From Campylobacter ureolyticus ACS-301-V-Sch3b (GTDB lineage: Bacteria; Campylobacterota; Campylobacteria; Campylobacterales; Campylobacteraceae): a stretch of DNA of 64,000 bases. Where the stretch lies: positions 71,667 through 135,666 of the forward strand of contig NZ_KE340327.1 in the NCBI RefSeq assembly GCF_000413435.1. The letters are read 5' to 3'. The first letter of the stretch is position 1. The number at the start of each line of letters is the position of its first letter. Position numbers and translations under genes: made by a program. The notes under the pieces were generated by a model. The model saw only the letters and a program-made list of their open reading frames with translations. It searched no databases and was not told the DNA's origin. Positions 1-64,000 of this stretch are shown piece by piece.

Positions 1-71
1 AAAAATCAATATTAAAATAGATTATTAATGAAATATGGTTAAAATATGATAATAAATTTTAAATAGGATAA

Positions 72-661
72 ATGACTATTTTTGCAAGTGAGTGGTTTGT
101 AACTTTTGGTATGCCAGTTTTAATTTGCTTAGCTAGGATTATTGATGTTACGATGAGCACAGTTAGAATTATTTTTGTTTCAATTTCTAGCTCCAGTTTT
201 AGGCTTTTTTGAAACTTTAATCTGGCTTTTGGCAATTACATCTATTATGCAGCACCTTGATCAGTGGCAAAACTATGTTGCCTATGCACTTGGCTTTTCT
301 CTTGGAACTTTTTCAGGCATAATCATAGAAAATAAAATAGCCCTTGGTCATGTTATGGTAACTCTTGTTACTAAAACTGATGCCATAGACTTATAAAAGT
401 TTTAAGAGATCAAGTGGGTTACTGAAACTTCAGCTATAGGAAATGATGGTTTTGTAAGTATTATGGTAACTATTATAAAAAGAAAAGAGATTAAAAATAT
501 TATACCGCTTATTAAAAAGGCACAACCCATGGGCAGCTTATACAATAAGCGATATGAGATATGCAAATCCTGGCATTGCAAATGTACCTGTAACTTATGA
601 TGTTAAAAGAAAAATAAGAAGAATAAGAAGAGATAAAAATTTACTCGAAGATGACAGCTAA
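72..661 (+). pseudogene. Decayed DUF2179/DUF5698 (UPF0316-type) membrane protein gene
   Basis: An ATG at 72 behind AGGATAA opens a product with hydrophobic segments that resembles the UPF0316/DUF2179 family of small membrane proteins of unknown function. The reading frame changes at least four times: frame of 72 to about 178, another frame for LAPVLGFFETLIWLLA (about 184-390), then breaks near 390, near 412-418 and near 518-521. The last frame runs through NPWAAYTISD to a TAA at 659-661. Around 180 several expected codons are missing as well as the frame, so this looks like real decay by small deletions, not one base-calling error. Family assignment is from remembered family pattern. The gene converges on lptB with 4 bp between the stops. 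Confidence 0.8.
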
Positions 662-665
662 GAGT

Positions 666-1391
666 TTAAAAAAACTTAAACTCTTCTCCAAGGTAGTACT
701 TTCGCACATTTTCATCATTTGCCACTTCATCGCTACTTCCACCAGCTAGAATTTCGCCATCTTTCATTACATACGCTCTATCGCAAATTGCCAATGTTTC
801 GCGGACATTATGGTCAGTTATTAAAATACCAATATTTAGTTTTTTTAAATTTTTAACTATATTTTGGATGTCTGCCACAGCTATAGGATCAACTCCAGCA
901 AAAGGTTCATCTAGTAGTAAAAATTTAGGAGTTATAACTAAACTTCTTGCTATCTCACAACGCCTTCTTTCTCCACCGCTTAAGCTTACTCCAAGTCTGT
1001 CTTTTATAGCAGTTATATTTAAAAGTTCTAGCATTTCATCTACTTTTTGACTGGCTTTAATTTTATCTTTTATACTAACTTCTGCGGCTAAAAGTAAGTT
1101 TTCTTCAACGCTTAATTCTTTAAAGACACTACTTTCTTGTGGTAAATATCCAATTCCTTGTAAAGCTCTTTTATGAAGTGGAACTTTTGTAATTATTTTA
1201 TCATCAAGCTTTATATCTCCACTAGTTGGTTTTATAAGCCCACATATCATATAAAAGCTTGTTGTTTTTCCAGCACCATTTGGTCCTAAAAGTCCAATAA
1301 TTTCACCACTTTCCACACTTAGTGAAACGTTTTTTATTATATTAGTTTTCTTTATAGTTTTTTTAAGATTTATAGCTTCAAGCCTATGCAT
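666..1391 (-). CDS. lptB: LPS export ABC transporter ATP-binding protein LptB
   Basis: 241 aa, the usual LptB length. It is the cytoplasmic ATPase that drives lipopolysaccharide (or lipooligosaccharide) extraction from the inner membrane by LptFG. Walker A is GPNGAGKTT at residues 36-44, the ABC signature is LSGGERRR near 138-145, and Walker B is LLLDEPFAGVDP. The DEPFAGVDP form and the C-terminal YYLG near the end are typical of LptB among ABC ATPases. Its start overlaps the end of tsaE by 8 nt, so it is the last gene of a three-gene minus-strand unit with tsaE and the S4-domain gene. Confidence 0.95.
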   Translation of the reverse strand: MHRLEAINLKKTIKKTNIIKNVSLSVESGEIIGLLGPNGAGKTTSFYMICGLIKPTSGDIKLDDKIITKVPLHKRALQGIGYLPQESSVFKELSVEENLLLAAEVSIKDKIKASQKVDEMLELLNITAIKDRLGVSLSGGERRRCEIARSLVITPKFLLLDEPFAGVDPIAVADIQNIVKNLKKLNIGILITDHNVRETLAICDRAYVMKDGEILAGGSSDEVANDENVRKYYLGEEFKFF

Positions 1392-1806
1392 AATTTACCT
1401 TATATTCTCTTTTATTTTTTAAATTTTTTATTTCAATAGTGCAATAATTAAGCTCAAATTTTTGAAAATAATTTTCTAAATTTTCATCTCCCCATTCAAC
1501 TAAATGAAGCCCATCTTCAAAAAAATTTTCAAAAAGTCCGTTTTGAGTTAAGCTTTTAACTCCATTTTGATAAATATCGTAGTGAAAAATTTCTAAATTT
1601 TGACATTTATAGTTTTGCATGATGCTAAAAGTTGGAGAATTTACAACTCCATTAAATCCATGAAATTTAGCTATTTCTTTAACTAGAGTTGTTTTGCCAC
1701 TTGCTAAATTTCCTTTTAAAATTATAATGCCATTTTTTGGGAGTTTTTGAACCAAATTTATAAGTTCATTAATTCCTAAAATAAAACTCTCACACTTCTT
1801 TGACAT
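1384..1806 (-). CDS. tsaE: tRNA threonylcarbamoyladenosine biosynthesis ATPase TsaE
   Basis: 140 aa, normal family length. TsaE is the P-loop ATPase that helps the TsaB-TsaD complex make N6-threonylcarbamoyladenosine at position 37 of ANN-reading tRNAs. Seen: a P-loop GNLASGKTTLVKE at about residues 32-44, the family motif SPTFSIMQNY, the HYDIYQ segment, and LVEWGDE near residue 105. It overlaps lptB downstream by 8 nt and the S4-domain gene upstream by 17 nt, indicating one transcript. mtaB at 47.3 kb, whose product acts on the same t6A37 nucleotide, is also in this window. Confidence 0.95.
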   Translation of the reverse strand: MSKKCESFILGINELINLVQKLPKNGIIILKGNLASGKTTLVKEIAKFHGFNGVVNSPTFSIMQNYKCQNLEIFHYDIYQNGVKSLTQNGLFENFFEDGLHLVEWGDENLENYFQKFELNYCTIEIKNLKNKREYKVNYA

Positions 1807-2044
1807 ATTTTGTTTGATCGCTTTTTGGTGTATTTTTTGTAGTTGGGAAGTCTAAAACCTCATATTTTTTCTCACCATTTAGGAATTTTAATGTGATAAT
1901 ATCGCCAATTTTCAGCTCTTTTGCAGGTTTACATACTACTTCATTTATGCTTACTACGCCACTTTTACACATATCTTCACTAACTGCTCTTCGCTTTGTT
2001 AAATTTACTGCATTTAAAAATTTATCTATTCTCATGAGTGGCAT
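1790..2044 (-). CDS. S4-domain RNA-binding protein (RqcP/Hsp15-like)
   Basis: 84 aa, nearly all one S4 RNA-binding fold: MRIDKFLNAVNLTKRRAVSE, then GVVSINEVVCKPAKELKIGD and ITLKF. Small stand-alone S4 proteins of this type (Hsp15, RqcP) bind ribosomes carrying stalled or obstructed nascent chains. Which of these roles applies here is not visible. The first ATG is favoured over the one three codons later because AGG lies at normal spacing before it. It heads the minus-strand unit with tsaE and lptB and is divergent from argG. Confidence 0.85.
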   Translation of the reverse strand: MPLMRIDKFLNAVNLTKRRAVSEDMCKSGVVSINEVVCKPAKELKIGDIITLKFLNGEKKYEVLDFPTTKNTPKSDQTKYVKEV

Positions 2045-2108
2045 TTTACCTTTTTTTAATGAAATTTAGGTAAAATTATCCTTAAAATTTTATAAAAAGG
2101 TTAAATTT

Positions 2109-3329
2109 ATGAAAAAAGATGTTAAAAAGGTAGTTTTAGCCTATTCAGGTGGTCTTGATACAAGTGTGATTTTAAAATGGCTTGAAGATGAGTATAAGTG
2201 CGAAGTTGTGACTTTTACCGCAGATATCGGCCAAAATGAGGATTTAAAGCCAATCAAAGAAAAAGCACTAAAGCTTGGCATTAAGGAAGAAAATATTTTT
2301 ACGCTTGATTTAAAAGAGGAGTTTGTAAAAGAGTTTGTTTTCCCTATGTTTAGAGTAAATGCTGTTTATGAGGGCGAATATCTACTTGGAACATCAATTG
2401 CTAGACCTTTGATAGCAAAACATCTTGTTGAAATTGCAGCAAAAACAGGAGCTGATGCTATAAGCCACGGAGCCACAGGCAAAGGAAACGATCAAGTTAG
2501 ATTTGAACTTGGAGCATACGCACTTAATCCTGATATTAAAGTAATTGCACCTTGGAGAGAGTGGAGTTTAAATAGCCGTGAAAAACTGCTTGATTTTGCA
2601 CATAAAAATGGCATAAAAATAGAGCAAAAAAAGGGAAAATCACCTTATTCTATGGATGCAAATTTGCTTCACATCTCTTATGAGGGACTAATACTAGAAG
2701 ATCCAAACAACTCTCCAGAGCCTGATATGTGGCGATGGACAACAGATCCAAAAGATGCTCCAAATGAGAGTGAAATCATAGAAATAGAGTATAAACATGG
2801 CGATCCTGTTGCATTAAATGGCAAGAGTTTAACTCCTGCAAATATGCTAAATGAGTTAAATAAGTTTGGTGCAAAACACGGCATTGGACGACTTGATTTG
2901 GTTGAAAATCGCTATGTTGGTATGAAAAGTAGAGGTTGTTATGAAACTCCAGGCGGAACAATTATGCTTAAAGCTCACAGAGCAATTGAGAGCTTAACGC
3001 TTGATAGAGGTGCGGCTCACTTAAAAGATGAGATTATGCCAAAATATGCAGAGCTTATTTATAATGGTTTTTGGTTTAGCCCAGAAAGAGTTATGCTTCA
3101 AGCTTTGATCGATGAGAGCCAAAAGCATGTAAATGGCAAGGTTAGACTTGAGCTTTATAAAGGAAATGTTATCGTACTTGGAAGAAGTAGCAAAAAAGAT
3201 AGTCTATTTAACGCTAGTTTTAGCACATTTGAAGCCGATAATGTCTATAACCAAAAAGATGCCGAGGGCTTTATAAAACTAAATGCGTTAAGATTTATAA
3301 TTGCAGGTAAAAATGGAAGAAAAATATAA
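2109..3329 (+). CDS. argG: Argininosuccinate synthase
   Basis: 406 aa, normal length. It condenses citrulline and aspartate using ATP, the penultimate step of arginine synthesis. The N-terminal PP-loop [15 protein letters not shown] (about residues 10-24) is the ATP pyrophosphatase motif. Family segments [13 protein letters not shown] and [16 protein letters not shown] follow. Start ATG sits behind AAAAAGG. rplI follows after 12 nt. argG next to rplI-hslVU-era is, as I recall it, the C. jejuni order, which supports the genus call. Confidence 0.97.
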
Positions 3330-3341
3330 TAAAGGATAGAG

Positions 3342-3785
3342 ATGAAAGTATTACTTATAAAAGATGTAAAAAGCTTAGGAAAAGCTGGTGAAATAAAAGA
3401 GGTAAAAGATGGATATGGGCATAATTTTTTAGTTGCAAGAGGTTATGCCAAAATAGCAACAAACGAAGTTTTAAGACAGTATGAAGCTGCTAAAAAAAGA
3501 GAAGCACAAGAATTAGAAGATCAAATTTCTGGCTTTAAAGATTTAAAAAAAGAGTTGGCTAAAGTTAGAGTAAGTATAAAAAAACCTGTTGGCGAGGGTG
3601 GAGCTTTGTTTGGTTCAGTTACAAAAGATGAAGTTGCAAATGCCTTAAAAGAGCAAAAAAATATTGAAATAGATAAGAAAATTTTAGAATTTGACACTAT
3701 AAAGCATATTGGGGTATTTGACGCAGAAGCTAAATTTAAGCATGGCATAACAGCTAAATTTGAAATAGAAGTAGTTGGCGAATAA
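3342..3785 (+). CDS. rplI: 50S ribosomal protein L9
   Basis: 147 aa, standard length for L9, which binds 23S rRNA near the base of the L1 stalk. The N-terminal KVLLIKDVKSLGKAGEIKEV followed by VKDGYGHNFLVARGYA is the diagnostic L9 signature. A long charged helix (about residues 45-80) joins it to the C-terminal domain with EGGALFGSVTKDEVANAL. It is separated from the usual rpsF-rpsR neighbours and sits between argG and hslV; its stop abuts the hslV start directly. Confidence 0.97.
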   Translation: MKVLLIKDVKSLGKAGEIKEVKDGYGHNFLVARGYAKIATNEVLRQYEAAKKREAQELEDQISGFKDLKKELAKVRVSIKKPVGEGGALFGSVTKDEVANALKEQKNIEIDKKILEFDTIKHIGVFDAEAKFKHGITAKFEIEVVGE

Positions 3786-4328
3786 ATGTTTGAAGCAACT
3801 ACTATACTAGCCTATAAAGGCAAAAACGCCTCAGTTATTGGTGGCGATGGACAAGTTACCTTTGGAAATACAGTTTTAAAAGGCAGTGCTGTAAAAATTA
3901 GAAAAATTGGAAAAGATGGTTCAGTATTGGCTGGTTTTGCAGGAAGCACAGCTGATGCTTTTAATCTTTTTGATATGTTTGAAAAGTGTCTTGATTCTGT
4001 AAAAGGTGATCTTTTAAGAGCGGCTATTGATTTTAGTAAAGAGTGGAGAAAAGATAAATACTTAAGGAAACTTGAAGCAATGATGCTAGTTTTAGATAGA
4101 AAACATCTTTTTCTACTAAGTGGAATGGGTGATGTGGTTGAGCCAGATGATGGTAAGATTGCTGCTATTGGAAGTGGTGGAAATTACGCACTATCAGCTG
4201 CTAGAGCTTTAGATGGGTTTTCAAATTTAAATGAAACTGAACTTGTAAAAGAGAGTTTAAAAATCGCAGGTGAAATTTGTATCTATACAAATCAAAACAT
4301 AAAAACTTACTCAATAGAGGATAAATAA
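3786..4328 (+). CDS. hslV: ATP-dependent protease subunit HslV
   Basis: 180 aa. This is the dodecameric threonine peptidase of the HslUV (ClpYQ) protease. The predicted N-terminus is [12 protein letters not shown], so the catalytic threonine would be Thr5, exposed after removal of four residues; most HslV proteins need loss of only one or a few. Family blocks [29 protein letters not shown] and [15 protein letters not shown] are present. The gene starts the base after the rplI stop and shares one base with the hslU start (TAATG), so the partners are translationally coupled. Confidence 0.97.
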
Positions 4329-5647
4329 TGTTTACACCAAGACAAATAGTAACAAAACTTGATGAGTATATAATCGGACAAAAAGAGGCTAAAAAGGTAA
4401 TTGCCGTCGCACTTAGAAATAGATATAGAAGAATGCAACTAGAAGATGAGATGAGAAATGAGATCATTCCTAAAAATATCTTAATGATAGGCTCAACAGG
4501 CGTTGGAAAAACAGAGATTGCTAGGCGACTTTCAAAGCTTTTTGGACTTCCTTTTATAAAGGTTGAAGCTAGCAAATACACTGAAGTTGGCTTTGTGGGA
4601 CGCGATGTTGAAAGCATGGTAAGGGATCTTGCAAATGCAGCTGTAAATTTAGTAAAAAATGAAGAAATAGAAAAAAATAGTGACAAAATAGATGAATATG
4701 TCCAAAATGAGATACTTAAAAAACTTCTTCCTCCACTTCCAAAAGGTGCAAGTGAAGAAAAATTAAGTGATTATGAAAAAAGCTATGAAAAAATGAAAGA
4801 AAAGCTTTTAAGTGGCTCTTTAGATGAGCTTAATATAGAAATAGAAGTTATGGAAAATTCACTTGAGTCAAATCCAAATTTACCACCAGAAATGCAAAAT
4901 ATGCAAGATAGTTTTATTAAAATTATTGGAGTTGCTAGTAAAAAAGTTAAGAAAAATTTAAAAATCAAAGATGCAAAATCAGTTTTAAAAAATGAAGCTA
5001 GTAGCAAGGTTTTAGATATGGAAGCCATAAAAACAGAAGCTATGAATAGGGCTTCAAATAATGGCATAATTTTTATAGATGAGATTGATAAAGTTGCAGT
5101 TTCGGCTAAAAATAACTCAAGACAAGATCCTAGTAAAGAGGGCGTTCAAAGAGATTTACTTCCAATAGTTGAAGGCTCAAGCGTTAGTACAAAATATGGT
5201 GTTTTAAATACTGATCATATTTTATTTATTGCTGCTGGAGCATTTCATATGAGTAAGCCAAGTGATTTAATACCAGAACTTCAAGGAAGATTTCCATTAA
5301 GAGTTGAGCTAGATAGCTTAGATGAAAATGCTTTGTACGAAATTTTAACTAAACCTAAAAATTCACTTTTAAAACAATATATTGCTCTTTTAAAAACAGA
5401 AAAAGTTGATCTTAAATTTAGCGATGATGGCATAAAAGAAATTGCTAAAATTGCGGCACAAACAAATGAAAAAATAGAAGATATTGGAGCCAGAAGACTT
5501 CATACTATCATAGAAAAAGTACTTGAAGATATAAGTTTTGAAGCTGATAAATACGCTGGAAAAAGCGTTGAAGTAGGAGCTGAGCTAGTAAAAGAAAAAC
5601 TAGGGGAAATATCTCAAAGCGAGGATTTGGCAAGGTATATTTTATAA
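4328..5647 (+). CDS. hslU: ATP-dependent protease ATPase subunit HslU
   Basis: 439 aa, normal length. HslU is the AAA+ unfoldase that feeds substrates to HslV. The N-terminal TPRQIVTKLDEYIIGQKEAK is followed by Walker A GSTGVGKTEIARR (about residues 56-68). The I-domain, rich in Lys/Glu, occupies about residues 100-230. Walker B is IIFIDEIDK, followed by the sensor and arginine-finger region PSDLIPELQGRFPLRVEL and the C-terminal QTNEKIEDIGARRLHTI. It overlaps hslV and era by one base each. Confidence 0.97.
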   Translation: MFTPRQIVTKLDEYIIGQKEAKKVIAVALRNRYRRMQLEDEMRNEIIPKNILMIGSTGVGKTEIARRLSKLFGLPFIKVEASKYTEVGFVGRDVESMVRDLANAAVNLVKNEEIEKNSDKIDEYVQNEILKKLLPPLPKGASEEKLSDYEKSYEKMKEKLLSGSLDELNIEIEVMENSLESNPNLPPEMQNMQDSFIKIIGVASKKVKKNLKIKDAKSVLKNEASSKVLDMEAIKTEAMNRASNNGIIFIDEIDKVAVSAKNNSRQDPSKEGVQRDLLPIVEGSSVSTKYGVLNTDHILFIAAGAFHMSKPSDLIPELQGRFPLRVELDSLDENALYEILTKPKNSLLKQYIALLKTEKVDLKFSDDGIKEIAKIAAQTNEKIEDIGARRLHTIIEKVLEDISFEADKYAGKSVEVGAELVKEKLGEISQSEDLARYIL

Positions 5648-6531
5648 TGCCAGATAATATGAAAAAAAGTGGTTTTGTTGCACTTATTGGCAGAACAAAT
5701 GCTGGAAAAAGTAGTCTTTTAAATTTTTTACTTGGCGAAAAACTTTCTTTGGTATCGCATAAGCAAAATGCAACACGAAGAAAAATTAATGCAATTGTTA
5801 TGAATGATGACAATCAAATTATTTTTATTGACACACCAGGTCTTCATAAAAGCTCAAAAGTTATGAATAAAACTATGATTGAAATAGCACTAAATTCAGT
5901 AGGAGATGCTGATTTGGTGCTATTTTTAGCTAGTGTGCATGATGATATATTAAATTATGAAGAGTTTTTACTTAAATTTGATACTGTTAAGCATATATTA
6001 GTTTTAACAAAAATAGATGAAACAAGCGATGAAAAATTAGCTAAAAAAATAATAGAGTATTCTAAATTTGATGATAAATTTTTGGCATTAGTCCCAACTT
6101 CTATTAAAAAACCAATTTGTAGAAAACCTCTTTTAGATGAAATTTGCAAATACTTACCATTTCATGAGTATTATTATGACCCTGAACTTTTAAGTCCAAC
6201 TATATCAAAGGATATTTATAGAGATTTAATACTAGAGTCTATTTTTGAAAGTGTTAGCAGTGAAGTGCCTTATTGCAGTGATGTATTAGTTGAAAAAGTT
6301 ATTGAAAAGGATAATTTAATTTCAGTTTATGCCCAAATTATTACAGATAATAATTCTCATAAAAAGATATTAATTGGAAAAGATGGGCTTACAATAAAAA
6401 GAATAGGAATAAAAGCAAAAAAGCTGATTTCAGATTTTTCTAAGTTAAAAATTTATTTAAATTTAGAAGTTGTTGTAAAAAAAGGCTGGAATTCAAATGA
6501 AATGTTAATCAGAAAGCATTTTATATATTGA
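5647..6531 (+). CDS. era: GTPase Era
   Basis: 294 aa. Era is an essential GTPase that binds the 3' end of 16S rRNA during 30S maturation. G1 is GRTNAGKSSLLN (about residues 15-26, with the usual PNV changed to TNA), G3 is DTPGLH and G4 is LTKID. A C-terminal KH domain includes ILIGKDGLTIKRIG. The start codon overlaps the hslU stop. A 75-bp gap then separates it from the competence operon; no convincing terminator is visible there. Confidence 0.96.
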   Translation: MPDNMKKSGFVALIGRTNAGKSSLLNFLLGEKLSLVSHKQNATRRKINAIVMNDDNQIIFIDTPGLHKSSKVMNKTMIEIALNSVGDADLVLFLASVHDDILNYEEFLLKFDTVKHILVLTKIDETSDEKLAKKIIEYSKFDDKFLALVPTSIKKPICRKPLLDEICKYLPFHEYYYDPELLSPTISKDIYRDLILESIFESVSSEVPYCSDVLVEKVIEKDNLISVYAQIITDNNSHKKILIGKDGLTIKRIGIKAKKLISDFSKLKIYLNLEVVVKKGWNSNEMLIRKHFIY

Positions 6532-6606
6532 CTTTTAAAAGAAATTTGTTTAAACTATAGAAGTCCAAAGTGTTAGTAAATAAAATTTATTAAAGAAAGT
6601 TGTGTT

Positions 6607-8175
6607 ATGCTAAAGTTAAAAAGTAAAGAGACGAAAGTCAAAAAGAAAAAGCAAAAAGCAGAAAAAGGTTCAACAACTATCGTTACAATCGATAGAGTAA
6701 ATGAACAAACTTTTGGTTTTGCTGGCAACGAAGTTTTTCACTATGAGCGCATCAAAAAAGGTGCTAAAAATGAGTTTTATATAACTTATTTACCATACAA
6801 AGATATTCTAACAACTACTGTAGAAGTTAGTAGATCTACACCAGATGATGAAGTAATTGATGCAATCACTATTAAAACTTATGAGGATTTGTCATTAAAT
6901 CCAGATGATGATTTTAAGATAACCTATCTTGAATCAGATATGAGCGATAATGACAATAGAGTGTATAATGTTTTTGTTGTAAATAACTCTATTTTAAGAA
7001 GTGATCTTTCATATATAGCTGAGAATACAAAATATATTGACTATGTTGCAAAAGCACCATTTTTGATGTATTCACTATATAAAAGAAATATACTTCCATC
7101 CAACACAGTGGATTGTTTTATTTACTTTCAAGAAGAAGATGCATTTTTAGTTATCTATCAAAATGGAAAATATTTGGATTCAAGATCTCTTAGATATAAC
7201 TTGAAATTTATTTGGGATAAATTTGTAGAGTTAAGCGGTGATAGAGTTGATATAAAAGATTTTTATTCAATGCTATCAAAAGATGGTCTAATTAGTGAAA
7301 ATGCAATAGATAATGATAATTTAATACAAATTTTTGATGAGGTATTTTTATATATAAGTGATATATTAACAAGTATAACAAAAGTAAATAAGATATCTCT
7401 TGATAATGTTTTTTTCAGTACTGATATAGGAAACATTAAAGGAAGTGAAGAATTTATCACCGAAAGACTTGGAGTAGAGCCAAAACCTTTTGATTTTAAT
7501 ATAGCAATAAATCAAAAAGATTTTGAAGATTTAACTCAGCTTGATATTTTAATGATGCTTACAGCAAAAGAGTATCTTATAAATAAAGATGATGAGTATA
7601 ACTATTCTACATTTTTAAGACCACCACCACTAGCTCAAAGACCTGTTGGAAAGCTAATTGGTGTTGGAGTTGCTGCGTTAATAGCAATTCTTGCATATCC
7701 TGCATATCAGTATGCACATGGTTTTTATAATCAAAAGCTAACTGAGAAAAAGGAAATTGAATATGCTCAAAAAGATAAAGAGAAAAAAAGAATTGAAACT
7801 ACTTTGGCAAGTTTACAAGATCAAATAAACAAAAAAAGAGAAGAAATTGCAGCTGAACAGAAAATTTTAAAAGAAAGATCTGATCTTTTAACAGCCATGT
7901 ATAATAAAAAAGTCGAATACCCTATGAAAAGTAAAGCTATATTTGATATGACAAACATGATAAATAAGCAAAGTGGTGAACTAGTAGCTATTCATAACAT
8001 AGATGAGAACTTAACATTTGAGGTAAGAACTGAAACTGAGAAAAAAATGACTGAGCTTTTAAAAGCTATAAGCAATACAAAAGGCTACAATGTTGATACA
8101 AAACTTATACTTTTGGATGAGAATAATCAAACAATTGCTTATGAAAGTAATGTCAGTGTGGAGATGAAAAAATGA
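6607..8175 (+). CDS. PilM/PilN-like assembly protein, first gene of the competence operon
   Basis: 522 aa. No single family is recognised with certainty. The first ~345 residues look cytoplasmic. One transmembrane helix lies at about 350-372 (GKLIGVGVAALIAILAYPAY), followed by a strongly charged coiled coil (about 378-430) and a small C-terminal domain. This resembles a fused PilM (cytoplasmic) plus PilN (membrane/periplasmic) of type IV pilus alignment complexes, and the next gene has a PilO-like layout. I infer an inner-membrane scaffold for the DNA-uptake machine. The gene overlaps the next by ATGA (8172-8175). Confidence 0.7.
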   Translation: MLKLKSKETKVKKKKQKAEKGSTTIVTIDRVNEQTFGFAGNEVFHYERIKKGAKNEFYITYLPYKDILTTTVEVSRSTPDDEVIDAITIKTYEDLSLNPDDDFKITYLESDMSDNDNRVYNVFVVNNSILRSDLSYIAENTKYIDYVAKAPFLMYSLYKRNILPSNTVDCFIYFQEEDAFLVIYQNGKYLDSRSLRYNLKFIWDKFVELSGDRVDIKDFYSMLSKDGLISENAIDNDNLIQIFDEVFLYISDILTSITKVNKISLDNVFFSTDIGNIKGSEEFITERLGVEPKPFDFNIAINQKDFEDLTQLDILMMLTAKEYLINKDDEYNYSTFLRPPPLAQRPVGKLIGVGVAALIAILAYPAYQYAHGFYNQKLTEKKEIEYAQKDKEKKRIETTLASLQDQINKKREEIAAEQKILKERSDLLTAMYNKKVEYPMKSKAIFDMTNMINKQSGELVAIHNIDENLTFEVRTETEKKMTELLKAISNTKGYNVDTKLILLDENNQTIAYESNVSVEMKK

Positions 8176-8807
8176 AAGAAAATTATTTAGATAAAATTGA
8201 TAACGCACTGTTATCCAAACAGCAAAACGAAGTTCAAATGATAAATTTGGGGTTGGCTGTTGTTGTGATGTTATTTGGATATTTGCTTGCTTTTGGGCCT
8301 GCACAAGACTATTTTGATGCAAAACAAAGTGCTTTAGATAGTGTTGAAAAAAAGCTAGATGAAGTAAATAGATATCTTATGAGTAATAACGACACTACAA
8401 TTGCCCAATATCAAAACACATTAAAACAAGAAGATGATAATCTTAAATATGTTCAAGCTCAAAATGAGTATTTTGATAATAAGCTAAGAGAGCTTTCTTA
8501 TATTACATATAATGAGAAAAATTGGGCTAAATTTTTAGATTTTTTAACAAGTGCTGCTAAAGAAAATAATATAAAAGTTTTCTCATTGGAAAGTAAGAAT
8601 TTAAAAGTTGTTGAAAAAGAGGTTCAGCCTATGCTTGATGTCTCTGTCAATATGGAAGGTGGCTTTCATAATGTTTTAAAATATATAAATTCCATAGAAG
8701 AGTCAGAAATGGTTGTTGATTTAAATGGAATGGATATAAACTCAACATCGCCAAATTTAATTGGCGGTAATATTGAGATTTCTGTATGGGGGATGAAATA
8801 TCAATGA
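8172..8807 (+). CDS. PilO-like inner-membrane assembly protein
   Basis: 211 aa: a short cytoplasmic tail, one transmembrane helix at about residues 23-43 (MINLGLAVVVMLFGYLLAFG), a coiled coil at about 50-110, and a C-terminal alpha/beta domain ending in VDLNGMDINS and GNIEISVWGM. This architecture and the place between a PilMN-like protein and a PilP-like protein match PilO of type IV pilus systems, which pairs with PilN in the inner membrane. The assignment rests on architecture and context, not on a recognised motif. It overlaps both neighbours by ATGA. Confidence 0.7.
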   Translation: MKENYLDKIDNALLSKQQNEVQMINLGLAVVVMLFGYLLAFGPAQDYFDAKQSALDSVEKKLDEVNRYLMSNNDTTIAQYQNTLKQEDDNLKYVQAQNEYFDNKLRELSYITYNEKNWAKFLDFLTSAAKENNIKVFSLESKNLKVVEKEVQPMLDVSVNMEGGFHNVLKYINSIEESEMVVDLNGMDINSTSPNLIGGNIEISVWGMKYQ

Positions 8808-9193
8808 AAAAAATATTAATATTAGCTGTTTTTGCAGCTGGAGTTTATGCGGCTCCTGATATGTCAGCGTATGAGGATAAATTTAATGCCTTGAGTCAAA
8901 AGAGAGCTGGGCTTAGTGACAAGGATATTTTATCTTTAAAAAGTCCCTTTCCAGTTGAAGAGTTTAAAAGTACCATATCAGATGATATAAAAGATACTGA
9001 TTTAGTTGGAAAAGAACTAAATGCAATTATTGCTGATAGGGTTAGAATAAATAAAGATTGGTATAAAATAGGCGATAGTATAGGCACTTTTGAAATAAAG
9101 AAAATTAATGAAAAAAGTGTTATTATTGAAAATGAAAAGAAAAGCTTAGAATTAAAACTAAAACAAGGAAATAAAAATGTCAAAATTAACTAA
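8804..9193 (+). CDS. PilP/GspC-like periplasmic protein (possible CtsR equivalent)
   Basis: About 129 aa from ATG 8804, chosen because it makes an ATGA overlap with the preceding stop and gives a clean signal peptide (MKKILILAVFAAGVYAAP). The C-terminal part (ELNAIIADRVRINKDWYKIG, then GTFEIKKINEKSVIIE) has the small beta-domain pattern of PilP and the GspC homology region, which contact the secretin. C. jejuni has a small competence gene, ctsR, directly upstream of ctsD; this may be its counterpart by position. The last 17 nt overlap ctsD. Confidence 0.7.
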   Translation: MKKILILAVFAAGVYAAPDMSAYEDKFNALSQKRAGLSDKDILSLKSPFPVEEFKSTISDDIKDTDLVGKELNAIIADRVRINKDWYKIGDSIGTFEIKKINEKSVIIENEKKSLELKLKQGNKNVKIN

Positions 9194-10769
9194 AAAATTA
9201 GCTTTATCACTGATTTTAGCTTTGGGTTTATCAACAGGGTTAAATGCTTCTACTTGCGATAAGAGAGCTTTTAATATCTCCATTACAGATACTGTAACTT
9301 TAAGTGATATATTAACTCAACTTTCCGATACATGTAATTTTAGTATAGTTGCTAAAGATGCTATTGCAGCAGAGGCCTTAAAGAAAGAGTTAGCTGGTGT
9401 TAGTATTAAAAATCTATCACTAAGAGAGGTTTTTAATATTTTAATAAATGAAAACAACTTAGGATATGAGTTTAACAATCAAGCTCTTATGGTTTCAGCT
9501 TTACAAACTAAAACTTTTAAAATTGATTATATAACAAGCATTAGAGAGGGTACTGCTATCTTAAAGGCTTCCACAGATTCATCTCCAAAAGAGTTTGATG
9601 CTGAAAGAAATAGCGAATTGCTAGATGAAAATGCTATAAGAACTACTGAAAAATTTGATTTTTGGGCAAATGTTGCTGAAGAGATAACTTATATTTTAAA
9701 TAGTGGAGCAGAAAAATATCAAGCTATTCCTCCTATTATAAATCAAAACGCAGGTTTAGTAACTGTAACAGCTACTAAAGCACAATTAAAAAGGGTTGAT
9801 GAGTATATAAAAGAGCTCCAAAGAAGACTAAAAAGACAAGTTATGCTAGATGTAACTATCGTTGAAGTTCAGTTAAGTAATAGTTATACCACTGGTATTG
9901 ATTGGTCTCAGTTTAAAATAGGGTTTGATACGTATATGGGTGGTAATCCTGATACACCTAGTAGATACAGAGCTGGTAATGCAGGAAGCTATGTCGTTGG
10001 TGAGGCAAAAGATGCTATAAATTCAGATACAGGTGATAAAATGACTTTAGTGGCATCTTCTTTAAAATCATCTAGTTTAAAGCGTGCTGTAAGTACTGGT
10101 TCTGGTTGGAGTATTGGTGCAAATTTAAACTTTAATATTGCAGGAGCTATAAATTTCCTAGAGCAAAAAGGTAAAACCAAAGTTATATCAAATCCTAAAG
10201 TAATGACTTTAAATAATCAGCAAGCGATTATTACAGTTGGTGACGTTATTAACTATATTTTAATTGAATCTAAAAATTCGTCTGACTCATCTACTACAGT
10301 TTCTGAAAATAGAAAAATGTATTCTACATTTATAGGAATTTTATTAAATATCACTCCTGAAATATCAGATCAAAATAAAATAATGCTTAGAATTAATCCT
10401 AGCCTTAGTGCTTTAAAATATTCAAAAGATAATATTAGAATTGAAGATACATTAGGAAATCCATTGCCAAGACAGATAGCACCAGATACAAAAGAAAAGA
10501 AGGTATCAACTGTTATAACTGTAAATGACGGTGATACTGTTATTTTGGGTGGTATGATAGCTCAAAGCAAAGATAAGCAAAATAATAATGTTCCGGTTTT
10601 AAGTGAAATTCCACTACTTGGAAATTTATTTAAAAGCACAGCTGATGTTTTATCAACAACAGAGCTTGTATTTATTATAACTCCAAGATTAATGGATAAT
10701 ACAAGTATTAATATGGCTGATTCTTTAAAAGAGCTAGGTTATTCAAAATCGCTTTATACATATGAATAA
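9177..10769 (+). CDS. ctsD: Secretin of the competence type II secretion-like system (CtsD)
   Basis: 530 aa. It forms the outer-membrane channel through which transforming DNA (or a pilus-like fibre) passes. Signal peptide at residues 1-24 (LALSLILALGLSTGLNA). An N-terminal secretin/TonB short domain includes TLSDILTQLSDTCNFSIVAK. The secretin core includes RRLKRQVMLDVTIVEVQLSN and the signature VILGGMIAQSKDKQ, then VPVLSEIPLLGNLFK and TELVFIITPRLM near the end. It overlaps the upstream PilP-like gene and ctsP by a few bases. Confidence 0.92.
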   Translation: MSKLTKKLALSLILALGLSTGLNASTCDKRAFNISITDTVTLSDILTQLSDTCNFSIVAKDAIAAEALKKELAGVSIKNLSLREVFNILINENNLGYEFNNQALMVSALQTKTFKIDYITSIREGTAILKASTDSSPKEFDAERNSELLDENAIRTTEKFDFWANVAEEITYILNSGAEKYQAIPPIINQNAGLVTVTATKAQLKRVDEYIKELQRRLKRQVMLDVTIVEVQLSNSYTTGIDWSQFKIGFDTYMGGNPDTPSRYRAGNAGSYVVGEAKDAINSDTGDKMTLVASSLKSSSLKRAVSTGSGWSIGANLNFNIAGAINFLEQKGKTKVISNPKVMTLNNQQAIITVGDVINYILIESKNSSDSSTTVSENRKMYSTFIGILLNITPEISDQNKIMLRINPSLSALKYSKDNIRIEDTLGNPLPRQIAPDTKEKKVSTVITVNDGDTVILGGMIAQSKDKQNNNVPVLSEIPLLGNLFKSTADVLSTTELVFIITPRLMDNTSINMADSLKELGYSKSLYTYE

Positions 10770-11574
10770 TTTTACTCTAATTAAGGATATTTTTGTCGAG
10801 AATGATAATATTAAAGATTTTGTCAATCTCGACAAATCAAATCTTGCGTATCATAAAATTTTAAGTGCTTTACAAAAACCGCTAAAGCTTATTCTTTTTT
10901 ATGGTAAGCCGGGAACTGGAAAGACTTTTTTACTTTATAAAATTAAAGAAGATTTAGAAGATAGGGTAAAAGTAGTTTTTTTTCCACAACCTTTTTTTAA
11001 TGAAAAAGAGTTTTTTCATGAGATGTATTTACAAATTTTTAATGAGGAACCAAAAGAGCTTGTAGATAGCTATGAAAGCTTCATGCGTATTTATAAAAAC
11101 AGCGATTTAAATACTGGCGAGCAGGTAGTAATACTGCTTGATGAAGCTCAGTTATACCCACCAGTTTTAATAGAAAAAATTCGTCTTATGGCTGATAGTA
11201 GGCTTTTTAAATTTCTTTTTACAGTGCATAAAACAGATGAAGAAGATGCTTTGGCAAAAGACTATTTTAAAACTAGAATTTGGTCAAGTATAGAGCTTCC
11301 TAATTCAACCTTAAGTGAATTAAAACTTTATATTGAAAAAAAACTTTTATTTCATAACTTTCATGCTTATTATTATCAGTATAATGATGATAATTTTAAT
11401 TTAATTTATCATCTAACTGATGGAAATTTAAGGAATTTAAATAAGCTTTTATTTAAAATTTACGAAATTTGTGAATATTATGAAGTAAATAAACCAACAG
11501 AAGTTAATGCATCAGGATTTAGTAATAAAATCATTGAAATGGCTGCTATTAGTGTAGGACTTATAAATGCTTGA
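10762..11574 (+). CDS. ctsP: ExeA/MshM-like AAA ATPase of the competence system (CtsP)
   Basis: 270 aa. Walker A FYGKPGTGKTFLLYKI lies at about residues 47-62 and Walker B VILLDEAQLYPP near 127-138. This is the AAA type found in ExeA and MshM, ATPases that assist secretin or pilus assembly. In C. jejuni the equivalent CtsP is a membrane-associated nucleotide-binding protein needed for natural transformation. Its start overlaps the ctsD stop and its end overlaps the next gene by 8 nt, so it is embedded in the operon. Confidence 0.88.
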   Translation: MNNFTLIKDIFVENDNIKDFVNLDKSNLAYHKILSALQKPLKLILFYGKPGTGKTFLLYKIKEDLEDRVKVVFFPQPFFNEKEFFHEMYLQIFNEEPKELVDSYESFMRIYKNSDLNTGEQVVILLDEAQLYPPVLIEKIRLMADSRLFKFLFTVHKTDEEDALAKDYFKTRIWSSIELPNSTLSELKLYIEKKLLFHNFHAYYYQYNDDNFNLIYHLTDGNLRNLNKLLFKIYEICEYYEVNKPTEVNASGFSNKIIEMAAISVGLINA

Positions 11575-12409
11575 ACATTTTGAAATTACAGAATTAGAAG
11601 AAAAATGGAATGAATATAATAAAAATAGAGGAAAATTATCTAAAAATTTAAGTTTTAAAAAATCAGTTGTTATAGCTTTTTTGGCTGCATCAGTTTTTTT
11701 AGGCTTAATATTTTGGCTTGTATTTTCTAATAAAAAAGACAATATTGAAGTAAAAACTGCACAAGCTTCAGTAAAAACTGAAACTTTGCCCAATGTAAAA
11801 AACATAGAAGTTGAAAAAAATAACAGTTTTAATAAAAAAGAGTCTAGCGATACAAGGGGTGAATTAAATTTTAATAATATAGGAATAAACTCTAGTGTTG
11901 ATGCTGGTGGTTTTATATTAAATAACACTTATGAGCAAGAAAAACCAACTATTTTTAAAGAAGAAAAGACCTTTTCTTCAATACCTAAAGATGAAATAAT
12001 TGACTTTGGAAATCCTCCAACGCCTCCACAAACGGTTTCTAATAGAAGTTATACCAAAGTTGAAAACACTCCTAAAAAAGGGAGAGTTATTATAAAAACT
12101 TCTCCTTTAAGAGTAAATAAAAATTCCCTCGAAGAGAAATTTTATGCAAGCAATGACATACTATATTCTTTAAAGCTTGCTCAAAATGCTTATGATAATA
12201 AAAGATATGATGAAGCTATTAAATGGGCATTAATATCAAATGAAATAGATAAAGATAGCGCAAAAAGTTGGATAATTTTTGCAAAAGCAAATTATAAAAA
12301 AGGCAATAAGCAAGATGCTTTAATAGCTCTTGAAAATTTCAACTCAAGAGTTTCTAATCCAGAAGTTATAGCCACAATTAAACAGATGAAAAATGGTGAT
12401 TTAAGATGA
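11567..12409 (+). CDS. Single-pass membrane protein with TPR-like C-terminus (CtsX-like by position)
   Basis: 280 aa. One transmembrane helix at about residues 28-50 (SVVIAFLAASVFLGLIFWLV) follows a short charged cytoplasmic tail. A low-complexity periplasmic linker (about 55-190) leads to two tetratricopeptide-like helical pairs at about 198-265 (SLKLAQNAYDNKRYDEAIKW, then SAKSWIIFAKANYKKGNKQD). C. jejuni has a one-pass membrane protein, CtsX, between ctsP and ctsE that partners CtsP; position and topology fit. MshN/GspB-type proteins pair with ExeA-type ATPases in other bacteria, which supports such a role. Confidence 0.7.
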   Translation: MLEHFEITELEEKWNEYNKNRGKLSKNLSFKKSVVIAFLAASVFLGLIFWLVFSNKKDNIEVKTAQASVKTETLPNVKNIEVEKNNSFNKKESSDTRGELNFNNIGINSSVDAGGFILNNTYEQEKPTIFKEEKTFSSIPKDEIIDFGNPPTPPQTVSNRSYTKVENTPKKGRVIIKTSPLRVNKNSLEEKFYASNDILYSLKLAQNAYDNKRYDEAIKWALISNEIDKDSAKSWIIFAKANYKKGNKQDALIALENFNSRVSNPEVIATIKQMKNGDLR

Positions 12410-12945
12410 GAGCTTTGATTTTTTTACATGTTTTTTTAAGCTTTATTTTTGCTATTGATGTATATGATATAAAAAATTGGAATGATGCTGGGAGTTATAA
12501 TAGAATTTGCTCACAAAGTGTCAGGGATTTTTTTGCAAAAACTCAAGATGAATCAATCGCTAATATTTATGCAAATGCATGTTTAAAAATGGATAAAATA
12601 AATGAGTTAATAATTCCCATGGTTATGCTCTATAAAACAAAAGAATCAAGAGAAAACGCATCTTTATATTCAACTATACTTTTTCAAAAAAAAATGTTAT
12701 ACTTAGCCTTAGTAGATGGGGTTGATATAAGCTATATTAGAACCCCTAAAGTTAATTATATTTTATCAATAGTGTTTGATAAATATGTAACTGGTGATTA
12801 TCAAAAAAATGGTGAAGCCTATAGGATGGCTTTAGGCGATAAGAGCTATTGTGATCTTTTAGTAAATGATGAAAACGGTGTTAAACAACTTGTTATAGCT
12901 ATTTATGAAAATGATAAATTAAGCTCTATAAAAAAATATTGGTGA
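12406..12945 (+). CDS. Secreted hypothetical protein of the competence operon
   Basis: 179 aa with a signal peptide (MRALIFLHVFLSFIFAIDVY) and no other recognised motif. The mature part is mainly predicted helical, with cysteines at CSQSV, NACLK and SYCDLL. It overlaps the upstream gene by ATGA and ctsE follows 7 nt later, so it is expressed with the competence machine. I recall only one gene between ctsP and ctsE in C. jejuni, so this may be an additional or split-off component. Function unknown. Confidence 0.75.
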   Translation: MRALIFLHVFLSFIFAIDVYDIKNWNDAGSYNRICSQSVRDFFAKTQDESIANIYANACLKMDKINELIIPMVMLYKTKESRENASLYSTILFQKKMLYLALVDGVDISYIRTPKVNYILSIVFDKYVTGDYQKNGEAYRMALGDKSYCDLLVNDENGVKQLVIAIYENDKLSSIKKYW

Positions 12946-12952
12946 ATAGTTT

Positions 12953-14713
12953 ATGAGCACAGCAGAACAACTTGAAAATCATATTATAAATGTATTAATT
13001 CAGCAGCAAATTATATCCCCAGATGCAAGAGAAGAAATCGCTGAAAAAATGGACATAGGCCTTACATTAGGTGAGGTTTTAATAGGTGATAATTATGTAA
13101 GTGATACTGACTTATCTTTTCTTCTTGCTGATATTTATAGAAAAGACAAAATAACTCTTGAGGAAATTGAAGAAAAGTTTTTTATTAATAAACAAACTTT
13201 TTTAGAAAATTTTGCCAAAAAATTTAATATGGTTTATATTAATTTAAATGAAATCGATATAGACTATAGAATTTCTGAAAGAGTTTCATTAAACCAGCTT
13301 AAAAGGTTTAAGGCTTTACCTATAAAAGAAGATGATTTAAATATTTATGTAGCTTTAAAAGAGCCATTTGATATAAATGCTCAAGATAGGGTTCAAGCAC
13401 TTTTTAATAGAAAGCTTTTAAAGGTAGTTATAAGCGATCCAGAACAAATAGATAGATACCTATCAAAAGTTGAGCTTGCTGAAAGCATTAAGGGTATTGT
13501 TGCTGATATTAGAAAAGAGCTTAGTAGTGTTGGTGAAGAAGCTGTAGATAGTAGTAATAGCTCTGGTATTTTAAATCTAATAGAAACTATTGTAAAACAA
13601 TCAATCAAGCTAAAAGGTAGTGATATTCATATCGAGCCAACTGAGACAAACTGTATAGTAAGAACTAGAATTGATGGCATGCTTAATGAAATTTTTATAT
13701 TTGATAGAGATATTTATCCTCCACTTGTTTCAAGGTTGAAACTTTTATCTAATATGGATATAGCAGAGAAAAGAAAACCTCAAGATGGTAGGTTTTCTTT
13801 AACTGTTGGTGAGAAAGAATATGATTTTCGTATCTCAACTTTACCTATTGTAAATGGTGAATCTACAGTTATGAGAATTTTGGATAAATCTAAAGTTTTA
13901 ATAAGTCTTGATAAGCTTGGTATGCATCCTGAAAATTTGAAGAAATTTAATGCTGCAATGCATGCACCTTATGGCATTATTTTGGTTACTGGTCCTACAG
14001 GTAGTGGTAAAACAACTACTTTGTATGCTGCACTTAATGATATGAAGAATGTTACGACTAAAATTATTACAGTTGAAGATCCGGTTGAGTATCAGCTAAA
14101 TATGATTCAACAAGTTCATGTTAATGAAAAAGCAGGTCTTACATTTGCTAGTGCACTTAGATCTATTTTAAGACAAGACCCTGATGTTATAATGATAGGT
14201 GAGATTAGAGATCAAGAAACTCTTAGGATTGCTATTCAGTCAGCCTTAACTGGTCACTTGGTATTTTCAACACTTCATACAAATGATGCTGTTAGTTCAA
14301 TACCAAGAATGGTTGATATGGGTATTGAGCCATATTTAATAAGTGGTGCAATTACAGCAATTGAGGCTCAAAGACTTATTAGAAAACTTTGTCCTAAATG
14401 CAAACAACCTGTTACTTTGCCAAAGAGTATGTTAGATAAAATAGAAAAATATTTACCAGAAAACTATTCTTTTTATAAGGCAACTGGATGCGAAGAGTGT
14501 GCAGGTAGTGGATATGTTGGAAGAGAAATGATAAGTGAGGTTCTGACTATTAGTGAAAAATTACAAAGTTTAATAGCATCAGGTGCTACAAAAGAAGAAA
14601 TGAGTAAAGTTGCCTATGATGAAGGCTTTATTGATATGTTCCACGACGCTATTTTAAGGGCGGCAAGGGGCGTTACAAGTGTAGAAGAAGTTTATAGGGT
14701 GGCTAAAGAGTAA
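12953..14713 (+). CDS. ctsE: GspE/PilB-family ATPase CtsE
   Basis: 586 aa. This hexameric cytoplasmic ATPase powers assembly of the pseudopilus/DNA-uptake machine. It has an N-terminal MshEN-type domain. The catalytic core has Walker A GPTGSGKTTTLYAAL (about residues 346-360), the Asp box ITVEDPVEYQL, Walker B DPDVIMIGEIRDQET and the His box GHLVFSTLHTND. A C-terminal four-cysteine zinc site (CPKC about 60 residues after the His box, then CEEC) marks the assembly-type GspE/PilB branch. The stop overlaps the ctsF start by one base. Confidence 0.94.
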   Translation: MSTAEQLENHIINVLIQQQIISPDAREEIAEKMDIGLTLGEVLIGDNYVSDTDLSFLLADIYRKDKITLEEIEEKFFINKQTFLENFAKKFNMVYINLNEIDIDYRISERVSLNQLKRFKALPIKEDDLNIYVALKEPFDINAQDRVQALFNRKLLKVVISDPEQIDRYLSKVELAESIKGIVADIRKELSSVGEEAVDSSNSSGILNLIETIVKQSIKLKGSDIHIEPTETNCIVRTRIDGMLNEIFIFDRDIYPPLVSRLKLLSNMDIAEKRKPQDGRFSLTVGEKEYDFRISTLPIVNGESTVMRILDKSKVLISLDKLGMHPENLKKFNAAMHAPYGIILVTGPTGSGKTTTLYAALNDMKNVTTKIITVEDPVEYQLNMIQQVHVNEKAGLTFASALRSILRQDPDVIMIGEIRDQETLRIAIQSALTGHLVFSTLHTNDAVSSIPRMVDMGIEPYLISGAITAIEAQRLIRKLCPKCKQPVTLPKSMLDKIEKYLPENYSFYKATGCEECAGSGYVGREMISEVLTISEKLQSLIASGATKEEMSKVAYDEGFIDMFHDAILRAARGVTSVEEVYRVAKE

Positions 14714-15960
14714 TGAAAAATTTTGAAGTTGAATATGTGAAAGATGGTAAGAGACAAAAAATGTTTGTTAAGGCTGATAATAAAGCATCAGCTCAAAACA
14801 TAGCAAAAAGACAAAGAAGTGGAACTATTCTAAAAGTTGGAGAGACAAAAAATGCTCCTGCTAATATTGGCTTAAATGACTTAGCCGCAAATATTACTAG
14901 GCTTTTAGGGGTTGGTGGTAAGATAAAAATTCCACTTATGGTTGCTTCTGTTAGACAACTTGCAGTTATGACAACAGCTGGAATTTCAATTCACGATAGT
15001 ATTAAGGAAGTTGCAAATTCAACAGAAGATCAAAGATTAAAAGAAATTTTTACTTCTATGAGTGATGATTTAAACTCAGGTCTTAGCTTAACTGAAGCAT
15101 CTAATAAATTTAAACACGAGCTTGGTGATGTTTTTATAGCTATGGTAAGCCTTGGTGAAAGCACTGGTAATATGGCTGAAGCATTGACAAAATTATCAGA
15201 AATGATGCAAGAATTATGGGATAATAGACAAAAGTTTAAAAAAGCTATGCGTTATCCTATCACTATTTTAATAGCATTAGCTGTTGCATTTGTTGTTTTA
15301 ATGCTTTTTGTTGTGCCTAAATTTAAAGAAATTTTTGATGAGTTAGGTGCAAAACTTCCACTTCCTACAAGAATTCTTTTTTCTATTGAAAGTGTTTTAA
15401 GCAATTATGGCTTGTATGTTTTAGGTGGATTGATAGCTACAATATTTGGCATAAGATATATGCTTAGAAACAATGACGAGTTTAAAAAAGGTTGGGATAA
15501 GTATATTTTAAAAGTTTATCTGTTTGGAAAAATCATATTTTTCTCAACAATGTCAAGATTTACTCTTATTTTTACAGAACTTGTAAGAGCTGGTATTCCA
15601 ATAGCTGACTCACTTGATACAGCAAATAAAATGGTTGATAACCAAACTTTAAAAGTAAAACTTGGAACTGTTAAAGTTGCAGTTCAGCAAGGTGTAAGCT
15701 TAACTGATGCTTTTAGAAACACTGAAATTTTTGAAAGCATGCTTATACAGATGATTAGCGCGGGTGAACAAAGCGGTAGTTTGGATACTATGCTTAAAAA
15801 TGTCGCTGATTATTATAAAATGAAATTTAACGATATTATAGATAATATTTCAAGCTATATAGAACCACTTTTACTATTTTTTATGGCTTGTATGGTATTG
15901 CTTCTTGCTCTTGGTATATTTATGCCTATGTGGGATTTGGGAAGCGCTGTTAAAAACTAA
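14713..15960 (+). CDS. ctsF: GspF/PilC-family platform protein CtsF
   Basis: 415 aa, normal length for the polytopic inner-membrane platform on which CtsE acts. Two T2SSF domains are visible. The first runs from about residue 75 (VASVRQLAVMTTAGISIHDS) to a membrane helix ILIALAVAFVVLMLFVVPKF. The second contains FTLIFTELVRAGIPIADSLD and ISAGEQSGSLDTMLKNVADY, ending in a helix with PLLLFFMACMVLLLALGIF. It is the last gene of the operon; a perfect inverted repeat follows the stop. Confidence 0.94.
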   Translation: MKNFEVEYVKDGKRQKMFVKADNKASAQNIAKRQRSGTILKVGETKNAPANIGLNDLAANITRLLGVGGKIKIPLMVASVRQLAVMTTAGISIHDSIKEVANSTEDQRLKEIFTSMSDDLNSGLSLTEASNKFKHELGDVFIAMVSLGESTGNMAEALTKLSEMMQELWDNRQKFKKAMRYPITILIALAVAFVVLMLFVVPKFKEIFDELGAKLPLPTRILFSIESVLSNYGLYVLGGLIATIFGIRYMLRNNDEFKKGWDKYILKVYLFGKIIFFSTMSRFTLIFTELVRAGIPIADSLDTANKMVDNQTLKVKLGTVKVAVQQGVSLTDAFRNTEIFESMLIQMISAGEQSGSLDTMLKNVADYYKMKFNDIIDNISSYIEPLLLFFMACMVLLLALGIFMPMWDLGSAVKN

Positions 15961-15963
15961 AAT

Positions 15964-15988
15964 AATTTGGGTAAATTTTACCCAAATT
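15964..15988. terminator. Inverted repeat after the competence operon
   Basis: AATTTGGGTAAA (15964-15975), one base, then its exact reverse complement TTTACCCAAATT (15977-15988). It begins 4 bp after the ctsF stop. No strong T-run follows (CAACCATTTT), so it may be an imperfect terminator or an mRNA-stabilising hairpin. Confidence 0.5.
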
Positions 15989-16049
15989 CAACCATTTTAA
16001 AAGATTATTTTGTTAAAATAGTATCTTATTTTTTTAAAAGGATTTTGCT

Positions 16050-18272
16050 ATTTTAAGAGAGATTATTTTTATTATTCTGGCAGCTTTATCTGTTTTTTTG
16101 GAAATTTCAACTATTTCTTTAAATTCTCACATGGTAGGTAGTTTAGGAGCATTTTTAGGAAAGTATAATATCTATATTTTTGGATATTTTGCTTATATTT
16201 ATCCTATTATATTAATTATTCTTATTTATTTTTCTTTTAAAAACATTAAAAATTTTACCGCAAGATTAGTTGAGTTAATTAGTGGATTAAGTTTGCTATT
16301 TTTTACTATTTTAATAGCTCAAGCGACTATTTTTTCTACAAATAAAGGACTTATTGGACAGGCAATAGTTATATCTTTAAAAGATATGATTGGAAGTGCT
16401 GGAATGTGGGTTTTTATAGTAATGATGTTTGTTTTATCGCTTGTTTTAATATTTGAAGAAAAAATAACAACTATTATTAAAAAATCATTCATAACACCAA
16501 AAAAACATCTAGAAATTATGATAAACTCAAAACAAGAAAATGATGAAATTCTAGATGATATAGACAGGCCAAAAGAAAATGAAATTTTAGAAAAAGACAA
16601 TCAAGAAATAGATTTAACTTTAGAAAAAGAAGATAGCAAAACAACAAAAGAAAATTCAATCTTAAATAAAACAGAACAAACAAATGAAAAAGGAAAGACT
16701 TTAAATTTAGAGCCCATAAATTTAAAAACCACTATCTTAGAGCCAGAAATTTCAAGTGAAAATAAAAATTTTTCAAAAAAACCTAAAAATTTAAACAAAG
16801 TTGAGCATTTAAAAGAAGTTGCTGAAAATAAAAAACTATTAGATCAATTAGACAAAGGTGAAAGTATTAAAGTAGTTGATTTTAAACTCCCAAGTTTAGA
16901 TTTTTTAAACGATCCTCCAAAGATATCAAAAAATATAGATGAGGAAGAAATCGATCAAAAAATTTATGATCTTCTTGATAAGCTTAGAAGATTTAAAATA
17001 GATGGTGATGTTGTTAGGACTTACTCAGGTCCAGTTGTTACAACCTTTGAGTTTAGACCAGCTGCAAATGTAAAAGTTAGTAAAATTTTAAATTTAGAAG
17101 ATGATTTGGCAATGGCCTTAAAGGCAAAAACCATAAGGATTCAAGCCCCAATTCCAGGAAAAGATGTAGTTGGTATTGAAATTCCAAATAAAAATATTGA
17201 AACTATTTATTTAAAAGAAATTTTACAAAGTGAAATTTTCAAAAAAGCCTCAAGTCCTCTTACCATTGCACTTGGCAAAGATATAGTTGGACAGCCTTTT
17301 ATAACAGATCTTAAAAAACTTCCTCATTTACTAATTGCAGGAACTACTGGAAGTGGAAAAAGTGTTGGTATAAACTCAATGCTTTTAAGTTTGCTTTATA
17401 AAAACTCACCAAAAACTTTAAGATTGATTATGATAGATCCTAAAATGCTTGAATTTAGCATCTATAATGACATACCGCATCTTTTAACTCCTGTTATAAC
17501 AGATTCAAAAAAAGCTTTAATTGCTTTATCAAATTTAGTAAGTGAAATGGAAAGACGATATAAAATTATGGCACAAACTAGCACTAAAAATATAGAAAGC
17601 TATAATCAAAAAGCCATTAAAAATAATTTTGAAACTTTGCCTTATATAGTTGTCATAATAGATGAGCTTGCAGATTTAATGATGACAAGTGGCAAAGATG
17701 TTGAGTTTTACATTGCTCGTTTAGCTCAAATGGCAAGAGCAAGTGGAATTCATCTAATAGTTGCAACACAGCGCCCAAGTGTAAATGTTGTAACAGGTTT
17801 AATTAAAGCAAATCTTCCTTCAAGAATTAGCTTTAGAGTAGGGCAAAAAATAGATAGTAAAGTCATTTTAGATCAAATGGGGGCTGATAGTTTATTAGGG
17901 CGAGGAGATATGCTTTTTACCCCTCCATCAAACACTGGACTTATTAGACTTCATGCACCTTTTGCAACTGAAGAAGAAATTTTAAAAGTAGTAGAGTTTT
18001 TGAAATCCCAAGGTCCAGCTATTTATGATGATAAGTTTTTAGAAGAAACTAGCAGTGAAGAAAACAAACAAAAAATTGATGATATTGAGCTTGATGAACT
18101 TTATGAAGAAGCAAAAGAGATAATTTTAACAGATGAAAAAACTTCTATTAGCTATCTTCAAAGAAGGCTTAAAATAGGCTATAACAGAGCAGCGACTATT
18201 ATTGAGCAACTCGAAGCCATGGGAGTTTTAAGTGAAATTAATGCCAAGGGTCAAAGAGATATTATAAGGTGA
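16050..18272 (+). CDS. ftsK: DNA translocase FtsK
   Basis: About 740 aa. FtsK pumps chromosomal DNA through the division septum and works with the single recombinase XerH in this group. N-terminal membrane segments, a long Lys/Glu/Asn-rich linker (about residues 160-265), then a motor with Walker A AGTTGSGKSVGINSML and Walker B YIVVIIDELADLMM, and a C-terminal gamma winged helix (SISYLQRRLKIGYNRAATII). The start is odd: the first ATG/GTG/TTG codon in frame is TTG at 16098, which would cut off the first membrane helix (REIIFIILAALSVFLEIS). The frame is open from 16038, and AAAAGGA stands 8 nt before ATT 16050, which I take as a rare AUU start. ftsW follows 4 nt after the stop. Confidence 0.9.
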   Translation: MLREIIFIILAALSVFLEISTISLNSHMVGSLGAFLGKYNIYIFGYFAYIYPIILIILIYFSFKNIKNFTARLVELISGLSLLFFTILIAQATIFSTNKGLIGQAIVISLKDMIGSAGMWVFIVMMFVLSLVLIFEEKITTIIKKSFITPKKHLEIMINSKQENDEILDDIDRPKENEILEKDNQEIDLTLEKEDSKTTKENSILNKTEQTNEKGKTLNLEPINLKTTILEPEISSENKNFSKKPKNLNKVEHLKEVAENKKLLDQLDKGESIKVVDFKLPSLDFLNDPPKISKNIDEEEIDQKIYDLLDKLRRFKIDGDVVRTYSGPVVTTFEFRPAANVKVSKILNLEDDLAMALKAKTIRIQAPIPGKDVVGIEIPNKNIETIYLKEILQSEIFKKASSPLTIALGKDIVGQPFITDLKKLPHLLIAGTTGSGKSVGINSMLLSLLYKNSPKTLRLIMIDPKMLEFSIYNDIPHLLTPVITDSKKALIALSNLVSEMERRYKIMAQTSTKNIESYNQKAIKNNFETLPYIVVIIDELADLMMTSGKDVEFYIARLAQMARASGIHLIVATQRPSVNVVTGLIKANLPSRISFRVGQKIDSKVILDQMGADSLLGRGDMLFTPPSNTGLIRLHAPFATEEEILKVVEFLKSQGPAIYDDKFLEETSSEENKQKIDDIELDELYEEAKEIILTDEKTSISYLQRRLKIGYNRAATIIEQLEAMGVLSEINAKGQRDIIR

Positions 18273-18276
18273 GATT

Positions 18277-19440
18277 TTGAAATCTGATAAATTTTTATTT
18301 TTTATAGCATCTTTTTTAATTGCAGTAGGCATTATATTTTCACTCTCTCTTGGTGTTTTTAGCGTTTTACTATATGATTATGATAATACACATTTTTTTA
18401 TCAGACAGCTTAGCATAGGAATTATAAGTATTTTTTTAATGTGGACTTTATCTAAGCTTAATCCTGAAAAAATTTTAACCTTTGTTTGCATTTATATATT
18501 TTTTTTAGCTATGTTTTGTTTAATGCTTGCTATGCCTTTTATGCCCTCATCGTTAGTTAGAGAGGTAAATGGAGCGGCTAGATGGATAAAACTACCTGGT
18601 TTTTCTTTTGCTCCTGTTGAGCTTTTTAAGATAGGATTTATCTATTTTTTAGCTTGGAGCTTTACTAGAAAAATTGATGGGGTTAAAAAGCCTTTTTTGA
18701 AAGAAATTGGCATTTTATTTCCTTATGTAGTTGTTTTTGGTATAGTTATTTTAATAATTGGCTCTATTCAAAACGATTTTGGACAAGTTGTAGTATTAGC
18801 TTCTGTTTTATTTGCAATGATAGTTTTAGCTGGCGTTAGTAGAAAAATAATAGGATTAATATTAAGTTTTTTTGCTTTGGCTGGTTTTTTACTAATTACT
18901 TCAAGCCAGCACAGAATTAGCAGAATTCACTCTTGGTGGAGTGGAATACAAGATGTTGTAATATCATTTTTACCATCAGAAATGGGAAATAAATTATATA
19001 TAGATGATGCTCAAACCCCGTATCAAATTTCTCACTCATTAAATGCTATAAATAATGGTGGATTTTTTGGCGAAGGAATTGGGCTTGGAACCTTTAAATT
19101 AGGATTTTTAAGCGAGGTTCATACTGATTTTGTTTTAGCAGGAATTTCAGAAGAGGTTGGTTTTTTTGGAATTTTAATCATAGTTATTCTTTTTTATGCG
19201 CTTTTACTTAGGATTTTTCAAACAGCTTCTAATACATCAAACCAGGTTTATTATCTGTTTTCCTCAGGTATAGGATTTATGTTTTTATTTTCATTTATGA
19301 TAAACTCATACGGTATTACATCAATAACACCTGTAAAAGGCATTGCGGTTCCATTTTTAAGTTATGGTGGAAGTCAACTTTTAGGAAGTTCAGTAGCCAT
19401 TGGATGTATTTTAATGATATCAAAAAGAAGTAAAAATTAA
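18277..19440 (+). CDS. ftsW: Septal peptidoglycan glycosyltransferase FtsW
   Basis: 387 aa SEDS-family protein with about ten membrane helices. It polymerises lipid II at the division site. The family pattern is clear: NGAARWIKLPGFSFAPVELF in the middle, QNDFGQVVVLASVLF, and the C-terminal SYGGSQLLGSSVAIG. RodA has the same fold; FtsW is preferred because ftsK precedes and murG follows. It starts with TTG 4 nt after ftsK. Confidence 0.9.
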   Translation: MKSDKFLFFIASFLIAVGIIFSLSLGVFSVLLYDYDNTHFFIRQLSIGIISIFLMWTLSKLNPEKILTFVCIYIFFLAMFCLMLAMPFMPSSLVREVNGAARWIKLPGFSFAPVELFKIGFIYFLAWSFTRKIDGVKKPFLKEIGILFPYVVVFGIVILIIGSIQNDFGQVVVLASVLFAMIVLAGVSRKIIGLILSFFALAGFLLITSSQHRISRIHSWWSGIQDVVISFLPSEMGNKLYIDDAQTPYQISHSLNAINNGGFFGEGIGLGTFKLGFLSEVHTDFVLAGISEEVGFFGILIIVILFYALLLRIFQTASNTSNQVYYLFSSGIGFMFLFSFMINSYGITSITPVKGIAVPFLSYGGSQLLGSSVAIGCILMISKRSKN

Positions 19441-19449
19441 AGGCTAAAA

Positions 19450-20463
19450 ATGTGCATAGTTGTAACAGGTGGTGGAACTGGCGGGCATTTAATAATTGCT
19501 AAAGTAATAGCTTGTGAGTTAAAAAACCGTGGTGTTAAAACTATTTTTATAGGCTCAAGCAATGGTCAAGATAAAAGCTGGTTTGAAAATAGTGATATTT
19601 TTCATGAAAAATATTTTCTAAAAAGTAGTGGAGTTGTAAATAAAAAAGGTTTTAAAAAAATATTTTCTTTATTTAATATAATAACTCAAATTTTTGAAGT
19701 TAGAAAAATTTTAAAAAATAAAAATATAAAAGCCGTATTTAGTGTAGGTGGATATAGTGCTGCACCGGCTTCTTTTTGGGCAGTTTTATTTAAAATTCCT
19801 CTTTTTATCCATGAGCAAAATGCCTTTACAGGAAAGCTAAACAAACTTTTAAAACCTTTTTCAAAAGCTTTTTATTCATCTTATGAAAAACCAAATTTTA
19901 ATTATCCTATAAATTTAGAGTTTTTTAAAGCGTCTAGAATTAGAAAAAATTTAAAAACAATTTTATTTATGGGTGGCTCACAAGGAGCAAGTTTTATAAA
20001 TAGTTTGGCTTTAAATTTAGCCAATGATTTGCATAGTAAAAATATAAAAATTATTCACCAATGCGGAAAAAAAGAATTTGATAAAATAAAAGCTTTTTAT
20101 GATGAAAATAAAATTGATGCTTTGGTAGTTGATTTTAGTAACGATATGCCAAATTTGATGAATAAAGCAGATCTTTGTATTAGCCGAAGTGGGGCAAGCT
20201 CTTTGTGGGAACTTTGTGCTAATAATCTACCAGCTATTTTTATACCTTTTCCCTATGCTGCAAATGATCATCAGTTTTATAACGCTAAATTTCTAGGTAA
20301 TAATACAAAAATAATTAGACAAGATAGAGTTTTAAAAGAAGAAATTTTAACTGAAATTTTTAATTATGATTTAGAAAAAACAAGTTTAAATTTAAAAGAA
20401 TTAACCAAAGAAAATGGTTGTAAAGAGATAGTTGATGATATGATTAAAAAGATAAAAAAATGA
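19450..20463 (+). CDS. murG: Lipid II synthase MurG
   Basis: 337 aa GT-B glycosyltransferase that adds GlcNAc to lipid I on the inner face of the membrane. The N-terminal glycine-rich loop TGGGTGGHLIIAKVIA (residues 5-20) and the second one GGSQGASFINSLA are both present. The donor-site segment SRSGASSLWELCANNLPAIF and PFPYAANDHQFYNAKFL complete the signature. The stop overlaps the start of the next gene by 4 nt. Confidence 0.95.
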   Translation: MCIVVTGGGTGGHLIIAKVIACELKNRGVKTIFIGSSNGQDKSWFENSDIFHEKYFLKSSGVVNKKGFKKIFSLFNIITQIFEVRKILKNKNIKAVFSVGGYSAAPASFWAVLFKIPLFIHEQNAFTGKLNKLLKPFSKAFYSSYEKPNFNYPINLEFFKASRIRKNLKTILFMGGSQGASFINSLALNLANDLHSKNIKIIHQCGKKEFDKIKAFYDENKIDALVVDFSNDMPNLMNKADLCISRSGASSLWELCANNLPAIFIPFPYAANDHQFYNAKFLGNNTKIIRQDRVLKEEILTEIFNYDLEKTSLNLKELTKENGCKEIVDDMIKKIKK

Positions 20464-21794
20464 TAGATGAGTTAATAAATTTTTTAAAAACTGACAATAT
20501 TTTTTTGACAGGCGGTGCTGGTGTTGGCAAAAGCTATACAGTTTCTAAAATAATAAAGCACTATAGGGATGAGAGTTTAGGTGTTGTCTCTTTGGGAAGT
20601 ACTGGGATTAGCGCTGTAAATATCGGCGGTCTTACACTTCATTCATTTTTTGGATTTGGGATTTGCAAAAACAAAAATGAGTTAAGCCAGTATGACAAAG
20701 GCTCAAAAGCCAAAGAAAAGCTTAAAAACTTAAAAAATATTTTAGATAAAACAGAGCTTATTATCATTGATGAGATTTCGATGGTTTCGGCTGATTTGTT
20801 CGAGATGATCTACTTAAGGCTTGTAAATTTGGCCTACAAAGGCAGAGTTTTAGTAGTTGGTGACTTTTATCAGCTACCTCCAATCATAAAAGAGCAAAAC
20901 TTAGATCTTTTTCAAAAAAGTGTCTATGCCTTTGGCTCTTATGCGTGGGAGATGATGAAATTTAAAAATATAGAATTAATTAAGCCAAAAAGAACTAAAA
21001 ATTTAGAATTTTTTAATGTTTTATCAAAGATAAGAGTTGGAAAGATTGGCGTTGAAGATGCTAGATATCTATATAGCTTTTTGGCGGCCAAATTTGCTCC
21101 AAATAGCGATGAAACGGTGCTTTTTGGAAGAAACAAAGAGGCAAACGAATTAAATGCTTTCATGCTTGAAAAGCTTTGTTCCCCACTTCTAAAACATAGC
21201 GGCAAAACTATCATAAATGATAACTTAGTTCATAAAGATAGGATTGATACGTGGCTAAATAACCTAAATGTTGCGACTACTTTTGAGTTTAAAATCGGCG
21301 CAAAGGTGATTTTTACTATCAATAAATATAAAAATATCATCGATGATAGTGAGTTTTACAACGGCGAGCAGGGCGTTATAAAAGACGTTTTTTTAGATGA
21401 CGATGAAATTTCAGGGATCTTAGTAGAAAAAAACAGCGGTGAATTAGTCGAAGTAAAGCCAAATAGCTATGATTTTGGCAAGTATGTAAATGAAGATGAT
21501 GAGCTTAAATATAGCGTCATAGCCAGTTTTTCTCAGTTTCCACTTCGCCTTGCTTATGCCATAACTATCCACAAATCTCAAGGTATGAGCATTGAGCGGC
21601 TAACTTGCGATTTAACGCATATTTTTGCCGAAGGACAGCTCTATGTTGCACTTTCAAGAGCAATTGAGCCTAACAATTTAAAGATAGTTTATAAAAAAAG
21701 CGAGAATTTCAACTCATATTTAAACAGAGTTATCAAAAGCCATAAAGATGTTGATGAGTTTTATGAAAAAACCGACTTTTTAAAATATGAGTGA
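20460..21794 (+). CDS. PIF1-like (RecD-related) superfamily 1 DNA helicase
   Basis: 444 aa. Motif I is FLTGGAGVGKSYTVSK at about residues 15-30; motif Ia LGSTGISAVNIGGLTLHSFF; motif II LIIIDEISMVSADLFEM; motif III VVGDFYQLPP; and a C-terminal UvrD/RecD-type segment ITIHKSQGMS followed by GQLYVALSRA. These match the PIF1 group of 5'-3' helicases, which unwind G-quadruplex or other structured DNA in other organisms. It is coupled to murG by ATGA and converges on napD with no base between the two stops. Its sequence is less A+T-rich than ftsW-murG, which could hint at a separate origin. Confidence 0.88.
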   Translation: MIDELINFLKTDNIFLTGGAGVGKSYTVSKIIKHYRDESLGVVSLGSTGISAVNIGGLTLHSFFGFGICKNKNELSQYDKGSKAKEKLKNLKNILDKTELIIIDEISMVSADLFEMIYLRLVNLAYKGRVLVVGDFYQLPPIIKEQNLDLFQKSVYAFGSYAWEMMKFKNIELIKPKRTKNLEFFNVLSKIRVGKIGVEDARYLYSFLAAKFAPNSDETVLFGRNKEANELNAFMLEKLCSPLLKHSGKTIINDNLVHKDRIDTWLNNLNVATTFEFKIGAKVIFTINKYKNIIDDSEFYNGEQGVIKDVFLDDDEISGILVEKNSGELVEVKPNSYDFGKYVNEDDELKYSVIASFSQFPLRLAYAITIHKSQGMSIERLTCDLTHIFAEGQLYVALSRAIEPNNLKIVYKKSENFNSYLNRVIKSHKDVDEFYEKTDFLKYE

Positions 21795-22127
21795 TTATAC
21801 TTTGACATTCCCGTTGTATTTTATCGCTCCAGCTTTTAGCTCCTTGTTTAGGACTTCATCAATAAAATCTTGTTTTAAAGAAAGATTGCTATCTTCGTAG
21901 CTATAGACCACGCAAGCCTCTTTTACATTTTCTAAACTCTCAATTTTTTTAAATGTTTTTATCTGTTCATCAAAGCTTTCACACTCCAAAACAACAACGA
22001 TTTGGCTGTTTTGATGAGCTATGACTTCACAATTTTTGATTTTATTTAGATTTTCTATGGCTAAATTCAGACCATTTTTATCTATTAAATTTACAACTAA
22101 ACTTGAAATATTCACTCTATCCTCCAA
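21795..22127 (-). CDS. napD: Nitrate reductase maturation chaperone NapD
   Basis: 110 aa. NapD binds the twin-arginine signal of NapA and holds back export until the molybdenum cofactor is inserted. The N-terminal pattern VNISSLVVNLIDKNGLNLAI, then CEVIAHQNSQIVVVLECESF, is the small ferredoxin-like NapD fold (ISSL followed by a beta strand near IVVVLE). It is the last gene of the nap operon and overlaps napL by 16 nt. Confidence 0.85.
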   Translation of the reverse strand: MEDRVNISSLVVNLIDKNGLNLAIENLNKIKNCEVIAHQNSQIVVVLECESFDEQIKTFKKIESLENVKEACVVYSYEDSNLSLKQDFIDEVLNKELKAGAIKYNGNVKV

Positions 22128-23020
22128 ATTTTAATATTTTTTTCATAAGCTGATGAAAAAATAAGATCTTTATAGATGATAATTGCATTTAGTGTGCTTT
22201 GATCTGTTTTTATAAAATCAACTTTTTTAAAACTCTTATCAAATACCGATATATCGCTATTTTCATCACTCATAAAAGCTAGATATCTATCACTCATTCC
22301 AACAGCATAGACTAAAAATTTAGCTTGAAAGCTTTTTAAATTTCCATCTTTATAAAAAACAGCATTTTTATCAGCCGAACCGCTTATAAACTCATCTTTG
22401 CCATTTATGTAAAGATCGTAGATATTATCTTTATGAGCCAAAATAGTATCCAAAACTCTATTTTCACCTAGTAAAAATTTGTAAATTTCACCACTTTCGC
22501 ACCCAACTATCAAAATATCATCTAAAATTTCAATATCGCCAAGTGATGAAGTAGAAAATTTATACTCAAAAATCACCTCTTTTTTGTTTAGGTCAAAAAA
22601 TGAGATCTCACTACTCAAACTTGCATAAACTATCAAATTTTCATTTATAAAAAGAGCCTTTTTAACACTTTCATTGTCTAATTTTATTTTGTTTAGAGCT
22701 CCATTTTCATAGATAAATATCGCTCTTTTATAATAATCATCCTCACTTAAAATCAAAATCTTATCATTAAGCGCATCTGTGCTAAAGACTTTTGGCGATT
22801 TTGTCTCAAAATATGATGAAATTTGAGGCAAATTTATGGTTTTTATAGTCTTATTTTGCTCCACATCATAGACCAAAACTTCGCCACTATCGGTTGAGAT
22901 GTATAAATTTTTATTTTTTAAAAGCAAATTTGTAACAGGATAGTTAGTTTTAATCTCACCTAAAAACTCTGCTGCAAAAATAAAGTTAAATAAAAGTAAA
23001 ATAGTTATAAAAACTCTCAA
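22112..23020 (-). CDS. napL: Periplasmic beta-propeller protein NapL
   Basis: 302 aa with a signal peptide (MRVFITILLLFNFIFA). The rest consists of repeated blade-like strands (VLVYDVEQNKTIKTI, EISFFDLNKKEVIFEYKF, GDIEILDDILIVGCESG, DEFISGSADKNAVFYKDG), consistent with a WD40/PQQ-type propeller. NapL occurs in epsilonproteobacterial nap operons and in Wolinella affects Nap activity only modestly; its exact role is not settled. It overlaps napF by 4 nt and napD by 16 nt. Confidence 0.85.
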   Translation of the reverse strand: MRVFITILLLFNFIFAAEFLGEIKTNYPVTNLLLKNKNLYISTDSGEVLVYDVEQNKTIKTINLPQISSYFETKSPKVFSTDALNDKILILSEDDYYKRAIFIYENGALNKIKLDNESVKKALFINENLIVYASLSSEISFFDLNKKEVIFEYKFSTSSLGDIEILDDILIVGCESGEIYKFLLGENRVLDTILAHKDNIYDLYINGKDEFISGSADKNAVFYKDGNLKSFQAKFLVYAVGMSDRYLAFMSDENSDISVFDKSFKKVDFIKTDQSTLNAIIIYKDLIFSSAYEKNIKIWRIE

Positions 23021-23454
23021 AAAGCAACTCCTTTTAAACTAAGTGCTTCATTAAAGCAAGCACCTACGCACTCGCCACATCCAACGCAGTTTTCATTGAT
23101 AGTTGGCTTAAAGACTCCAAAATACTCAATTGCTCTAAATTTGCAAACTTCATAGCAGTTATAGCACATCGTATCATTCCAAGCAAGGCAAGATGTTATC
23201 TCTATCTTTGCAACTGCATTTATTTTGGCGCTAAAGTCTAAATTTAGAGTGTTTTTTTGATTTTCTTGACAAGCAATTGCACATTTTTTACAAAAATCAC
23301 ATCCAAACTCATTTGGCTCAAAATAGACAAAATTCTCTTTAAGCTTAATTAGATTTTTATCACATGAAGTAACACAAGGTGCCTCGCATTCCAAACATTC
23401 AAATTTACCGCTAAAATAGGGCGGATAAATAGTCTTTTGAAATCTTTTTAGCAC
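23017..23454 (-). CDS. napF: Ferredoxin-type protein NapF
   Basis: 145 aa, cytoplasmic, no signal peptide. It carries many cysteines in ferredoxin-like clusters: CLECEAPCVTSC, CDFCKKCAIAC, CYNCYEVC and CVGCGECVGAC, each able to help bind a [4Fe-4S] centre. NapF proteins assist NapA maturation in the cytoplasm. The operon order napA-G-H-B-F-L-D matches Wolinella succinogenes; the C. jejuni operon, as I recall it, lacks napF, another sign that this is a different species. Confidence 0.87.
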   Translation of the reverse strand: MLKRFQKTIYPPYFSGKFECLECEAPCVTSCDKNLIKLKENFVYFEPNEFGCDFCKKCAIACQENQKNTLNLDFSAKINAVAKIEITSCLAWNDTMCYNCYEVCKFRAIEYFGVFKPTINENCVGCGECVGACFNEALSLKGVAF

Positions 23455-23466
23455 CTTTTTGTCCTT

Positions 23467-23955
23467 TTACTCAACGCCTTGATTTAGCACATCAAGTAGG
23501 TTTGAGCCATGTTTTAAAACTTTGTCTCTAAAAACTGCTTCAAATTTATTATTTACCACAGTTTTTGCATTTGATTGTGGCACGTGACATTGAACGCAGT
23601 TGTATCTAGTCATATCAAGTTCTCCGTGCAAATCCTTGCCAGTTCTTAAATCCACAAGATGAGATTTTGGTATGGCAGTTGAGCCAATATCTTTTGCAAA
23701 CTCAGGCATATGGCAGGTTGTGCACATATTAAGCTCTAGTGTAATTGGCAAAAGTCCATCTAGATCATGTGGTATAAGTGGTGGTGAGTTTTCAAAAGAT
23801 CTATCAAATCTAGTTGAAGTTCCAGGCGCATCACTGCTGTAGGCAAAATCTTGCAAAACTAAATTCTCTTCGCTCGTTAAACCAGCCTTTCTTAGGCCAT
23901 CTTGTTGGCTAAAAGCAAAGACAACACAGATGAAAAATAGTATAATTTTTCTCAT
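23467..23955 (-). CDS. napB: Periplasmic dihaem cytochrome subunit NapB
   Basis: 162 aa. NapB passes electrons to NapA. A signal peptide (MRKIILFFICVVFAFS) precedes two CXXCH haem c sites, CTTCH (followed by MPEF) and CVQCH (followed by VPQS). The family segments PPLIPHDLDGLLPITLELNM and VQCHVPQSNA are clear. The start overlaps the napH stop by 4 nt. Confidence 0.95.
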   Translation of the reverse strand: MRKIILFFICVVFAFSQQDGLRKAGLTSEENLVLQDFAYSSDAPGTSTRFDRSFENSPPLIPHDLDGLLPITLELNMCTTCHMPEFAKDIGSTAIPKSHLVDLRTGKDLHGELDMTRYNCVQCHVPQSNAKTVVNNKFEAVFRDKVLKHGSNLLDVLNQGVE

Positions 23956-24734
23956 TTTTTATCCTTTTTTATAATACCGAAATTTAATGCATCGTGGGCG
24001 CAAACATCTACGCAACGACCGCAGCTTATACAGCTACTACTAATAAAAAAATCTTTTTTTGAAATATCTTTTAAAATGCCATCTTCTGGGCAAACCTTAA
24101 TGCAGTCCATGCATTTTGTGCAGTTTTTAAAACTATGTTTTACTCTTATTAGTGAGAGTTTTGAAAGTAGTGCGTAAAATGCACCAAGTGGGCAAATTTT
24201 AGAGCAAACTCCTCTTTTTGCTACAAAAAGATCAAAAACAAAAAGCAAAAAAGCAACATTTAAAAAGGTGAAATTTAGATAAATTAATCCCCTTTGAATA
24301 ACCCCTACAAAACTTATATTTTCAAAAGCTGGCACGCCCAAAACAAAACTAGCTATCAAACTCAAAGCTAAAAAATAGTATCTAAAATTTGCATTTAAGC
24401 TCAGATAACCGCCTCTAATTTTAAGTTTTTTTCTTATAAAGTAGGCAAAATCTGTTATGAGATTAACAGGGCAAACCCACGAACAAAAGAGCCTTGGAGC
24501 TATCAAACTATAAAATAAAGCAACGATTAAAGCGCCACTTATTGCAACAAATGAAACATTGAAAGTTGCTAGGTAAATTTGAAGCACTGCAAATGGGTCA
24601 CTTAGTGAAATTTTACCAAATAAAATAGAGCTACTTAAATTTCCCTTTAAAATATTTAAAATTTCTAAATTTCCAAGCATAAAAAGAGCTAAAACCAAAA
24701 ATTGAACAACTCTTCTAAGATTGTTTATTTTCAT
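23952..24734 (-). CDS. napH: Quinol dehydrogenase membrane subunit NapH
   Basis: 260 aa with four or five membrane helices, a CSWVCPVN motif near residue 88, CSKICPLGAFYALL near 175 and two C-terminal ferredoxin motifs (CTKCMDCIKVCP, then CISCGRCVDVC). NapH accepts electrons from menaquinol and passes them through NapG to NapB/NapA. No napC is present in this operon, so NapGH is the likely sole quinol route, as in other Campylobacterota. The start overlaps the napG stop by one base. Confidence 0.95.
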   Translation of the reverse strand: MKINNLRRVVQFLVLALFMLGNLEILNILKGNLSSSILFGKISLSDPFAVLQIYLATFNVSFVAISGALIVALFYSLIAPRLFCSWVCPVNLITDFAYFIRKKLKIRGGYLSLNANFRYYFLALSLIASFVLGVPAFENISFVGVIQRGLIYLNFTFLNVAFLLFVFDLFVAKRGVCSKICPLGAFYALLSKLSLIRVKHSFKNCTKCMDCIKVCPEDGILKDISKKDFFISSSCISCGRCVDVCAHDALNFGIIKKDKK

Positions 24735-25471
24735 TAAAACTCCTCGTTATTTAGATAATCAAGCGCTTTTGTTTTATCAAGCTTTATCTTTGTGTTGGCA
24801 TCTTTTAGCTTTTTATCGCCATTTTTTTCCCAGCCAATTACATAGTTATCATTCATCTTGCCAAGCACAAACTCTCTTCTAACTACGCTAATAGCAGCTT
24901 TTTTAGTAATACAAACTTTCTCGCACATCCCACATCCCGTGCAAATATCGCCATCAACAACTGGAAGTAAAAATGCATGTTTTGCCGTTCTATCATTTCT
25001 TTTGTATTCTAGATATAAAGCCCTATCTATAAGCGGACAGGCTCTATAACAGGCATCGCATTGAATTCCAAAGTAGGCAACACAACTTTTCATATCCACA
25101 ACCGCAACACCAGATCTCATCAAATTTACATCTAGCAAACCATCTTTTTGCAAAGACTTTATATCAAGTGCAGATGTTGGGCAAATAGCAGCACAAGGGA
25201 TATCTTCACACATATAACATGGAATTTTTCTTGGTATAAAATAGGGCGTTGAAATAGAGGTGTTGTCAAAAATAGTGCTAAGTTTAAGTGTGTCGTATGG
25301 ACAGGCTTCCACGCAAAGTCCGCACTTTATGCAACTTGCCACAAAGCTTTTTTCATCTTTTGCACCAGGTGGTCTTAAGAAAAATTTAGCTTCTGTGTTT
25401 TTAGGAATGCTCCATAAAATCCCGCCAGCACTAAACAGACAAGCTATTTTTAACACCTCTCTTCTTGTCAT
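24734..25471 (-). CDS. napG: Iron-sulfur electron carrier NapG
   Basis: 245 aa. An N-terminal signal with twin arginines (MTRREVLKIACLFSAGGILW) predicts Tat export. Four [4Fe-4S] motifs follow: CIKCGLCVEACPY, CYMCEDIPCAAICP, CDACYRACP and CTGCGMCEKVC. NapG works with NapH to carry electrons from menaquinol to NapB. It sits 4 nt after napA and overlaps napH by one base. Confidence 0.95.
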   Translation of the reverse strand: MTRREVLKIACLFSAGGILWSIPKNTEAKFFLRPPGAKDEKSFVASCIKCGLCVEACPYDTLKLSTIFDNTSISTPYFIPRKIPCYMCEDIPCAAICPTSALDIKSLQKDGLLDVNLMRSGVAVVDMKSCVAYFGIQCDACYRACPLIDRALYLEYKRNDRTAKHAFLLPVVDGDICTGCGMCEKVCITKKAAISVVRREFVLGKMNDNYVIGWEKNGDKKLKDANTKIKLDKTKALDYLNNEEF

Positions 25472-25475
25472 AAAT

Positions 25476-28259
25476 CTACGCCTTATAAATCTTTACTGCA
25501 CATTTTTTATAATCAGTTTCGTTTGATAAAGGGCAGGTCGCATCAAGACAAACTTTATTTATAAAGACATTTTCATCAAACCAAGGAACATAGACTAGTC
25601 CAACAGGCGGTTTGTTTCGTCCTCTTAAATCAACTCTTGCCTTAACTTTTCCACGCCTACTTTCTATCCAAACTACGTCATTTTGCATCAAATTTAGCTT
25701 TCCAGCATCTAACTCGCTCATATAGCACATTGCTTCAGGAACTGCTTTGTAAAGCTCAGGAACTCTCATTGTCATCGTTCCGCTATGCCAATGCTCTAAA
25801 ACTCTTCCAGTGCATAACCAAAATGGATACTCTTTATTTGGAATCTCAGGTGGATCCATATAAGGGCGGAAGAAAATTTTACCTTTGTTGTTTATATCAA
25901 CCTTTTCATCATCTTTTGCCTTTGCTAAATCTCCAGCACTTAGTTTTGCACCTTTGTTTCCATAAAATGCAAAATCACTTTGTGGTGCTTCTTTTTTAGC
26001 ATAAGGATCATAAAGTGTATTAAATCTCCATTGAGTTTCTTTGCCATCAACAACTGGCCATCTCAAGCCCCTAACTTTGTGATATGTATCAAAATCAGCC
26101 AAATCATGTCCATGACCTAGTCCAAATTTGCGGTACTCTTCCCAAATTGCTTTTTGAACAAAAAAGCCATATCCTTTAAACTCTTTTCCATCGCTTCCAA
26201 CTACATTTCTGCTATCGCCATTTACTTCTGAGTTGTCAAACTTGCCCATGATTTTGTCATCTTTGCTAAATTTTTTCCACTCATCATTTGCAAAAAGCAC
26301 ATCAAATAGCGTATCACTTTCTTTGTAGCCCATTTTTTTAGCCTCTTCTAAAACATTTGGAAGAGTGAGTTTTTCATCTATCTTTTTTTCACCCCAAACA
26401 TCTTTTAAGGTAAATCGTTTTGAAAACTCAAGCATTTGCCAAGTATCACTCATAGCATCGCCTACTGGAATAACTTGCTGGCGCCAATGTTGAGTTCTTC
26501 TTTCAGCATTGCCATAAGAACCCCATTTTTCATAAATCATTGCTGTTGGAAGTATTAGATCTGCTACTTTTGCTGAAATTCCAGGATAAACTTCACTTAC
26601 TACGATAAAATTATCCATCTCTCTTGCTGCTTTTATCCAATGGTTTGCATTTGCGGTATTTTGCCAAGGGTTATTTACCTGCACCCAAGCAAATTTAATT
26701 TTGCCATCTTCTAAATCTCTCATAATTTTTACAAAATGTGAGCCATTTTTTGGATTAATAGTGCCATTTGGTAGTTTCCAAATTTTTTCAGTAATAGCTC
26801 TGTGTTTTGGATTTGCAACAACCATATCAGCAGGAAGTCTATGACAAAATGTTCCAACCTCTCTTGCTGTTCCGCACGCACTTGGCTGACCTGTTAAAGA
26901 AAATGCCCCATTTCCAGGTTTTGCTTGCTTTCCGAGCAGAAAGTGCACCATATAGCTTTGTTCATTTACCCAAGTTCCTCTTGTGTGTTGGTTAAATCCC
27001 ATAGTCCAAAAGCTAACAACTTTTCTCTGTTTTTCTATATATAAATCAGCTAGTGCCTTAAGTTTTGCTTTAAACTCCTGGGTATCTTCATTTTCATCGC
27101 CTTTTGCAATTTTTGCAGTATATTCAAGAGTATATGGAGCAAGCGCTTTTTTAAAATCTTCAAAACTTATCGCCCAGTGTTTTCCAGCTGATTTTGTATT
27201 TTTCATCTCTAAAATATCGCCTGATTTATATCCAAGATATTTTAAACTCTCTGCTTCAAAGTCGCTTACAATCTTGCTTTTTTGTTTTGCAGCGGTATCA
27301 AGCTCACTTTTTTTGTATTTTGGATGGTTTATATCTTCTCTTAAGCCATAACCAATATCTACAGGTCCTGTTGCAAATGTGCAGTGATTTTTAACAAAAT
27401 CCATATCTATTAAATCAGGATGATTATAAACAAGCTCTCTTGCGATGTAGTTCCAAATAGCAAGATCAGTTGATGGTCTAAAAATAATCTCAATATCTGC
27501 CAAATTTGAAGTTCTAGTTGAATAGGTGCTTAAATTTACAACTCTGACATTTTCTGGATCGCTTAATTTTCTATCGCTTACTCTTGCCCACAAAATTGGG
27601 TGCATTTCAGCCATATTTGCACCCCAGCAAACAATAGTATCAGTTAGCTCGATATCATCAAAACAGCCTGATGGTTCATCAATTCCAAAAGTCTGCATAA
27701 AGCCAACAACCGCACTTGCCATACAGTGTCTTGCGTTTGGATCGAGGTTATTACTTCTAAATCCACCTTTTATAAGTTTTGAAGCGACATAGCCTTCTTG
27801 GATTGTGTATTGACCACTCCCAAAAACACCAATTCCTGTAGGTCCAAGCTCATTATATGTTTTTTTAAACTGCTTTTCCATCTCATCAAAGGCTCTTTGC
27901 CAGCTAACAGGGGCAAATTTACCTTTTTTATCAAACTCACCTTTTTCATTCATTCTTAAAAGTGGTTTTGTCAAGCGGTCTTCGCCATACATAATTTTAG
28001 CGTTAAAATAACCTTTTATGCAGTTTAAGCCTCTATTTACTGGAGCTTTAGGATCGCCTTTTACAGCTACTATTTTTCCATCTTTTGTAGCTACCATAAT
28101 CCCGCATCCAGTTCCACAAAACCGACAAACTGCCTTATCCCATCTCCATGATTTTTCAGCTTCGTTTGATTTAGCTGATAAAGAAGATGGAACACTTATG
28201 CCAATAGCAGAACAGGCCGAGGCTGCTGCAGCACTTTTGATAAAATCTCTTCTATTCAT
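25476..28259 (-). CDS. napA: Periplasmic nitrate reductase catalytic subunit NapA
   Basis: 927 aa, the long NapA form of this group. It reduces nitrate to nitrite with a bis-MGD molybdenum cofactor and one [4Fe-4S] cluster. Residues 1-30 are a twin-arginine signal ([15 protein letters not shown]). Cluster cysteines are C45, C48, C52 and C80 (CRFCGTGC, then RGLNC). C179 in NARHCMAS is the expected Mo ligand. Late segments [20 protein letters not shown] and [10 protein letters not shown] are typical. It is the first gene of the operon and has GGAGGA 6 bp before its ATG. Confidence 0.97.
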
Positions 28260-28291
28260 TGATTAATCCTCCTTGCATTGATTAATTATGA

Positions 28292-28342
28292 TTCTAGTAT
28301 TTTATCAAAAAAATGTTATTTTGCAATTGATTTAGCTCAATT
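28292..28342 (-). promoter_or_regulatory. Inferred nap promoter with FNR-like box at -41.5
   Basis: TTGATTTAGCTCAA at 28327-28340 matches the FNR consensus TTGAT-N4-ATCAA in 9 of 10 positions, and lies within AATTGA-N6-TCAATT (28325-28342). On the minus strand a -10-like TAAAAT occupies 28304-28299. A transcription start 7 bp beyond it (28292) puts the box centre at -41.5, the class II activator position. The start site is inferred, not observed. Confidence 0.6.
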
Positions 28343-28378
28343 AATATTTTAATTCTTATATTATTACTTTGTTTATTG

Positions 28379-28807
28379 TTAGCTTTGAGGAACACCAGCT
28401 TTTATTAAATTTGTAAATTTGACACCTTTTAGACCTGAAATTTTGTTTTTAAAATCCTCTATTTTTTTTATATTTCCTCTTAAAACAGAAGTTTCTAAAC
28501 AGTTGCTATGATCTAAGTGTATGTGGTTTGTGCATATTATATTGACATTTGCATCATGTTCTATTGATATTTTTTTTGTTACTAAATCGGTTTGATGATG
28601 ATCATAAATTATTGCTAAAACTGCTATTAGTTCAGCATTTTCATCATCTATATTTTTATCTTCCCAAGAATCTTTTACAATTTTTTCTCTTATTAGGTCT
28701 CTTACAAATTCACTTCTTGAAGCATATCCTTGAGAATTTATTTTTTCATCAAGACTATTAAGTAAATTTTCAGGTAATGACACACTAAATCTTATTATAT
28801 TTTCCAT
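28379..28807 (-). CDS. nikR: Nickel-responsive regulator NikR
   Basis: 142 aa. The N-terminal ribbon-helix-helix ([18 protein letters not shown], then [14 protein letters not shown], to about residue 45) binds DNA as a dimer. The C-terminal ACT-like domain holds the nickel residues: HH in YDHHQTD, then [11 protein letters not shown], which contains the expected His/His/Cys ligand set. NikR controls nickel uptake and, in Helicobacter, urease. No nickel enzyme or transporter is next to it here. It lies upstream of napA in the same direction with 119 bp between, so it is probably a separate transcript. Confidence 0.94.
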
Positions 28808-28876
28808 AACTATCCTTTTTATAATATTTTTAATATAAAATATAATATAATAATTTCTTTTAAAGTTTTATTAATA

Positions 28877-29398
28877 TTATTTAGTTATAAGATCAAAATT
28901 TGCAGGAATTATAGGTGTAAGTAAATTTTCATCGACAAATTCATCTTTTTTAAGATTTTTAAATTTTATTTTTATATGATTATCAAGTTTATCAGTGTAA
29001 GAAATTTCATCTAAAAGATCATTTTTAAAATTTAATCTGTACTTAACTCCATCAAATTTTGCCTCATATACATTACTATCTATTTTATTGGCATCTTTTA
29101 TAATATTCATTAAATTTGGGACATCTTTTAAATTTGTAACTATTGCTTGCTCTAAATCAGGCTCTATAATAACAACTTTTTCGTAATTAAAATATATATC
29201 TTTTAAATTTGGAGTTTTGTAAGACCATAAAGCGTTGTTTGTTGTTGAAATAAAATTTCCACTATATTCAATTTTATTTTCATTATTTTGTATAGTTTGT
29301 ATAAAATCACTTTGTAAAGTTTTAAATTCCAATGGGTTTGCAAAAGCAAAATTTGTTAAAAAAAGCAAAAATGCTGTTAAAAAATAGATTTTTTTCAT
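28877..29398 (-). CDS. lolA: Outer-membrane lipoprotein carrier LolA
   Basis: 173 aa with a signal peptide (FLTAFLLFLTNFAFANP). The mature part has the LolA pattern: LQSDFIQTIQNNENKIEYSG, then ALWSYKTPNLKDIYFNYEKV, and the C-terminal ISYTDKLDNHIKIKFKNLK. LolA carries lipoproteins across the periplasm from the LolCDE complex; a LolC/E-type permease gene lies 2.7 kb away beyond secA. It is divergent from secA. Confidence 0.9.
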   Translation of the reverse strand: MKKIYFLTAFLLFLTNFAFANPLEFKTLQSDFIQTIQNNENKIEYSGNFISTTNNALWSYKTPNLKDIYFNYEKVVIIEPDLEQAIVTNLKDVPNLMNIIKDANKIDSNVYEAKFDGVKYRLNFKNDLLDEISYTDKLDNHIKIKFKNLKKDEFVDENLLTPIIPANFDLITK

Positions 29399-29485
29399 AT
29401 TTTGTCCTTAAATTTTTAAAAATTCTAGCTAGTTTAAATTAATATATGTTAAAATGTAAAGTTAAATTATTTGTAAGGTTTATAA

Positions 29486-32122
29486 ATGTCAAAAAATATA
29501 TTTAGTAAAATTTTTGGAACAAAAAATGATCGTATAGTTAAAACTTATGCAAAAAGAGCAAAAGAGATAAACGCTCTTGAAGAAAAATATGAAAAATTAA
29601 GTGACGATGAGTTAAAAGCAAGCTTTAATGCTTTAAAAGATGAAGTTGCAAATGGAAAAAGTTTAGATGAAGTTTTAAACGATACATTTGCAATTACAAG
29701 AGAAGCAAGCAAAAGAGTTTTAAATATGCGTCATTTTGATGTGCAGTTAATTGGTGGAATGGTTCTTCATGATGGAAATATTGCTGAGATGAAGACAGGT
29801 GAGGGAAAGACTTTAGTTGCAACTTTACCAGTAGTTTTAAATGCAATGACAAAAAAAGGCGTTCATGTAGTAACTGTAAATGACTATTTGGCAAAAAGAG
29901 ATGCCAGAGATATGGGAGTTTTATACGAGTTTTTAGGTTTTAGCGTAGGAGTTATAGTAAGTGGTGAGTATGATGATGAAAAAAGAAAAGCTGCTTATGA
30001 CTGCGATATAACCTATGGAACGAATAATGAGTTTGGATTTGACTATCTTAGAGATAATATGAAATTTAGATTTGAAGATAAAGTCCAAAGAGAACATAAT
30101 TTTGTAATTGTGGATGAAGTTGATAGTATTTTAATAGATGAGGCAAGAACACCTTTAATTATTTCAGGTCCTACAAATAAAACTCTTGATGGATACATAA
30201 AAGCAAACGAAGTTGCTTTAAAACTAACCAAAGGAAAACCAGCCCAAACTCCACAAGACAAACCAACAGGAGATTTTATAGTTGATGAGAAAAATAGAAC
30301 TATTTTACCAACAGAAGAAGGAATTTCAAAAGCTGAAAAGCTTTTTGGGGTTGACAACTTATATAGTCTTGAAAATGCGGTTTTGAGCCATTATTTAGAC
30401 CAAGCTTTAAAAGCAAATTATCTTTTTGAAAAAGATGTTCATTATGTGGTTAGAGATAACCAAGTTGTTATTGTTGATGAATTTACAGGAAGATTAAGTG
30501 AGGGAAGGCGTTTTAGCGAGGGGCTTCACCAGGCTTTAGAGGCAAAAGAGGGTGTTAAAATCCAAGAAGAAAGCCAAACTTTAGCAGATATTACTTTTCA
30601 AAACTATTTTAGACTTTATGAAAAAATCGCAGGTATGACAGGAACTGCTCAAACAGAAGCAACCGAATTTAGTCAAATTTATGGACTTGATGTTATATCA
30701 ATCCCAACAAATGTTCCAGTTATTAGAATAGATCAAAACGATCTTATATATAAAAGTGAAAGAGAAAAATTTAATGCAGTTATTGAAGAGATAAAAAGGG
30801 CAAATGCAAAAGGTCAGCCTGTTTTAGTAGGAACTGCTTCAATTGAAAAAAGTGAAGTTTTACATAAACTTTTACAAAACGCAAAAATTCCTCATTCAGT
30901 ATTAAATGCAAAAAATCACGAAAAAGAAGCTGAAATTATAGCAGACGCTGGTGCAAAAGGAGCTGTAACAGTTGCTACAAATATGGCAGGTCGTGGTGTT
31001 GATATCAAAATAAATGATGAAGTAAAAGCTCTTGGAGGATTATATATAATAGGAACTGAAAGACACGAAAGTAGAAGAATTGATAATCAGCTTCGTGGTA
31101 GAGCAGGAAGACAAGGAGATCCAGGCGAGAGTAGATTTTTCTTAAGTTTAGAAGATAATTTACTAAGAATTTTTGGAAGTGATAAGATAAAAAATATAAT
31201 GGAACGCCTTGGTATAAAAGAGGGTGAAAGCATAGAAAGTAGAATGGTTACAAGAGCTGTTGAAAACGCACAAAAAAAGGTTGAAAATCTTCATTTTGAA
31301 AGTAGAAAATATGTTCTTGAATATGATGATGTGGCAAATGAGCAAAGAAAAACGATTTATGTTTATAGAAATGAGCTTTTAGATCCAAATTATGATTTAA
31401 GTGAAAAAATTAACTCAAATAGAGTTGAATATGTTGATTATCTCTTTGAAAATGCTGAAATTTTTGATGGAATGGATAAAGATGATATAAACTACGAGCC
31501 TTTAATAGCTACTTTAAGAAATGAAATTGGTGAAAACTTTACTAGTGAAGAATTAAAAGAATTTTCAAGCGTAAACGAGGCAAAAGATTATATTGTTAAA
31601 AAATTAAAAGATGCGTATGATGAGAGAATGAAAGTTATAGATGATGAGCAAAAAAAGGCAATTGAAAAACAAATTTATCTTCAAGTTGTAGATAGAGATT
31701 GGAGAGAGCATCTTTATCAAATGGATATTTTAAAAACAGGAATTGGACTTCGTGGATATAATCAAAAAGATCCATTAACCGAATATAAAAAAGAAAGTTA
31801 CAATCTTTTCTTAGAGCTTGTTTTAAGACTAAAAACCGATAGCATAAGAGCTTTGCAAGGCATTAGATTTAAAACAAAAGAAGAAATTGAAGCAGAAGAA
31901 AGAGCAAGAGAACTAGCTCAACAAAGAGCTATGGCTGAGCTTCAAAGAGCTATGAAAACAAACAAAGAAGCTGAAAATGCCAATGATCAACCTTTGCCAA
32001 ATACTCCAATAAGAGTTCCTAAAAAACCAAGGAGAAATGAGCCTTGCCCTTGCGGAAGTGGTAAAAAATATAAAGATTGTTGTGGAAAAAGTGGTCCTAA
32101 AAAAGGTGAGTTTGCAAAATAG
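29486..32122 (+). CDS. secA: Preprotein translocase ATPase SecA
   Basis: 878 aa. SecA drives protein export through SecYEG. Visible: [20 protein letters not shown] (Walker A, about residues 88-107), [20 protein letters not shown] (DEAD-type box), [31 protein letters not shown] and [20 protein letters not shown]. The C-terminus keeps the zinc-binding tail [14 protein letters not shown]. Strong family identity across the full length. The LolC/E-like gene follows 10 nt later. Confidence 0.98.
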
Positions 32123-32132
32123 GGCTCTTTAA

Positions 32133-33323
32133 GTGGTAAAATATCTTATTTTTAAATATCTTAGATTTGACAAAAGTCAGCCATTTATTACGCTTTGCGC
32201 TATTTTAGCTTTTTTAGGTGTTGGAGTTGGACTAATGGTTTTAATAGTCGCCATGGCCATAATGAATGGTTTTGATAAAGAGTTTGAGAGAAAACTCTTT
32301 ACCATGAATTATCCATTAACTATATTTAGTCATTTTAAAGGTGGCATTACAAATAACGATGTAAATAATTTAAAAAAGGCTTTTCCAGATATTAAATTTA
32401 GCCCTTATATTTCATCGCAAGTTATCGTAAAATCTGATAATAAACTAGAAGGCGCAATGATATTTGGCGTTAATATAGATGATGAAAAAGAGATAAACTC
32501 TGTTGTAAAAGATGGTATTAAAGATGCAAATTTAAGTGGCTTTGGTATTATGATAGGAAGTGGATTAAAAGATGAGTTTTATCTAAAAAATGGTGATAAA
32601 ACAACTATTATTTTCACAAAAACAGATCCAGGTGGATTTAGTATGATACCAAAGATGAAACGCTTTGAAGTTAGGGCTGATTTTACTTCTGGACTTATTG
32701 CCTATGATAAAGCTTATCTATATTCTGATATTTATGATTTAGCTAAAATTTTAGGAGATCAAAATGGCGGGTTTGATGGAATTCACATATATTCAAAAGA
32801 GCCGTTTAAAGATAAAGATCGTATTAAAGAAGTTCTTCCAGATACTATGCATATAGTTGGATGGTGGGAGCAAAATGGAAACTTTTTTTCAGCTTTAGCC
32901 TTAGAAAAAAGAGCTTTATTTATAGTCTTAATGCTTATTATTTTAGTTGCCAGCTTAAATATCGTAAGTTCACTTTTAATGACAGTTATGAACCGCCGTC
33001 AAGAAATTGCACTTTTATTAAGCCTTGGCACAACGAAAAAAGAGATTAAAAATACATTTTTTGGACTTGGAATGGTGATTGGTGGTGGAGGGATTATCTT
33101 TGGTCTTATCTTAGGCTTGCTTGGTATTTGGCTGCTTGGAAGCTTTGATATAGTAAATTTACCAGCAGATGTCTATGGAAGCTCAAAATTACCACTTGAA
33201 TTATCAAGTTTAGATCTTTTTATGATAGTAGTTGGAGCTATTTTCATAGTGGTTGTTTCATCATATTATCCAGCTAAAAAAGCTACAAAAATCGATGTTT
33301 TGCAAACTTTAAGAAATGAATAG
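32133..33323 (+). CDS. LolC/LolE-type lipoprotein-releasing permease
   Basis: 396 aa starting at GTG. One N-terminal membrane helix (FITLCAILAFLGVGVGLMVL, about residues 19-38), a large periplasmic domain, then three C-terminal helices in an FtsX domain (LMLIILVASLNIVSSLLMTV, LLSLGTTKKEIKNTFFGLGM). This is the layout of LolC/LolE, which extract lipoproteins and hand them to LolA. Campylobacterota often have a single such gene serving as both LolC and LolE. The ATPase LolD is not in this window. Confidence 0.88.
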   Translation: MVKYLIFKYLRFDKSQPFITLCAILAFLGVGVGLMVLIVAMAIMNGFDKEFERKLFTMNYPLTIFSHFKGGITNNDVNNLKKAFPDIKFSPYISSQVIVKSDNKLEGAMIFGVNIDDEKEINSVVKDGIKDANLSGFGIMIGSGLKDEFYLKNGDKTTIIFTKTDPGGFSMIPKMKRFEVRADFTSGLIAYDKAYLYSDIYDLAKILGDQNGGFDGIHIYSKEPFKDKDRIKEVLPDTMHIVGWWEQNGNFFSALALEKRALFIVLMLIILVASLNIVSSLLMTVMNRRQEIALLLSLGTTKKEIKNTFFGLGMVIGGGGIIFGLILGLLGIWLLGSFDIVNLPADVYGSSKLPLELSSLDLFMIVVGAIFIVVVSSYYPAKKATKIDVLQTLRNE

Positions 33324-33332
33324 CTTTGAAAT

Positions 33333-33968
33333 TTAACTCTCATTAAGCCAAATTTCTCTATTTTTTATCTTTATAATACCCTCTTTTTCCATGAGATAAA
33401 ACTCTCTTGAAAGTGCAGATCTATTGCAAGATAGGTATTTTGCTAGGTCTTCTTGATTGAAAATGGGTTTTATCAAATTTGAACCAGTTTTCTCCCTTTC
33501 GCTGTTTAAAAAGAGTAAAATCCTCTCTCTAAGATGTGTTTTCGAGTAGATATTTAGCTTAAATGAGAGATGACTCATAAATTTATTTAGATCTTTTATT
33601 AGGTTTTGCATAAAGATAGTTTTGTGTTGGCAGTTTCTTTTATTTTCATCAAAAATTGTCCCAATATCCATAGAGATCAAAGTAGATTTTCTCTTTGTCC
33701 TTAAAAACCGCTTATCACTTTTGCCAAAGTCATAGACCAAACTATCCCCAGCCATAAGCCTATCGTCAATTATCTCCCTTTTTTCCAAAGAGATGATATC
33801 AACAACGCCATCTTTTAGAAGCAGTGCCTTAAAGCCTTGGCTTAGATCATACAAATAGATATTTTTATCAAAAGTAAAAATTCTATACTCTATGCAATTT
33901 AGGATTTTTTTGATCTCATTTTCATCAATTCCAGTAAATAGAGAGGAATTTTTAAAAAATTCTATCAT
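33333..33968 (-). CDS. Crp/Fnr-family transcriptional regulator
   Basis: 211 aa: an N-terminal cyclic-nucleotide-binding-like beta barrel (about residues 1-110), a dimer helix (about 115-150) and a C-terminal winged helix at about 170-205. The recognition helix reads LSCNRSALSREF, so the E-x-x-S-R of FNR is replaced by S-x-x-S-R. The N-terminal cysteine cluster of FNR is missing (only scattered cysteines in ILNCIE and NCQH), so it is not an oxygen sensor of the E. coli FNR type; haem or another ligand is possible. It is divergent from the methyltransferase operon, with a perfect palindrome between. Confidence 0.85.
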   Translation of the reverse strand: MIEFFKNSSLFTGIDENEIKKILNCIEYRIFTFDKNIYLYDLSQGFKALLLKDGVVDIISLEKREIIDDRLMAGDSLVYDFGKSDKRFLRTKRKSTLISMDIGTIFDENKRNCQHKTIFMQNLIKDLNKFMSHLSFKLNIYSKTHLRERILLFLNSEREKTGSNLIKPIFNQEDLAKYLSCNRSALSREFYLMEKEGIIKIKNREIWLNES

Positions 33969-33981
33969 ATTTTAGCCTTTT

Positions 33982-34030
33982 GTTGCTATAGCAACTAATA
34001 ATTGTTATCAAGTTTATTATAATTATACCA
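33982..34030 (+). promoter_or_regulatory. Palindromic operator and promoter of the methyltransferase-receptor-ABC operon
   Basis: GTTGCTATAGCAAC (33982-33995) is a perfect 14-bp palindrome between the divergent regulator and methyltransferase genes. A -10 hexamer TATAAT is at 34018-34023 with no good -35. A start 7 bp after it (34030) places the palindrome centre at -41.5, where Crp/Fnr-type class II activators bind. The half-site differs from the FNR half-site TTGAT, in line with the altered recognition helix of the adjacent regulator. It also lies about 14 bp before the regulator gene, so autoregulation is possible. Confidence 0.65.
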
Positions 34031-34052
34031 AATTTAATTTGAAAGGATAGAG

Positions 34053-34796
34053 ATGAGTAGTAGAATTTTGGGTCATACTTTTATGAAAAATTTAGGCAGA
34101 ACCAAACTTAGACCAGGTGGCGGAGTTACTACAAAGTGGCTTTTAAATGAGGCAAACATTCAGCCAAGCAGCAAAATTTTAGAAGTAGGCTGCAACCACG
34201 CAGACAACATAATTGGCATATATAATGAGTATAAGTGCGATGTAAAGGCCATAGATTTGGACGATGAAGCGTTGCAGGAGTGCAGACAAAACTTAAATTT
34301 ATTGGGCTTTGAAAAGGAGATTGAAGTTTTTAATATGGACGCTAAAGATCTAAAATTTCCAGATGCGACCTTTGATATCGTCATCAATGAAGCAATGCTT
34401 ACTATGTTAAATCCAAACGACAAAAAAAGAGCTGTTTTGGAATATCACAGAGTTTTAAAGCAAGACGGACTTTTGCTAACTCACGACATCGCAATAGTAG
34501 ATAGTTCTATAAAAAAAGAGCTCTCACAAGCTGTCAATATAAACACCTATCCACTTACAAAAGAGGATTGGTTTTCGTTGTTTGAGTCAAATGGTTTTAA
34601 GGTGCAAAGTTTTAAAATGGGTAGGTTTCTTTTGCTAGATAAAGAGACAATTATCAAAGATGAGGGTGCCATAAATGCTGCTAAGTTTTATAAAAATGCA
34701 CAAAAAGAGGAGAACAAAGAGCAGTTTTCCAAAATGCTAAAAGCTACAAGCAACAAGAGCATAAACTACATAGCAATTGTTTCAAAAAAGATATAA
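34053..34796 (+). CDS. Class I SAM-dependent methyltransferase
   Basis: 247 aa with a Rossmann-type core. Motif I is KILEVGCNHADNIIGI at about residues 37-52 (N-H in place of the usual G-x-G), an acidic residue ends strand 2 (VKAIDLDDEAL), motif IV region is FDIVINEAMLTML, followed by RVLKQDGLLLTHD. The substrate cannot be read from sequence. It has AAAGGATAGAG before its ATG and is the first gene of the operon; the cupin gene starts 3 nt after its stop. It could modify a small molecule handled by the transporter, or help make one. Confidence 0.85.
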   Translation: MSSRILGHTFMKNLGRTKLRPGGGVTTKWLLNEANIQPSSKILEVGCNHADNIIGIYNEYKCDVKAIDLDDEALQECRQNLNLLGFEKEIEVFNMDAKDLKFPDATFDIVINEAMLTMLNPNDKKRAVLEYHRVLKQDGLLLTHDIAIVDSSIKKELSQAVNINTYPLTKEDWFSLFESNGFKVQSFKMGRFLLLDKETIIKDEGAINAAKFYKNAQKEENKEQFSKMLKATSNKSINYIAIVSKKI

Positions 34797-34799
34797 AGT

Positions 34800-35438
34800 A
34801 TGAGAAATTTAGCTATTGGCAAAAAAATTAGCCTAACAAAACAGCTGCCTCATGTAAAGCACCAAACTATCTCTAAAAGACTTAGCTCCAAATTTGATAT
34901 CTCTCTTTTTTATATGGATGAAAAGACAGATATTAGCACAGAGCTCTATTTTGAGTATAAATTTTATCTCATCTTAGAGGGCGAGGTTTTGATAGCAAAA
35001 AAGCGCCTTAAGGTTGGCGATAGTTTGGTCTGTCTTCCTATGGAGCCATTTTGTATAGAGGCTATCAAAGAGACTATTTTTTTAGAAATTACGATAAATT
35101 TAACGGAGGAAAAGATGAAAAATTTAGAAAAAGGTAGAGTCATTGAACTTAAAAATATGATTGATTATGTAGATGGCGCCATCTCAAATTTGGATATTGC
35201 TAGCACAAAAAATATGAAAATGATGCTTATGTCTTTTGACGCCAATGAGGGACTAAAGCCTCACTCTGCGCCAGGAGATGCATTGGTTGTGCCTTTGGAG
35301 GGCAGAGCCAAAGTTATGGTTGGGGATGAGGAGTTTGAGATAGGAGAGCAAGAGCAAATCGTGTTTCCTAAAAATATCAAACACAATGTAACAGCCATAA
35401 CGAAATTTAAGATGATGTTAGTTTTGGTTATAGACTAA
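34800..35438 (+). CDS. Double-cupin protein
   Basis: 212 aa with two cupin-like beta-barrel halves. The first is around residues 55-100 (FYLILEGEVLIAKKRLKVGD, with few metal-ligand residues). The second is around 150-210 (GLKPHSAPGDALVVPLEGRA, then FEIGEQEQIVFPKNIKHNVT) and keeps two histidines and a glutamate that could bind a metal. No signal peptide, so cytoplasmic. Cupins range from enzymes to ligand-binding proteins; the function here is unknown. It is tightly linked to the methyltransferase (3 nt) and the receptor gene (3 nt). Confidence 0.8.
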   Translation: MRNLAIGKKISLTKQLPHVKHQTISKRLSSKFDISLFYMDEKTDISTELYFEYKFYLILEGEVLIAKKRLKVGDSLVCLPMEPFCIEAIKETIFLEITINLTEEKMKNLEKGRVIELKNMIDYVDGAISNLDIASTKNMKMMLMSFDANEGLKPHSAPGDALVVPLEGRAKVMVGDEEFEIGEQEQIVFPKNIKHNVTAITKFKMMLVLVID

Positions 35439-35441
35439 ATT

Positions 35442-37319
35442 ATGAGTTTAGCTATGAAAAGAGCAGTTTTACTATCACTAACGCTTAGTTCTATTTTGAT
35501 GGCTGAGAATTTAGCCAGCACAACTCAAGTTGGCCCGTTAAAGAGCTTTTCGCCGCCAAAGCCCATAGCGCCAAATATAGCGCAAGGTTATATGGTGGAA
35601 AATCAATTTGATCGTCCAAATCGCCAAGACTATTTTTCCACTTCAAGTTTGGTTTATAGAAATTTAGATAAGTTTCATATAAGTTCGGGAGTTTATGGAA
35701 AAAGTTTTTACAATTCAGCGCTTTTTAAATACCGCGGTGGCAACTTCTATACAAATTTAAACATCAACCATACAAAGGCAAATAGCTACAAAGATGGCGG
35801 CGGCAACAGAGTTTGGTTTGGATATGAGAGATTTAATCAAGCTGTTATTTTAGGCTATCTACCAAATGAGTTTTTGGAGCATAGGTTGGTTTTTATACAT
35901 GATAATATCGATGATGACAAACAGCCGCACAACCCAGCAGACGCCATCAAAACAGAAAGATATATCACCAAATTTAAGACAAGAGTTGGCGAGCAGGATT
36001 TAAGCAATACAGTTCTTTTTGACTTAAGCCATATTCATCTAAAAAGAGAGTCCAACAACTTTTCTTTAAGAAAGGCAGCTAAAAATAAAGTTTTTGTTGA
36101 TGTAGGACGCGATATTTATGAATTTTTACTTAGTTATGAGAGAGATTTAGATAGTTTTCACAACAGTTTTGGAGGCAGCTTTGCCTATGATGATCACATC
36201 GCAAAAAGATATCTAAAGACTCCAAATAGGGATGTTTTAAATGGATATCGCTTTCCAGATGTTGTGCAAAAAACATATAAAATTTACAACTCTACAAGCT
36301 ATGAGCCAAGCCAAAATCATAAGTTTTCTTTAGGTTTTGAATATATCCACAACGACGCTAAGGCAAAGAAATTTGACGCAATGATACCAAATCCCAGAGT
36401 TAGTGGCACTTTTTTTCCAAGCCCAAAGGCTTTATGGAGACAAACTTATGGAGTTGATTTTGATGGTAGCATAAAACAAAATCTCTTTAACGTGAAATTT
36501 AAATATGATTTTAGGCCTTTGAATTTGGAAAGCTATAGTGTTGAGTTAGCTAGGATTTCAAGACTTCCTAGCAATCCAGAGAGATTTTCAGCGCTTTTTG
36601 CTCCAGCAATGCCACAAAACTCCAAGATTAGCAATCCGCACTTAGAGCCTGAGATTCACAACTTCATCAAATTTAGCTTCGATGTCAAAAGTAAATTTTA
36701 TAAAAGTTATTTAGACTCATTAAATAGAGTTGGACTAAACTTTGGCGGATACGTTATGGCAGACAAGGTAAAGGACTTGATTATTTTTGATAGAGCAAGA
36801 GGTCAGAGCGGAGTTGTTGCCAAAAATGGCGGTATCGTTACTAGAAATGTTGATGCGACCATATATAGTACAAACTTATATACAAAGTTAAATTTCACTC
36901 CAAATTTTGCCACTTCACTAAATCTTACTTATAAATATGGACAAAACGATGATGACAAAAGAGCGCTCTATCAAATCCGCCCCTTTGAAGCGCTTTTAAA
37001 TTTGGATTATATGGATTATACAACTTTTGGTAGCTACAATATAGGCTCTGCTATTAGATATGTTGCAAAGCAAAATAGAGGCGATTTTGACAAAAAAACA
37101 GGGCTTGGGATTGATAGCAAAAATAGCGATTTTACCACTCTTGATCTCTACGCCGGAGTTAATGTCAAAGATAAATTTGGCCTTAGGTTGGGCGTAAATA
37201 ATCTCTTTGATAGAGAGTATGCTGAGTTTATTACAGGTGAGCATGTTGAGGCTTTGGATAGTGCGACTATAAATGCTCCAGGAAGAGTCTTTTATATGAG
37301 TTTTCACGCAAGTTTTTAA
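35442..37319 (+). CDS. OprC-like TonB-dependent receptor barrel, apparently without plug domain
   Basis: 625 aa; the second ATG at 35454 gives the better signal peptide (MKRAVLLSLTLSSILMA). After about 40 residues the sequence already consists of outer-membrane beta strands (FHISSGVYGKSFYNSALFKY). The ~130-residue plug domain, with its VLRGP-like motif, that normally opens a TonB-dependent receptor is not there. Segments SYKDGGGNRV, NNFSLRKA, LGVNNLFDREYAEF and INAPGRVFYM resemble the copper receptor OprC/NosA group as I remember it. The C-terminus ends in an aromatic (FHASF), as expected for BAM insertion. No clear TonB box is seen. Possible roles: copper or chelate uptake with a separate plug, or an open porin. 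Confidence 0.8.
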   Translation: MSLAMKRAVLLSLTLSSILMAENLASTTQVGPLKSFSPPKPIAPNIAQGYMVENQFDRPNRQDYFSTSSLVYRNLDKFHISSGVYGKSFYNSALFKYRGGNFYTNLNINHTKANSYKDGGGNRVWFGYERFNQAVILGYLPNEFLEHRLVFIHDNIDDDKQPHNPADAIKTERYITKFKTRVGEQDLSNTVLFDLSHIHLKRESNNFSLRKAAKNKVFVDVGRDIYEFLLSYERDLDSFHNSFGGSFAYDDHIAKRYLKTPNRDVLNGYRFPDVVQKTYKIYNSTSYEPSQNHKFSLGFEYIHNDAKAKKFDAMIPNPRVSGTFFPSPKALWRQTYGVDFDGSIKQNLFNVKFKYDFRPLNLESYSVELARISRLPSNPERFSALFAPAMPQNSKISNPHLEPEIHNFIKFSFDVKSKFYKSYLDSLNRVGLNFGGYVMADKVKDLIIFDRARGQSGVVAKNGGIVTRNVDATIYSTNLYTKLNFTPNFATSLNLTYKYGQNDDDKRALYQIRPFEALLNLDYMDYTTFGSYNIGSAIRYVAKQNRGDFDKKTGLGIDSKNSDFTTLDLYAGVNVKDKFGLRLGVNNLFDREYAEFITGEHVEALDSATINAPGRVFYMSFHASF

Positions 37320-37329
37320 AGGATATTTT

Positions 37330-38292
37330 ATGAAAAGAAGAGAGTTTTTAACCACTAGTTCGGCTTTGATGGCAACTATGTTTGCACCAAATTTATTTGC
37401 CAAAGAGAGTTTTACTATTTATGGTGCACCTGCACTTCCAAGCATAGTTATAGCGGTTGGGCTTTTGCAAGGCAAGATAAATAGAGAAGTTAGTACAAGC
37501 TTAGAAATTTGGAAAAACCCAGATCAACTTAGAGCAGGCGTTGCAAGCGGTAAATTTAAAGTGATGATGAGCCCTTCAAATGTAGCTGTAAATTTAAGAA
37601 ATCAAGGGCAAAATGTCGCGATGTTTAACAACCTAACAAATGGCATAAATAGTCTTATGGTAAAAGACAAGAGTGTAAAAGCTCCAGAGGATCTGATCGG
37701 CAAAAAGCTCATAATGCCCTTTAAAAACGATATGCCAGATATTGTCTTTAGGGCGCTTTTTAGAAAGTTAAATATCGATATCTCCAAGATAGATATCTCT
37801 TATACAGCGACGCCACCAGAGGCTGTTACGCACTTTTTGACAAAAGATTATGATGCGACTTTTTTGCCAGAACCAATGGCAAGTGTAACTATTCTTAGAG
37901 GTAAGCAGAGAGGCCTTTCCATCTACAAAGCATTTGATTTTCTGGATTTTTGGGGTGAAGCCTTTAAGACAAAGCCGCTAATTCCGCAAGCAGGCATTAT
38001 TGTAGATGTGGATTATTATGATAAAAACAGAGCTCTGTTTGATATCTTGCAAAGCGACTTGGAAGATGCGCTAAAGTGGATTATGAGTAACAAACAAAGC
38101 GCTGCAAACATTGGCTCAAATTACCTACCAGCGCCTATTCCAGCGATTGCTCAAAGCTTAGAAAGTGCAAATTTAAGTGTAACTAGAGCAAGAGATATCA
38201 AAGATGAAGCGATGAAATTTTTTGAAATCATCATGGAGTTCAATCCAAAGCTAATCGGCTCAAAACTGCCAGATAAGAGCTTTTTTATATGA
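37330..38292 (+). CDS. Periplasmic substrate-binding protein, NitT/TauT type
   Basis: 320 aa. The N-terminus MKRREFLTTSSALMATMFAP has twin arginines followed by EFL, suggesting Tat export. The mature part has the two-lobed pattern of NMT1/NrtA-type binding proteins: SIVIAVGLLQGKINREVSTS, LEIWKNPDQLRAGVASGKFK, APEDLIGKKLIMPFKND and YDATFLPEPMASVTI. Known relatives bind sulfonates, nitrate, thiamine precursors or aromatic acids; the ligand here is unknown. AAAGGATATTTT precedes the ATG. It overlaps the permease by ATGA. Confidence 0.88.
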   Translation: MKRREFLTTSSALMATMFAPNLFAKESFTIYGAPALPSIVIAVGLLQGKINREVSTSLEIWKNPDQLRAGVASGKFKVMMSPSNVAVNLRNQGQNVAMFNNLTNGINSLMVKDKSVKAPEDLIGKKLIMPFKNDMPDIVFRALFRKLNIDISKIDISYTATPPEAVTHFLTKDYDATFLPEPMASVTILRGKQRGLSIYKAFDFLDFWGEAFKTKPLIPQAGIIVDVDYYDKNRALFDILQSDLEDALKWIMSNKQSAANIGSNYLPAPIPAIAQSLESANLSVTRARDIKDEAMKFFEIIMEFNPKLIGSKLPDKSFFI

Positions 38293-39095
38293 TAAAAATA
38301 GATGGCATAGCAAAAGATCGCCATCCAATTATAAGGGTATTTGACTATCTTTATAGCGGATTTTTAAGTATCGGAGTTATTTTTGTCTTGATAGGGGTTT
38401 GGAAGTTTGTTAGCTTAAATTTAAATGAATTTTTACTTCCAAGTCCCGAAAAGGCATTTAAAAGAGCCTATTTTCTTATCTTAAATTTCAAAGAAAATGA
38501 GATAGATGTGACATTTTATCGTTTTTTCTTGGGATTTTTTATCTCATCGATAATTGGCATAACTCTTGGCTTAATTGCAGGTTGCTTTAAAACTATGAGA
38601 GTCTTTTTAAGACCAATAATCTCTATTTTGCTCTCAATGCCACCAATTGTTTGGATAGTAATGGCACTTTTTTGGTTTGGGTTTGGCGATGTTAGCACGC
38701 TTTTTACAACTATTTTGGTAACAACGCCACTAACATTTGCAAACACACTTTTGGGCGTTGTTAGCATAAGCAAAGAGAGCGCTGAAGTCTTTAAGGCTTA
38801 TAAATTGGGCTTTTTAAAAAAGCTTAAGTTTCTCTATGTGCCACATCTTTTGCCATACATTTTGTCTAGTTTAAGCCTTGCTGTTGCTGTTGCTGTTAAG
38901 ATAACAATTATGGCAGAACTTTTGGGCTCAAATAGCGGCATAGGGGCGAAGATAGCCGATGCAAGAGTTATGCTAGATAGTGTAGATACAATGGCATTTG
39001 TCCTAATAATCCTACTCTTTAGCGCCTTTATCGAGTATCTAGTTATTAAGCCACTCTCAATAATCCTAATACCGTGGCAAAAAGAGCTAAAATGA
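38289..39095 (+). CDS. ABC transporter permease, NitT/TauT type
   Basis: 268 aa with about six membrane helices. The ABC permease EAA-type loop is visible at KESAEVFKAYKLGFLKKLKF (about residues 159-178), followed by LYVPHLLPYILSSLSLAVAV. The overall pattern is that of SsuC/TauC-type permeases (PPIVWIVMALFWFGFGDVST). The start overlaps the binding-protein stop by ATGA and its own stop overlaps the ATPase start by ATGA, so all three are translationally coupled. Confidence 0.9.
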   Translation: MIKIDGIAKDRHPIIRVFDYLYSGFLSIGVIFVLIGVWKFVSLNLNEFLLPSPEKAFKRAYFLILNFKENEIDVTFYRFFLGFFISSIIGITLGLIAGCFKTMRVFLRPIISILLSMPPIVWIVMALFWFGFGDVSTLFTTILVTTPLTFANTLLGVVSISKESAEVFKAYKLGFLKKLKFLYVPHLLPYILSSLSLAVAVAVKITIMAELLGSNSGIGAKIADARVMLDSVDTMAFVLIILLFSAFIEYLVIKPLSIILIPWQKELK

Positions 39096-39790
39096 AGATG
39101 ATTGAAGTTAGAAATTTAAGATATGATATTTTAAATGAAATAATTATAAAAGATTTTAATTTTCAAATGAAAAGTGGAGAAATTTATACTCTTTTTGGAG
39201 CTTCAGGTTGTGGAAAGACGACGCTTTTAAGGCTAATTAGCCAGTTAGAAAAGCCTAAAAAAGGTGAGATAATAAACCAATTTGAAAAAACCACCTATCT
39301 TTTTCAAGAAAATCGCCTCTTAAACAACTTAAATGTTTTAGAAAATATCAGATTGTGTGCAAGCGATGTTGGTGATGATGAGATATATTATCACTTAAAA
39401 ATGGTCGGTTTTCAAAAAAGAGATCTTTACAAATATCCAAATGAGTTAAGTGGCGGCATGGCAAAAAGAGTTGCTTTTATGAGAGCATATCTATCAAAGC
39501 CTGATTTAATGCTTCTTGATGAGCCATTTAGCGGACTTGATATGGACTTAAAAAATTTGCTAGTAAATTTAATAATCCAAAAAGTAGAGAAAAAAGAGCT
39601 ATCTTGCATTTTGGTAACTCATGATAGGTATGAAGCTGTTTTGCTTAGCCATAAAATCAACTTTTTGACCAAAAAAGGAATGAAAGTTTATAAAATTTTA
39701 GAGATTGAGCAAAGTCTTAAAAACAGAGAGATGACTTTTATACAAAACGTTATCAATAGCGAATTTAAGGAAACAATCTACTATGACTAG
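39092..39790 (+). CDS. ABC transporter ATP-binding protein
   Basis: About 232 aa from ATG 39092, chosen because it forms ATGA with the permease stop; an in-frame GTG at 39074 is also possible. Walker A is FGASGCGKTTLLRLI (about residues 33-47), the signature is LSGGMAKRVAFMRA, Walker B is DLMLLDEPFSGLDM, and the switch histidine is in ILVTHDR. The replacement of R/Q by A-K after the signature (GGMAKR) is slightly unusual. It powers the NitT/TauT-type importer and overlaps the NnrS-like gene by 8 nt. Confidence 0.92.
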   Translation: MKMIEVRNLRYDILNEIIIKDFNFQMKSGEIYTLFGASGCGKTTLLRLISQLEKPKKGEIINQFEKTTYLFQENRLLNNLNVLENIRLCASDVGDDEIYYHLKMVGFQKRDLYKYPNELSGGMAKRVAFMRAYLSKPDLMLLDEPFSGLDMDLKNLLVNLIIQKVEKKELSCILVTHDRYEAVLLSHKINFLTKKGMKVYKILEIEQSLKNREMTFIQNVINSEFKETIYYD

Positions 39791-40805
39791 ATATTTTAAT
39801 AACTCAATGAGACTATTTTATATCTCATCTTGCGTTGCTATGATGCTAGGGGTCTGTTTTGCCTTGGCAAAGATGGATATCTATAAATTTATCTTTTTGC
39901 ATATTGCACCAGCTTTTGCATATAGCGGCTTTTTGCTAACTGCCTTAAAGTCGTGGCATAACTACACAAAATCCCTATTTTTAGTGAAAATAACCTTTTA
40001 TTTTGCCATTTTGTTAGCTTTGTTTTTATCTTTTTTTGCACTTAATTTATCATATTTGTTACTTGGAGTCTTTTGGCTTAGTTTTGCTATTGTTGCACTA
40101 TTTTTGATGATAAGAGATGGCAATTTAGCAAACATTAGCATAGCTTTTAGCCTTTTTAGCTTTTTTTTGGTTGAAGTTTTGCTCTTTTTAAACTATGATG
40201 AGAAATTTAGTGAGCTTTTTTTACATTTAAACTTAATTTTACTTTTGATTGTTGGCTTTAAGATTAGCTTAGTCATCGCAAACAAGGCATTAAAAGAGAT
40301 AAAAGATGCAGTTTTTATACCAAACTTTATCGATAAAAACCTAGCTATCTTTTTTATCTTTTTATATATGATAGCTTTTTTATATGACAAAAGTGTTTCA
40401 GGCTATTTTGCCATAGCTGTTGGACTGGTTGTTTTTGCCAAATTGCGTGAGCTTTTTTATCTCATTTTACTTAAAAAGGCATATGTTTTTATCTATTTTT
40501 TAATAACACTTTTTATGGCGATAGGTTACTTTGGGCTTGGAGTTTGTGAGCTGTTTTTGGCTAACTTTAGAGTGTGGATGATAGATTTTTTATATCTCTC
40601 ATCAGTTGTGGCTATGCTTCTTTTTATCTTTAATGTCACCTCTCTTTTGCATAGTAAAGAAGAGTTAAGCTTTACAAACTCAACTAAATTTAGCTTTTTA
40701 GCTCTCTTTTTGAGCGCTATCTTGGGAAACTTTTTATACCTACAAGCTCTCTTGCTTATTACAAGCCTACTTATCTGCATAACAAACCTTAAAAATATTA
40801 AATGA
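39783..40805 (+). CDS. NnrS-like haem/copper membrane protein
   Basis: 340 aa with about ten membrane helices and short loops. The segment FLHIAPAFAYSGFLLTALKS at about residues 38-57 resembles the NnrS family motif (histidine before a helix ending in GFLLTA-x-x-x-W). NnrS proteins are haem- and copper-containing membrane proteins, often controlled by NO-responsive Crp/Fnr regulators, that protect against nitrosative stress. Only the N-terminal motif is convincing; the family call is moderate. It overlaps the ATPase gene by 8 nt and is the last sizeable gene of the operon. Confidence 0.6.
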   Translation: MTRYFNNSMRLFYISSCVAMMLGVCFALAKMDIYKFIFLHIAPAFAYSGFLLTALKSWHNYTKSLFLVKITFYFAILLALFLSFFALNLSYLLLGVFWLSFAIVALFLMIRDGNLANISIAFSLFSFFLVEVLLFLNYDEKFSELFLHLNLILLLIVGFKISLVIANKALKEIKDAVFIPNFIDKNLAIFFIFLYMIAFLYDKSVSGYFAIAVGLVVFAKLRELFYLILLKKAYVFIYFLITLFMAIGYFGLGVCELFLANFRVWMIDFLYLSSVVAMLLFIFNVTSLLHSKEELSFTNSTKFSFLALFLSAILGNFLYLQALLLITSLLICITNLKNIK

Positions 40806-40897
40806 AAGCAGAAGTTGTATTGGTAAGAGCAGTTTTATTAAATCAAAATTGTATAACTAACTGTATAACTAAAAATCAGATAGCTAAATTTAAGTGA
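40802..40897 (+). CDS. Possible 31-aa peptide coupled to the NnrS-like gene
   Basis: An ATG at 40802 overlaps the NnrS-like stop (ATGA) and opens a 31-codon frame ending in TGA 40895-40897. The peptide (MKAEVVLVRAVLLNQNCITN and 11 more residues) contains CITNCIT, produced by a 12-bp tandem repeat. It matches nothing I recognise. The coupling pattern is the same as elsewhere in this operon, but so short a frame can arise by chance. Confidence 0.2.
   Translation: MKAEVVLVRAVLLNQNCITNCITKNQIAKFK
40850..40872. repeat. Two tandem copies of TGTATAACTAA
   Basis: TGTATAACTAA at 40850-40860 and again at 40862-40872, a 12-bp period. It lies between the end of the accessory operon and tRNA-Leu. No function is apparent. 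Confidence 0.6.
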
Positions 40898-40911
40898 ATA
40901 TCGTTAAAAAG

Positions 40912-40998
40912 TGGTGCCCGAGGCCGGAATTGAACCGGCACGGAGTTGCCTCCGCCAGATTTTGAGTCTGGTGCGTCTACCAATTTCACCACTCGGGC
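40912..40998 (-). tRNA. tRNA-Leu (anticodon CAA)
   Basis: Read on the minus strand it begins GCCCGAGTGGTGAAATTGG and ends GGGCACCA with CCA encoded. Acceptor stem GCCCGAG pairs with CTCGGGC. The anticodon arm is CCAGA-CTCAAAA-TCTGG, giving anticodon CAA (leucine, UUG codons). A long variable arm (GGAGGCAACTCC region) confirms a class II tRNA, and the T arm contains GGTTCAATTCC. It marks the right end of the accessory locus. Confidence 0.95.
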
Positions 40999-41057
40999 AT
41001 TTAAAAGGCACCATTGTATCAAAAAATATTTTAAAGATTATTTAAAATGTAGAAAAA

Positions 41058-41081
41058 AGGATGCCAAATTTAAGGCATCCT
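41058..41081 (-). terminator. Rho-independent terminator of hup
   Basis: AGGATGCC (41058-41065) and GGCATCCT (41074-41081) form an 8-bp stem with an 8-nt loop. Read on the minus strand it follows the HU gene and is followed by a run of T (complement of AAAAAA at 41053-41058). Confidence 0.85.
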
Positions 41082-41088
41082 AAAAAAA

Positions 41089-41385
41089 TTATTTTTTCTT
41101 TGCTTTTTTAGAAGCAGCAACTGCATCTTTAAGTTGTTTACCAACTTTGAATTTAACAACATTTGTAGCTGGTGATTTGTAAGTTTTGTTAGTTCCAGGA
41201 ACTTTACCTTCTCTTGCAGCTCTAACAGCAACATCAAAAGATCCAAAGCCTATAAAGCTTATTGAATCACCTTTTACTAAGCACTCTTTAATACCTTCAA
41301 GTATTGCATCAAGTGCAATTGAAGTATCTTTTTTTGTCATATCTGCTTTTTTAGCAACTAAATCAATAAATTCTGCTTTTTTCAT
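41089..41385 (-). CDS. hup: DNA-binding protein HU
   Basis: 98 aa, normal HU length. The N-terminus MKKAEFIDLVAKKADMTKKD, the core GDSISFIGFGSFDVAVRAAR and the DNA-arm region GKVPGTNKTYKSPATNVVKF are classic HU/IHF sequence. The C-terminus is lysine-rich. HU bends and compacts DNA as a dimer. It stands alone on the minus strand with AAGGATAA before the ATG and a clear terminator after it. Confidence 0.96.
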   Translation of the reverse strand: MKKAEFIDLVAKKADMTKKDTSIALDAILEGIKECLVKGDSISFIGFGSFDVAVRAAREGKVPGTNKTYKSPATNVVKFKVGKQLKDAVAASKKAKKK

Positions 41386-41463
41386 AGAATTATCCTTTTA
41401 ATAAGATGTTTTGTAAGAACCATTTTACAATACTTTTATAAAAAAAACAATGTTTTTTTATCT

Positions 41464-41488
41464 AAATTTGCACTTTATAGGCAAATTT
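41464..41488. repeat. Inverted repeat between hup and yaaA
   Basis: AAATTTGC (41464-41471) and GCAAATTT (41481-41488), 8-bp arms with a 9-nt loop, in the 170-bp gap upstream of hup. No T-run follows on either strand. A chance hairpin in A+T-rich DNA is possible; otherwise nothing is seen in this gap. Confidence 0.3.
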
Positions 41489-41555
41489 GAGTGAATTTAA
41501 GGCAATATTTGTGTTATTTTTATCTAAATACGGTTTTTATAAGCTTAAATATAGC

Positions 41556-42284
41556 TTAGTTTTTAATTTCAAAAATAAATTCTTGTTTGTTTTTTATCTC
41601 TTGAATTTCTAATAAAATCAACTCATTTATATTTATATTTTTAAACTCATCAACACTTTTAATATTATTTTTTGCCATTTCTTTTAAGATTAAACCTCGG
41701 TAATGCTTTGCATAATGGCTTACAACTTTGCCATTTTTTATAAATTTAAGTGTAAAAAAAGGTTTTTTTATAGTGTAAAATTTCTCATAAAACGAAGCTC
41801 TTAAATCTAAAATTTCATCATCTTTTAGATATTCGTCTAAATTACTTGAAAAGTTATCTTTATAAAATTTTTCAATGTTTAAATTTGGTAATTTTGCACC
41901 TTGTTTTAGCTTATAGTCGGGTAAAATATCGCTAGCTTTTATAATGCCAAACAAATTTGAAAAAATTAACACATTTTCATCAATATAATGTTTATTTTCT
42001 AAATTTTCATAATCAAGCGATTTATATGCAACTCCGCTATATCTTAAAATAGCTTTTATTCCATTTTTTTCTTTAAATGAGCTTTTATAATGCTTTATCA
42101 AATTTTCATCTTTTAAGCCAAAAAATTGAGATAATTCATTGATATTTAAAGAATTTATATAATTTTCATATTTTTCTAAAACAAATTTTCTTTTATCATT
42201 TAAATTTGGAAAAATAAAATTTCCAACACTCTGGCTTCCTTTTTTTTGGTTTTTTGACTCACTTGGTGAAAATAAGATTTTCAT
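41556..42284 (-). CDS. yaaA: YaaA-family (UPF0246/DUF328) peroxide-stress protein
   Basis: 242 aa. The N-terminal MKILFSPSESKNQ and the later AILRYSGVAYKSLDYENL and HYAKHYRGLILKEMAKNNI are typical YaaA blocks. In E. coli YaaA lowers free intracellular iron during hydrogen peroxide stress and is DNA-binding. That role is family knowledge; here it is a stand-alone gene between HU and tRNA-Arg. Confidence 0.88.
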   Translation of the reverse strand: MKILFSPSESKNQKKGSQSVGNFIFPNLNDKRKFVLEKYENYINSLNINELSQFFGLKDENLIKHYKSSFKEKNGIKAILRYSGVAYKSLDYENLENKHYIDENVLIFSNLFGIIKASDILPDYKLKQGAKLPNLNIEKFYKDNFSSNLDEYLKDDEILDLRASFYEKFYTIKKPFFTLKFIKNGKVVSHYAKHYRGLILKEMAKNNIKSVDEFKNININELILLEIQEIKNKQEFIFEIKN

Positions 42285-42363
42285 TATGTTTCCTTATATA
42301 GTGATTTAATTTTGAAATTTATAAGTCTTTAAAAGTGCATTCAATGGGGTTTTACTAATAAAA

Positions 42364-42440
42364 TGGTACGCCCTAGAAGATTCGAACCTCTGACCTTTTG
42401 AACCGCAATCAAATGCTCTATCCAGCTGAGCTAAGGGCGC
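42364..42440 (-). tRNA. tRNA-Arg (anticodon GCG as read)
   Basis: On the minus strand: acceptor GCGCCCT pairing with AGGGCGT (a G-U at the first pair), D arm GCTC-AGCTGGATA-GAGC, anticodon arm TTTGA-TTGCGGT-TCAAA, T arm AGAGG-TTCGAAT-CTTCT and an encoded CCA. Bases 34-36 are GCG, reading CGC/CGU arginine codons. Most bacteria use ACG (edited to ICG) for this box, so the anticodon deserves a check. Confidence 0.93.
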
Positions 42441-42574
42441 ACAAATAATTAAAAGAGTTTGTATTTTACACAATCTTAACTTAAAATAAGCAAAATTCAG
42501 AAAAATCACTAAATTTATCATATTTTTAATCTTTTTTTACTAATATATAGTGTCAAATTTAAAAAGGTTGGATT

Positions 42575-44041
42575 ATGATACATAAAATTCTTATTGCAAA
42601 CCGTGGAGAGATAGCTGTTAGAGTTATTAGAGCATGTAGAGATTTACATATTAAAAGTGTTGCTATTTATACAAAGCCTGATTTTTCATCATTACACGTA
42701 AGGATAGCCTCAGAGGCTTATGAAGTTGGCGAGCATCCACTTGAGGGATATTTAGATCCTCAAAGGATAGTTGAAGTTGCAAAACACTGTGGTGCAGATG
42801 CGATACATCCAGGATATGGTTTTTTAAGTGAAAACTATGAATTTGCAAAAGCTGTTGAAGATGCGGGACTTATTTTTATTGGACCAAAGCCAGATATTAT
42901 TAGAAAAATGGGTAATAAAAACATAGCTAGATATTTAATGAAAAAAAATGGTATTCCAGTTGTGCCAGGTACTGAAAAGTTAAACAATGAAAATATTGAA
43001 ACCATAAAAAGATATGCTCAACAAATAGGCTATCCAGTTATTTTAAAAGCAAGCGGTGGCGGTGGTGGAAGAGGTATTAGAGAGGTTCATAAAGAAGAGG
43101 ATTTAGAAAGACTTTTAGAAGATTGTAAAAGAGAGGCAAAAGCATTTTTTAATAGTGATGAAGTTTTTATGGAAAAACTTATCATAAACCCTCGCCATAT
43201 TGAGTTTCAAATTTTAGGTGATAATTATGGCAACATAATTCATTTAATGGAAAGAGATTGTTCTATTCAGCGTCGTCATCAAAAAATAATAGAAGTTGCA
43301 CCAAGTCCAACAGTAAGTGAAAATTTAAGAAAAACTATGGGTGTTACAGCAGTTGCTGCTGCAAAAGCTGTAAATTATACAAATGTTGGAACTGTTGAGT
43401 TTTTATTAGATGATTATAATAATTTCTATTTTATGGAGATGAATACTAGAATTCAAGTAGAACACGGCATAACAGAAGAAATTACCGGGGTTGATCTTAT
43501 AGTAAGACAGATAAGGGCTGCAGCTGGTGAGATACTTGATCTTGAGCAAAGTGATATAAAAGCTCAAGGATTTTGTATAGAGGCTAGAATTGTAGCAGAG
43601 GATGCCTCAAAAAACTTTACTCCAGCTCTTGGAAAAGTAACTGGATATTATCCTGCCTTGGGACCTTCTGTTAGGGTTGATAGTCATTTATATAGAGATT
43701 ACAATATTCCTCCTTATTATGATTCGCTTTTGGCAAAACTTATTGTAAGTGGTACAAGTTTTGATTTGGTTGTTAATAAATTTGAAAGAGCTTTGGATGA
43801 ATTTAGTATAGAAGGCGTTACAACAACACTTCCTTTACTTCTTGCAATTAGTCAAAGTAGAGAGTTTAGAAGAGGATTTTTTGATACATCATACACTGAT
43901 AAAAATCTTCCAATGCTTTTAGAAAAAATGCAAATTTATAAAAATAAAAAGAACAAGTTTAAAAAAGAAGATGACTTAAGTATGGTTATAATTGAGGCTG
44001 TTAAGCGTTTTGAAGAGGATTTAAAAGAAGAGGAAAAATAA
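42575..44041 (+). CDS. pycA: Biotin carboxylase subunit, pyruvate carboxylase type (PycA)
   Basis: 488 aa, longer than the ~445 of acetyl-CoA carboxylase AccC. ATP-dependent carboxylation of biotin on a partner subunit. Seen: LIANRGEIAVRVIRACRDL at the N-terminus, GADAIHPGYGFLSENYEFAK, the glycine-rich KASGGGGGRGIREV, ERDCSIQRRHQKIIEVAPSP and MNTRIQVEHGITEEITGVDL. The common VEHP/VEHT is VEHG here. PycA rather than AccC is favoured by GYLDPQRIVE and by the following two genes, which match the C. jejuni pycA neighbourhood as I recall it. The partner PycB is not in the window. Confidence 0.85.
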   Translation: MIHKILIANRGEIAVRVIRACRDLHIKSVAIYTKPDFSSLHVRIASEAYEVGEHPLEGYLDPQRIVEVAKHCGADAIHPGYGFLSENYEFAKAVEDAGLIFIGPKPDIIRKMGNKNIARYLMKKNGIPVVPGTEKLNNENIETIKRYAQQIGYPVILKASGGGGGRGIREVHKEEDLERLLEDCKREAKAFFNSDEVFMEKLIINPRHIEFQILGDNYGNIIHLMERDCSIQRRHQKIIEVAPSPTVSENLRKTMGVTAVAAAKAVNYTNVGTVEFLLDDYNNFYFMEMNTRIQVEHGITEEITGVDLIVRQIRAAAGEILDLEQSDIKAQGFCIEARIVAEDASKNFTPALGKVTGYYPALGPSVRVDSHLYRDYNIPPYYDSLLAKLIVSGTSFDLVVNKFERALDEFSIEGVTTTLPLLLAISQSREFRRGFFDTSYTDKNLPMLLEKMQIYKNKKNKFKKEDDLSMVIIEAVKRFEEDLKEEEK

Positions 44042-44045
44042 AAAT

Positions 44046-44261
44046 ATGAATGATTTTTTTGATGATTTAAAAAATATAAAAAAAGATATGCTTAAAAATG
44101 AAGCTTTTAAACAAAATGCAAAAGAAACAGCAGAAAAAATAAAATCAGAAGATGATGAATTTAAAGTTGAATTTGATAAAGAAAGCATTAAACAAAGAGT
44201 CAAAAGACTTCAAAATGAGTTTTTAGAATATACAAAAGATGAAAATATAAAAAAGATTTAA
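44046..44261 (+). CDS. Small charged hypothetical protein
   Basis: 71 aa, mostly Lys/Asp/Glu, predicted to be nearly all helix or coiled coil (MNDFFDDLKNIKKDMLKNEA; FDKESIKQRVKRLQNEFLEY). No signal peptide or membrane segment. It sits 4 nt after pycA and 2 nt before bpt. A small gene at the same place between pycA and bpt in C. jejuni supports it being a real gene. Function unknown. Confidence 0.75.
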   Translation: MNDFFDDLKNIKKDMLKNEAFKQNAKETAEKIKSEDDEFKVEFDKESIKQRVKRLQNEFLEYTKDENIKKI

Positions 44262-44263
44262 AT

Positions 44264-44995
44264 TTGATAAATATCACTCCTTTTTGCTCTTTAGAAAGCT
44301 TATGTCCATATTTGGGAGATAGACCTAGTAGGACTGAGTATTTGTACATTAAAGGGTGTAATAAATCTCTTAATTCAATTTTAGTAAAGCGTGGATATAG
44401 GCGATTTGGAAGATATTTTCAAAAACCAATTTGTGCAAATTGCAATGAGTGCATAAGTGTTAGAGTAGATGCTTTTAAATTTAAGCCAAGCAAAAGCCAA
44501 AGAAGGGTGATAAGAAAAAATCAACATATAAGATTTTCTTATCACACGCCTTTTGCAGATGAGGAAAGAGTGGAGCTTTTCAAAAAATTTCACAAATTTA
44601 AAAGCCTTCAAAGAGAGTGGAAATATTATGATATAGATGTTTATAAATATTATGATTTATACATTTTAGGATATTTGGATTTTGGCAAGGAAATATCATA
44701 TTATGATGAAAATGGTAAGCTCATCTGTGTGGATTTAGTTGATGTGACAGATGATGGGTTGAGCTCAGTTTATTGTTATTACGATCCAGAATATTTAAAT
44801 TTAAGTCTTGGTAAATTTTCACTATTAAATGAGATAGAAATAGCTAAAAAACTAAATTTAAGGTGGATTTATCTAGGATATTATGTAAAAAATTGTCAAA
44901 GTTTAGAGTATAAAAAGGACTTTTTACCACAAGAAAAATTAAAAGAATATGTAGATTTTGACAAAGAGACAATTTGGGAAGAGTTTAAAATTTAA
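44264..44995 (+). CDS. bpt: Aspartate/glutamate leucyltransferase (Bpt/ATE1-like)
   Basis: 243 aa starting at TTG. It transfers leucine from Leu-tRNA to N-terminal Asp/Glu of proteins, marking them for ClpAP-type degradation. The N-terminal cysteines (CPYLGDRPSRTEY; KPICANCNECISVRVD) and the block FKPSKSQRRVIRKNQHIRFS are characteristic, as is GYYVKNCQSLEYKKDFLP near the C-terminus. It is the end of the pycA transcript; an inverted repeat follows. Confidence 0.92.
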   Translation: MINITPFCSLESLCPYLGDRPSRTEYLYIKGCNKSLNSILVKRGYRRFGRYFQKPICANCNECISVRVDAFKFKPSKSQRRVIRKNQHIRFSYHTPFADEERVELFKKFHKFKSLQREWKYYDIDVYKYYDLYILGYLDFGKEISYYDENGKLICVDLVDVTDDGLSSVYCYYDPEYLNLSLGKFSLLNEIEIAKKLNLRWIYLGYYVKNCQSLEYKKDFLPQEKLKEYVDFDKETIWEEFKI

Positions 44996-45056
44996 AATAT
45001 TTTTTTATATAATAAATTTTTAGAAATGTTAGTATTTGAAATTTTAATTTAAAAAT

Positions 45057-45085
45057 AAATAGTAAGTTTTTTAAGCTTACTATTT
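45057..45085. terminator. Bidirectional terminator between bpt and mog
   Basis: AAATAGTAAG (45057-45066) and CTTACTATTT (45076-45085) form a perfect 10-bp stem with a 9-nt loop between the convergent genes bpt and mog. A T-run (TTTTTT) follows about 7 bp downstream on the plus strand. Confidence 0.65.
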
Positions 45086-45089
45086 AGTA

Positions 45090-45626
45090 TTATTTTTTAA
45101 TTGCACTTTTTGGTCGAAAAACTTTCATTTTTGACTCATCTGTTTTTATATAATTTCCACCTATTAAATCAACGCAGTATGGAATAGCAGGAAAAACAGG
45201 CTCTAAGCACTCTTTTATCGCCTTTGGCTGACCTGGAAGATTTAAAATAAAACTTCTGTTTCTTACTCCTGCTGTTTGTCTTGAAAGTATTGCTGTTGGG
45301 ACAAATTTTAAACTTTCCATTCTCATTAATTCTCCAAAACCAGGCAGTATTTTATCACAAATCGCTTCTGTTGCCTCAGGTGTAACATCTCTTAAGGCTG
45401 GACCAGTGCCACCTGTTGTAAAAATTAAATCACAATTTAACTTATCACAAAATTTAATCAAATTTGATTTTATCAACTCAAAATCATCAGGTATGACTTC
45501 ATAAAAAAACTCAATCTCATTAGTTATCCACTCTTGTAAAATTTCTTTTATGGCATTTCCTGAGATATCTTTATATTCGCCTTTGCTAGCTCTATCACTA
45601 AGAGTTAAAATTCCTACTCTTATCAT
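45090..45626 (-). CDS. mog: Molybdopterin adenylyltransferase (Mog/MoaB family)
   Basis: 178 aa. It activates molybdopterin with ATP before molybdenum insertion. IRVGILTLSDRASKGEYKDI at the N-terminus, the signature TTGGTGPALRDVTPEAT at about residues 70-86, and LPGQPKAIKECLEPVFPAIP are typical. MoaB has the same fold; the length and TTGGTG-x-x-RDVTPEAT fit either. Its product is needed for the molybdenum cofactor of NapA elsewhere in the window. It lies 8 nt after the FtsH-like gene. Confidence 0.9.
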   Translation of the reverse strand: MIRVGILTLSDRASKGEYKDISGNAIKEILQEWITNEIEFFYEVIPDDFELIKSNLIKFCDKLNCDLIFTTGGTGPALRDVTPEATEAICDKILPGFGELMRMESLKFVPTAILSRQTAGVRNRSFILNLPGQPKAIKECLEPVFPAIPYCVDLIGGNYIKTDESKMKVFRPKSAIKK

Positions 45627-45634
45627 TTTTTTCC

Positions 45635-47311
45635 TTAATTGTTATTTTCTTTTAAAATATCTCTTATTATCTCTTTTGAGATAGTCTCAAATGCAAAAAG
45701 ATGTTTAGTTATCTCAAATAAAGGCTTTTGCATGGTACTTAAAAACTCTTTAATCTCTTTTTCATTTTTATTTAAAATATTTAAAATTTCATTTTGATTT
45801 GGCACAATAAACTCACCCATAGAATATTCAAAAATCATCTTATGAGAAAGTTCAAGTGCTTTTTTAATGTCAGATTTTGAGTTATTAAAACTATCATTTT
45901 TATAAATTTTAAGAGCATTTACGCCACTTAAATAAACTTTTAGTCTGTTTTCTAAGATACTTTTTGAAACTATTTCTTCATCATCTTTTAAAAAATCATC
46001 TTCTAGCAAGTTTATTTTTTCAAACTCTACACCAAACCAATATGCACTAATTGCTTTTGCAGCTTGATAAAGAGCTTGAATTTCTTTTTCTTTTTCGCTT
46101 AAAATTAACTCTTTTTTCTTTCCAAATAAAACTTTATTTTTTGTTTTTACAAAGTCATCAAATTCTAAAATTTCGCTTTTTCTTTTTAATGCGTTAATCA
46201 TAGCTTCATTTACAAAAGTAGCAAGTCCAGCACCGCTAAAACCTACACTTATCCTTGATAATTTACTTAAATCAAGATCAAATTTCTTGCCTCTTAAATA
46301 AATTTTTAAAATTTCAATTCTATCTTTGTAGTTTGGCAGTGAAATAAAAACTCTTCTATCAAATCGCCCAGGTCTTAAAAGCGCATCATCAATCATTTCT
46401 ATTTTATTGGTTGCGCCTATTACAATAACGCCGGAGTTTTCAATAAAGCCATCCATTTCGGTTAAAAGCTGATTTAAAGTAGCTTCTCTTTCATCATTTC
46501 TACCTTCGCCTCTACTTTTTCCGATAGCATCAATTTCATCTATAAAAATAATTGATGGAGCATTACTTTTAGCATTTGCAAAAAGTTCTCTTACTTTTTT
46601 TGCACCAACTCCAACATACATTTGTGAAAAATTTGCTCCACTTTCATAATAAAATGGCACTCCAGCTTCACCAGCGATTGCTTTTGCTATTAGCGTTTTT
46701 CCAACTCCTGGAGGACCTGCCATTAAAAGTCCTTTTGGTAAATTTATACCAAGATTTTTATAAATTTTAGGATTTTTTAAAAAATCAACTATTTCAACGA
46801 TTTCATCTTTAACTTCGCTAATACCAGCAACATCATCTAAAGTTACATTTGAAATAGCAGGTTTAAAACTATTAGAAAAGTCTATATTATCATTTGCTTC
46901 GGCTTTTTTAAGTTGAGTTTTTAAAGATTTTTTTTGTCTAAGATAAAAGTCTAGAATGATAATAAATAAAAAAGATATTAAAAATAAAACTATCATCTGT
47001 GATAAAAATGAAGTTTCATCTTTTTGATAAATTCTTGTTTTTTCATAAAGTTCTTTTAAATTTACAGCCTCTTTTAATACTACATATTTTTTGCCATCAA
47101 ATTTTAAATATATTTTATTGCCATCAATGTTTGCTTTTTGAATTTTGTTACTATTTAAAATTTGGTTGTATTCGTTAAAATTTAAATAAACAGGTCCATT
47201 TCTAAAATAGACAAAACTTAAAAGTCCTATTAAAATAAACAAAAATATCAGTGTAATATTTAGTTTATTTAACTTAAAAATTCGTAAAATTTCCTCTTTT
47301 TTCAATCTCAT
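45635..47311 (-). CDS. FtsH-like membrane AAA ATPase with a lost protease site
   Basis: 558 aa. One or two N-terminal membrane helices flank a short periplasmic domain (about residues 18-125), as in FtsH. The AAA module is intact: Walker [17 protein letters not shown] (about 194-209), Walker [12 protein letters not shown], and [14 protein letters not shown]. But where FtsH has its zinc motif HEAGH, this protein reads YQAAK (in [14 protein letters not shown]); a later Asp in [14 protein letters not shown] is kept. It should be an ATPase without peptidase activity. C. jejuni has a similar gene beside mtaB, as I recall, so this is a conserved family, not a decaying gene. It overlaps mtaB by 38 nt. 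Confidence 0.85.
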
Positions 47312-48512
47312 ATTTTTTTACCTTTATCCAGTTATGGGTAAGATCTTTATCGCTTTTTATGTAAATTTTATTGTAGTATTCATCAAAGCCAGTGAAAAAA
47401 TCTCCATTTTTTTGTTCAACTAAAACATCTAATTCATTATAGTGTTTTTTTCTAAACTCAAAGTTATTTTGCTCTACGATATCTTGTAAAGTTTTTAATC
47501 TTTCTTTTGCTGTTTTTCCATCAACATCTATTTTTAAAGTTGCTGAGTGTGTATCATCTCTTGGTGAGTAGATAAAAGCGTGAATATGTGTTAATGGAAA
47601 GTTTTTAAAGTTATTTAAAGCTTCAAGCCAAATTTTATCACTTTCTCCTGGATGACCTACGATAAAATCAGTTCCTAGGGCATATCCTTTGCTAGCAAGT
47701 TCATTAAAAAGCTCTATATCTTTAAAAGCTTTATTTCTTCTTCGCATAATTTTTAGCATAGTTTCTGATGTGTGCTGAAGTGCAATATGAAGATGTTTTT
47801 CAAGCCACTTCTCATTTAAAAGCTCTTTAAACTCATCATCTATTTGCGATGGCTCTAAACTCCCAAGTCTTATTCTTTTGATGCCATTTATTTGGCTTAA
47901 TTTTTTAAGAAGTTTTGCAAGACTTGTTTTTGTGTCTTTGCCGTAACTTCCGATATTTGTTCCTGTTAGGACAATTTCACTAAAACCATTATTTGCTAAA
48001 TTTAAAACTTCTTTTAATATTATAGACTCATCTTTGCTTCTAGCATGTCCTCTAACACTTGGAATTATACAGTAACTGCAGTTAAAATCACAACCTTCTT
48101 GTATTTTAACAAAAGCTTTTGTATATTTTTTAAAATTTTTTACTATACTATTTTGACTTTTATTTATATCCCCAAGATCTATAAATTTGACATTTTTTTC
48201 TATGATTTCAGTGATATTTTCTTTTTTTGAAGATCCAAAAACCCCAAAAACTTTTCCATTATCAAAAAGTTCTTTTCCTCTATTTATCGCACCACAGCCT
48301 GTTAAAAAAACTTTTTTGCCATTTTTATTAGCTCTATTTATATAATTTCTTACATCGCTATCTGCACCATTGGTAACAGTGCAAGAATTTACTACTATTA
48401 CATCAGCTTTTGTTTCATCGTCGCAAATTTCATGATTTTTAAGTGAGTTTTTCATCACTTCACTATCATAGATATTTGTTCTGCAACCAAAAGTTTTAAA
48501 GTAAATTTTCAA
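47274..48512 (-). CDS. mtaB: tRNA t6A37 methylthiotransferase MtaB
   Basis: 412 aa radical-SAM methylthiotransferase that converts t6A37 to ms2t6A37. The N-terminal UPF0004 cysteines are in TFGCRTN, VVNSCTVTN and FLTGCGAIN; the radical-SAM CxxxCxxC is CDFNCSYCIIPSVRGHARS at about residues 141-159. GTDFIVGHPGES and a C-terminal TRAM-like part follow. The first motif FGCRTN (not GCQMN) separates MtaB from MiaB. Its substrate nucleotide is made with help from TsaE, encoded at 1.4 kb. Confidence 0.92.
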   Translation of the reverse strand: MKIYFKTFGCRTNIYDSEVMKNSLKNHEICDDETKADVIVVNSCTVTNGADSDVRNYINRANKNGKKVFLTGCGAINRGKELFDNGKVFGVFGSSKKENITEIIEKNVKFIDLGDINKSQNSIVKNFKKYTKAFVKIQEGCDFNCSYCIIPSVRGHARSKDESIILKEVLNLANNGFSEIVLTGTNIGSYGKDTKTSLAKLLKKLSQINGIKRIRLGSLEPSQIDDEFKELLNEKWLEKHLHIALQHTSETMLKIMRRRNKAFKDIELFNELASKGYALGTDFIVGHPGESDKIWLEALNNFKNFPLTHIHAFIYSPRDDTHSATLKIDVDGKTAKERLKTLQDIVEQNNFEFRKKHYNELDVLVEQKNGDFFTGFDEYYNKIYIKSDKDLTHNWIKVKKYEIEKRGNFTNF

Positions 48513-48517
48513 ATTTA

Positions 48518-50182
48518 TTATCCTTTATCACTAAGTTCTTTATTTTTAAGTTCTTCATTTAAGGCTTTTTTTATCATCTCTTTTTTACTTTCTAAAAGAT
48601 CTTCTTTTCTAAAAAGTAATGTTTGAGTTGGATATGCTATTTTAATATCATCTTCTTTTTCAAAGGCTTCTAAAATTTCACCAGAAATTGTGCTTCTAAG
48701 TCCTAAAGTAGCGTAAGAATCAGTCATATACCAAATACTTATTAAAATACCATACGGTTCAAAAAAATGAAATATTCTTGGTTCAACACTTGGACTTTTT
48801 ATACTATATTGAGTTCTTAATTTATTCATCTGTTTTTTTGCTATATCTGTATAGCCTTTTGAGTATTGTCTAGCTATATTTTTAACTATGTAGGTTGCTT
48901 TTTTATAGTTGCTATCAAAAGTAAGAAGTATATCAATGCCATCCCAAACTGTTTTCATGCCGCTGTGAGTGTAGTTTGATATTAGTTCAGTAAAAATATA
49001 ATTATTTGGTACAAAGATAATTCTTCCAGCTCTTCTATTTTCTCTTGTAGTCATTGTAACATCTTCATAAATTGTCATTCTAAGAAGCGAAATATCTATG
49101 ATATCTCCAACATAAATTTCACCATTTGCCTTTCTTGCTTTTATTCTATCGCCAACTCTAAATGTTCCACCTATCATTATAACGCCCCAGCCAAGCATAC
49201 TCATAAACATATCTTTCATGGCAATCGCAAGACCAGCTGATGCAAAACCTAAAACTGTTACTAAGTAAGAAACATTATCAATATATGCAAAAATTAAAAT
49301 TAAAATAATTAAGGTAAAATTTAAGAAATTTATAAATTTATTTGCCGTATATGATCGTTCGTTGTCTTTGATTGATTTTTTAACTATAAATTTCAATATA
49401 AAAGATAAAAGAAGTATAAAAATAATCCAACCTGCGATACTAAAAGCTCTTTTAAGTTGGATTTTAATATCAGATCTTACTAAATTTATTCTATCATCTA
49501 TCCTTTTTCCATAAACATCATACGTTGTTTTTCCAAGATTTTTTGCTGATTTAAACTCAGTTATTGTAAAATTTAACTCACTTAAACTTTTAGTTATATT
49601 TTCATCATTTGGAATATATGAATTTATTGTCATTAAAATATCATTTTTTTCTTTTAGTTTTTCTACTAAAATCATGATTTGATCAAGTTTAGATCTATAC
49701 TCATATTTTTCTGAGTTTAACTGTTTTATATATGAAAGTCCTGATAAAATAGTAAAAGGAGTTGTTATTTTTTTATACTCAGGTATGTCTTTTGTTTCAA
49801 GAAGCCTAGAAAAAGGCATGCTTTCAAATTCGCTTAATAATAAAATTTGTTCATCATAAATTTTAATATCATCAAGCATAGTTTCTCGTTTATCTTTATT
49901 TTTTATATTTTTAATCTGTCTTTCAAGCTCATCTCTCTCTTTTATGAGTTTTTGATAGCTTAGATGATTTTGATACTGAGTAAGCCAAATATTATCTTTT
50001 ATAGTTTCATCTATGTTTTTTACATCTTTTTGCAAATTTTCAATGATATTTTTAGTAATATTTGCCTCTTTTGTTTGAGCCAGGTTCAAATTTGACAAAT
50101 TTATATCCAAGCTATTTTCAGTTTTATTTACATCAGCAAAAATAGCTACAAAACTTATGAATAATAAAAATAAAACTCTCAT
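48518..50182 (-). CDS. MscS-family mechanosensitive channel
   Basis: 554 aa. A signal peptide ([20 protein letters not shown]) and a long periplasmic helical domain (about residues 20-225) precede three membrane helices: [35 protein letters not shown] and the pore helix [18 protein letters not shown]. The MscS beta domain follows ([20 protein letters not shown]). Such channels release solutes on hypo-osmotic shock. The stop lies 5 bp before mtaB; the start overlaps the aroB stop by ATGA. Confidence 0.9.
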
Positions 50183-51201
50183 TTAAACTCTTTTAAAACT
50201 TCTAAAACAATATCTTTTTTGATATCATCTTTTATGATAAAATTTCCAATACTTTTTGGAAGTATAAATTTTATCTTTCCAAGATTAGTCTTTTTATCTA
50301 AGAAAAATAAATTATAAAAAAGATTTTCATCTTCTATTTTATAGCTAATAGGAAGGTTAAATTTCATCAAAGTTTTTTTAATCAAATTTAACTCATCTAT
50401 GCTAATTAAACCAAGTTTAAAGGCTAAGTGATTTGCCATATTCATACCAATTGCCACAGCTTCACCATGAAGATATTTTTTATAATTTGTTTCATTTTCT
50501 ATAGCGTGAGCAAATGTGTGACCATAATTTAAAACTGCTCTTATGCCACTTTCTTTTTCATCAAGGCTTACAACTTTTGCTTTTATTTCGTTACATTTTT
50601 TAATTATATAGCTTAAGTCTAGCTCATCTTTTGTAAAATAATCAAATAAATTTTTATCAAATGTAATAGCCATTTTTATAGCTTCACTAATTCCAGCATT
50701 AAATTCCCTTTTTGGAAGTGTTGATAAATATCTTTCTTCACAATAAACTGCAATTGGCTGATGAAATGAACCAATTAGATTTTTACCAAATTTATTATTA
50801 ATGCCTGTTTTTCCGCCAACGCTTGCATCAATTTGGGCTAAAAGTGTAGTTGGGATATTTATAAAATTTATTCCTCTTTCATAAATACTTGCTGCAAAGC
50901 CAGTTATATCGCTTACTACACCTCCGCCAAATGATATAAGTGTACTTTTTCTATCAAGTTTTGCTATAAAGAGTTGCTCTAAAATATCATTTAAAGTTTT
51001 AAAATTTTTATACTCTTCACCATCAGGAATTGAAATTATGTGCAAGTTATCGCATTTTATCTTTGGAAGCAGATCTTTTAGCCAAAGTCCAGCAACTGTT
51101 TGGTTTGTAATGATTGCTACTTTGCCTTTTAAATTTATCTCATCTAGTTCATTTATAAAAATTTTATAACTTTTTTCTTTTAAATCTATATTAATTGCCA
51201 C
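50179..51201 (-). CDS. aroB: 3-dehydroquinate synthase
   Basis: 340 aa. Second step of the shikimate pathway, NAD- and metal-dependent. [40 protein letters not shown] (NAD site, about residues 91-110), [20 protein letters not shown] and the metal-ligand region [13 protein letters not shown] are all present. Overlaps the channel gene by ATGA. Confidence 0.96.
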
Positions 51202-51212
51202 TTTTTTACCTT

Positions 51213-52628
51213 TTAAATTTCATAAAAATCCGGGATGAAAAGCTGATAATTTTGACTTATTGCAAAATATAATTCATCTAAATCCTTGCTAAAAACAGAG
51301 GTTGGTTTCCTATGTAAAACTTTATCATTAAATGGGACAAAATGCAAGAAATTTTCTTCATTTTTTAATTTTAAAAATGGATTTTGCGCATCATCTTCTA
51401 TTATAAAAAGTTCTTTTTTGAAAAGTTCTGCTAAGTCTTTATATCTAGCTATTAACTCTTGATTTTTTTCTTGCGCATAATAATGCAGATAAACATCAAG
51501 TCCAAGCTGCCCGCAAAGATCAAAAACAACACTTGCTTCACTTGCATTGCTTTTATCACTCATTAAAACAACACCTTTTTTAAGATCTTTCACGTCCCCT
51601 TTTCCAAGTGTTAAAACAGGAACTTTTAGCTCATACAAGCTTTTTTTATGTTTTTCGAAAAATGCATTATCTGAAATAACCATACCAACTTTATGTTTTA
51701 CAATATCGCTTTTCATAATTTCTGGGCTATTTTTTGAATACTCTATTAAAATTTCACAACTTTCATCATCATCAAGTTTTTTTATCTCTTCAAACATTTT
51801 TGTTAAAGTAGGGTTTATAACCCTTATATAAAGTTTGTGATTTGTGACTGATTCGTTTAGATATTTTACATTTTTAATTATTTTTTCAAAATCATCTTGG
51901 CATAAATTTATCATATCAATTATTAAGTAAAAATTTATTCCAAAAGGAGATGGAAACTGGCCTTTTGACTCTTTTATGGCTTTATAAACATCTTGCAATA
52001 CACTTGGCTCACCTACAACAAGTAGCGTGTCATTTGGAAAAATCATAGTGCCAAATTGTGCTGTAATGGCTTTATTATGCCTATAAATCATCGGTATTTT
52101 AAACTCTTTTTGAGTGCTAAAAAGTCCAATTTTTTTATATGAAAAAGAGCTTCCTATTGGAACTTTAACTTCCATTATTTCACCTTTTCCAAGTCCTATA
52201 CTATCGGCTAAAATAGGGTGATCTGGAAGATAGCCAATAAGTCTTGAAGAAAGAATTGATAAAGCATCTATTATTTTAGTGTGACTATCATCATCTATTT
52301 CATCTAAAAGTCCCCATTGATCTAAAAGATAAATTTCTTTATTTTTATCTATTTTTCTTAAATTTTGATACACGCTAAAAGTATCAATTTTTTCATCCAT
52401 TATAACCATAAAAATATCAAATTTTTCATGTATACCAAGCCTTAATTTTTCATAGCTTGTTGGATCAAATCTTTGAATTGTTATATTCTCGCCTTTTAGC
52501 TTTTGGCTTATTGTAATATCCTTGTAGCTTATTATCGTATATTTGTGCTTTAATGTTTTAAGCTCTATGATAGTTTCTAAGAAATATTTAGCTAAAATGC
52601 CATCAGCAATGATTAAAATATTTTTCAT
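51213..52628 (-). CDS. TrkA-like (COG3400-type) hypothetical protein
   Basis: 471 aa, cytoplasmic. The N-terminus [18 protein letters not shown] resembles a Rossmann nucleotide-binding unit, and a TrkA-C-like block covers about residues 145-215 ([40 protein letters not shown]). TrkA-type proteins gate potassium channels, but the glycine motif is imperfect here and no potassium transporter is adjacent. This conserved epsilonproteobacterial gene sits next to aroB and tgt as in C. jejuni. Function unknown. Confidence 0.75.
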
Positions 52629-52664
52629 TCTTTACTCCAAAATTTAAAAGGATATTATAGCAAA

Positions 52665-53786
52665 ATGGAATTTAATATAGATAAAATAGATGGCAATGCT
52701 AGGGCTTGCACGATAAAAACAGCTCATAGCACTATACAAACTCCTATTTTTATGCCAGTTGGCACTGTTGGAGCAGTAAAAAGCTTAGATGCATTTGATC
52801 TAATGCAAACTTTAGATGCTAAAATAATTTTAGCAAATACCTATCACATGTATCTTCGCCCAGGTTCAAAAATAGTAAAAAATTTTGGTGGACTTCATGG
52901 TTTTACTAAATTTAATAGAAGTTTTTTAACAGATAGTGGTGGATTTCAAGCTTTTAGTTTAAGTGATATTTCAAAACCAGATGAAAATGGGATCAAGTTT
53001 AGATCTCATATTGATGGAAGTAAGCACTATTTTACTCCTAAATCAGTTCTTGATACTCAATATGATTTAGGAAGCGATATTATGATGATTTTAGATGATT
53101 TAGTAGGACTTCCAGCAACTAAAAAAAGAGTTGATGAAAGTATTAAAAGAACCATTAAATGGGCAAAAGAAGCCATTGATTATCATAAATTAAACCAAAA
53201 CAAAGGAGTTGGTATAGGTCAAAATCTTTTTGGAATTGTCCAAGGAGGAACTGATTATGAGGCAAGAAAATTTTGTGCTCAAAAGTTATGTGAAATGGAA
53301 TTTGACGGACTTGCTATTGGCGGACTTAGCGTTGGAGAAAGCAATGAGGAGATGTATGATACGGTTGAAGGAGTCATGCCATTTATTGATAAAAATAGAC
53401 CAAGATATTTAATGGGAGTAGGAACGCCTGAGGATTTAGTAGAAAACATAGAAAGAGGCGTTGATATGTTTGATTGTGTTATGCCATCAAGAAATGCAAG
53501 AAATGGGACTTTATTTACAAGTTTTGGAAAAATAAATATAAAAGGTGCTAAATTTATAAATGACCATGAGCCAGTTGATAAAACATGCAATTGCCATACT
53601 TGCAAAAACTACAGCCGTGCATATTTAAACCATCTTTATCGCTCAAAAGAACTTACTTTTTACCGTCTTGCTACGCTTCATAATTTACATTATTATTTAA
53701 ATTTGGTAAAAGATGCTAGAGAAGCAATTTTAAAAGGAAAATTTAGCGAGTTTAAAAAAGAGTTTTATAGTTTAAGAAGTTTGTAA
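52665..53786 (+). CDS. tgt: tRNA-guanine transglycosylase
   Basis: 373 aa. It exchanges guanine-34 for preQ1 in queuosine tRNAs. [36 protein letters not shown] (active-site Asp in DSGGFQ), [32 protein letters not shown] and [14 protein letters not shown] are diagnostic. The zinc site is [17 protein letters not shown] near residue 311. It is divergent from the TrkA-like gene and followed by a strong terminator. Confidence 0.97.
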
Positions 53787-53838
53787 ATTTTATAAATTCT
53801 TAAAATTTAAAAATAAAAAATTTAAAATTAGAGTTTTT

Positions 53839-53864
53839 AAAGGCAGAGTTTTTTCTCTGCCTTT
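53839..53864 (+). terminator. Rho-independent terminator of tgt
   Basis: AAAGGCAGAG (53839-53848) and CTCTGCCTTT (53855-53864) form a perfect 10-bp stem with a TTTTTT loop, followed by a T-run on the plus strand. Confidence 0.88.
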
Positions 53865-53871
53865 TTTTGTT

Positions 53872-56448
53872 TTAGAAAAAGCCTTTTAAAAGATTTTTAA
53901 CCCCATCTTTTAATGAATCTTCTTGGCTATTTTCATTGCTATTTAAATTATTATTAGTATTGTCTTTTTTGCCACCTAAAAGCTTATCAAGCCCCTTATC
54001 CAAGACTTTTTCAAGTTTTTGCTCTAAATATTTTGAGCTAACATTTACTTTTGGATCTTTTGTAGTTCCTGTAACATCAGCAGAAATATCTGTTTTTTCA
54101 ATATTCATTAAAACAGGGATATTTATTTTTGATGTTTTTGTATCAAGAGTTCCTTTTGTTACATTTAAATCCATTTTAGGAGCTTTCATTTGGGATTTAA
54201 ACTCAACTAAACCTTGATTTATGACACCTTTTACATAAGAGTTATTAAAGATTTCTTTTGTGATATCTTTTTGAGTTGCTATGCTTATGGCTGTTGTTAG
54301 CTTGCTTGGAGTTAGGCGACCTTCATTTATATCAACATTAAAATCTCCTTTTTGAGCCAATGTATTATAGTTAAATACCAAATCGCCAATTCCCTCATAA
54401 AATTCACCAAAATCAAGCATGTGAGTTAGTTTTTCAATTTTAAATTTATCAAAAGTTGCTTTTAAATTTTCATTTGTTAAATTTGCTTTAAATTTTCCAT
54501 CAAAAAGATCAGAGTTTGCAGTTGCAACTAGATTTTTAGCATCTTTTTTAATTTCACCATTTAAACCAACACTTCCTACCATCTTTTTTCCAGTAACAAA
54601 AGCTAGTTTTGATAAGTCATTTACAAAAGCCTCATAATTTGCATTTAAAGAGTTTTTATTTATATCAAAGTTTCCATTTAGCTTTTTTAAATTTGCTAAG
54701 TCTGAGTTGATAACTGCGTTAAAATTTGCTATGGAATTTGCTATGTTTATATCAGAGTTTGCATTTAATTTTATATTTTTTGGAAACTCTTTATTTAGCA
54801 TTTTGCTTAGTTCTTTATCATTTAATATACTATTTGATAAATTTATATTAGCAGTTCCGTTTAAATTTTTTATATCAATGCTTGAAAGGTTAATTTTAGC
54901 TTTTAAATCTCCACTTGCAAGAGGATTTTGACCGATTAAAGCAAATATATCATTTAGCTTTAAGTTATTAACATCAGCGTTTAAATTTAAACCGTTTGAA
55001 CTGGCTTTTATCTCTCCACCTAAGGTATTAACATTTAAATTTAGACCTTTTAAGGCATTGTTTTTCATGCTAACATCACCACTAGCTTTTAAATTTCCTT
55101 TTAAAGTTTGCTTCGTAAATTCCTTTAACTTGCTTAAATCATCAACACTAGCCTTAAAATCTGCCTTTAAGTCTTTTTCCTTTAAATTATAAATAGCTTT
55201 TAAATTATCGATTTTAAATAAATTTGATGCTAAATTTGAAACTGAGTTTACAATTCCATTTTCTATTAAAGTTTTTGATGCAATTTCAAAATTATTATTT
55301 TGTGGAAAATCTAAATTAGTCATTTTTTTAAGCTCTACTGGATTTATTTTACCATCTATTACATTTAAAATTGTACTTCCTTGAATATTGTTAAAATCAT
55401 AAACATCATTTATTTTTATTTCACCATTTATTAAACCGCTTATAGCTTTTGGCATTGAGGCAACCCCCATTAATTCAGCGATTTTAATTGAGTTTATCTT
55501 TGCATCTAAAATTTTATCTTGCAAGTTTGCATTAACTTCTCCGCCAAATCCAACTAAATTAAACTTTACAAACTCAGGCTTGTTATCAACAACTTTTGTA
55601 AAACCATCAACTTTTAAATTTCCATTAAGTTTTTGCTTTGTGAATGGTTCTAAATTTGCCAAATCCAAAATATCAAGGCTAAAATCACTTTCTAAATTTT
55701 TATTATCTAGATTAAATTTAGTCTCTTTTGCCTCTATATTTGCTAATTTTGAGTTTAAATTTGAACTTGCTGTAATGATATTATCTTTTAAAGTAATATC
55801 TGAGTTTAGATCTAGTGCGATATTGTTTGGAATTGTGATGTTTTTATCTTTTAAGCCATCTTTATTGATTGCTAAATCATTTGATGTGATATTTGCCTCA
55901 CCAAAACCGTTTTGTATATTTGCAACTGCGTTTATCTTTCCAATTAAAAAAGCTGGTTGATTAGCTAGCTTCATAGCTTTTTGCACATTTAGCCCTTTTG
56001 CATCCAAATCAACATCAAAAGGCTTAAGGTCTTTTAAAACAGCTAAAAATCTAACATCACTATCAAGTATTTTGCCAACACCATTTGCGCTAAAATCTTT
56101 CATTTTTCCTCTAATTTGACCATTTAAACCCATAGGCTCATCAAGATTAACTTTAAAACTATTTAAATTTTGAATATCAACATTGTAGTCTAAATCAAAA
56201 CTTTGTGAAAAAAGCGAATATTTACCTTTAACATCAGCATTTATTTCGCCATTTACAATAGCACTTATATCAAGGCTTTTAAAATTTAGATCAAATTTTG
56301 TAAGCTCTAAATCAAATCCCGATTTATCCTTTACAGTTTTTTCAATATAAGGTTTTACTAAGTTATTACCAAAACCTGTAAACAATAAGCCGTATAAAAC
56401 AGCTACGATAAGTATTAAAAAAATACCCAAATATTTGAGTAACTTCAT
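53872..56448 (-). CDS. Large AsmA-like envelope protein with internal repeats
   Basis: 858 aa. An N-terminal membrane helix (LGIFLILIVAVLYGLLFTGF, residues 7-26) anchors a long beta-rich periplasmic protein rich in Asn, Leu, Lys and Asp, as in AsmA-like/bridge lipid-transport proteins. Three related modules recur about 175 residues apart: LANLEPFTKQKLNGNLKVDG near 264, LSKLKEFTKQTLKGNLKASG near 439 and LSKLAFVTGKKMVGSVGLNG near 615. The C-terminus has an AsmA-like stretch (INEGRLTPSKLTTAISIATQ) and an Asn/Lys-rich tail. AsmA relatives are thought to move phospholipids to the outer membrane; that is inference here. Confidence 0.75.
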   Translation of the reverse strand: MKLLKYLGIFLILIVAVLYGLLFTGFGNNLVKPYIEKTVKDKSGFDLELTKFDLNFKSLDISAIVNGEINADVKGKYSLFSQSFDLDYNVDIQNLNSFKVNLDEPMGLNGQIRGKMKDFSANGVGKILDSDVRFLAVLKDLKPFDVDLDAKGLNVQKAMKLANQPAFLIGKINAVANIQNGFGEANITSNDLAINKDGLKDKNITIPNNIALDLNSDITLKDNIITASSNLNSKLANIEAKETKFNLDNKNLESDFSLDILDLANLEPFTKQKLNGNLKVDGFTKVVDNKPEFVKFNLVGFGGEVNANLQDKILDAKINSIKIAELMGVASMPKAISGLINGEIKINDVYDFNNIQGSTILNVIDGKINPVELKKMTNLDFPQNNNFEIASKTLIENGIVNSVSNLASNLFKIDNLKAIYNLKEKDLKADFKASVDDLSKLKEFTKQTLKGNLKASGDVSMKNNALKGLNLNVNTLGGEIKASSNGLNLNADVNNLKLNDIFALIGQNPLASGDLKAKINLSSIDIKNLNGTANINLSNSILNDKELSKMLNKEFPKNIKLNANSDINIANSIANFNAVINSDLANLKKLNGNFDINKNSLNANYEAFVNDLSKLAFVTGKKMVGSVGLNGEIKKDAKNLVATANSDLFDGKFKANLTNENLKATFDKFKIEKLTHMLDFGEFYEGIGDLVFNYNTLAQKGDFNVDINEGRLTPSKLTTAISIATQKDITKEIFNNSYVKGVINQGLVEFKSQMKAPKMDLNVTKGTLDTKTSKINIPVLMNIEKTDISADVTGTTKDPKVNVSSKYLEQKLEKVLDKGLDKLLGGKKDNTNNNLNSNENSQEDSLKDGVKNLLKGFF

Positions 56449-56576
56449 ACTTTACTCCTTTTTAAAATTAAATATTAAAATTATATCTTATTTTGGTAAA
56501 GAATTAGTTAAGTTGTTTTTATATAAAAAGCTGAGTGTCAAAGACTAAAATATTATGATAAAAATGTAGATAAGTA

Positions 56577-56605
56577 TTGACATGTTTTAAAAAATTGATT
56601 ATAAT
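56577..56605 (+). promoter_or_regulatory. Sigma-70 promoter of groESL
   Basis: A perfect -35 TTGACA (56577-56582) and a perfect -10 TATAAT (56600-56605) are separated by 17 bp, upstream of groES. Confidence 0.9.
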
Positions 56606-56606
56606 T

Positions 56607-56633
56607 TCATCACTTTAAAACTTAGAGTGCTAA
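56607..56633 (+). promoter_or_regulatory. CIRCE-like operator (HrcA binding site)
   Basis: The right arm GAGTGCTAA (56625-56633) matches CIRCE exactly; after the standard 9-bp spacer the left arm TCATCACTT (56607-56615) matches TTAGCACTC in 6 of 9 positions. It starts just past the -10, where HrcA would block the start region, so heat-shock control by HrcA is likely. hrcA itself is not in the window. Confidence 0.8.
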
Positions 56634-56659
56634 AAAATATAACATAAGAAAGGGAAAAA

Positions 56660-56929
56660 ATGAATTTTCAACCATTAGGAAAACGTGTTTTAGTTAAACG
56701 CGAAGAGGAGACAAAAACAACTGCTACAGGTATTATTATACCAGATAATGCAAGCAAAGAAAAGCCATCAAGTGGCGAAGTTATCGCTGTTGGATGCGAT
56801 GAAGAGTGCAAAGCTATAAAAGTTGGCGATAAAGTTGTTTTTTCTAAATATTCAGGAAGCGAAATTGCTCTTAATGATGAAAAATATTTAGTTTTAAATT
56901 TAGAAGATGTTCTTGGAATAATTAAATAG
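56660..56929 (+). CDS. groES: Co-chaperonin GroES
   Basis: 89 aa. [20 protein letters not shown] and [20 protein letters not shown] carry the mobile-loop region, and [14 protein letters not shown] and [13 protein letters not shown] the barrel end. It caps GroEL. AGAAAGGG precedes the ATG. groEL starts 14 nt after its stop. Confidence 0.97.
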
Positions 56930-56940
56930 ATAAAGGATAA

Positions 56941-58584
<1,644 letters not shown>

Positions 58585-58618
58585 TTTTAACTACTCAAAT
58601 AACCTATTTTTCTTATTT

Positions 58619-58643
58619 GGTGCGAGAGTTTTACTCTTGCACC
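58619..58643 (+). terminator. Rho-independent terminator of groESL
   Basis: GGTGCGAGAG (58619-58628) pairs with CTCTTGCACC (58634-58643) with one G-U, a 5-nt loop, and a T-rich stretch (CTTCTTTTATTCTTATTTT) after it. Confidence 0.82.
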
Positions 58644-58678
58644 GCTACTTCTTTTATTCTTATTTTAATGGTTTTATT

Positions 58679-59248
58679 TTGATTTATTTTACTTCAGATT
58701 TACATCTTGGGCATAAAAATATAATGAAGTATTGTCCAAATTTTAGGAATTTTCAAAGCGTTGATGAGATGGATGATTATCTCGTATATTTATGGAATAA
58801 AACTGTAACGCCTGATGATGAAATTTATAATTTAGGTGATTTTTCATTTTATAACAGTGTGGAAAAAACAGAGCAAATTTTAACAAGACTTAATGGCAAA
58901 CACAGTTTAGTCCTTGGAAATCACGATAATTTAATAAATAAAAATAAAGACTTATTTAAAAATTTTATTTTATTTCATTATCCAATTTTAGAATGGGATA
59001 AAAAAGATCATGGAAGTGTTTTACTTTATGGACATTTACATGATAATTTGGCAAATATAAAGGGTAGGGCGTTAAATGTGGGGTATGATTTACATGGTAA
59101 AATTTTAAGTGTTTATGATGTAATTGAGTTTGTAAAAGATGTAAAAACTTTAGAAAATCACCACTCATCAAAACTTTGCTCAATAAATCAGAATTTAGAT
59201 GATAGAAAAAATTTAATTAAAACAATTATAAAAAAGATAAATCAGTAA
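58679..59248 (+). CDS. Calcineurin-like metallophosphoesterase
   Basis: About 189 aa from TTG 58679, chosen because the conserved fold begins at once (IYFTSDLHLGHKNIM). Longer frames from 58637 would run through the groESL terminator. Metal ligands appear in the standard order: SDLHLGH, NLGDFSF, LVLGNHDN, FHYPILEW and LYGHLHDN. The substrate is unknown; relatives act on phosphoesters, nucleotides or cyclic nucleotides. The last ~30 residues are poorly conserved in character. No good ribosome-binding site is visible before the TTG. Confidence 0.82.
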   Translation: MIYFTSDLHLGHKNIMKYCPNFRNFQSVDEMDDYLVYLWNKTVTPDDEIYNLGDFSFYNSVEKTEQILTRLNGKHSLVLGNHDNLINKNKDLFKNFILFHYPILEWDKKDHGSVLLYGHLHDNLANIKGRALNVGYDLHGKILSVYDVIEFVKDVKTLENHHSSKLCSINQNLDDRKNLIKTIIKKINQ

Positions 59249-59272
59249 AACAAAATTACAAATTCACAAAGA

Positions 59273-59300
59273 TATAATGCGTATAAATTTACGCATTATA
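59273..59300. terminator. Inverted repeat between the phosphoesterase gene and hcp
   Basis: TATAATGCGTA (59273-59283) and TACGCATTATA (59290-59300) form a perfect 11-bp stem with a 6-nt loop between two convergent genes. It probably terminates both, although no long T-run follows. Confidence 0.6.
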
Positions 59301-59331
59301 TTATGTATTATTCTAAATTTAAACTATACTA

Positions 59332-60660
59332 TTAGTTTTTCAAAAATTTAACTAGGTCTGCTTTGGCATCACCACTTATTAAAGATAGATTGAAATTTTT
59401 CACTAAAAAATCAAGTATTTCGTCATTTATAAACTCAGGTAAACTTGGTCCTATATGGATATTTTTAACGCCTAAATACAATAACGCAATTAAAATAATA
59501 ACTGCTTTTTGTTCCATCCACATCAAAACTATGGAAATTGGAAGATCGTTTATAGCTATTCCTGTCGCCTCGCTTAGTGCTGTTGCGATTTTAACGGCAC
59601 CGTTGCTGTCGTTGCACTGCCCTAAATCAATATATCTTGGAATTTTTGTGCCTTCTATTAAGCCAAAATCAACATCATTAAATCTAAATTTGCCACAACT
59701 TGATGTTAAAATTACGCAGTCTTTTGGCAGACTTAGAGCCAAATCTCTATAGTAATTTCTATCATTTCCAGGTGCATCACATCCTGCAATTACAAAAAAT
59801 CTTCTAATCTTACCAGAAGTTACAGCTTTTAAAATTTCATCGGACATATTTAAAATGCTCTTATAATGCCCACCAGTTACCAAAGTAGCATCGCTTTGAA
59901 AGCCACTTATATCATCACATTCTAAAGCTTTATTAATTAGTGGTGTAAAATCATCATTTTCAATATGCCTAATTCCATCTGTTCCAGCGATACTATAACC
60001 AAAAAGTCTATCTTTATACTCGCAACTTTTTCTAAGTGGAACTATGCAATTTGTTGTCATCAAAATCGCACCTTTAAACTCATTAAAAAGTTTTGTTTGA
60101 TCAAACCACGCCTTGCCGATATTCCCCTTTAAATGTGGATATTTTTTAAGCTCTGGATAAGCGTGAGCTGGCAGCATTTCAGAGTGGGTGTAGATATTTA
60201 TACCTTTATTTTTAGTAGCATCAAGCAATTTTTTTAAGGCAAAAAGGTTGTGTCCGCTTACTAAAATAGCTTTTCCACAAGCTTTGTTTTGTGTGATTTT
60301 AACAGGTGATGGAATGCCAAAAGCATTGGTATGAGCTTGGCTTAATATATCCATTATTTTAACTCCTGCCTCACCAACTTTTAAAAGTTGTTTGATATGC
60401 TCATCAAAATTAAAATTTGAATTTGTCAAGGTAAAATAAAGCGTATCGGCTATGATTTTATCAACTTCGCTTGTATTTGCACCAAGTTCGTTTGCGTGGT
60501 GACGATATGCACTCATTCCTTTTAATCCAAAAATCATCATATCTTGCAAATTTGCTAATGTACTATTTTTACCACAGGTACCTTTGCTTTGACCTTTTGA
60601 GCCACAGCCATTTGGAGCACTCATTTCACATTGATGACAAAACATTTCTAAACCGCTCAT
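59332..60660 (-). CDS. hcp: Hybrid cluster protein, short (class III-like) form
   Basis: 442 aa, about 100 shorter than the classical hybrid cluster protein; class III members lack part of the helical domain. The N-terminal cluster cysteines are C8, C11, C19 and C29 (MFCHQCEMSAPNGCG). Later hybrid-cluster residues lie in GHNLFALKKLLDATK, THSEMLPAHAYPELKKYPHL, TTNCIVP, FVIAGCDAPGNDRNYYRDLA, TSSCGKFRFND and YIDLGQCNDSNGAV. Hcp is linked to NO reduction/S-nitrosylation and hydroxylamine reduction in other bacteria. An FNR-like box lies upstream. Confidence 0.93.
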   Translation of the reverse strand: MSGLEMFCHQCEMSAPNGCGSKGQSKGTCGKNSTLANLQDMMIFGLKGMSAYRHHANELGANTSEVDKIIADTLYFTLTNSNFNFDEHIKQLLKVGEAGVKIMDILSQAHTNAFGIPSPVKITQNKACGKAILVSGHNLFALKKLLDATKNKGINIYTHSEMLPAHAYPELKKYPHLKGNIGKAWFDQTKLFNEFKGAILMTTNCIVPLRKSCEYKDRLFGYSIAGTDGIRHIENDDFTPLINKALECDDISGFQSDATLVTGGHYKSILNMSDEILKAVTSGKIRRFFVIAGCDAPGNDRNYYRDLALSLPKDCVILTSSCGKFRFNDVDFGLIEGTKIPRYIDLGQCNDSNGAVKIATALSEATGIAINDLPISIVLMWMEQKAVIILIALLYLGVKNIHIGPSLPEFINDEILDFLVKNFNLSLISGDAKADLVKFLKN

Positions 60661-60681
60661 CTTTTCTCCTTTTAAATAAAA

Positions 60682-60730
60682 TTAGACAATAATATAGTAA
60701 AATTTTTGCTAAGTCATTGACTGAAATCAA
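60682..60730 (-). promoter_or_regulatory. Inferred hcp promoter with FNR-like box at -41.5
   Basis: TTGACTGAAATCAA (60717-60730) matches TTGAT-N4-ATCAA in 9 of 10 positions. On the minus strand a -10-like TATTAT covers 60694-60689. A start at 60682 puts the box centre at -41.5, the same geometry as at napA. The start is inferred. Confidence 0.6.
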
Positions 60731-60772
60731 AAATTTAGTTACAAATAATTTGTTTTCTAAAAAGGAGAATTT

Positions 60773-61663
60773 ATGAGAGCTTTTATATGGCTGTTTTGTT
60801 TGGTTGTAGTTTTATTTAGTTTGGAGATAAAAGATTAAGCGAGTTTTGTTTATAAAAATGATAAAGTTCAAATTTATCTAAATTCAGATGAAAATTCTAC
60901 AAAAGGTCATATTTTCTACGATAATAAAGAGCATTTTTTTAATGCTGAAAATTTTAAGGGCTCGGAAGTAAATTTGATATATGACGATGATGAAAAAATA
61001 AATATAAATTTTGTTTATGATGGATTGATTTTTGAAAAAAGAGGCGTTTTACAATCTTTAAAATTATATAAAAAGTTTAATTTTTTAGCCTTAAATTCCA
61101 TTTTTGACAATGGTAGTAATGTAAAATTAAATATAGCAAAAATTTATTATTTCAAGGTGATAAAAAACTATTGAAAATGAGTTAAAAAGCAGTTATAAAA
61201 AAGAGCTTGATTATTTTTTAAATGAATTTGGTAGCGATTTATCAGATAATTTTCCTTTTACCTATGAAACAGAAAAAAAAGTGGGAATTTATTACACTAA
61301 TGATAATTTTAGTGTTTTTAAAAACTTTTTTTATATTTATAGTGGTGGTTGCTCATGGTATGTATTCGCTTAATTATGAGACATTTTACAGAGGTAAAAA
61401 AAATCACGCTTGACGAAATTTTAGTAAAAAATGAAAAACTTAGACTTAAAATTTGGGATAAAGTTAAAGAAAATGCTTACATAGAAGAAAATGAATTTAA
61501 AATAACTGAAAATTTTAAGCTAAATCCTTATGGTATAGCTTTTGTCTATGCACCTTATGGAGTCGCTCCATACTCTTTTGGAAGCCTTGAGGCATTTTTT
61601 ACATTTGATGAGATAAGTGAGTTTTTAAAAGATGAGTTTAAAGACACAAATTTGTTTTTATAA
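60773..61663 (+). pseudogene. Broken DUF3298/RsiV-like exported protein gene
   Basis: AAAAAGGAG precedes ATG 60773, which opens a signal-peptide-like start (MRAFIWLFCLVVVLFSLEIK). An in-frame TAA at 60836-60838 interrupts it, and the same frame then continues (ASFVYKNDKVQIYLNSDE) to TAA 61172-61174. Further parts continue in other frames: IENELKSSYKKELDYFLNEF, then GVAHGMYSLNYETFYRGKK near 61345-61400, then ITLDEILVKNEKLRLKIWDK to a TAA at 61661-61663. GGAHG-x-Y-x-LNYETF and the TLDEIL part are typical of DUF3298/RsiV-type proteins. One stop and at least three frameshifts mark it as a pseudogene. Confidence 0.82.
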
Positions 61664-61698
61664 ATTTATATATTAAAACTTTAAATCTAACTATAAAA

Positions 61699-61730
61699 TT
61701 TGGGTTAAATTTTACTTAGTTTAACCCAAA
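61699..61730. terminator. Terminator-like hairpin between the DUF3298 pseudogene and xerH
   Basis: TTTGGGTTAAA (61699-61709) and TTTAACCCAAA (61720-61730) form a perfect 11-bp stem with a 10-nt loop between convergent transcripts. On the minus strand it is followed by TTTTATAG, so it can serve xerH. Confidence 0.65.
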
Positions 61731-61783
61731 ACAGCTTTTATGCTTCATTTTAACTTCTGCCCAGCTTAAATTTTACTAAAATT

Positions 61784-62851
61784 TCATTCTATTTTCGATA
61801 AATCATCGGCTACTTTTGCAGCAAGTCTTAGTTTATCACTACTAAAATGTGTGTAAATTCTAGAAGTATTTAAACTAGCATGTCCTAAAGCCTCTTGGAC
61901 TAAAACTAAATCTTTTTGTTTTTTATAAAGCATGGTTGCAAAAGTATGACGAAGCATATGAGCGCCATTTTTAGCTTTTCTAATCCCAGCTTTAAATAAA
62001 ATTTGCTCTACGATACGGCTGATATATGCCTGAGTTAGCGGTTTTCCTTTTCCATTTACAAACAAATATCCATCTTTATTTAGGTAATTTGTCTTTAAAT
62101 TTATTAAGTGTTCTTCAATTAGATGTTTTTTTATCATGACAATCCTATATTTATTTCCTTTTCCTCGTATTCGTATCACATATAAATCCCCATCTTCGCT
62201 AAAATCTTTTTCTTTTAAATTTATAGCTTCACTTACTCTAATTCCTGTAAAAATTATTATTTTTATAATTAATTTATTTCTATGGTCATTTGCCTTAAAG
62301 TCACTCTCTTCAATTGCTTCTAAAAACTCTTTTACCTCATCTTCACTCATGTATTCAGGTAGTTTTTGTCCAGCATTTCCACTTACCCCACCCCAGTTTT
62401 TTAACTCAATTCCGTAGTTGTGAGAAGTCCCATTTTCTTCATTTTGTTTATCTAAATATGTAAAAAAATTAATTACTGCAATCCTATAATTTTTCTTAGT
62501 TGCATCACTAAGCCCACCTGTAACGCTAGCTAAAATTTCACTTAAAAACTCCTCATTTATCTCTTTTAAACTATTTATTTCATAATAAATTATGGCTTTT
62601 GCAACCTTTTTTAATGGATTAAAATATGTATTTACTCCTGCAATTCCTGCATTTCTTGCTTCTTTTACAAGACCATCAAGTTCTTTAAAATTTTCAACTC
62701 CTTTTATAAGGCGTAAATTTACACTATTTAAAGCTTTTGGATCTTTTAATTCTTTATTCGAAAGAGAACTTAATTTATATCTTACAAATTTGCAAAGCCA
62801 AAAAATTAGCGAGTTTTCAACACTGTCTTTATAATCAAGCTTATATTTCAA
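61784..62851 (-). CDS. xerH: XerH-type tyrosine recombinase
   Basis: 355 aa, longer than XerC/XerD (~300). It resolves chromosome dimers at a single difH site, coordinated by FtsK. An N-terminal SAM-like DNA-binding domain covers about residues 75-165. The catalytic domain shows the first Arg in IIFTGIRVSEAINLKEKDFS, HMLRHTFATMLYKKQ, the ALGHASLNTSRIYTHF region with His and the nucleophile Tyr (IYTH). The single-recombinase XerH system is typical of Helicobacter and Campylobacter. No difH site was identified by eye in the window. Confidence 0.92.
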   Translation of the reverse strand: MKYKLDYKDSVENSLIFWLCKFVRYKLSSLSNKELKDPKALNSVNLRLIKGVENFKELDGLVKEARNAGIAGVNTYFNPLKKVAKAIIYYEINSLKEINEEFLSEILASVTGGLSDATKKNYRIAVINFFTYLDKQNEENGTSHNYGIELKNWGGVSGNAGQKLPEYMSEDEVKEFLEAIEESDFKANDHRNKLIIKIIIFTGIRVSEAINLKEKDFSEDGDLYVIRIRGKGNKYRIVMIKKHLIEEHLINLKTNYLNKDGYLFVNGKGKPLTQAYISRIVEQILFKAGIRKAKNGAHMLRHTFATMLYKKQKDLVLVQEALGHASLNTSRIYTHFSSDKLRLAAKVADDLSKIE

Positions 62852-62896
62852 ATTTGGTCCTTTTGAAAAATTTTATATTAAAAATTATACCATTTT

Positions 62897-64000
62897 CTAC
62901 TCAAATAAAGTAAAAGGAAGCTCGAGTGTATTTTTAATAATATTAAGTGGTGAAAGTAGGGCATCTTGTAAAACTTTATTTGAGTAATTAGGACTATCAA
63001 GAGTTCCTCTTATCTTAACAACTGTTGAAATAGAGCGATCTTTTCCAAGAATTATTTGATTTACCAAAGGAATGCTTGCAATAATTGAACTTGCATCTTT
63101 TAAGTATTTTACCTCAATATCTAAATCAATCTCTTTTGTTTTTAAATTTATCGTTCCAACTCCACCCATATCAGCAGTTGAGCCTTTAAAATCCATAGCT
63201 TGCACATAAATAATATCACCTTTTTTTATAAAAAGAACTTTACCTCTTTTTACATTAAAACCTTTGTTGTTAAAATCTGGTGTTTTTAGCTTTAAAAGCG
63301 ATGGAATGCTATCTAAAAAAGATAAAAGTCGCTGATATAAAACCAAATCTGTTAAATATGTATCATTCATTAAAATTTCACCTCTAAACTCATCAATGCT
63401 TTTTCCAAAAACTTTTATATTAAATTCCCCACCTTCAAAGCTTTTTGATTTTAAAAAATTATTTAAACTTTGAGAGTTTAGATTAAGTCCAGTTGCAGAT
63501 AAAATTTCAGGTGTTATTTGAAGAGTTAGATTTCCTTGTGGGACCAAATTTGCATCAAATTTTATATTTTTGTTGTCTAAATTTCCTTTGAAGCTACTTA
63601 AATTTAAAGTTTTATTTATATCTTTTAAAATAATATCAGAATTTTTTCCGCTTATATTTATTTTTGGAAAGTTAGTTTGCGATGAACTGTTTTTATCATA
63701 TTTTAACTCAAAATCAAGCCCGTTTATATCCAAATACATATCTTTTTTGCTTTGTTTAAAGTTTAAATAACTTGTATTTGCATAAATTTCACCATTTTTA
63801 TAATTGATATAAATTTCATCACTATCATATTTACTTCCATCTTTTTTGTATAAAGGCAGATCAAAAATAGTGTCTTTTATATCTATTTTATAGTCTTTAA
63901 AATCTTTTGTATTTACTACTAAATTGCCATTTTTAAAACCTAAATCAGTAAGGATTTTAGAATATTGAATCAAGTCTTTTAAGCTATTAACTTCAATTTC
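62897..64000 (-). CDS. AsmA/YhdP-like envelope protein, 3' part only
   Basis: The reading frame continues without a stop to the window edge, so the N-terminus is missing (at least 367 aa are present). The visible part is beta-rich with repeated short strands (IYINYKNGEIYANTSYLNF; DIILKDINKTLNLSSFKGNL). It ends with an AsmA-like C-terminal domain: KRGKVLFIKKGDIIYVQAMD, GVGTINLKTKEIDLDIEVKY, then SIPLVNQIILGKDRSISTVV and KIRGTLDSPNY. This pattern fits YhdP/DUF3971-type proteins that help phospholipid transport to the outer membrane. It lies upstream of xerH on the same strand. Confidence 0.75.
   Translation of the reverse strand, partial: EIEVNSLKDLIQYSKILTDLGFKNGNLVVNTKDFKDYKIDIKDTIFDLPLYKKDGSKYDSDEIYINYKNGEIYANTSYLNFKQSKKDMYLDINGLDFELKYDKNSSSQTNFPKINISGKNSDIILKDINKTLNLSSFKGNLDNKNIKFDANLVPQGNLTLQITPEILSATGLNLNSQSLNNFLKSKSFEGGEFNIKVFGKSIDEFRGEILMNDTYLTDLVLYQRLLSFLDSIPSLLKLKTPDFNNKGFNVKRGKVLFIKKGDIIYVQAMDFKGSTADMGGVGTINLKTKEIDLDIEVKYLKDASSIIASIPLVNQIILGKDRSISTVVKIRGTLDSPNYSNKVLQDALLSPLNIIKNTLELPFTLFE

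Follow-up and report, generated by a model that had tools for sequence, protein, structure and literature searches.

What does a seven-gene transport operon of Campylobacter ureolyticus, divergent from its own Crp/Fnr-type regulator, bring into the cell, and when? The operon lies in a stretch of 64,000 nucleotides that was analyzed as a whole (the window). The initial annotation had described seven tightly coupled genes facing away from the regulator, and the open reading frames, with gaps of 3-10 nt and overlaps of 4-8 nt, bear this out. It had also recognized no named system of such composition, a claim that still stands, as paper searches in one open-licence PMC library turned up no description of the gene set. 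The promoter region and the genes comprise:

33333..33968, minus strand: Crp/Fnr-type regulator of 211 aa (open reading frame; HTH_Crp_2, 1.1e-6)
33982..33995: Crp/Fnr-type operator GTTGC-N4-GCAAC, centred 29.5 nt before the -10 hexamer, near -41.5
33996..34010: Fur-box-like 7-1-7 palindrome TAATAATTGTTATCA with 2 mismatches, lying between the operator and the -10 hexamer
34018..34023, plus strand: -10 hexamer TATAAT, at a spacing equal to that in locus L001
34053..34796, plus strand: class I SAM methyltransferase (open reading frame; Methyltransf_25, 5.6e-17)
34800..35438, plus strand: double cupin, 3 nt after the methyltransferase gene (Cupin_2, 3.1e-10)
35442..37319, plus strand: plug-less OprC-type outer-membrane barrel of 22 strands, 3 nt after the cupin gene
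37330..38292, plus strand: NitT/TauT-type substrate-binding protein, 10 nt after the receptor gene (NMT1, 3.3e-5)
38289..39095, plus strand: ABC permease, overlapping the binding-protein gene by 4 nt (BPD_transp_1, 1.7e-18)
39074..39790, plus strand: ABC ATPase, with GTG as listed start (ABC_tran, 2.5e-30)
39783..40805, plus strand: NnrS-like membrane protein, overlapping the ATPase gene by 8 nt (NnrS PF05940, 5.3e-15)

The ATPase likely starts at an in-frame ATG at 39092, which reduces its overlap with the permease gene to 4 nt. A binding-protein fold, a permease and an ATPase make up a NitT/TauT-type ABC importer within one unit, and the binding protein carries a twin-arginine signal, KRREF (read by eye). 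The NnrS-like protein scores above the gathering score of PF05940 (56.1 bits against 28). Only the second half of the double cupin matches Cupin_2, the first half having no Pfam match, and the nearest NCBIfam model of the methyltransferase, the DVU_1556 family, is reached at 78 bits, short of its cut-off of 155. Codon use is less A+T-rich than in the surroundings, as had been noticed: the eight genes have a GC3 of 0.28-0.38, compared with 0.10-0.25 for 12 genes picked by hand from elsewhere in the window. In a structured-RNA search of 33000-41500, a tRNA alone reached the gathering score.

A gene-neighbourhood search covered 27 loci. In 18 of them, distributed over Campylobacter, Helicobacter, Neisseriaceae and Pasteurellaceae, five genes form a common core: the barrel, the Tat-type NitT/TauT binding protein, the permease, the ATPase and the NnrS-like protein. 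Since the core recurs elsewhere, the gene set is more than a chance assembly. The adjoining Crp/Fnr regulator is 57% identical in L001 and 94% in G001/L068. Five loci (L021, L023-L025 and L027) hold barrel relatives without the ABC set, and a plasmid search turned up Thioclava relatives and one Neisseria chromosome record. Neisseria polysaccharea and N. elongata are commensal carriers, and the binding protein is also listed for Kingella, Brachymonas, Pelistega and Aggregatibacter. A methyltransferase homologue is present in 83 of 101 Pasteurellaceae genomes; in the 11 loci read out of 30, a crp-like gene adjoins it in 6 (by reading) and the barrel in 1, and these neighbourhoods gave no clue to its role.

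We consider, with a probability of about one half, that the operon takes up a small iron chelate during iron starvation by means of non-classical components, and that it is probably switched on under iron scarcity. The strongest new evidence for iron is regulatory, namely the Fur-box-like palindromes at the cassette promoters. The Fur box consensus is a 7-1-7 palindrome. In the window such a box (2 mismatches, 0.02 in 150 bp) directly follows the operator on its 3' side, and both promoters of L001 have one with a single mismatch at the equivalent place. The operator is found at identical spacing at the two promoters of L001, a locus from a relative (8928-8941 and 14511-14524); across these three promoters, operator, Fur-like box and -10 hexamer are equally spaced, and 44 of 81 positions are identical. 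The operator centre near -41.5 is what we take to be a class II activator position. The exact operator motif has one match in the whole window, and 5 sites with at most one mismatch were found against 0.94 expected. Further GTTGC-N4-GCAAC matches, inside genes in L004 and L019 and without a -10 hexamer at the right spacing in L031, were put down to chance.

We counted boxes with at most one mismatch in 30 sequences chosen by us among the loci (627,636 b) and found 8, whereas 20 sets of first-order Markov sequences gave an expectation of 0.1; the count was repeated for the full set of 55 loci that are 10 kb or longer. All eight lie at cassette promoters (two each in L001 and L004, one each in L007, L013, L015 and L026, of which L007, L015 and L026 are Neisseria) and span three classes. 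The methyltransferase gene has its own promoter Fur box in L001 and in Gallibacterium (L004). When two mismatches are allowed, all 13 barrel-bearing Neisseriaceae genomes have a box at or just 5' of the barrel start, as does Gallibacterium. No box with at most one mismatch was found in most Campylobacter cassettes (C. concisus type, L008, L065, L069), in Helicobacter L012 or in C. troglodytis L022, and none with at most two in Lonepinella (L152/L153); across the lineages without a clear Fur box, per-region shuffle values range from 0.01 to 0.9. Judging from these motifs, Fur and the divergent regulator are predicted to bind the two promoter elements. A Fur box at a promoter is not proof that iron is the cargo.

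A tentative alternative is that a small organic molecule (a cofactor or cofactor precursor, or an organic anion) is imported for low-oxygen respiration and that the Fur box merely couples demand to iron status. It counts against iron that those neighbours of the binding protein whose ligand has been established take sulfonates, PQQ or pyrimidines and no iron. The binding protein itself belongs to a subfamily with its own motifs (W-xx-PDQLRAG and KNDMPD). The importer resembles the NitT/TauT importers SsuABC, TauABC and PqqT in its binding-protein fold and in the BPD-type permease, but differs from them in forming this separate subfamily, and the NCBIfam equivalogs listed all fall below cut-off (the ATPase reaching 25 at best against 187). 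The best NCBIfam score of the permease is for SaoP of the selenocysteine-assisted organometal (SAO) genes, at 98 bits far under the cut-off of 295. Taken alone, import of an organic molecule leaves unexplained the Fur boxes at cassette and methyltransferase genes in three classes. It also leaves unexplained that related binding-protein/permease/ATPase units sit within siderophore clusters, in L131 (with FecCD, Peripla_BP_2 and AraC) and in L150 (with Peripla_BP_2, SIP and AraC). Iron is further favoured by a P19/FTR1-type iron operon (PF10634, 1.8e-67; PF03239, 2.3e-18) situated 5' of the cassette in L069. Against iron, relatives of the ABC unit elsewhere adjoin NosL, NapA or [FeFe]-hydrogenase genes, the hydrogenase in 10 loci. 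A further check confirmed the NosL, DUF2249, P19/FTR1 and Crp-type assignments. Relatives of the ABC-NnrS unit lie near NosL/DUF2249 and NapA/UbiU/UbiV genes; together with the Crp/Fnr-type operator and NnrS itself, these support the earlier guess that a metal complex or small ligand is taken up, with a link to low oxygen or NO.

The same annotation had taken the OprC-like barrel to suggest copper or a copper chelate. Import of these for haem-copper enzymes or N2O reductase now appears unlikely, as the copper ligands of the OprC barrel are not kept, NosZ and haem-copper oxidases are not obligate partners, and the promoters point to iron. In its favour, OprC is the closest family and fold of the barrel, which matches the TonB-copper model TIGR01778 from profile position 141 on (167.6 bits against a cut-off of 472) and has 22 strands (own count from the DSSP string). 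The OprC copper site is CxxxM-HxM (PMC8610252), and it is not kept in the window's receptor. In a set of 57 plug-less proteins, made up of the window's own and the first 56 barrel matches (partial ones included), Arg replaces His323 in 55 and Ala replaces Met325 in 49, so that HxM reads RxA in most of them and RxS in the window, whereas His323, Met325 and Met147 are kept in 17/17 plugged relatives, with Cys143 present in 12/17. The CxxxM region belongs to the part of the plug that is missing or rebuilt, and two alignments give different results there. The barrel has lost most of the plug and its own copper ligands. For copper also speaks NosZ, present in 27 of 36 plug-less-barrel genomes against 88 of 298 overall in the phylum sample; its 40 barrel matches were reduced to 36 by leaving out G008, G118, G232 and G297 (last third only, longer frames), and those kept include G109, which has only an arylsulfotransferase-linked paralogue, and split-receptor genomes such as G001. 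Likewise, L146 has an SBP-permease-ATPase-NnrS unit beside NosL, ApbE, DUF2249 and an ABC-2 permease that was read as NosY. However, only 9 of 21 barrel genomes, some of them incomplete MAGs, have NosZ, and both Lonepinella genomes lack NosZ and a COX1 match. Supply of NosZ, enriched in the phylum sample, was rejected as a required role, as was supply of a haem-copper oxidase, present in 18 of 21. A NosL link in L018, 7 kb off the cassette and not noticed in L019 or L020, was ascribed to chance.

That the operon serves NO protection, removing or recycling NO-damaged iron or nitrosyl complexes with transport as a secondary matter, is improbable: NnrS is a member of NO regulons (PMC1274295), control is of the Crp/Fnr type and barrel-less SBP-permease-ATPase-NnrS-like units (NnrS by similarity only) exist in L131, L132 and L133, but NnrS is the most variable cassette member, with short ORFs in L003, L004 and L011 and several His lost in the window that other copies keep in the alignment, and the operator does not match the NnrR motif published in PMC1274295.

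Under the iron-chelate reading, Fur with iron would repress the promoter and the divergent Crp/Fnr-type protein would activate it from GTTGC-N4-GCAAC. The chelate would cross the outer membrane through the OprC-family barrel, probably without TonB gating because the barrel has lost most of its plug. The Tat-exported binding protein would then pick it up, and permease and ATPase would import it. Methyltransferase, cupin and NnrS may act on the ligand or the iron inside, possibly by modifying the ligand, by binding iron, by haem-based reduction or by protecting against NO. The receptor was initially called plug-less. Most of the plug is indeed missing: there is no Pfam match, that to the PF07715 plug domain included, and no TonB box is evident by eye. 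The sequence-profile alignment to OprC begins only at residue 224 and the structural model aligns from residue 125 (precursor numbering); at the N-terminus a conserved stretch of about 55 residues is left, which may, from this model, correspond to the end of the plug.

Fec/Fhu-type iron-chelate uptake combines a TonB-dependent receptor with an ABC importer. The cassette shares with it a receptor-type barrel, a binding protein, an ABC importer and a Fur-box-like promoter, but differs in the absence of most of the plug, in a Tat-exported NitT/TauT binding protein instead of the FecB type, in a BPD-type permease and in the presence of NnrS. Compared with the copper receptor OprC/NosA (TIGR01778), the barrel lacks the plug up to about OprC residue 125, including the Ton box at 68-75 (PMC8610252); it has His323 and Met325 replaced, and the cassette adds a NitT/TauT ABC importer and NnrS. 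CrtA of Bordetella, a copper-chelate receptor in a sequence cluster separate from OprC, similarly takes chelated metal at low availability, but differs in its plug and its copper substrate (PMC12914433). More speculatively, and rather doubtfully as a whole, the barrel might be a cork-less, TonB-independent channel derived from a copper receptor for phenol or catechol iron chelates, partnered by the Tat-exported binding protein, with methyltransferase and cupin freeing iron by ligand modification and the cassette spreading horizontally through several classes of mucosal and gut bacteria.

Mucosal and gut bacteria that are only distantly related share the core gene set. Annotation gives "nitrate" or "taurine" names to relatives of the binding protein, and the barrel escapes Pfam; if the iron-chelate reading is true, annotation would have overlooked an iron-uptake route of host-associated Campylobacter and Neisseria. 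It would also provide a natural receptor barrel short of most of its plug, whereas to our knowledge plug-deprived receptor barrels are otherwise laboratory constructs. The promoter elements and the defined gene set make the proposal testable.

The gene set lies where the initial annotation placed it and carries the domains named there, as confirmed by an ORF listing and domain searches of the window:

33333-33968, minus strand: Crp/Fnr-type regulator
33982-33995: GTTGC-N4-GCAAC, Crp/Fnr-type operator
33996-34010: Fur-box-like 7-1-7 palindrome
34053-40805, divergent from the regulator: seven genes, methyltransferase to NnrS-like, with cupin, plug-less OprC-type barrel (receptor) and NitT/TauT-type ABC set (binding protein, permease, ATPase)

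The less A+T-rich codon use ascribed to the set was also found (GC3 of 0.28-0.38 in the eight genes versus 0.10-0.25 in 12 other window genes). The methyltransferase matches a Campylobacter ureolyticus protein at 99% identity, which places the window in that species or very close to it. The nearest of the genomes compared, G001, has 23% of the 31-letter words sampled from the window and carries the operon in the same place, after secA-lolC and before HU (gene names by reading), with proteins 93.8-98.5% identical to those of the window. Its receptor gene (L068:6401-8277) is split into two frames. Receptor genes split in this way also occur in a Neisseria gonorrhoeae record (L026:10001-11921) and in genome G725 (L167/L168). 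By reading of ORFs, the window also contains a nap-type nitrate reductase operon (21795-28259) and a hybrid-cluster-protein-like gene (59332-60660).

We compared gene neighborhoods, the check proposed in the initial annotation, in 27 loci, 25 from named genomes (receptor profile search) and two from plasmid-collection records. The set does recur: barrel, binding protein, permease, ATPase and NnrS-like gene lie close together in 18 of the 27, from Campylobacter, Helicobacter, Neisseria and other Neisseriaceae, Lonepinella and Gallibacterium. Some core genes are separated by other ORFs in Neisseria, and the NnrS ORF of L003, L004 and L011 is short. Three Cohaesibacter loci hold a diverged version, and the sequence of L014 stops after the binding protein. 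Five of the 27 loci (L021, L023, L024, L025, L027) showed a barrel relative only and no ABC set; the distant same-family barrels of L021 (9647-11548) and L023 (9617-11569) have 7TM sensor-like and response-regulator-like genes as neighbors (by reading). The plug-less barrel was found in 36/298 genomes of the phylum sample (four partial rows dropped), 13/83 Neisseriaceae and 3/140 Pasteurellaceae genomes. In N. elongata, a Cad-family (cadmium resistance) transporter gene (L016:17248-17895) lies between ATPase and NnrS, and N. bergeri (L015) has a similar ORF.

Regulator, methyltransferase and cupin are accessory to this core. All three were present in the window, G001 and L001, a more distant relative. 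L004 has a divergent methyltransferase, L002 one cupin only, L052 a cupin 5' of the barrel, and L009 and L012 Crp-type regulators after NnrS. Neighbors of a second ABC set in L019 are a Crp-type regulator, a methyltransferase, two cupins and a protein of DUF364 ("putative heavy-metal chelation"). G001 is the only one of the 298 phylum-sample genomes with the methyltransferase.

In a tree built from the binding protein, permease and ATPase with Cohaesibacter as root, Pasteurellaceae and Neisseriaceae are nested among Campylobacter, and a deer-stomach Campylobacter adjoins two deer-stomach Neisseriaceae. The simplest reading of this nesting and pairing is horizontal transfer.

The operator motif matches the window exactly at a single site, 29.5 nt 5' of TATAAT and therefore near -41.5, which we take to be a class II activator position. 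L001 has the motif at equal spacing 5' of the barrel operon, and again 5' of a separate methyltransferase-cupin unit. Directly 3' of the operator, all three promoters carry a Fur-box-like palindrome (taking the Fur box as a 7-1-7 palindrome), TAATAATTGTTATCA in the window (2 mismatches) and TGATAAAGATTATCA twice in L001 (1 mismatch); 44 of 81 promoter positions are identical in the three. Boxes with at most one mismatch numbered 8 in 30 selected sequences (627,636 b; 0.1 expected), every one at a cassette promoter, and 9 in the full set of 55 loci that reach 10 kb (1,095,479 b), where the ninth, inside a nosZ match (L063:17703-17717), was the only one outside cassette promoters. In Gallibacterium, methyltransferase and barrel have a box each, that of the barrel being perfect. 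All 13 barrel-bearing Neisseriaceae genomes have a box with at most two mismatches at or just 5' of the barrel start, sites related by descent and not 13 independent cases. No such box was found at the barrel start of the two Lonepinella genomes. It counts against Fur control that the C. concisus-type loci, L008, L012, L022, L065 and L069 had none with at most one mismatch and that their shuffle values were mostly unremarkable.

The reading with the broadest fit to the observations is that the cassette takes up a small chelate under iron regulation (probability about 0.5). The gene set, its recurrence, the receptor's losses and the promoter architecture are direct results of the analysis; we infer the cargo, TonB independence and the roles of methyltransferase, cupin and NnrS. 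A non-iron organic ligand is a possible, somewhat unlikely cargo. Copper is improbable: NosZ occurs in 27 of the phylum sample's 36 genomes with the barrel versus 88/298 overall, but, across classes, in only 9 of the 21 genomes (some incomplete MAGs) behind L001-L020 and L022. COX1 matches were found in 18 of these 21; both Lonepinella genomes and the MAG behind L001 lack both COX1 match and NosZ. The receptor has lost most of its plug and its barrel copper ligands. NO protection as the function is similarly improbable.

L069 has a P19/FTR1-type iron operon 5' of the cassette, and relatives of the ABC unit lie within siderophore clusters (L131, L150). The binding-protein subfamily was found in 19/249 genomes of the Cohaesibacter order (E 1e-40). 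In L138, a barrel matching the TonB-copper receptor profile TIGR01778 only from position 140 is next to binding protein and permease. A second plug-less receptor barrel type lies between DsbA/DsbB and arylsulfotransferase genes, ~7 kb from nosZ (L062:8358-12034, L063:8344-12024). In L146, NnrS (8.6e-75) adjoins NosL, DUF2249, ABC-2 permease, ApbE and CcoN, with nosF and nosY by reading; L145 has DUF2249, an NnrS-like stretch, UbiU, UbiV, NapA and UbiD. [FeFe]-hydrogenase(-like) and NuoF-type genes adjoin the ABC set in 10 of 23 loci compared (alphaproteobacterial L134-L137 and L139-L144). These neighbors suggest that the ABC unit is associated with iron, N-oxide respiration and hydrogen metabolism, that is, with iron-hungry low-oxygen processes.
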